Source: Arthrobacter sp.
GTDB lineage: Bacteria > Actinomycetota > Actinomycetes > Actinomycetales > Micrococcaceae
DNA length: 34,295 nucleotides
Assembly (NCBI GenBank): GCA_025464875.1
Contig: JAODMV010000036.1
Coordinates: forward strand, 1-34,295
Direction of reading: 5' to 3'
The notes under the pieces are model-generated. The model worked only from the letters and a program-made list of their open reading frames with translations. It ran no database searches and was not told the origin of the DNA. Below, in pieces: positions 1 through 34,295 of this stretch (its first letter is position 1; each line of letters begins with the position of its first letter). Made by a program: the position numbers and the translations under genes.

Positions 1-1776
1 GGTGGTGCCTGCGACAAGGAGGTGTGGGCCATCCCGCTCGATGTCCACGTGGACGCTTCCGTTCCTGCCCATGCCGACCGGAACGGGTAACCCGTCGGTG
101 TCCGCCGACTCGACCCAGCGGCGGGCGATCTCGGTGGCTCCGAGCGACAGGATCCCGGCCAAGGCAACGACGGCGGTCATGGCGTCCGGCGGATCCGGAT
201 GCGGGCTTCCGGCCGACCCCAGCCGTCGGCAAAAGCTGTCAAACACCTCGTACGGGACGAGGTCAGGGAGGAAGGAGATTTCATTATGGCCGTGTATCAG
301 CCGTGCGGTCCGCCCTCCGAGGACGACGGCGTCGGCGTCCGACAGAACCGGTTGAGGCACGCAATGGATCACCTGCCAGCCCCGGCTGACGGCCGCGGCG
401 CTCAGACTGGCGGCCAGGGAAACATCCGGAAGGGGCCCTGGGATCTGCGCGTCGGCGCCGTCGAGGACAAGCAGCACACCGCGGTCGCACTCCTGACCGG
501 GTCCGGCGCCCAGACGGGCGGCGGTTGCAGCCACCTGGCTGGAAAGCGTTACCCGGGGAAGGAACCGTGCGGCGAGGGGGAGGACTTCCGGGGGACCGTG
601 GACCAGGACACGGGTCCGGTGGGCGGCGGGATAGCCGGCGAGCTGCAAGAGAAATGAGCGTACCAGCCCGGCCACAGTGGCCTGCGGGCCGAAGACCGCG
701 GTGACGGCAGCGGCCGGGTCCAGTGTCAGCGGCATCAGGCCGAGCGGGGGTGCACGGAAATCTGGATCCGCCGGTTCCAGCCTGATGTTGGCCGGTTGCT
801 GGGCGAGCCCCAGCCGGAGCCACACGGCACCGGATTCAACGACAGGAGGGCCGCTGTCCTGCTGCGGGTGGGCGCTGTCGGCGCAGAGCTCGGCCGCTGA
901 CGGCGCGGACCGCCGTCGTCGTTCGCTGTCCGCGCGAAGAGCCGCGTCGAGGGTTGCCTTCAGCGCGCGGCGCTGTTTCCGGCCAGCCAGGGCCGGGATG
1001 AGCAGGGACGCCGCCGAGGCCAGGCTGAACGCGAGGAACATCCACAGCCCGGTGCTGACGGCCAGGCCGACGCCGATTGCCAGCGGCAGGGCCGCCATCA
1101 GCAGCACGGCTTCGCGGCTGCTGGTAGATGCGGTTCCGACCGCGGGGTTGGCCACGGGGAGCGGGTCGGCGACGCTGCGGCCCGCAGCGTCCGGGACGCG
1201 GGACGCCGCCGAATAAACGCAGAAGATCAGGGACAACGTGGAGTTGCCGCATCCGATAAGCGAGCCGGTGGTCACGACCGCCCGGTGCACGCGCTCGCCG
1301 TCGACCGTGCTTCCGTTGGCGCTGTGCAGATCCTCAAGGGTCACCTCCGAGTCAGTGACGTTCAGTTGCGCGTGCTCGCGGGACAGTTCAGCGTCCGGAA
1401 GGACGAGGTCCGTCCCGCTGCGCCCGATCCGGAACCGCCCCCGGCCGAGCGGGACGATGGTGCCGGCGCCGGGACCGCTGTGTACGGCGAGGAACAATTG
1501 CGCAGGCGCCGCCCGAAGGCCAGGCGCCGCCGCCCCGAGGCCGGGCACCGCGCCGTCGACCAGTACCGCCCCGTTCCGCAACGGCGCATCACCGACCCTC
1601 AGGCCCTGGACGGGGGACCCGTTCACGCTCAGCCCACCCGTCCCGAAGCGGTCCGAGATGGCTTCCTGGAGTTCCGCGCCGGAACAGTCTTCGGGCACCT
1701 CGACGGCGAGTTCGACCGGGCAGGCCGGGAGCGTAGACCCTGGTGCAGGCACCAGGGTGCAGTGCAACATCGCCAT
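1..1776 (-). CDS. FHA domain-containing FtsK/SpoIIIE-type ATPase (EssC/EccC-like), C-terminus cut off by the window edge
   Basis: Translated by hand from ATG at 1776 (-): MAMLHCTLVPAPGSTLPACPVELAVEVPED..., then an FHA core GRFRIGRSGTDLVLPDAELSREHAQLNVTDSEVTLEDLHSANGTTVDG. The last codons in the window read GSVHVDIERDGPHLLVAGTT, the stretch just before the FtsK Walker A. It is absent from the ORF track because it has no stop inside the window. Confidence 0.85.
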   Translation of the reverse strand, partial: MAMLHCTLVPAPGSTLPACPVELAVEVPEDCSGAELQEAISDRFGTGGLSVNGSPVQGLRVGDAPLRNGAVLVDGAVPGLGAAAPGLRAAPAQLFLAVHSGPGAGTIVPLGRGRFRIGRSGTDLVLPDAELSREHAQLNVTDSEVTLEDLHSANGSTVDGERVHRAVVTTGSLIGCGNSTLSLIFCVYSAASRVPDAAGRSVADPLPVANPAVGTASTSSREAVLLMAALPLAIGVGLAVSTGLWMFLAFSLASAASLLIPALAGRKQRRALKATLDAALRADSERRRRSAPSAAELCADSAHPQQDSGPPVVESGAVWLRLGLAQQPANIRLEPADPDFRAPPLGLMPLTLDPAAAVTAVFGPQATVAGLVRSFLLQLAGYPAAHRTRVLVHGPPEVLPLAARFLPRVTLSSQVAATAARLGAGPGQECDRGVLLVLDGADAQIPGPLPDVSLAASLSAAAVSRGWQVIHCVPQPVLSDADAVVLGGRTARLIHGHNEISFLPDLVPYEVFDSFCRRLGSAGSPHPDPPDAMTAVVALAGILSLGATEIARRWVESADTDGLPVPVGMGRNGSVHVDIERDGPHLLVAGTT

Positions 1777-1793
1777 AACGGATCCTTTCTTGA

Positions 1794-5203
<3,410 letters not shown>

Positions 5204-6073
5204 ATGGCTGGTCAAACCGACCAACTGATTAAGCCCGGAAGCGGGCGGGGCCTCCTCGACGTCTACGCCGACAGGTTCCTCCTCAAGCTGCTGGTACGCA
5301 AAGAGATCAAGGTCCGCTACCGCGGGTCAGTGCTGGGGCTCCTGTGGTCGTACGTAAAACCGCTCGTGCAGTTCCTGATCTACTTCGTTGCGCTGGGCGT
5401 CTTCCTGGATCTCCAGCGGGGCACACCCAACTACGCGATCTATCTCTTCGCGGGGATCGTGCTCGTGAATTTTTTCACGGAGTCCTTGTCCAACGCGACG
5501 CGCTCCATCGTGGACAACCGCGATCTCATTCGGAAGATCTACCTGCCACGGGAGCTGTTCCCCGTCGCCACCGTCTGGGTTTCTGCCGCGCATTTCTTTC
5601 CGCAGCTTCTGGTCCTCATCGGCGCCTGTCTTGTGGTGGGCTGGACTCCCTCGATCGTCCAGCTGGCCGCAGTCGTCCTGATCTTCCTGATGGTCGCGGT
5701 GCTCGCCACCGGCCTGGGCCTGCTGTTCGGGGCCATGAACGTTTATTTCCGCGACTCCGAAAACATCGTGGACATGATTGTCATGGTCGTGACGTGGGCC
5801 TCTCCCGTGCTTTACGTCTGGTCCATGGTGGAGCGGGCCATGGGGCCCTGGTTCTGGATCTACCAGCTGAATCCGATGACGGTCGCCGTCGAAGTCTTCC
5901 ATTGGGCCTTCTGGGAGCCGACACTCAAAGCCGAACAGTCCGTGGCCGACGCCATGCCGCCGGAGCTGCTGACCGTATGGCTTCCGGTGTCCGCGCTCAT
6001 CACGCTCGCCGTGCTGTTCCTCGGACAGCTGACCTTCCGCCGGCTTGCCGTCCACTTCGCACAGGAGCTCTGA
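5204..6073 (+). CDS. wzm: ABC-2 type polysaccharide export permease (Wzm-like)
   Basis: 289-aa polytopic protein, LLVRKEIKVRYRGSVLGLLWSYVKPLVQFLIYFVALGVFL; followed directly by its ATPase. Confidence 0.93.
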   Translation: MAGQTDQLIKPGSGRGLLDVYADRFLLKLLVRKEIKVRYRGSVLGLLWSYVKPLVQFLIYFVALGVFLDLQRGTPNYAIYLFAGIVLVNFFTESLSNATRSIVDNRDLIRKIYLPRELFPVATVWVSAAHFFPQLLVLIGACLVVGWTPSIVQLAAVVLIFLMVAVLATGLGLLFGAMNVYFRDSENIVDMIVMVVTWASPVLYVWSMVERAMGPWFWIYQLNPMTVAVEVFHWAFWEPTLKAEQSVADAMPPELLTVWLPVSALITLAVLFLGQLTFRRLAVHFAQEL

Positions 6074-6074
6074 C

Positions 6075-6830
6075 ATGACGTCGCATGGCCAAGTAGCCAT
6101 TCTCTGTACCGATCTCCGCAAGCAGTTTGTCCTGCGCCACACCCGCTCCCTGAAAGAGGCCCTGGTCTGGCTGGTCAAGGGCCGAAAAGGAGATCTGTCC
6201 AAGAAATTCCTGGCGTTGAAGGACGTCTCCCTCGAGGTCAAGCAAGGCGAGACCGTCGCCCTGCTGGGGCTCAACGGTTCGGGCAAGTCCACGCTCCTGA
6301 AGCTCATCTCGGGGGTGCTGCAGCCCGACGGCGGGACCGTGCTCACCCGGGGCCGGGTGGCGGGGCTGATTGAGGTCGGCGCCGGCTTCCACCACGACCT
6401 CAGCGGCCGCGACAATGTGTACCTCAACGGCGCGATCCTCGGCATGACGGAACAGCAGATCGACGAGAAGTTTGACGCCATCGTGGAGTTCTCTGAGATC
6501 GGCGAGTTCATCGACACCGAAGTGAAGTTCTACTCGTCGGGGATGTACCTGCGACTGGCGTTCTCCATCGCGGTGCACACGGATCCGGAAGTCTTCCTGA
6601 TCGACGAGATTCTCGCCGTCGGAGACGAACCGTTCCAGCGCAAGTGCATCGCAAAGATCAAGGAGCTGGCCGACAAGGGAAAGACCCTGTTTGTCGTCAG
6701 CCACGATCTGGACCTAGTCGCGACCGTGTGTGAGCGCGGTGTCCTGCTGGAGCACGGCGAAGTGGTCATGGATGGGGACGTGGACGCCGTCGTCTCGGAG
6801 TTGCGCCGTCGGTCCCTCAGTGAGACCTAG
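6075..6830 (+). CDS. wzt: ABC transporter ATP-binding protein (Wzt-like, no C-terminal carbohydrate-binding extension)
   Basis: Walker A GLNGSGKSTLLK, signature-region YSSGMYLRLAFSIA, Walker B FLIDEILAVGDEPF; ends soon after the NBD (about 251 aa). ATG at 6075 after AGGAG. Confidence 0.93.
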   Translation: MTSHGQVAILCTDLRKQFVLRHTRSLKEALVWLVKGRKGDLSKKFLALKDVSLEVKQGETVALLGLNGSGKSTLLKLISGVLQPDGGTVLTRGRVAGLIEVGAGFHHDLSGRDNVYLNGAILGMTEQQIDEKFDAIVEFSEIGEFIDTEVKFYSSGMYLRLAFSIAVHTDPEVFLIDEILAVGDEPFQRKCIAKIKELADKGKTLFVVSHDLDLVATVCERGVLLEHGEVVMDGDVDAVVSELRRRSLSET

Positions 6831-6922
6831 CCTTCCAGCCCATTGCAGTACAGTTACGTAGTCTTGAAGGCCGAAGCCTCCTTGTCAGTCTTCATCCCCA
6901 AATCGTTGAGAGTGGTGTTTCC

Positions 6923-8908
6923 GTGTCCTGGTGGCTGTCTTTGCCAGTGATTTTGCTTGCTGTGCTCGTACTTATCGTGCCCGGCCTCATTCTGTCCCTG
7001 GCCATCCGGATACGAGGCGTGAACTCGCTGCTTCTTGCCCCGGCTTTTACTGTCGGCATGGCTGGAGTCCTGGCCACGCTCTATTCCTTCCTCCATGTTC
7101 CGTGGGGGCCGGCAACTTTCCTCGGGGGAGTACTTGCCGTCTCGGCAGCCGCCTGGGCGATCAGGTACGCGGTCATCCGGAAAAGTCCGGAACCCCAGGC
7201 TGAGCCCCAGCGGCGCTCCCTGGTGCTCGCGGCCGGTCTCGGCGCGCTCGGAGCCGCATTGCTCATTGGGGTTCAGATGGCAACGGCGATGATATCGCCG
7301 GACTCCATCTCTCAGACTTACGACAACGTCTTCCATCTCAACGCCGTCCGCTGGGCGATCGACACACAGGACGCATCGCCGCTCAATCTCGGCGCCTTCA
7401 CCGGGATCAGCGCCTACCCGGCGGGATGGCACGGCCTGGTGTCGCTCGTCGCGGAATTGAGTGGCGCCACGATACCCGTGGCGGTGAACGCCACAAACAT
7501 TGCCATTGGGTCCGTCGTCTGGCCACTCGGCTGCCTCTACCTGGTCCAGGCGGTCGCCGGTCACCGGATTTCGACGACGGTCCTGGCCTTTGTCTTCGCG
7601 GCAGGATTCTCGACCTTCCCCATCCTGATGATCGATTGGGGCGTCCTGTACCCCAACCTTCTGTCCATCTCTGTCCTGCCGGCGGCGATTGGCATGGCGT
7701 TCACCGCGCTGAACCTGGGCCGGCACCACCGGCAAAGTTCCGTGGTTGTCTGGCTGAGCCTGGGGGTGGGCGTCGCGGGCGTTGCGTTGGCGCACCCGAG
7801 TACCCTGATGGCCTTCCTGGCGTTCATGGTCGCCCCGAGCGCGGCCATCTACTACTTCAAGATCCGCAGACTCTGGCCAGCGCGGTCCTCTTCCGAACGG
7901 CGCAGCATTATCTTGCTATCCGCCGCCTTCCTGGGGTGGCTGGTCGGGCTCGGAATCCTCTGGGGATTCCTGCGGCCGCCGGAGGGCTCGGCAGACTGGG
8001 GGACTGTGGAGACGCCACCCCAGGCCATCGGGGAGCTGCTGTTCAATGCCCCACTGGGCCGTCCGGCCCAGGAGGTCATCAGTATCTGCCTCCTCGTCGG
8101 ACTTTGGAAGCTTTGGACGCTCAAGAGCCGACGCTGGCTCATCGGGGTCTACGCCACCGCGGCTATCCTCTTCTTTTTTGCTGCCGGTTATAACGGATCT
8201 CTGCGGCACTTCGTCACCGGTGTCTGGTACTTCGACAGCCACCGTCTTGCTGCCCTTCTGCCGGTGGCGACCATCGCCCCGGCCGTCATCGGGGCGGGCT
8301 ATCTGTTCGATGCGGCCCGCAGGCTTCTCACCCCGACGGGGGAGTCCCGGATACCCGGACTCTTCGGCCTCGTGCGAATGCCGAAATCCGGCAAGGCGGT
8401 CGTCCTCTCCTCGCTGGCGGGCCTGACGGGACTCGTTCTAGTCACGCAGCTCGGCATAACGACCTTCGCCGCCCAGCAGGCGCACTGGCAGTACCGGAGC
8501 ACTGCGCACTCTGCACTTCTTTCCCCCGACGAAAGAAGCATGCTTGAGCGCTTGTCGGCCAAGGTGGAGCCCGGCGCGGCGATTGCCGGACTCCCCAGCA
8601 GCGGCACCGCACTGGCCTACGCCTTCTCCGGGCGAACCGTCATACAGCCCCATATCCTGACGACCCATGGCTCCGACGTGGACGTGGTCAACGCCGGCCT
8701 GAAGGACTCCGCGACTTTCCCCGCTGTCTGTGAGGCAGTCCGCAAGCTCAATGTCAGGTACGTTCTTGACTTTGGCACCCGGACCGTCACCGGAACCCTC
8801 TCCGGCTACGGCGGAGTCATGGACCTGAAGCCCAATGAGAGTCTGGAGCTGATCGACAGCCAGGGCCCGTCCGCGAAGCTGTTCAAGGTGCGCGCCTGCT
8901 GGAACTAG
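6923..8908 (+). CDS. DUF6541-like multi-pass membrane protein, possible GT-C glycosyltransferase
   Basis: 661 aa with many TM segments; first large loop SQTYDNVFHLNAVRWAIDTQDASPLNLGAFTGISAYPAGWHGLVSLVAEL. Confidence 0.75.
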   Translation: MSWWLSLPVILLAVLVLIVPGLILSLAIRIRGVNSLLLAPAFTVGMAGVLATLYSFLHVPWGPATFLGGVLAVSAAAWAIRYAVIRKSPEPQAEPQRRSLVLAAGLGALGAALLIGVQMATAMISPDSISQTYDNVFHLNAVRWAIDTQDASPLNLGAFTGISAYPAGWHGLVSLVAELSGATIPVAVNATNIAIGSVVWPLGCLYLVQAVAGHRISTTVLAFVFAAGFSTFPILMIDWGVLYPNLLSISVLPAAIGMAFTALNLGRHHRQSSVVVWLSLGVGVAGVALAHPSTLMAFLAFMVAPSAAIYYFKIRRLWPARSSSERRSIILLSAAFLGWLVGLGILWGFLRPPEGSADWGTVETPPQAIGELLFNAPLGRPAQEVISICLLVGLWKLWTLKSRRWLIGVYATAAILFFFAAGYNGSLRHFVTGVWYFDSHRLAALLPVATIAPAVIGAGYLFDAARRLLTPTGESRIPGLFGLVRMPKSGKAVVLSSLAGLTGLVLVTQLGITTFAAQQAHWQYRSTAHSALLSPDERSMLERLSAKVEPGAAIAGLPSSGTALAYAFSGRTVIQPHILTTHGSDVDVVNAGLKDSATFPAVCEAVRKLNVRYVLDFGTRTVTGTLSGYGGVMDLKPNESLELIDSQGPSAKLFKVRACWN

Positions 8909-8936
8909 GGCTCCGGGGCAGGAAATCCCGGAGCCC
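8908..8936. terminator. Intergenic hairpin without T-tract, terminator-like
   Basis: GGGCTCCGGG / CCCGGAGCCC, perfect 10-bp arms, starting at the stop codon of the preceding gene. Confidence 0.5.
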
Positions 8937-8986
8937 GCTCGTGCCAAAGATTTGCTCTCTGCACGGGCAGACGCCAAGATGGACGA

Positions 8987-9850
8987 ATGCGCGGAATCAT
9001 ACTGGCCGGCGGTACCGGATCTCGGCTCCATCCCATCACCATGGGCATCAGCAAACAGCTCGTACCCGTCTACGACAAGCCGATGATCTACTACCCCCTC
9101 TCCACCCTCATCCTCGCGGGCATCCGCGACATCCTGATCATCACGACGCCCCACGACGAGGAACAGTTTCGGCGGCTCTTGGGAGACGGATCGCGCTTCG
9201 GGGTGAACCTGAGCTACAAGCAGCAGCCCGCTCCGGACGGTCTGGCACAGGCGTTCATTCTCGGGGCATCGCACATCGGCGACGAGAAGGTCGCGCTTGT
9301 CCTCGGCGACAACGTGTTTTACGGGCAGGGGATGGGCACGCAGCTGCGTAAACACTCCAACATCGACGGCGGTGCCGTCTTTGGCTACTGGGTCAAGGAC
9401 CCCGGTGCCTACGGGGTGGTGGAATTCGATGACGCCGGCCGGGCGCTTTCCTTGGAAGAGAAGCCCGCGAAACCCAGGAGCCACTACGCGGTGCCGGGTC
9501 TGTATTTCTACGACAACGAGGTCGTGGAGATCGCCCGGGAGCTAAAGCCCTCGCCCCGGGGCGAACTGGAGATCACCGACATCAACAAGTCGTACCTCGA
9601 GCGCAACAAACTGCACGTGGAGATCCTTCCCCGCGGCACGGCCTGGCTGGACACCGGGACCATTGACGATCTGAACGACGCCTCCAATTTCGTGCGGACC
9701 GTGGAAAACCGCCAGGGCCTGAAGATCGGCGCCCCGGAGGAAATCGCGTGGAGGGTCGGTTTCCTTTCGGACGACGAACTGCGCGACCGTGCCGAGCCGC
9801 TCGTGAAGAGCGGATATGGGGCGTATCTTCTGGGCCTGCTCGACAACTAG
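8987..9850 (+). CDS. rmlA: Glucose-1-phosphate thymidylyltransferase
   Basis: [55 protein letters not shown]; 287 aa. Confidence 0.97.
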
Positions 9851-9959
9851 CATCAAGGCAGCGAGTGCCTAGTCCACGGCTCCGGTGCTTCCCTGGACGC
9901 TTGGTGGCGCCGGGCCGCCGCCACGCGGACCCAAGAACCAAGGACCGGAGACAATACAC

Positions 9960-11276
9960 GTGAACATGGATCCCGCCGAGTCGACCGAGGCCCTGAAAAC
10001 GGGGCGGGGCGGTGCAGCCGCGAAGTCGTCGCGGGGCAGCATCTCCTTCGTGGGGTTGTCCTCGATCTTCGCCGCCGGCAGTGGCTACGCCATTTTCGTC
10101 CTGGCCGCCCGGGTTTTGCCCGTGGATCAGAACGCTGATTTCCTGGCGTTCTGGGGTGTGCTGTTCGGCTTGTTCGGCGTCATGACGGGCCTCATGCACG
10201 AGGCAACGCGAGCCGTGAAGTCGGCTTCGCTCAATGCCCGGCCGAAAGCTGACCGGGGCGCCCGCATCATCGGGTCCTCGGTCCTCATCGGTGCGGTTGT
10301 CGCTCTGGCGGTCGCGCTGAGCGGCACGTGGTGGATGCCCTCGCTGTTCAAATCGTCTACCCCGTTGCTTTCGGTCGGCCTCACCCTGGCCGTGGTGCTC
10401 TACGCCGGCCATGTCGGCCTGGCGGGAACGCTCGGCGGGCGGGAAAGCTGGGGCAGTTATGCTGCCCTGACGACAGCCGAATCCGGTCTCCGTCTCGCCG
10501 CCGTGGCAGCAGTGGCCGTGCTCGGTTTCGGGCTTGGAGGCCTGGAGCTAGCCGCGCTTTCCGGCACCCTCGTTTGGCTGGTGTTCGTTTTCTTGACACC
10601 CCAGGGGCGGGCCGCGCTGGGTCAGCGCGCCGACGTCGGAATGGGTGCCTACCTCCGGCGGTGCGGCTACTCGATGGCGACAGCGGCTTCCAGTGCCGTC
10701 CTCATCACGGGCTTTCCGGCCCTCATCAAACTCATGTCGGATGATGCTGAGTTCGCCCGCGCCGCCCCGCTGCTGCTGGCCGTGTCCCTAACCCGGGCGC
10801 CCATTCTGATCCCGCTGCAGGCGTTCCAAGGTTTGGTCATGACCAAGCTGATGGCTTCTGGACGCCCGCCGCACCGTAACCTTCTTGCGCCGCTGGGCCT
10901 GATCGCCGTCGGCGGCCTGGGAGCCGGACTCCTGGCCGCACTCATCGGCCCGTCGATCATGCTGATTTTCGGACCGGACTACCGCCTGGATGGACTATGG
11001 GTGGGACTCCTGACGGTGGACGCCGCCCTGCTTGCCGTGGTGACGCTGACGGGGACGGCAGCCCTCTCCGCCGGCCGGCATCGGGTCTATCTGGCGGGCT
11101 GGTTCACGGCGACGGCGGTCTCGGTTGCGCTGCTGGCCGTGCCCGCGCCGTTAGACTTGAAAGTGGTCTGCAGCCTTGCGGCAGGTCCCTTGGCCGGTTC
11201 CGCGGTCCATATCTGGGGCCTTTGGGCGGACCGACGTAGGGGCAACCGCTCATCTGCAGAAGAGAAAGGGATCTGA
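9960..11276 (+). CDS. Flippase-like (Wzx/MATE-type) multi-pass membrane protein
   Basis: About 438 aa of regular TM helices in a glycan cluster; GTG start after GGAG (track ORF extends to 9885). Confidence 0.65.
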   Translation: MNMDPAESTEALKTGRGGAAAKSSRGSISFVGLSSIFAAGSGYAIFVLAARVLPVDQNADFLAFWGVLFGLFGVMTGLMHEATRAVKSASLNARPKADRGARIIGSSVLIGAVVALAVALSGTWWMPSLFKSSTPLLSVGLTLAVVLYAGHVGLAGTLGGRESWGSYAALTTAESGLRLAAVAAVAVLGFGLGGLELAALSGTLVWLVFVFLTPQGRAALGQRADVGMGAYLRRCGYSMATAASSAVLITGFPALIKLMSDDAEFARAAPLLLAVSLTRAPILIPLQAFQGLVMTKLMASGRPPHRNLLAPLGLIAVGGLGAGLLAALIGPSIMLIFGPDYRLDGLWVGLLTVDAALLAVVTLTGTAALSAGRHRVYLAGWFTATAVSVALLAVPAPLDLKVVCSLAAGPLAGSAVHIWGLWADRRRGNRSSAEEKGI

Positions 11277-11281
11277 CCAGC

Positions 11282-12280
11282 TTGCTGAATGCTCCGACTA
11301 TTTCCGTGATCATGCCCTCGTACAACGTCGCCTCGACCGTCGTCCGGGCAATCGACAGCGTTCTGGCTCAATCGTATGAAGACTTCGAGCTCCTGATCAT
11401 CAACGACGCCTCCACCGACGATACCGAGGCCGTTGTCCTGGATCGCCTTGCCGCCGTCGAGGACGACAGGCTGCGTCTGATCACCTTGGAGGCCAACGTC
11501 GGCCTGTCCGGCGCCCGGAACGCCGGCCTGGATGCGGCCGCGGGCGAGTTCGTCACCTTCCTCGACGCCGACGACGAGTACCTGCCGCAGTTCCTCCAGA
11601 CGTTGCGCGACGAAATGGTCGGGGAGGTGGACATCGCCATCGCCGGGCACCTGGTAGTTCGCCCTGACGGGTCGCAGGCGCCGCGCCACAGCCGCTTCCT
11701 CGGCGAGTGCTCCGGGGAGCAGGCCATGCGCCACGCGATGTCAGACGGCCTGACCCCGTTCACGTGGGACAAGCTCTACCGGGCTTCGCTTTTCGCCGGC
11801 GTCAGATACCCGGTGGGGTCGACCCGCTTTGAAGACATGACCGTCAACATCATCCTGTATCCCCGGGCGAGGCAGGTCCGTAGCGTTAAGCCCCCGTTGC
11901 ACAGGTACTACATCTCCGCGCAGTCCCTCACCTGGGGGCGCATTCCGACGCGGGCCGACACCGATCTAGCGTTGCGCGACCTCGACGCGCTGCTGCCCCA
12001 GCGGCTCAAGTCCGGAAGTAACGGCAGGTTCTACGCCAACATGAGGCTGCTGATAACCCTGATCACCGCCCAGAGCGCGATCATGAAGGTCAGGAACCAG
12101 CCCGCGGCCCAGGAGACCATTGATGATTGCCGCCGGGCGCTGAGCTACCGGCAAATCGGGCTGGCTGCCTTGACGCGGCCTCCGTTCGCCGCCGCGGCGT
12201 TGCTGCTGAAGGTCTTTCCGCGGCCCTTCGCGGCCCTCTACGTCCGGTACTCCGCCGCCAGTTACGGGCTGACCCAGTAA
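11282..12280 (+). CDS. GT2 family glycosyltransferase
   Basis: PTISVIMPSYNVASTVVRAIDSVLAQSYEDFELLIINDASTDDTEAVV...LSGARNAGLDAAAGEFVTFLDADDEY. Confidence 0.93.
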   Translation: MLNAPTISVIMPSYNVASTVVRAIDSVLAQSYEDFELLIINDASTDDTEAVVLDRLAAVEDDRLRLITLEANVGLSGARNAGLDAAAGEFVTFLDADDEYLPQFLQTLRDEMVGEVDIAIAGHLVVRPDGSQAPRHSRFLGECSGEQAMRHAMSDGLTPFTWDKLYRASLFAGVRYPVGSTRFEDMTVNIILYPRARQVRSVKPPLHRYYISAQSLTWGRIPTRADTDLALRDLDALLPQRLKSGSNGRFYANMRLLITLITAQSAIMKVRNQPAAQETIDDCRRALSYRQIGLAALTRPPFAAAALLLKVFPRPFAALYVRYSAASYGLTQ

Positions 12281-12330
12281 GCCCTGACAGGGCGACGCCG
12301 CTGGTTCGCGAGCTTAGTTCAGCATTTTCG

Positions 12331-12351
12331 ATTGGTATAGATTGGTATATA
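12331..12351 (+). promoter_or_regulatory. Candidate -10/leaderless promoter with tandem ATTGGTATA repeat
   Basis: attggtatag attggtatat atg: two copies of ATTGGTATA abut the ATG; TATAGA at 12336-12341; no Shine-Dalgarno visible. Confidence 0.4.
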
Positions 12352-13100
12352 TGTCCCGCCCTCCCTTCAAGCGCGCGCTTGTCATCATGCCGGCATGGAA
12401 TGAAGCAGAGTCAGTAGGCGCCACCGTCCGCGAGGTGCTGGCGCAGCCCATTCCCTACGATGTCCTGGTCGTAAACGACGGGTCAACGGACGATACGTCC
12501 GCTGCGGCTGCCGCTGCCGGCGCCCAAGTCCTTGAGCTGCCGTTCAACCTCGGAGTCGGCGGCGCCATGAGGGCAGGCTTCAAGTACGCTCAGCGACACG
12601 GGTACGATGCCGCCATCCAGGTGGACGCTGACGGCCAGCATGATCCCAAGGACATCCAGCGTGTTCTCGACGGCCTGGCGCACGCCGATATCGCCATCGG
12701 CGCACGCTTTGCGGACCGCGGCAACTACGTCGTACGAGGACCCCGCAAATGGGCGATGGTGTTCCTGGCCCGCGTGATCTCCGCGATGGCAGGCAAGCGG
12801 CTGACCGACGTGACCTCCGGGTTTAAAGCGGCGAACAGCCGCGGCATTTCCCAGTTCATTGACCACTATCCGGCCGAGTATCTCGGGGACACGATCGACT
12901 CGCTCGTGGTGGCCATCAAGTCGGGTTGCGTAGTCACCCAGGTTCCGGTGGAAATGCGTCCGCGTCAAGGCGGGACGCCAAGCCATAACCCGGCAAAAGC
13001 CGCCGTCTACCTGGGCCGGTCCGTATTTGCGCTGCTGTTCGCGCTCACGCGCAGGCCCTCGCACCTAGAAGACCAGAAGGTCTTCACCGAAGGGATATGA
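12351..13100 (+). CDS. GT2 glycosyltransferase, dolichyl/polyprenyl-phosphate mannose synthase-like
   Basis: RALVIMPAWNEAESVGATVREVLAQPIPYDVLVVNDGSTDDTSAAAAAAGAQVLELPFNLGVGGAMRAGFKYAQRHGYDAAIQVDADGQHDPKDI. Confidence 0.93.
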   Translation: MSRPPFKRALVIMPAWNEAESVGATVREVLAQPIPYDVLVVNDGSTDDTSAAAAAAGAQVLELPFNLGVGGAMRAGFKYAQRHGYDAAIQVDADGQHDPKDIQRVLDGLAHADIAIGARFADRGNYVVRGPRKWAMVFLARVISAMAGKRLTDVTSGFKAANSRGISQFIDHYPAEYLGDTIDSLVVAIKSGCVVTQVPVEMRPRQGGTPSHNPAKAAVYLGRSVFALLFALTRRPSHLEDQKVFTEGI

Positions 13101-13504
13101 TCATGGGGGTATTCGCAGCCTTCGTCTTGGCTCTGCTGATAGTCGTGGTTGTTTTTGAGATGCTCCGGCGCAAAGTGCTGCGTGAAAAATACGCCGCGCT
13201 CTGGCTCGTCGTAGGGCTCGCGACGCTTGCCCTGGCAGCCTTTCCCCAGCTCCTGGCTGCAGTCGCCAGTGCAGTAGGAGTTCAGGTCCCGTCCAACCTG
13301 CTCTTTGCCCTGAGCATCCTTCTCGCCCTGGGTGTCTGCCTGCATCTCTCGTGGGAGATCTCCGTTGTGGAAGATGAAACGAGAGTCCTGGCCGAGGAGT
13401 CCGCGATTCTGCGGGCTGACCTGGAACGCCTGGAAGCCCGGCTCGACGCCGAGCTGGCGCGTCAGCGGTCGGCCGTGGAGAGCCTCGAAAAGCCGATCGA
13501 ATAA
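13097..13504 (+). CDS. DUF2304-type small membrane protein
   Basis: 135 aa, two or three N-terminal TM helices then a coiled-coil tail; ATGA overlap with the DPM1-like GT2, a common pairing. Confidence 0.8.
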   Translation: MIMGVFAAFVLALLIVVVVFEMLRRKVLREKYAALWLVVGLATLALAAFPQLLAAVASAVGVQVPSNLLFALSILLALGVCLHLSWEISVVEDETRVLAEESAILRADLERLEARLDAELARQRSAVESLEKPIE

Positions 13505-13516
13505 CGCAAGATTCCG

Positions 13517-13545
13517 CACCGGACCGGGGCACGGCCCCGTCGGTG
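13517..13545. other. Intercistronic hairpin
   Basis: CACCG-gac-CGGGGC-acg-GCCCCG-t-CGGTG nested inverted repeat between 13504 and 13577; no T-tract. Confidence 0.4.
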
Positions 13546-13576
13546 CTCACCTGAAGCTCTAAAGAACGGACCATTC

Positions 13577-14464
13577 ATGGCAGTCGACATCTTCATTCCG
13601 TACTGGGGAGATCCCGAGTACATGAAAGAAACAGTACAAAGCGTCCTGCAGCAGGACAATCCGGATTGGCTACTGACCGTCGTGGACGACGCCTATCCCG
13701 ATCCGGAGATCAAGAACTTCATGGCCGGCATCTCCGATCCGCGCGTCAAGTACATCCGGAAGGAAGTCAACGCCGGCATCACGGAGAACTACCGCAGCTG
13801 CGTCGAGCTGGCGACGGAGGACATCATGGTGATCCTCGGCTGCGATGACGTTCTGATGCCGAACTATGTGGATGTGATTACCCAGGCGCACGCCCAATTC
13901 CCGGACGCCGCCATCATCCAGCCGGGCGTCCGCGTGATCGACGGCCAGGGGCGCCCCACACCCACCCTCGTTGACGTCGTCAAGCAGAAGGTGGTGCGGC
14001 CCCGGGGCGGCGGCATGCAGATCCTGGCCGGTGAGGCCATTGCGTCGAACCTCATGCACGGCGACTGGCTTTACTGGCCATCGCTTGCGTTCCGCACCGA
14101 GAAGATCCGCGAGGTCGAATTCCGCGATGGTTTTCCGATCATCCAGGACCTCGCCCTTGTGATGGACATGATCTACCGCGGCGCCCAGCTTCTCGTGGTA
14201 CCGGCAGTCTGCTTTTCTTACCGGCGGCACTCCAACAGTGCGTCCTCGTCCAAGCTTATCGACGGGTCGCGGTTCGACGGTGAGCGCAGCTACTTCGCGG
14301 TCGCCGCAGCTCAGGCCCGGGAACTGGGCTGGAAGAAAGCAGAGCGCTCGGCCAGGCTTCGGCTCACTTCCCGGGCCCATGCGCTCTCACTTCTGCCGAA
14401 GGCCGCCCTGCGCCGCGACGCGGCAGGATTCATGGCCCTTGCCCGCCATTCGATCGGTTCCTAG
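13577..14464 (+). CDS. GT2 family glycosyltransferase
   Basis: MAVDIFIPYWGDPEYMKETVQSVLQQDNPDWLLTVVDDAYPDPEIKNFM...IMVILGCDDVLMPNYVD. Confidence 0.92.
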   Translation: MAVDIFIPYWGDPEYMKETVQSVLQQDNPDWLLTVVDDAYPDPEIKNFMAGISDPRVKYIRKEVNAGITENYRSCVELATEDIMVILGCDDVLMPNYVDVITQAHAQFPDAAIIQPGVRVIDGQGRPTPTLVDVVKQKVVRPRGGGMQILAGEAIASNLMHGDWLYWPSLAFRTEKIREVEFRDGFPIIQDLALVMDMIYRGAQLLVVPAVCFSYRRHSNSASSSKLIDGSRFDGERSYFAVAAAQARELGWKKAERSARLRLTSRAHALSLLPKAALRRDAAGFMALARHSIGS

Positions 14465-14487
14465 CACCACCTCCCGAAAGGTCCATT

Positions 14488-15582
14488 GTGTCCCAAACCA
14501 GTAGTGCCCTTCGCCCCGGAGGCACCGTAATCGTCACAGGCGGTGCGGGCTTCATCGGCTGCGCGATCTCCCCAGCGCTTGTTGAAAATTTTGACCGTGT
14601 GGTCGTTGTCGACAACCTGCACCCCCAGATCCACTCGAGCGGATCCCGCCCGGCAGAACTCGCTGCTGGCGCGGAACTGGTGGTCGCCGATATCACCCTC
14701 CCCGAAACCTGGGACAAGGTTCTCCAGGATGTCGAACCCGACGTCGTGATCCATCTGGCCGCCGAAACCGGCACCGGGCAGTCCCTCGAAGAGTCGACGC
14801 GGCACGCGCACGTCAACGTCGTCGGCACCACGCAGCTGCTCGACGGGCTCAACCGGAGCGGCCGGCTGCCCCGGCGCATCGTGCTGTCATCCAGCCGAGC
14901 CGTGTACGGCGAGGGAGCATGGCGCAGGCAGGACGGATCGCTTTTCCATCCCGGACAGCGCACGAGCGAAACGCTGGACCTGGCGCAGTGGGACTTCCCT
15001 GACGCCGAGCCGACTGCCATGAAGGCCTCCGAGACGTTCCCGGCGCCGGCGAGCGTGTACGGCGCAACGAAGCTGGCGCAGGAGAATATCCTGCAGACCT
15101 GGGCCAACGCCTATGGGGTCGAGACCGCCATCCTCCGCCTCCAGAACGTCTACGGTCCCGGACAGTCGCTCATCAACCCGTACACCGGCATCATGAGCCT
15201 GTTCTGCCGCATGGCCAAGAGCGGCAAGTCCATCCCGCTCTACGAGGACGGCAACGTCCGCCGCGACTTCATCCTGATTGACGATATCGCCTCGGCGATC
15301 GTCGCAGCGGCCGTTTCGGCCGACGTGTCGAAGGAGCCGTTGGACATCGGATCGGGCGAGTTCCAGACCATCGGCACTGCCGCGCGCCTGATCGCCGAGC
15401 ACTACGGGGCGCCGGAGCCCCACGTCAGCGGCCAGTACCGGCAGGGCGATGTCCGCCATGCCTGGGCGGACATCGAGGCGGCCCAGCGTGTCCTGGGCTG
15501 GACCCCCAAGGTCCACCTGGCCGAGGGGATCGAACGACTCGCCACCTGGATTGACGAACAGCCGGACGTGCAGCCCGCCTGA
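14488..15582 (+). CDS. NAD(P)-dependent nucleotide-sugar epimerase/dehydratase (extended SDR)
   Basis: [14 protein letters not shown] (GxxGxxG), SSSRAVYGEG, YGATK catalytic motif, RLQNVYGPGQSLINPYTGI; GTG start 14488. Confidence 0.92.
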   Translation: MSQTSSALRPGGTVIVTGGAGFIGCAISPALVENFDRVVVVDNLHPQIHSSGSRPAELAAGAELVVADITLPETWDKVLQDVEPDVVIHLAAETGTGQSLEESTRHAHVNVVGTTQLLDGLNRSGRLPRRIVLSSSRAVYGEGAWRRQDGSLFHPGQRTSETLDLAQWDFPDAEPTAMKASETFPAPASVYGATKLAQENILQTWANAYGVETAILRLQNVYGPGQSLINPYTGIMSLFCRMAKSGKSIPLYEDGNVRRDFILIDDIASAIVAAAVSADVSKEPLDIGSGEFQTIGTAARLIAEHYGAPEPHVSGQYRQGDVRHAWADIEAAQRVLGWTPKVHLAEGIERLATWIDEQPDVQPA

Positions 15583-15595
15583 TCTCACCGATGCA

Positions 15596-15634
15596 AAAAG
15601 GGGGCAGCCGCTGGTGCGGCTGCCCCCTTTTTTT
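15596..15634. terminator. Strong, probably bidirectional intrinsic terminator between convergent genes
   Basis: AAAAGGGGGCAGCCG-ctggtg-CGGCTGCCCCCTTTTTTT; 15-bp arms with T-tracts on both strands. Confidence 0.93.
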
Positions 15635-15685
15635 GGCATCTCAGGAACCGGGCGGGATGCCGGCCAAGGCCGGCAACTCGGTTTG

Positions 15686-16174
15686 TCAGTCGTCGACGGG
15701 TCCAAGCAAGGGTTCCAGCAAGTTCCAAGTCTCGGTGTTGCAGGAGTTGTCCTGGCGGAAGCTGTTCCGCACGGACCGGTCGTTGACGGCGCCGAAGACA
15801 TCGGCAATGTCCTGGTTCCCGGTTCCCAGGCACTTGTCGTCCGACTTGGCCAGGTCGCGAACCAGCACCTCCGGCGACGTCGCTACGACCTCGCAGGCCT
15901 CGTCTCCGCCCGGAAAATCTGTTCCTGCCACGGCCGAGGATCCAACGCACACAAGGTGCCGGGTCGCGGCGGGGGCTGCGTTCGACGGCAGCAGGCTCAC
16001 GGTCAGCCGGACGTCAGGAGTGGCAGTGGCCGCCGGGTACGTCGGTGGGGCCGTCGATGTTGCAGTGGCTTTGGGCGTCACCGTGGGACGTTCCTGCGGA
16101 TTGTCGAAGCTGCAGGCGGTCAATAGGGCGGTCATAGCAACGAGGACAATCGTTGCCGGCAGAACGGGTCGCAT
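15686..16174 (-). CDS. Small lipoprotein with SSI (subtilisin inhibitor)-like cysteine pattern
   Basis: MRPVLPATIVLVAMTALLTACSFDN lipobox (LTAC); P/T/A-rich linker; domain with four Cys; AAGGAG RBS upstream of ATG 16174 (-). Confidence 0.8.
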   Translation of the reverse strand: MRPVLPATIVLVAMTALLTACSFDNPQERPTVTPKATATSTAPPTYPAATATPDVRLTVSLLPSNAAPAATRHLVCVGSSAVAGTDFPGGDEACEVVATSPEVLVRDLAKSDDKCLGTGNQDIADVFGAVNDRSVRNSFRQDNSCNTETWNLLEPLLGPVDD

Positions 16175-16310
16175 GATGCTCCTTGGCAGATGTACAAGCC
16201 TCTACGTTACCGGATCTGCACAGGCAGCCCGGGAGTGGACGGTGCTCGGCGATGTCCCGGGCGGACTGATCAAGCTGACTGCTGGCCAACCTGGCCGGGT
16301 GGCCAGATAG

Positions 16311-17318
<1,008 letters not shown>

Positions 17319-17321
17319 AAG

Positions 17322-18749
17322 ATGTCGATCGAGTTCTCGAAGAAGCTCACAGCCCACGAGACCGCCATTCCCGGCGTCGTCCTCTACGACCTTCCCGTCC
17401 ACGGCGACAACCGCGGTTGGTTCAAGGAGAACTGGCAGCGGGAAAAGATGGTGGCGCTGGGCCTGCCGGACTTCCGCCCGGTGCAGAACAACATCTCCTT
17501 CAACGAGAAGACAGGCACCACCCGGGGGATCCATGCCGAGCCCTGGGACAAGTTCATTTCCGTGGCCACGGGCCGGATCTTCGGTGCCTGGGTTGACCTC
17601 CGTGAGGGCCCCTCGTTCGGCGCGGTGTTCACCGCCGAGCTGGACCCCAGCCAGGCCATCTTCATCCCACGCGGGGTGGGCAACGCGTTCCAGACGCTGG
17701 AAGACAACACCGCCTACACCTACCTGGTCAACGACCACTGGTCCGCCGACGCCCAGGGCCAATACACCTTCTTGAACCTGGCGGACGAGACGGCGGCCAT
17801 CGCGTGGCCGATACCGCTGGAACAGGCTGAGCTATCAGACAAGGACAAGGCGCATCCGCGGCTCGCGGACGTTGTGCCGATGCCGCCGAAGAAAACCCTC
17901 GTCGTCGGCGCCAATGGCCAGCTGGGCACCGCGCTGCGGGAACTGTACGACGGCGACCCCTCCGTCGAGTTCGCCGGCCGTGCGGAGTTCGATCTGGGCA
18001 GTGAGGCGTCCTTCACCGCAACGAACTGGAAGAACTACTCCACGATCATCAACGCGGCCGCCTACACCGCCGTCGACACAGCCGAAACGCCGGAAGGGCG
18101 CCTTGCCGCCTGGCAGACCAACGTCACGGCCGTCGCCCGCCTGGCCCGGATCGCCGTCGAACACGACCTCACCCTGGTCCATGTCTCCTCGGACTACGTT
18201 TTCGACGGTACTCAGGCGGTCCATACCGAGGATGAGCCGTTGTCGCCGCTCGGCGTGTATGGCCAGACCAAGGCCGCCGGGGACGCCGTCGTCAGCGTGG
18301 TCCCGCGCCATTACATCGTGCGCACCAGCTGGGTCATCGGTGCGGGCAACAACTTCGTCCGGACCATGGCATCGCTGGCAGGCCGGGGGATTGAGCCCTC
18401 GGTCGTGAACGACCAGGTGGGGCGCCTGAGCTTCACCGCGGACATCGCCGCCGGGATCCGGCACCTGCTGGACACGGTCGCGCCCTATGGCACCTACAAC
18501 CTCAGCAATGACGGGCAACCCCAGTCCTGGGCCGACATCGCCGCCGAGGTCTATGAGCTGACGGGTAAGCCAAGGGCGGCCGTGACGGGGGTCAGCACCG
18601 CGGAGTACTTCAAGAACAAGCCGGCTGCCCCCAGGCCACTGAACAGCGCTCTCGACCTTGGCAAGTTGGCGGCCCAGGGATTCCAGCCTCGGAACGCGGC
18701 AGCGGCACTGGCAGCTTATGTGCGTGAACCCCACTCCCAGAGCGAATAG
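17322..18749 (+). CDS. rmlCD: RmlC-RmlD fusion: dTDP-4-dehydrorhamnose 3,5-epimerase / reductase
   Basis: Cupin RmlC-like half (TTRGIHAEPWDKFISVATGRIFGAWVDLREGPSFG) runs into an RmlD half (KKTLVVGANGQLGTALRELYDGD...HVSSDYVFDGTQ...YGQTKAAGD) in one 475-aa ORF. Confidence 0.95.
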   Translation: MSIEFSKKLTAHETAIPGVVLYDLPVHGDNRGWFKENWQREKMVALGLPDFRPVQNNISFNEKTGTTRGIHAEPWDKFISVATGRIFGAWVDLREGPSFGAVFTAELDPSQAIFIPRGVGNAFQTLEDNTAYTYLVNDHWSADAQGQYTFLNLADETAAIAWPIPLEQAELSDKDKAHPRLADVVPMPPKKTLVVGANGQLGTALRELYDGDPSVEFAGRAEFDLGSEASFTATNWKNYSTIINAAAYTAVDTAETPEGRLAAWQTNVTAVARLARIAVEHDLTLVHVSSDYVFDGTQAVHTEDEPLSPLGVYGQTKAAGDAVVSVVPRHYIVRTSWVIGAGNNFVRTMASLAGRGIEPSVVNDQVGRLSFTADIAAGIRHLLDTVAPYGTYNLSNDGQPQSWADIAAEVYELTGKPRAAVTGVSTAEYFKNKPAAPRPLNSALDLGKLAAQGFQPRNAAAALAAYVREPHSQSE

Positions 18750-18936
18750 CCAAGATCTCCCCAAATTAACCGCAGTATCACCGAAGCAATTTGGAACTCC
18801 ACCGGAATGACCCCTAGCGCCTAGCTCCCAGCCTTTAGTATGTTGTGGGCCCACCCCGTGAATAGATCTGGCTTTCGGTACGCCGGATCAGATTCTTACC
18901 GTGTGGGAGAACACAACAGACTAAAAAGGGGAAACT

Positions 18937-21156
18937 TTGCATAGGCTAAAAATCGCCGGCGTGCAATTTCCGACGGGTATGCAGAGGTTAAGAACATCCC
19001 GCAGGATTATCGGATCCGGCCTGGCGGCAATGCTCTTTGTCGCCACGGTCGGCGTTCTGCCCGCATCAGCGGCACCGGTGGACCAGGATCCGGCTCCGAT
19101 CCCTCCGCCGGTGTCGGACCTGATCCCCAAGGTCCCCGGAACACCGGTGAAGCGATCCACCGAGGCCGCCCAGGCACAGGCTGCAGGGCCGATCGCCGTG
19201 ACACTCGTGACCGTGCAGCTCGCCGACAAGTCCCTGCAGGACTTCAATTCGATGTCCCTTGACGCTGCACGGAACTCGATATCGTCGGCTGACTCCTATT
19301 GGGGTTCCACAAGCAACGGCCGGATATCCATGAGCGTTGCCCGCACTGTCGCCGGGCACCAATCGGCCGCCCGGTCGACGGATTCGTTCGAAGTGATGAT
19401 GGGGACGATCAGCAGGGAGCTGCGGTGGTCCTACGGGGCAAACCAAGTCCTGGTGGCCTTTGTCCCGAACGCGGACCTCAACTACCAGGGCACGGCAGGT
19501 ATTCAAGGCGGGGGATGGTCGAGCGGAAATAACGGTGGCCGCATCCTCATGCCGAAGCCGGGGGGACTGACGAACAGCGTGGTCAGCCACGAGTTCGGCC
19601 ACGTCTTCGGCTTGATGCACGCGAACAGCCTGCAGTGCACCAACGGAAAATCGGACGTGGCACGCACCAGCTACGAAACGTGGGCTGACAGAGCGTGCAC
19701 CTCCCGGGAGTACGGTGACAGCACCGACATCATGGGCGTGAGCCAGTATGCAATGCCGGCACTGAACGCGGCCCTGTTCGATTTCGGAGGATTCGGGCGC
19801 GGAGACGAGATCATCAACCTTGGCAAGGTCGAAGGGAAAAACAGTTTCACCCTCACAGCATGGGCCAGCCAGGCACCACGACGGGCGCTGAAGTTCACCG
19901 ATCCGACGAGCGGCGAAGTCTACTTCGTACAGGTTCGCCTGCCCGTGGGACAGGACGCCTCGACGGCGGCTGGAGGCAACAAGGGCGTCGAGTTCCTGAA
20001 AGCCGATCTTGATTCCGGCGGTTCAGCCTCCCTGTTGATTCCGCCGTCCACATTGCCCTTTCTGGGCTGGTACAACAAGAACCACGCCTGGCAGGCAGGA
20101 AGCGCCTTCACCACTGAAGGCGGAACACGTGTTTCCGTCAACTGGATCTCCGGCTCCGCGGCCAACGTGACCGTTACCGAGCCGCCGTCGAGCGCTGCGC
20201 AAATCCGCGCTGCGGCGGCACTGCACCCCGAATTGGGGGCCCCGACGTCCGGGATCGTTGAGGGTCTCAAGGACGGCGGCCAGTACCAGACGTTCCAAAA
20301 CGGTGCTGTAATCTGGTCGCCGAAGACCGGAGCGCACGCCTCGCAGGGGCTCAGGGGAGTGTGGCAGAAGTACGGCCTTGAAAATGGGCGGCTTGGCTAC
20401 CCGCTGACGGATGAATACCCGAGCGGAAACGGCGGCGTCACCCAGGACTACCAGGGCGGCGCCATCACATGGTCGCCCTCGGCCGGGGCCCATGCATTGA
20501 TGGGGGCCATCGTAGGCAAGCACCGGGCCTTCGGCGGCGCCAGCGGAACGCTGGGTTATCCCCGGACCGATGAAATAAACGGCATCAAGGACAACGGCTC
20601 CTACCAAGAGTTCGAACGCGGTGTCATCCACTGGAGCCCAGCGACAGGCGCTCGTGTCTCCCAGGGCGAGATCCGCTGGGCTTGGGGCGGCTCCGGCTAT
20701 GAGTCGGGCATGCTGGGTTATCCGGCCAGCGACGCTTCATGCGGTCGACTCAACGGCGGCTGCCTCCAGTGGTACCAGCGAGGATCCATCATGTGGTCTC
20801 CGAAAACCGGCGCCCGCATTCTCACCGGCGGGATCGCCGGCACCTGGTACGGGATGGGAGCCGAGGGCAGCGCCCTCGGCTATCCGACCAGCAACGAAGC
20901 AGGCGGCCTGAAGAACGGCGGTGTCTACCAGATGTTCCAGAACGGGGCGATCGTGTGGTCACCCACAACTGGCTCCTGGGCTTCCAAGGGACCGATCCGC
21001 GGCGCATGGGCGAAGCTCGGCTTTGAAAACGGCCGCCTCGGTTACCCCGTGTCGAGCGAATACTCCATCGGTGCCGGGGCGACAGAGCAGAAGTTCCAGG
21101 GCGGAACCATCAAATGGCTTCCCTGGTGGAACGACGTCGCCATTAGCTACAAGTAA
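18937..21156 (+). CDS. Secreted metzincin (M11/gametolysin-like) metalloprotease with six LGFP repeats
   Basis: TTG start after AAGGGG; Sec-type signal (RRIIGSGLAAMLFVATVGVLPASAAP); HEFGHVFGLMH at 19588-19620; YGDSTDIMG Met-turn near 19726-19737; C-terminal LGAPTS/LGYPLT/LGYPRT/LGYPAS/LGYPTS/LGYPVS repeats. Confidence 0.88.
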   Translation: MHRLKIAGVQFPTGMQRLRTSRRIIGSGLAAMLFVATVGVLPASAAPVDQDPAPIPPPVSDLIPKVPGTPVKRSTEAAQAQAAGPIAVTLVTVQLADKSLQDFNSMSLDAARNSISSADSYWGSTSNGRISMSVARTVAGHQSAARSTDSFEVMMGTISRELRWSYGANQVLVAFVPNADLNYQGTAGIQGGGWSSGNNGGRILMPKPGGLTNSVVSHEFGHVFGLMHANSLQCTNGKSDVARTSYETWADRACTSREYGDSTDIMGVSQYAMPALNAALFDFGGFGRGDEIINLGKVEGKNSFTLTAWASQAPRRALKFTDPTSGEVYFVQVRLPVGQDASTAAGGNKGVEFLKADLDSGGSASLLIPPSTLPFLGWYNKNHAWQAGSAFTTEGGTRVSVNWISGSAANVTVTEPPSSAAQIRAAAALHPELGAPTSGIVEGLKDGGQYQTFQNGAVIWSPKTGAHASQGLRGVWQKYGLENGRLGYPLTDEYPSGNGGVTQDYQGGAITWSPSAGAHALMGAIVGKHRAFGGASGTLGYPRTDEINGIKDNGSYQEFERGVIHWSPATGARVSQGEIRWAWGGSGYESGMLGYPASDASCGRLNGGCLQWYQRGSIMWSPKTGARILTGGIAGTWYGMGAEGSALGYPTSNEAGGLKNGGVYQMFQNGAIVWSPTTGSWASKGPIRGAWAKLGFENGRLGYPVSSEYSIGAGATEQKFQGGTIKWLPWWNDVAISYK
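20221..21120 (+). repeat. Six tandem LGFP-type repeats in the metalloprotease
   Basis: Repeating [LGYP..]-[..GG.YQ.FQ.GAI.WSP.TGA]-[G.IR..W...G.E.G] units, about 50 aa each. Confidence 0.9.
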
Positions 21157-21193
21157 ATCCCCGCCGCCGGCCGCGATACGCGCCCGGCGGCGA

Positions 21194-21233
21194 CCAGAGA
21201 GGCCGCGACTGAGACCAGTCCCGGCCTCTCTGG
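21194..21233. terminator. Long interrupted hairpin after the metalloprotease gene; terminator-like, no T-tract
   Basis: CCAGAGAGGCCG-c-GACTG-agac-CAGTC-c-CGGCCTCTCTGG: 12 bp + C/C mismatch + 5 bp with a tetraloop. Confidence 0.6.
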
Positions 21234-21324
21234 CTACGTACGTTGTGACCAATCTGGGCGGCAGCCCGACAACGACGGCGTAGGATGGACTGTCCTCAAA
21301 TTTCCTAAATCCCACGGAGCCTAC

Positions 21325-22497
21325 ATGCCGAGCAGTACTGACCGCAGCGGATTGTTGTTCGGATCGAAGCTCAATCCGCGACGGAACAGCCTGAATCTCA
21401 TCCGGCTCGTTCTGGCTCTCGCGGTCCTTGTCCATCACAGCTGGCCGCTGATGGGGCTCGGCAATGAACCAAAATTTGCCGGAGAGTCCCTGGGCGGCTG
21501 GGCGGTCGCCGGGTTCTTCAGCATCAGCGGCTACCTGATTACGGGTAGCCGCTTCAGCAATCGGCTCGGTGACTTTCTCCTCCACCGCGTTGCCCGCATC
21601 ATGCCGGCCTTCCTGGTGTGCCTCGTGGTCATGGTTGCAGTTATTGCCCCGCTGGGACACGTGGCCACGAAGGGCACGCTGAGGGGCTATTTCTCCACCG
21701 GCACGACTCCGTTGGATTATTTGTTCTCAAATATGTTCTTGAAGGTCCAGCATTACGACATTGCTGGCGGGCCGTATGACGTTCCGTATCCGGGCGCCTG
21801 GAATGGGTCCCTATGGTCCTTGTACTACGAGTTCGTTTGCTACCTGATTATTGCCGCGTTCGCCTTGTTCGCGATCGTCAAGAAGTCACCCTGGCCCGTG
21901 ACCCTTGCCTTTGCCGCCAGCATCCTTGTGCAGGCGAATATCGAGCGGGTTAGCGTCTTCATGGGCCAGAACTTCGATTTCGTGCTCCTGATGCGGCTCC
22001 TGCCGTTCTTCCTCGGTGGCGCGGTGGTGTTCGTGTGGCGTCACAGAGTCGGGCTCCACTGGATCCCCGGGGTTCTGTCTATCCTCGCGTCCTTGGTCAT
22101 TGTTTCGGCCTTCCCAGGGTGGGGCGGTCCGGCCTCCGGAGCCTTCGTGGCGTACGCCTTCCTCTGGATCTCGTCCTGGCTGCCCAGCCCCGAGTTCATT
22201 CACCGCAACGACATTTCCTATGGGGTGTACATCTACGCCTTCCCCATCCAGCAGCTGCTGGCCGTCTACGGCCTTCATCGGCTTGGCCTGGTGCCCTACA
22301 CGGTCGCGGCCACGGTCATCACGATCGGCCTGGCACTCGCCAGCTGGTTTATTGTCGAGCAGCCGGTCATGAATCGGGTTCGGAAGCCAAAGCCCAAGCA
22401 GCCAGCCCCCTCGGCTGAATCAGCGTCTGCACCGAACCTTCAACCGGTGGCTCCGGCACCGCTTGAAGCAGCCGCCTCCGCCTCCGGCAACAGATGA
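21325..22497 (+). CDS. Acyltransferase-3 (OafA/YrhL-like) membrane O-acyltransferase
   Basis: RRNSLNLIRLVLALAVLVHHSWPLMG...FFSISGYLITGSRFSNRLGDFLLHRVARIMPAFLVCL; SLWSLYYEFVCYLI. Confidence 0.93.
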   Translation: MPSSTDRSGLLFGSKLNPRRNSLNLIRLVLALAVLVHHSWPLMGLGNEPKFAGESLGGWAVAGFFSISGYLITGSRFSNRLGDFLLHRVARIMPAFLVCLVVMVAVIAPLGHVATKGTLRGYFSTGTTPLDYLFSNMFLKVQHYDIAGGPYDVPYPGAWNGSLWSLYYEFVCYLIIAAFALFAIVKKSPWPVTLAFAASILVQANIERVSVFMGQNFDFVLLMRLLPFFLGGAVVFVWRHRVGLHWIPGVLSILASLVIVSAFPGWGGPASGAFVAYAFLWISSWLPSPEFIHRNDISYGVYIYAFPIQQLLAVYGLHRLGLVPYTVAATVITIGLALASWFIVEQPVMNRVRKPKPKQPAPSAESASAPNLQPVAPAPLEAAASASGNR

Positions 22498-24533
22498 GCG
22501 ACCTAAGCGGGGAAGCCGTGACCGCCACGGACGCCGGACTGAGGCAGCGGGTCCGACGAGACTCTCCTCGCAAGGATGCGCCGGGCTCCGATCGACACCG
22601 GCACGGCGCATCGCGTGCCCGCCGCGTCGCGCGGGCCGCGATTGTGGCTGCCGCCATTCTGCTCGCAGTGGTGGCCGGACGGGTCCTCGGAAGTGCAGGC
22701 GGATTCGCTGTCCTGGCGCTCTCGGGGATTCTGCTGTTGGCCGTACCTACGGCTCGTTCTTTTTCGCGTCGGGTGCTCATCGCCTTGACGATTGTTTTTG
22801 GGGTTGCACCGGTTCTGTGGTGGATTCCGTTTCCTCTTCCAACTCTCGGACGAGCCACTTTCCTGCTTGCAGTGACCGCAGCCGGGCTGGGGGCCTGGGT
22901 AGCGTACGGACGGGATCCGCGGTCAAGGCTGCGCCGGCTCATCCCGCAGATGCGGCTCATCGACTCGCTTCCGTTGATCGTCGCCTTGATGTCCGCCGGA
23001 ACGCTCATCAATTTCCTCAAGGCCAGGACGGCAAGCGATGCAATGACGCTGCTGGCCATGAGCTGGGACAATGCATCGCATTTTGACATGTACTACATGT
23101 TGCGGACGCACGGCCAGATTATCGGGGCCCTGGGCAATTCGCCTGATGGAAGCGCATGGCACTTCTACAACTACCCGCAGGGCTTCCATTCCACGGTGGC
23201 CCTGCTGGCCGAACTGGTCAGGGGGCCGCTCACGGCTGACCTTGGCGGGGAACTGGTCAGCTACACGATACTGAGCGCCGTTGCCGCCATCATGGCGGTC
23301 ACCCTCGTCGCTGCCGCCCTGTGTTCCCTTCCTTTGTTCCGGCGCAGCTTCAGCGTTGCTGCCCCGGTGGTCGTCTTCGTGTCTGCAGGGTGGATCTATG
23401 GCCCCGGCGCCGCCGCCACGATGCACGGTTTTCAGAACTTCTACGTCGCGGTAGCACTTGTTGCTGCGTTCTTGGTGCTGATGGTGCTCCAGGTGCGGCT
23501 CTTCCAGCCCCTCACCCTCGTTGCCGCGGTGGCCGCCGCCGTCGGTGTGGCGCATAACTGGGTTCTACTGGGCACACTCCTCATTGGAGCCTGCGCCATT
23601 CTCGTCATTCCGTGGAACCGTCGACGCTGGGCCGGGTCCCGCCGCAATTATCTTCTGGCAGCCGGTACCGCCATCTTCGCGATCCTCGCTCTCCTTCCTG
23701 CCCTGCGCCAGTTGTCGTCCATCTCGGCCGATGACGTGCTGTATGCCGTGGGCGGGGTTCCCGCACCGGACTATGGCAGAGCGGCGGCCATCGTAATTGG
23801 TGCCCTCGGGGTGAGCCTGCTGGCCGGTGCGAGGAGCAGGAACCGGGACTTCACATCTACTGTCCGCCAAACCGACCGGATGGCGGCCGGGGCGTGGACG
23901 GTCGTAGCCGGTCTCATTGTGGTCGTGTTCATGGCTGTTGCCCAGATCTCGAAGTCCGGGGCGTTGTCCTACTACTCGATCAAGTACGTTCTCGCCCTTG
24001 AACTCATTGCACTGGTGGTCTTAGCGATGGGTGTGGTCAGCCTCCTCGGCGCGGCCCCCGCCGGACGCCTCAGGACCTCATGGCGGGGCATCCTTGCCAC
24101 GCTGCTCCTGATGGCGGCCGTAACGCAGGGATTCGGCCTGACGCTCGATACCAGATCGATAGGGCTGACGCCGAGTTCGACGTCGGCGCTTGAGTTCGAG
24201 AAGCAGCAGAAGGCGCTGGACGCACCCGTGCCGAGGCATGTGGCGGCCCTGCTGACGGCGGTGGAATCCAACGGCGGCGCACCCGCTGCGTACCTGACGA
24301 CGTACGGGAAGGAATTTGACGCCATCCTGGCTTACCAGTGGTACGAAGGATTGACCCGGACGTACACGGAGAAGTCGGCAGCGTTAATGCCACACCTTTT
24401 CCCGCTGTGGTCCGGAGTCGAGGGCCTGCAACCCGTTGTCAAGGCGTTGAGGGAAGCGGAGCCAACCCTGAAAATCATCGTCGATCCCCATGACGAGGAG
24501 CTTTTGCGCCGGATACTGGGGGATGCGCGATAG
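22494..24533 (+). CDS. DUF6541-like multi-pass membrane protein (second copy), possible GT-C glycosyltransferase
   Basis: 679 aa, many TM helices; MSWDNASHFDMYYMLRTHGQIIGALGNSPDGSAWHFYNYPQGFHSTVALLAEL parallels the loop in 6923..8908; ATGA overlap with the acyltransferase. Confidence 0.72.
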   Translation: MSDLSGEAVTATDAGLRQRVRRDSPRKDAPGSDRHRHGASRARRVARAAIVAAAILLAVVAGRVLGSAGGFAVLALSGILLLAVPTARSFSRRVLIALTIVFGVAPVLWWIPFPLPTLGRATFLLAVTAAGLGAWVAYGRDPRSRLRRLIPQMRLIDSLPLIVALMSAGTLINFLKARTASDAMTLLAMSWDNASHFDMYYMLRTHGQIIGALGNSPDGSAWHFYNYPQGFHSTVALLAELVRGPLTADLGGELVSYTILSAVAAIMAVTLVAAALCSLPLFRRSFSVAAPVVVFVSAGWIYGPGAAATMHGFQNFYVAVALVAAFLVLMVLQVRLFQPLTLVAAVAAAVGVAHNWVLLGTLLIGACAILVIPWNRRRWAGSRRNYLLAAGTAIFAILALLPALRQLSSISADDVLYAVGGVPAPDYGRAAAIVIGALGVSLLAGARSRNRDFTSTVRQTDRMAAGAWTVVAGLIVVVFMAVAQISKSGALSYYSIKYVLALELIALVVLAMGVVSLLGAAPAGRLRTSWRGILATLLLMAAVTQGFGLTLDTRSIGLTPSSTSALEFEKQQKALDAPVPRHVAALLTAVESNGGAPAAYLTTYGKEFDAILAYQWYEGLTRTYTEKSAALMPHLFPLWSGVEGLQPVVKALREAEPTLKIIVDPHDEELLRRILGDAR

Positions 24534-24628
24534 CTCGACGCGGCCCCCGCCGTTTGCCGCGCTGATTCTTGGCGTGGCCGCTGCGGCGTCGTTAGCGTTC
24601 TGCATCGAGCGGGGCACTCCTGCCAAAA

Positions 24629-24672
24629 CCCAAGAAGCGGGTTCCGTGAGATCACGGAACCCGCTTCTTGGG
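24629..24672. terminator. Bidirectional hairpin terminator between convergent genes
   Basis: CCCAAGAAGCGGGTTCCGTGA-ga-TCACGGAACCCGCTTCTTGGG, perfect 21-bp arms, flanked by AAAA and ATTCTT. Confidence 0.88.
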
Positions 24673-24699
24673 ATTCTTACACCGTTGGCGTGAGCAGGC

Positions 24700-25317
24700 T
24701 CAGAGGTTCGCCGCTCGGGCGAGCTTCAGCATGGAGTCCTTGCCGGTGGCGTGGTCCCAGGCGCTAGCGTGGGGTAGGGCCACGATGAGCCTGGTTACCC
24801 GCGCCCCGTCCACGGAAACCAGCACGAATTCCGTGGAATCGCTCAGTGCCATCATCGAGTACTTTGCCGGGTGCTGCAGTCCCGGCACGTCCTCAGGGGC
24901 GTCCAACAGGGCGTAGGGGTTGGCCCGGGCGACTTCCTGCCCGCTTGGGTAGGTGATGATCTGTACCGTCAGCGCGTTCGTCGTGGCACCGCCGGGATCG
25001 AAAGCGTGAATGCATGAATCGTAAACGACGCCGTCTGCCGTGCGCTCCGCGTCCGGCTGCGCCGGCTGCAGCGAAGCTGCGACCGTGCCCAGGGACGCCT
25101 GGATTGCTGGGCCGTCCAGGAGTCCACAGGCTACCGACGCGCTGGTCGGCAGCACGGTTCTCCCGTCCCTGGCCGTCTCCGGCGCAGCCGGGGCGGATGA
25201 TGAGCCCGGGGAACTGGCGTCAGCGCTGCCCTGTTGCGAGGTACATCCGGAGACCAGGACCGCCACGACGGCTGCCGCCGACACGAACGTCCCGAGCCTC
25301 GGCCTAACGGAAGACAT
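24700..25317 (-). CDS. Lipoprotein, DUF3558-like
   Basis: MSSVRPRLGTFVSAAAVVAVLVSGCTSQQG lipobox; SVACGLLDGPAIQASLG...DSCIHAF. The track ORF from 25452 includes an unlikely N-terminal extension overlapping the upstream gene. Confidence 0.75.
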   Translation of the reverse strand: MSSVRPRLGTFVSAAAVVAVLVSGCTSQQGSADASSPGSSSAPAAPETARDGRTVLPTSASVACGLLDGPAIQASLGTVAASLQPAQPDAERTADGVVYDSCIHAFDPGGATTNALTVQIITYPSGQEVARANPYALLDAPEDVPGLQHPAKYSMMALSDSTEFVLVSVDGARVTRLIVALPHASAWDHATGKDSMLKLARAANL

Positions 25318-27262
25318 CGGCGTCCACTCCCATGATGAGGCGGTCGCCAGGTGCCGCAGAGCGCAGGTAACGGATGACGTCGCTCTCAGCCAGTGCGATG
25401 CATCCCCAGGTTCCGACGGGGTTGGCATGGAGGAAGATCGCGAATCCGGCATTCATCGTAATGGGGGCGTCAGGCGGCCTGTTGTAGTTGATGACAGCCC
25501 CCTGACGGTAGTCGCCCTGTCTACGAGTAGCGTAGTACCACATGTTTTCGTCCGGGAAGATGTCCGCCGAGGATTCGAAGTACTTGTTGTAGTTCGAATT
25601 CAGGCGGCCGCCCCAGCGGGAATATGGGTTGAGCGTCCGGTACGGAAGCGCCGTGCCGGGGTTCGATAGCCCAAACGCCTCAGTGACGCTGAAAGACCCT
25701 GTGGGCGAGAACTTTCCGGTGGTAGGACCCGTGGCGACGCCCGGGCGGGCGAACCCGCTTTCCCCATCCGCTCCCCGCGCCGCCCATTCGAGCGAATATC
25801 CCCAGGACTGGCGGACACAGTTGACGAAGTTGACAGAGGTGGAACCGTAACTCTGGGCGACGGCGAAGCTGACCCGCGCGGCCCCCGCATGGGGGTACTT
25901 GGCCGCTCCACGGCCGAGTGAGGCGCAGTAGCCCCACGGTGAGATCGAGGAGCTCAGGGCACCGCGTGAGGACCAGGTGTACGTGCCGTACTGGAATTCC
26001 TGGCGGCAGGATCCGGCCCAGCAGGACTCGTCGGCGACGGGGTACCCGAGAGCGCTTGAGGGGCCGCCCCGCTGCCGGTAGCCGTTGTAGAAGGCCCCGG
26101 AAATGGCATGCGTGCCGGCGCTGGCGGCGTAGTAGATCGCCCCGCCCTGGAAGGCCTGCTGGCATCCTCCGGCGGCCAGACCACACTTCTCGGTTTCAAC
26201 CGGATATCCGAGCGCACCGTTCTCCGCTCCCAAGGCTGACCAGCGCGCAAGGATGGCGTTCATGACGGGGTTCGTTCCCACGCCCGGCGCGTAGAAGATG
26301 CCGCCGTTCTGGAACGTCTGCACGCACCCGCCGGCGGCGAGGCCGCAGCGCTCAATGCCGGTCGGGTATCCGAGCGCGCCGTTTTCGGCTCCGAGCCCGG
26401 TCCACCGCGCGAGGATGGCGTTCATGACCGGGTTGGTCCCGACGCCGGGAACGTAATACATCGCACCCCACTGGAACGGCTGCATGCACGCACCGTTCCT
26501 CAGGCCGCACTTCTCGACACCGGTCGGATATCCCAACGGTCCGGTTTCGGCGCCAAGGCCTGTCCATCTGGCAGCGATACCGTTCCAGACTTCGAACGTT
26601 CCGCTGTTCGGCACGTAGTACACGGCGCCGCCCTGGAAGGTCTGGCGGCATCCTCCGCCGCTGAGGCCGCATTTCTCTTCGTTTGTCGGGTAGCCCAGTC
26701 CGCCCTTGAGGCTCCCGAGCTGTGCCCACCGCAGGGCAATGGTGCCGCGAACTGACTTGGCGCCGAGGGCCGACGACCAGGCAATCGATCCCTTAGCAAA
26801 TTCACCATGACAGCCGTCCGCGGCGAGGCCGCACGCGATCGCGCCCTGGGCGGCGCCGAGAACTCCCGTCTCGCCGCCCAGTTCCAGCCACCGGGCCTTG
26901 ATGGCCTGCTCACCCGCGGTCGGCTGCCCCGCTGCGGCTTCGGACGATACTTCCGGTTCCGCGGGCAGGGTGGCCGACGGCGCCGGGCCCGCTGTCGGGG
27001 CCGGATCCGTTCCTGGATCCTCAGACGGCAGAGGCGCCGGCGTTGGCTGCGGGGACGCCGAGGTCGCTGCGGACGGCTGGGGGGTCGGCGTTTCAGTGCC
27101 GGCATCCGTGCCGGACGAGGATGATGTGCCGCTAGGAGTGGGTGAAGGCTCGGCCCCCGGCGGAGCGGGGAGGGCCAGGGCCTGTACCCCCATGGACGTT
27201 GTCAACGCAACGGCCAATAAGGCCGTCAGAAGTGGGCGAGTCCACTTTAGTGTTCTGTTCAT
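25304..27262 (-). CDS. Secreted L,D-transpeptidase-family protein with six N-terminal LGFP repeats
   Basis: Signal MNRTLKWTRPLLTALLAVALTTSMGVQALA; S/T/P/E-rich linker; LGFP repeats; C-terminal YkuD-like domain INYNRPPDAPITMNAGFAIFLHANPVGTWGCIALAESDVIRYLRSAAPGDRLIMG. Preferred ATG at 27262 (track ORF starts at 27310). Confidence 0.85.
   Translation of the reverse strand: MNRTLKWTRPLLTALLAVALTTSMGVQALALPAPPGAEPSPTPSGTSSSSGTDAGTETPTPQPSAATSASPQPTPAPLPSEDPGTDPAPTAGPAPSATLPAEPEVSSEAAAGQPTAGEQAIKARWLELGGETGVLGAAQGAIACGLAADGCHGEFAKGSIAWSSALGAKSVRGTIALRWAQLGSLKGGLGYPTNEEKCGLSGGGCRQTFQGGAVYYVPNSGTFEVWNGIAARWTGLGAETGPLGYPTGVEKCGLRNGACMQPFQWGAMYYVPGVGTNPVMNAILARWTGLGAENGALGYPTGIERCGLAAGGCVQTFQNGGIFYAPGVGTNPVMNAILARWSALGAENGALGYPVETEKCGLAAGGCQQAFQGGAIYYAASAGTHAISGAFYNGYRQRGGPSSALGYPVADESCWAGSCRQEFQYGTYTWSSRGALSSSISPWGYCASLGRGAAKYPHAGAARVSFAVAQSYGSTSVNFVNCVRQSWGYSLEWAARGADGESGFARPGVATGPTTGKFSPTGSFSVTEAFGLSNPGTALPYRTLNPYSRWGGRLNSNYNKYFESSADIFPDENMWYYATRRQGDYRQGAVINYNRPPDAPITMNAGFAIFLHANPVGTWGCIALAESDVIRYLRSAAPGDRLIMGVDADVFR
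25950..26900 (-). repeat. Six LGFP-type repeats, most with a C-x6-C pair
   Basis: LGAAQG, LGYPTN, LGYPTG, LGYPTG, LGYPVE, LGYPVA units; two adjacent 54-aa (162-nt) units are almost identical. Confidence 0.9.
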
Positions 27263-27475
27263 TTTTCTTTCCCCAGCATTTTTGGCATTACTCGTGAAGC
27301 CTAGCCGCATGCCTCCGCCTACCGGCTATTGAGACGAAATCCGTTGTTGGATCGTTGCCAGTTTCCGGACTTTCTCGCAGCGCAATTCCAGCGGTCTGGA
27401 TTTCTTTATGAGCGGCGCACAAATGCCGGGCGGCCCCGGCCGCACGACGACCTGGATTCAAGGGTTAAGACCACG

Positions 27476-29407
27476 TCAGCGCCGAGTGACCCTCACCCCG
27501 GTGGCCGGGGTCCAAGTCAGTATCGCCCCCTGGAATACCTGACGGCAGTTTGTTGAAGTCGAGCAGGTCTCGTTACTCAGCGGATAGCCCATCCAGCCGT
27601 ACTCGAATCCTTGACTGGCCCAGACGCCGCGGATTGCTCCAAAGGGGCTGAAGAAGGCCCCGAGTCCTGGTCCCCAGACAATGGCCCCGGTTTCGTACAT
27701 TTGGTAGCAGCCGCCATTTTTGGAACCACAATGCTCTGGCGATGTGGGGTAACCCGGCCTGCCGTTTTCGAAGCCGAATGAACCGTACGTTCCGCGGATA
27801 GCGCCGAAAGGACTCGGGTGGGCGCCGGTGCCGGGCGACCACAAGATCGCGCCGCCCTGGAACATCTGGTAGCAGCCGGCCTTCGTCAATCCGCAAATCT
27901 GGCCGCTCGCGGGATAACCGAGGTAGCCGTTTTCGAATCCGGTACCGGCATAGGTCGAACGGATCGGCCCGTTCTTGCTGATCTGGGCGTTTGTTGCCCC
28001 CGACCAGAGGATGGCGCCGCCCTGGAACATCTGATAGCAGCCCCCGTTCTTCAGCCCGCAAAATTCGGGGCCCATGACCGGGTAACCCAAGGGTCCGTTT
28101 TCAAATCCCGTGCTCTGGTAAGCGCCGCGGATCGCGCCGTTATTGCTGGTGTGTGCCCCGGAGGAAGGCGACCAGAGGATCGCACCCCCCTGGAAGATCT
28201 GGTAGCATCCGCCGTTCGTCAGTCCGCAGGTAACCCCGCCCCATGCTCGGCCGAGCACGGATGCGGAATCGGCCGCCTCCTGTGCGATCGCCGAGGTGGC
28301 CGCCTTAGCGCTGCTCCCGGCAAACTCCCGGAGACTGGCCAGGTCGCCGTTCCAGACGTTCGAATCTCCGCCGCCGGCGAAGGGGCCGCTCTCGCTGTAT
28401 TGCCAGAAGCTGTAGCCGCTCCAACTGGATGGCAAGGGGCCAGCGTCGTTAGTGGGAGAGCTGGGCCAACGCGCGATCCAGAGGGGGAAGTCACCGAAAC
28501 CGGCGGCGTCCCCGGTGCAGTAGTTCCACCAGGAGGTGGTGGTGTACATGACCGGCAGACGCCCCGTCAGGGCCAGCATGGTGTTGCCAAAGTCCCGAGC
28601 CCAGGACGCCAGCTCACCCGGAGACATGTCGTAGCAGGTGTTGCCCTGGTAGAACCCGTTGATGGTCTGACCCGCGTAGGGGTTGCCCTCAAAATCCAGG
28701 ACCGGAGGGAGCGTGTAGCCGTCGGCACTCCAGCCGCCCCCGCCCCGCACGAAAAGACGGGCCTGGTCCGCGCCCGAAGACGCCATCGGATTGGCGAAAT
28801 GGTACGCGCCGCGGAGCATGCCCACGGCCCGGGCTCCCTGATACTGGGCACCGAAAGACGGGCTCGAGTAGTAGTTGCCTTCCGTGGCCTTGATATAGGC
28901 GAACCGGGCGCCCATGTTCCACTGCTGCTGCCAGTTGATACCCGCCTGGTAGTTGCTGACGTCCAGGCCCTGGACACCAAAGGTCGGCATCCAGGTGCTT
29001 TCAGGCGTCAAGGCCTCGGTGGTGGTGCGGGCGGTCCGGAGCCCCTGGCCCATCTGGGCCCCGCCCGGGCCTGCGGCCTTGGCCATGGCGGCACGGTAAG
29101 CGGCCGGATCTCGATCGGTCGCCGCGGGGGCACTGCTCGGCGCGGCCGCCGGTGCGGGCGGCGGGGTGGTCGCGGTCGGGGCGGGCGCCGCCACGCTCGG
29201 GCTCGCCGCCGGCGTCCCGGTGGGCGTCCCGGTCGGCGTGGCAGAGGGGGTGGGTGTGGGGGTGGCAACCGCGGTGGCGGTGGCCGTCGGAGACGGCTCG
29301 GCGGCTGCGGGGGAAGCCAGACCGGGAGCAGCCAGGAGAGAGGCGGCCAGAAGCGCGGCTCCAATTCTGCTGCTGCGGGGATAGGGGGGGAGGAGGGTCC
29401 GCTTCAT
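27476..29407 (-). CDS. Secreted GH25 muramidase (lysozyme) with C-terminal LGFP repeats
   Basis: Signal MKRTLLPPYPRSSRIGAALLAASLLAAPGLASPAAA; T/P/A linker; GLDVSNYQAGINWQQQWNMGARFAYIKATEGNYYSSPSF...LPPVLDFEGNPY...PVMYTTTSWW...LWIARW...FWQYSESG; then repeats. Preferred ATG at 29407. Confidence 0.93.
   Translation of the reverse strand: MKRTLLPPYPRSSRIGAALLAASLLAAPGLASPAAAEPSPTATATAVATPTPTPSATPTGTPTGTPAASPSVAAPAPTATTPPPAPAAAPSSAPAATDRDPAAYRAAMAKAAGPGGAQMGQGLRTARTTTEALTPESTWMPTFGVQGLDVSNYQAGINWQQQWNMGARFAYIKATEGNYYSSPSFGAQYQGARAVGMLRGAYHFANPMASSGADQARLFVRGGGGWSADGYTLPPVLDFEGNPYAGQTINGFYQGNTCYDMSPGELASWARDFGNTMLALTGRLPVMYTTTSWWNYCTGDAAGFGDFPLWIARWPSSPTNDAGPLPSSWSGYSFWQYSESGPFAGGGDSNVWNGDLASLREFAGSSAKAATSAIAQEAADSASVLGRAWGGVTCGLTNGGCYQIFQGGAILWSPSSGAHTSNNGAIRGAYQSTGFENGPLGYPVMGPEFCGLKNGGCYQMFQGGAILWSGATNAQISKNGPIRSTYAGTGFENGYLGYPASGQICGLTKAGCYQMFQGGAILWSPGTGAHPSPFGAIRGTYGSFGFENGRPGYPTSPEHCGSKNGGCYQMYETGAIVWGPGLGAFFSPFGAIRGVWASQGFEYGWMGYPLSNETCSTSTNCRQVFQGAILTWTPATGVRVTRR
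27486..28240 (-). repeat. Five LGFP-type repeats in the GH25 protein
   Basis: CGLTNGGCYQIFQGGAILWSP, CGLKNGGCYQMFQGGAILWSG, CGLTKAGCYQMFQGGAILWSP, CGSKNGGCYQMYETGAIVWGP, CSTSTNCRQVFQGAILTWTP. Confidence 0.9.
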
Positions 29408-29690
29408 TGTTTGCTCCGGAACAACGACACGCTTGGGGCTGCGTCGTATTGGTCTCGGGTCCGGTGAACTGCTATCGACTCCACCAGGGCCACGAGAATG
29501 TCTGACTTGTCGCGCCAACCCTAGCACCGCCGAGAATCGTGGAACCAGAGTTTCCCGTGTTGCCGATGTGAAAAGAGTCATGCCCCGATCTGGAGGTTAT
29601 CCCCAAGGGGGCCGCGGGCTCTTGCCCGGCACGCTGCCTCCGCCTAGCTTTAACCCAATTGCACCGCCTCATCAGCGGAGCGACAGTCAT

Positions 29691-30926
29691 ATGGGGGGCA
29701 CCGTGGAGGCTGTGCGCATCGTCGAGGACGAAGTCCGGGAGCTGATCCGACGGCGGGGTCTGGACCCGTTGCGGCAGGCCGGCGAAGTCCGGCGCCTCGT
29801 GGAGGCGGCCGTCAGCGACTACGACGAGCGGGCCCTTCTGGCGCCGCTGCCTCCCTTGGGCCCCATGGAGACAGCCCGCAGGTTTGTCTACGACGCCGTG
29901 GCCGGCTTTGGGCCGATACAGCCGCTGCTGGATGATCCGGCGATCGAGGAGATCTGGATCAACGCGCCCAGTGAGATCTACGTGGCGCGTAACGGCGAAT
30001 CCGAGCTGACGTCGGTCTCCCTGACGGAGCAGCAGGTCCGGGACCTGGTGGAGCGGATGCTCAAGAGCTCTGGCCGCCGCCTCGACATGTCTTCCCCGTT
30101 CGTCGATGCGGCGCTCCCGGACGGGTCTCGGCTCCACGTGGTGATCCCGGACGTGACGCGCCGTCACTGGGCCATCAATGTCCGCAAGTTCGTGGTCAAA
30201 GCCAGCAGGCTGGAGCACTTGGTGGAGCTGGGAACACTGACCCCACAGGCGGCGCGGTTTCTCGGGGCGGCCGTGGCCAGTGGCCTCAACATCCTGGTGT
30301 CCGGGGCAACGCAGGCGGGCAAGACCACGATGCTCAACTGCCTCGCCGCGAGCATCGGCACCCGCGAGCGCGTCATCACCGTGGAGGAAATCTTTGAGCT
30401 GCAGTTCCCGCTCCGCGACGTGGTGGGGCTGCAATGCCGGCAAGCAAATCTCGAAGGCGAGGGAGAGATTCCCCTGCGTCGCTTGGTCAAAGAGGCGCTG
30501 CGCATGCGGCCGGACCGGCTGGTGGTAGGCGAGGTCAGGGAAGCCGAAAGCCTGGACATGCTGATCGCCCTGAATTCCGGCCTGCCAGGGATGTGCACCG
30601 TTCATGCGAACTCTGCGCACGACGCGGTCACGAAAATCTGCACGCTTCCCTTGCTCGCCGGGGAAAACATTTCCAGTGCCTTCGTTGTCCCCACCGTCGC
30701 CTCCTGTATCGACCTGGTGGTCCATTGCAGCCGGTACGCCAATGGGCGCCGGCAGGTCACGGAGATCCTGTCGCTGGGCCGCAGGGTGGAGAACGGCATT
30801 ATCGAGTCGTCCATGGTCTTCAGCATGGACGACGGCCAGCTGCAGCCGAAGGCAAATTCGATGCCCGCCGCGGAGAAGTTCGCGCGGGGCGGGCATGACG
30901 TCGCGGCGCTGCTGGAGCGGCGCTGA
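29691..30926 (+). CDS. tadA: Tad pilus ATPase TadA/CpaF
   Basis: GPIQPLLDDPAIEEIWINAPSEIYVARNGE; Walker A SGATQAGKTTMLN; ALRMRPDRLVVGEVREAESLDMLIALNSGLPGMCTVHANSA. ATG at 29691 preferred over the 29433 ORF start. Confidence 0.94.
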   Translation: MGGTVEAVRIVEDEVRELIRRRGLDPLRQAGEVRRLVEAAVSDYDERALLAPLPPLGPMETARRFVYDAVAGFGPIQPLLDDPAIEEIWINAPSEIYVARNGESELTSVSLTEQQVRDLVERMLKSSGRRLDMSSPFVDAALPDGSRLHVVIPDVTRRHWAINVRKFVVKASRLEHLVELGTLTPQAARFLGAAVASGLNILVSGATQAGKTTMLNCLAASIGTRERVITVEEIFELQFPLRDVVGLQCRQANLEGEGEIPLRRLVKEALRMRPDRLVVGEVREAESLDMLIALNSGLPGMCTVHANSAHDAVTKICTLPLLAGENISSAFVVPTVASCIDLVVHCSRYANGRRQVTEILSLGRRVENGIIESSMVFSMDDGQLQPKANSMPAAEKFARGGHDVAALLERR

Positions 30927-31780
30927 TGGCGCCGCTCCTTGGGGTGCTGGGCGGAGCCGGTCTCCTGCTGATGTGGTGGTCCGCGTGGGAGCAACCGCAA
31001 AAAGCCCAGCCCGAAGTCCGGGTCAGCAGACTGGAGGATCTGCTCCGGAGGGCAGGCATCGAGAAGGTCAGCGCAACTGGACTGCTCGTGACCTGCCTCG
31101 GCGTGGGAGCGGTTACCACGATCGTTTTCTTCGCCGTGACCCGGTCCTGGCCGATTTCGGGCTGTTTTGGACTTTTCGGCGGATGGTTGCCGATGGCCAT
31201 CGTGAAGTGGCGTGCCCGACACCGGGCAGCCGTGCTGCGGCAGCTCTGGCCCGACGTCGTCGATCACCTCCGTTCGGCTATCAGGGCGGGGCTGTCTTTG
31301 CCCGAGGCGCTCATCCAACTCGGGGACAAGGGCCCGGCGGAGCTCCGTTCCGTATTCCGCGACTTTGGCGCCGATTACCGCTCGGGAGGCCAGTTCGATC
31401 CCGCCCTGACCCGGCTCAAGGATCGTCTGGCCGACCCGGTCGCCGACCGCATCGTTGAGGCGCTGCGGCTGACCCGGCAGGTAGGCGGCTCGGACCTCGG
31501 CCGGCTGCTCGGCACACTCGCCGAATTCCTGCGGGAGAGCGCCCGGACCAGAAGCGAACTGGAGGCCCGGCAATCCTGGACGGTCAACGCCGCACGGCTT
31601 GCTGTTGCTGCGCCGTGGATGGTCCTGGTGTTGCTGGCAAGCCGGCCGGAGGCTGTGATGGCGTACAACACTCCGATGGGCGCGGCCGTGCTGCTCGGCG
31701 GGCTCGGCGTTTCCCTCATCTCGTACGCGATCATGCTGCGCATCGGTGCACTTCCGGAAGACGAGAGGGTCCTGCGATGA
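30926..31780 (+). CDS. tadB: Tad pilus inner-membrane protein TadB (T2SSF)
   Basis: Start overlaps the tadA stop; QLWPDVVDHLRSAIRAGLSLPEALIQLGDKGPAELRSVFRDF T2SSF motif; C-terminal TM segments. Confidence 0.9.
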   Translation: MAPLLGVLGGAGLLLMWWSAWEQPQKAQPEVRVSRLEDLLRRAGIEKVSATGLLVTCLGVGAVTTIVFFAVTRSWPISGCFGLFGGWLPMAIVKWRARHRAAVLRQLWPDVVDHLRSAIRAGLSLPEALIQLGDKGPAELRSVFRDFGADYRSGGQFDPALTRLKDRLADPVADRIVEALRLTRQVGGSDLGRLLGTLAEFLRESARTRSELEARQSWTVNAARLAVAAPWMVLVLLASRPEAVMAYNTPMGAAVLLGGLGVSLISYAIMLRIGALPEDERVLR

Positions 31781-32718
31781 CAGGGCTGATGGCGAGCGCC
31801 ACCATCTGCGGGGCGCTTCTCGGTGCAGGCCTCTGGCTGTTGCTGGTGAGGCTTCCGTTCATGCGATCCACCACCTTTGCCGAGCGCATTGGGCCGCAAT
31901 TGAAGTCGCACAACCTGGAGTCCAAGCTCCTGCGCACCTCACCCCGGAACGTCACGCCCTTCGGGCCGCTGGAACGCATACTCCGCCCTGTCATCCGCGA
32001 TGGCATCGCGTCGCTGAGCAAGATCAATCTCGGCTCCTCAGCTTTGAACCGCCGGCTAGTCCGTTCCGGCAGCACAAAGACGGCGGTGGATTTCCGTGCC
32101 GAGCAGCTCCTGTGGGGGATAGGAGGCTTTGCCCTGGCTGTCGGGGTGGTGGTCTTCGCCGGAGCGGCCGGACGGTTCAACCCCTTCATCGCCGTGGTCG
32201 CCGTCCTGGGCAGTGCCGCAGGCGGATTCGTGCTGCGGGACTACCTGCTGGGCGCGCAAATCAGGAAACGCGAAGCCCGGATGATGGCGGAGTTCCCCAG
32301 CATCGCGGAACTCATGGCCCTCGCGGTCAGTGCTGGCGAGAGCGCCACCGGTGCGCTGGACCGGGTCTGCCGCAGCGCCAGAGGCGAACTGTCGAAGGAA
32401 TTTACCCGCGTTCTGGCCGAAACGCGGGCCGGAAAGCCCCTGATGGATGCGCTGCAGGAGTTTTCATCCCGGACCGACCTCGGACCGCTGGTCCGCTTCG
32501 TTGACGGGATGATCGTGGCCGTCGAACGCGGGACGCCGCTCGCCGACGTGTTGCGGGCCCAGGCGCAGGATGTAAGGGACACGGCGAAGCGTGAACTGAT
32601 GGAGTCGGCCGGAAAGAAGGAAATCGGGATGATGGTGCCCCTCGTATTCGGGGTGTTGCCGCTCACGGTCGTCTTCGCCGTCTTCCCAGGCCTGGCTGCC
32701 ATCAGTCTCGGGCTGTAG
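31777..32718 (+). CDS. tadC: Tad pilus inner-membrane protein TadC (T2SSF)
   Basis: ATGA overlap with tadB; AEFPSIAELMALAVSAGESATGALDRVCRSARGELSKEFTRVLAETRAGKPLMDALQEFSSRTDL. Confidence 0.9.
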   Translation: MTGLMASATICGALLGAGLWLLLVRLPFMRSTTFAERIGPQLKSHNLESKLLRTSPRNVTPFGPLERILRPVIRDGIASLSKINLGSSALNRRLVRSGSTKTAVDFRAEQLLWGIGGFALAVGVVVFAGAAGRFNPFIAVVAVLGSAAGGFVLRDYLLGAQIRKREARMMAEFPSIAELMALAVSAGESATGALDRVCRSARGELSKEFTRVLAETRAGKPLMDALQEFSSRTDLGPLVRFVDGMIVAVERGTPLADVLRAQAQDVRDTAKRELMESAGKKEIGMMVPLVFGVLPLTVVFAVFPGLAAISLGL

Positions 32719-32772
32719 GAGCGAAGCACCACAAGGGGAACAGAACTCGAAAGCACACCTAAAGGGGACCAA

Positions 32773-33024
32773 GTGAAAAACATCGGAATTCGCGTCGCGT
32801 TGCTGCTTTGCACACCCACCATGCTGTCCTGGCGGCCGGCTGTATCCCGGCGGAGGGGCCCGAAGCGGGCCGCCGGGGCTGAGGAGCATCCGGAACGCGG
32901 GGACGTGCCCGGCTGGGTCATGATCACCCTGATGTCGGCCGTTCTTGTGGCCGCACTGCTGGCGCTCGCGGGCCCGGCGCTTGAGGGCCTGTTCAACCAG
33001 GCCATGGACAGGGTCAGGCAGTAG
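32773..33024 (+). CDS. Small single-TM protein, candidate non-canonical Flp/Tad pilin
   Basis: GTG start after AGGGG; basic N-terminus then ERGDVPGWVMITLMSAVLVAALLALAGPALEGLFNQAMDRVRQ; sits where flp pilins usually lie in actinobacterial tad operons. Confidence 0.65.
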   Translation: MKNIGIRVALLLCTPTMLSWRPAVSRRRGPKRAAGAEEHPERGDVPGWVMITLMSAVLVAALLALAGPALEGLFNQAMDRVRQ

Positions 33025-33027
33025 CCA

Positions 33028-33492
33028 ATGCGCGCACCCCCGATGCTGGGGCGGAGGGCGGAGTTTAACTGCAGCGGCACGCCCCAGGGCCGCGCAGCCG
33101 CGCCCTCGGCTCCGGGCCGCCAGACGAGCGAACGCGGTTCGGCGGTGGTGGACTTCGCCATGGTGGGCGGGCTGCTGACGGTGTTCTTTCTTGCCATCAT
33201 CCAGCTCACCTTGGTCCTGCACGTCCGGAACACTCTCATCGACGCCGCCGCCTCGGGCGCCAGGTATGGAACGCTCGCGGACCGAAACCCCGAGGATGCC
33301 CGGGCCAGGACCGCACAGCTGATCGGCGTGGCACTGAATCCGGACTTCGCTTCAGCGATAAGCACTTCTGAAGCTACCTACCAAGGCGTGCGCACCCTGG
33401 AGGTCACCGTCCGCGCCCCGTTGCCAGTTCTTGGACTGATCGGCCCCCGGTCGCTGTTGGAGGTGAAGGGGCATGCGGCCATCCAGCCGTGA
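33028..33492 (+). CDS. TadE-like pseudopilin
   Basis: SERGSAVVDFAMVGGLLTVFFLAIIQLTLVLHVRNTLIDAAASGARYGTLADR. Confidence 0.88.
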   Translation: MRAPPMLGRRAEFNCSGTPQGRAAAPSAPGRQTSERGSAVVDFAMVGGLLTVFFLAIIQLTLVLHVRNTLIDAAASGARYGTLADRNPEDARARTAQLIGVALNPDFASAISTSEATYQGVRTLEVTVRAPLPVLGLIGPRSLLEVKGHAAIQP

Positions 33493-33985
33493 ACCGAAAG
33501 GGCCCCGCCCAGCCGGCGGGCCGCACCCGAATAAAATAGACCCTGAAAAGACGGCCCCTCGCGTCGCGGACGGCACAGAGCAGGGGAGCGCCGTCGTCGA
33601 GTTCACCTTCCTGTCCCTGCTGCTGATGGTTCCGCTCGTCTATTTCATCATCACCGTCGGACAGATCCAGGGCGGCTCCTTCGCCGTCGTCGGGGCCGCG
33701 GACCAGGCCGCCAAGGTCTACGCCGCCCAACCCGACGCGGCGAGCGGCCGGGCGGCGGCCGAGCAGGCCGTCCTGCTGGCGCTCGCCGACTACGGCCACC
33801 CGGCGGAAAACGCCAGCATGGACACCAGTTGCGAACCCGCGGACTGCATGGCCGCCGGCTCGGCCGTGACCGTCACCGTCCGCCTCACCGTGCCGCTGCC
33901 CTTCGTGCCGTTCAGTGACGCCCTCCAGCTCAACGCCAGCCGGCTCAGCGCCACGGCCACCCAGATTATCGGCCGGTTTCGATGA
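33473..33985 (+). CDS. TadE-like pseudopilin (second)
   Basis: TEQGSAVVEFTFLSLLLMVPLVYFIITVGQIQGGSFAVVGAADQAAKVYA; overlaps the preceding CDS by 20 nt. Confidence 0.87.
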   Translation: MRPSSREPKGPRPAGGPHPNKIDPEKTAPRVADGTEQGSAVVEFTFLSLLLMVPLVYFIITVGQIQGGSFAVVGAADQAAKVYAAQPDAASGRAAAEQAVLLALADYGHPAENASMDTSCEPADCMAAGSAVTVTVRLTVPLPFVPFSDALQLNASRLSATATQIIGRFR

Positions 33986-34295
33986 ATCCCTCCGGGGGGC
34001 ACCGCGAAGGCCGCCATCAACACGGACGCGGCGAAGAAGGTCAAATGATCGTGCTGATCATCGGCTACGTCCTCCTGGCCCTGCTCCTTGCGACGGTGGT
34101 GGCGGCTGCATCGAGCGTGTATATAGAGCACAAGAAGTTGCTCTCCCTGGCGGACGGGGCGTCGGTGGCCGCGGCGGACAGCTTCACGCTCGGGCAGCTG
34201 GAAAACGCCGCCGGAAGCCCCACCGCCATGCTCAGCGGCGCACGCGTGCGCAGCGCCGCCGTCGACTATCTGGACCGCGACGGTGCCTTCACCCG
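33982..34295 (+). CDS. TadG-like / pilus-assembly protein, C-terminus beyond the window
   Basis: ATGA overlap; MNPSGGHREGRHQHGRGEEGQMIVLIIGYVLLALLLATVVAAASSVYIEHKKLLSLADGASVAAADSFT... open to the window end. Confidence 0.75.
   Translation, partial: MNPSGGHREGRHQHGRGEEGQMIVLIIGYVLLALLLATVVAAASSVYIEHKKLLSLADGASVAAADSFTLGQLENAAGSPTAMLSGARVRSAAVDYLDRDGAFT

Follow-up and report, generated by a model that had tools for sequence, protein, structure and literature searches.

An SSI-like lipoprotein encoded in a galactan/rhamnose locus of Micrococcaceae: a candidate accessory of surface-polysaccharide assembly

Introduction

Proteins of the Streptomyces subtilisin inhibitor (SSI) family are textbook protease inhibitors. 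In the true SSI sequences compared here, the P1-equivalent, taken as the second residue after the third cysteine (Cys3), is Lys (5 sequences), Met (5), Arg (3) or Leu (1), and among 14 SSI sequences fetched by PF00720, most of them from a single genus with large genomes that resembles Streptomyces, the commonest cysteine spacing is 15/21/30. A sequence-only reading of the DNA studied here noted that SSI also inhibits some metalloproteases, and this is correct, as the SSI-family protein sermetstatin has been solved bound to snapalysin (PDB 4hx3).

Homologs of the SSI-like protein described below occur widely in the Micrococcaceae (phmmer, E ≤ 0.001, in 215 of the 398 genomes of this bacterial family). 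Most SSI-like proteins of the family carry a lipobox, and the genome under study encodes a second SSI-like lipoprotein, here called the canonical paralog. The idea in the sequence-only reading that a lipoprotein form is unusual for this family was therefore rejected, the lipobox being the rule among relatives.

The window, i.e. the whole stretch of 34,295 nucleotides that was analysed, encodes a diverged member of this group within a surface-polysaccharide locus. A literature search found no description of an SSI-lipoprotein like it. The reading preferred here, with a probability of roughly 0.6, is that an SSI-fold lipoprotein has been neofunctionalised as an extracytoplasmic accessory of polysaccharide assembly.

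Gene and protein organization

The features of the window are listed in Table 1. The coordinates of the open reading frame were confirmed, with an ATG start, and the lipobox proposed from the sequence alone is present, its cysteine (Cys21) being invariant in the ortholog alignment. The codon-position GC content (0.64/0.54/0.77) is similar to that of the neighbouring genes. With dN/dS values of 0.11 and 0.14 in two close ortholog pairs, the gene is under purifying selection. The window protein and its orthologs (the window subgroup) keep the four cysteines and 26 invariant columns over three genera.

A simple promoter/terminator consensus scan found nothing and missed the hairpin at 15590-15640. 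As this hairpin isolates the gene from the epimerase operon, the SSI-lipoprotein gene forms a separate transcription unit in the window. Co-operonic expression in the window was rejected on the basis of the strong bidirectional hairpin before the epimerase and the divergent orientation of rmlB.

Table 1. Features of the SSI-lipoprotein gene and its surroundings in the window
Feature	Position	Strand	Basis
glf, GlfT2-type galactofuranosyltransferase and ABC exporter (wzm/wzt), galactan part	1854..6830	+	Pfam
Membrane protein of Wzx/MATE fold and likely flippase for glycolipids; candidate functional neighbour	9885..11276	+	Foldseek, low-confidence model
Family 2 glycosyltransferase (GT2a), beside the flippase in all SSI-lipoprotein loci	11282..12280	+	Locus comparison
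NAD-dependent epimerase of the locus	14488..15582	+	Pfam PF01370
Bidirectional terminator hairpin, SSI-lipoprotein gene versus epimerase operon	15590..15640	.	MFE -42 kcal/mol on either strand, z -7.8 and -8.7
SSI-superfamily lipoprotein gene, divergent, 162 aa	15686..16174	-	ORF
SSI-like domain, residues 55-158, Cys 76/94/115/145	15701..16012	-	hhalign E 2.3e-24 versus canonical lipoproteins; Foldseek
Strand ADVFG, without variation in the subgroup; canonical relatives have ATVTG	15791..15805	-	Alignment
CLGTGNQD, at the place of the SSI reactive-site loop; Gly117 as P1-equivalent	15809..15832	-	Entropy, residue comparison
Signal peptide and lipobox LTAC, Cys21 predicted to be lipidated	16112..16174	-	Read in sequence
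Ribosome-binding site AAGGAG	16179..16184	-	Read in sequence
rmlB and rmlC-rmlD fusion	16320..18749	+	Pfam

Relationship to SSI and predicted fold

On its own, the window protein matched no Pfam family at E values up to 10, not reaching the gathering score of PF00720, and gave no meaningful match against NCBIfam or PDB sequences. The canonical paralog of the same genome (G000:C366:7089-7637) passes PF00720 with 27.5 bits against a threshold of 23.9. Profile comparison with hhalign provides a chain from the window subgroup to the canonical Micrococcaceae SSI-like lipoproteins (E 2.3e-24), from these to the Streptomyces YGGP-type secreted proteins (E 8.8e-32) and, as the last link, to true SSI (E 1.1e-18). 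Compared directly with true SSI, the window subgroup gives a probability of 55-84% (E 1e-4 to 7e-6), and reversed alignments used as controls stay below 0.3%. Maximum-likelihood phylogeny places the window protein together with nine orthologs in a single clade (support 100/99), whose stem is long (1.48 changes per site) and which is nested inside the Micrococcaceae SSI-lipoprotein clade (support 100/97). Based on these comparisons, the SSI-like domain first suggested by the sequence-only reading is borne out, and the protein belongs almost certainly to the SSI superfamily by descent.

The cysteines C76, C94, C115 and C145 are spaced 18/21/30. The earlier observation that the second and third spacings equal those of SSI, with a first loop three residues longer, is thus accurate. 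The nearest relatives, the Micrococcaceae SSI-like lipoproteins, have spacings of 18/19-21/31, so the exact match of 30 probably reflects a separate one-residue deletion and is not the strongest sign of kinship. The best evidence for this kinship comes from the profile comparison.

An AF2 model built from a four-sequence input has low confidence (pLDDT 56.6, pTM 0.44) and shows the element order beta-beta-alpha-beta-beta-alpha. When this low-confidence model was used in Foldseek, the top 13 matches were all SSI, sermetstatin or SSTI, with probabilities of 0.63-0.98 and an E value of about 0.03.

The canonical paralog belongs to a conserved gene block that also includes MarR, lysC and recR (names other than the subtilase were assigned by eye), and a large subtilase was present in this block in 8 of the 13 other loci compared. 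This neighbouring subtilase agrees with the canonical form acting as an inhibitor, and it is against this context that the window group is conspicuous for its move to another locus and its lost loop. In the genome under study, the conserved stretch G000:C366:2241-7637 holds the SSI-lipoprotein gene, a gene of 358 aa, a signal-less SSI-like gene and a subtilase of 1119 aa. The signal-less SSI-like protein (123 aa, G000:C366:5751-6122, minus strand) has the YGGP loop, keeps Cys3 and Cys4, lacks Cys1 and Cys2, and is possibly an intracellular SSI relative; similar copies were seen at two other loci.

Reactive-site loop

The loop following Cys3 indeed reads CLGTGNQD in the window protein. The P1-equivalent is Met (7), Glu (1) or Phe (1) in the YGGP-type proteins and Gln (11), Met (7) or Glu (3) in the canonical lipoproteins. 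Among the 10 window-subgroup sequences it is Gly (4), Asp (4), Ala (1) or Glu (1), never Met, Leu, Lys or Arg. For subtilisin-, trypsin- and chymotrypsin-like enzymes, a standard-mechanism inhibitor with Gly or Asp at P1 is a poor fit. None of the 10 sequences compared has the CTxxYGGP loop, the conserved loop Tyr and the YGGP/YDP motif being gone from the subgroup.

Conservation has shifted as well. In canonical relatives, the seven positions that follow Cys3 rank with the best-conserved parts of the domain (entropy 0.69 versus 1.63). In the window subgroup they are variable (1.66 versus 1.18), and 7 of the 65 seven-column stretches of its domain equal or exceed the loop in variability. The next eight residues, containing ADVFG, are conserved in the subgroup (entropy 0.52), which has also newly fixed L62, N65, V82, D125, F127, R136 and N146.

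Since the P1-equivalent is now Gly, Asp, Ala or Glu and the conservation of the loop has disappeared, classical inhibition has probably been lost in the window protein. The sequence-only reading expected an altered specificity: the reactive-site residues have changed as it said, yet for the same reasons loss seems likelier than inhibition with merely a new specificity.

Locus conservation and distribution

Orthologs were found in 10 other genomes, giving 11 copies in total over three genera. One of them, at L099 about 9241-9730 (genome G287), is broken by two frameshifts, representing either a pseudogene or an assembly error. The subgroup is rare, occurring in 4 of 206 genomes of the genus, where the bit score falls from 229 to 85 between the subgroup and the next homolog. 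In a second genus, 5 of 23 genomes have an ortholog (E ≤ 1e-25) and one more has the broken copy; in a third genus, one genome has an ortholog. A pattern search based on a tighter sequence set gave Arthrobacter sp. Soil762, Arthrobacter sp. Alg241-R88 and Pseudarthrobacter sp. H3Y2-7 as named carriers.

All 11 copies are located inside one and the same galactan/rhamnose polysaccharide locus despite rearrangements, so the placement of the gene in such a locus by the sequence-only reading extends to every ortholog. The shared content includes glf, a GlfT2-type transferase, an ABC exporter, rmlA/B/CD, GT2 genes and an epimerase. Position and orientation of the SSI-lipoprotein gene within the locus vary: in the window its neighbours are the epimerase gene and rmlB, in three genus-mates they are rmlA and a DUF6541 gene, and in the other genera they are the flippase gene on one side and rmlB or an adjoining GH25 gene on the other. 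Since 15 matched loci exist without the gene, it is an accessory rather than a core part of the locus. A role of the protein in this polysaccharide locus is quite likely.

Several further observations concern the layout of the window. rmlC and rmlD form a single fused ORF (17322-18749), and two large DUF6541-related membrane proteins (6923-8908 and 22494-24533; one strong and one marginal Pfam match) flank the locus. LGFP repeats are fused to three secreted enzymes around it, i.e. a metzincin, a YkuD-type L,D-transpeptidase and a GH25 muramidase (18937-21156, 25304-27310 and 27476-29581).

The comparison set consisted of 26 loci in which the GT2 gene at 13577 has a close ortholog. Flippase and GT2a genes occur together in 11 of 11 loci with the SSI-lipoprotein gene versus 5 of 15 without it (Fisher p 7e-4, uncorrected for kinship). 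In six loci, the most plausible flippase start is about 0-9 nt from the SSI-lipoprotein stop, e.g. TAGTG; in the window and the three genus-mates the two genes do not adjoin. With 12 homologs, the flippase gave no meaningful Pfam, NCBIfam or PDB sequence match, and a Foldseek search with its low-confidence model matched MATE, WzxE and MurJ structures with probability 1.0. It is a likely glycolipid flippase of an uncatalogued family.

Proposed role and alternative explanations

The preferred reading, an accessory of polysaccharide assembly, would start from an outer-face SSI-like lipoprotein gene of Micrococcaceae that was copied and then diverged rapidly, the diverged copy settling in the galactan/rhamnose surface-polysaccharide locus. 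Cys21 and a flexible linker would anchor the protein in the outer leaflet, displaying a disulfide-braced SSI fold. With the inhibitor tip lost, the conserved surface would now consist of the ADVFG strand, L62, N65, R136 and the N143-x-C-N146 turn, and the protein would most likely bind a polysaccharide-assembly component outside the membrane. The leading candidate partner would be the Wzx/MATE-fold flippase or its glycolipid handling. A direct partnership with the flippase is possible. A bolder reading, less likely than not, is that the former protease-inhibitor fold now serves a Wzx-type polysaccharide flippase outside the cytoplasm, as its dedicated partner or regulator, when actinobacteria assemble their cell-wall glycans. 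Counting against the accessory reading are the matched loci that do without the gene, its separation from the flippase gene in the window and the three genus-mates, and the seven domain stretches no less variable than the loop. No small SSI-fold lipoprotein partner of a Wzx flippase was found in a literature search.

The protein might instead still be a membrane-tethered protease inhibitor of unusual specificity, shielding envelope or polysaccharide-assembly proteins from own or foreign proteases. Its SSI ancestry, four cysteines and modelled fold have been kept, its own genome codes for four subtilases and four trypsin-family matches, and several genomes have a subtilase gene close to the canonical paralog. 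Loop variability could then mirror target diversity, as a fast-evolving loop can also mark an inhibitor in an arms race. However, P1-equivalents of G, D, A and E in place of the K/M/R/L of SSI, the missing loop Tyr and YGGP/YDP, and the fact that no protease gene is conserved nearby in the locus make this unlikely. The sequence-only reading had paired the protein with the metzincin-LGFP protein (18937-21156), which does show the HExxHxxGxxH motif and a Reprolysin_3 match and for which the sermetstatin/snapalysin complex would be a precedent. This pairing was rejected: the two genes are 2.8 kb apart with rmlB and rmlCD between them, and the metzincin catalytic domain was found in none of the 10 other genomes with an ortholog, in which the SSI-lipoprotein is kept under purifying selection without it. 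A specific inhibitor of this metzincin is hence hardly credible.

A decoy or inhibitor directed against a non-protease envelope attacker, for example a glycan hydrolase of phage or bacteriocin origin or a muramidase, might travel with its receptor polysaccharide locus. The scattered occurrence among genomes (4 of 206 in the genus, 5-6 of 23 in the second), the surface-polysaccharide setting and a variable loop on a conserved lipoprotein scaffold would suit this. It is nevertheless improbable, as a structure search against a viral structure library gave no match and the tight coupling to the flippase gene fits biosynthesis better than defence. Finally, the lost loop and the frameshifted L099 ortholog could suggest a decaying inhibitor paralog whose function is gone. 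This is very improbable given the low dN/dS, the retained cysteines and invariant columns over three genera and the newly fixed positions.

If correct, the accessory reading would show clearly that a fold of protease inhibitors can be put to new use in envelope biogenesis. It would also advise caution against annotating such SSI-like lipoproteins as inhibitors, and it offers actinobacterial Wzx-type export a candidate accessory that can be tested.

Comparison with known systems

With the PF00720 family (SSI, sermetstatin, SSTI), the window protein has in common the cysteine pattern, the beta-beta-alpha-beta-beta-alpha order of the model and a distant profile similarity. It differs in having no Pfam match, a lipobox for membrane anchoring, Gly as P1-equivalent and a polysaccharide-locus setting, and it has a C-terminal helix where SSI has an end strand. 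It is closer to the Micrococcaceae SSI-like lipoproteins, with which it shares the lipobox, the linker, a single SSI domain, four cysteines and a C-terminal W-x6-LLG helix. These relatives keep the CTxxYGGP loop, whereas the window subgroup has lost it, and their genes lie in the lysC-recR...subtilase block or elsewhere, whereas those of the window subgroup lie in the polysaccharide locus. That a protein of SSI fold can bind a metzincin is known from the sermetstatin-snapalysin complex; here, in contrast, the inhibitor-like gene and the nearby metzincin gene are not conserved together. As to the Wzx/MurJ/MATE flippases of the MOP superfamily (WzxE, 9g9o), the same fold is predicted by the model for the membrane protein encoded beside SSI-lipoprotein orthologs.
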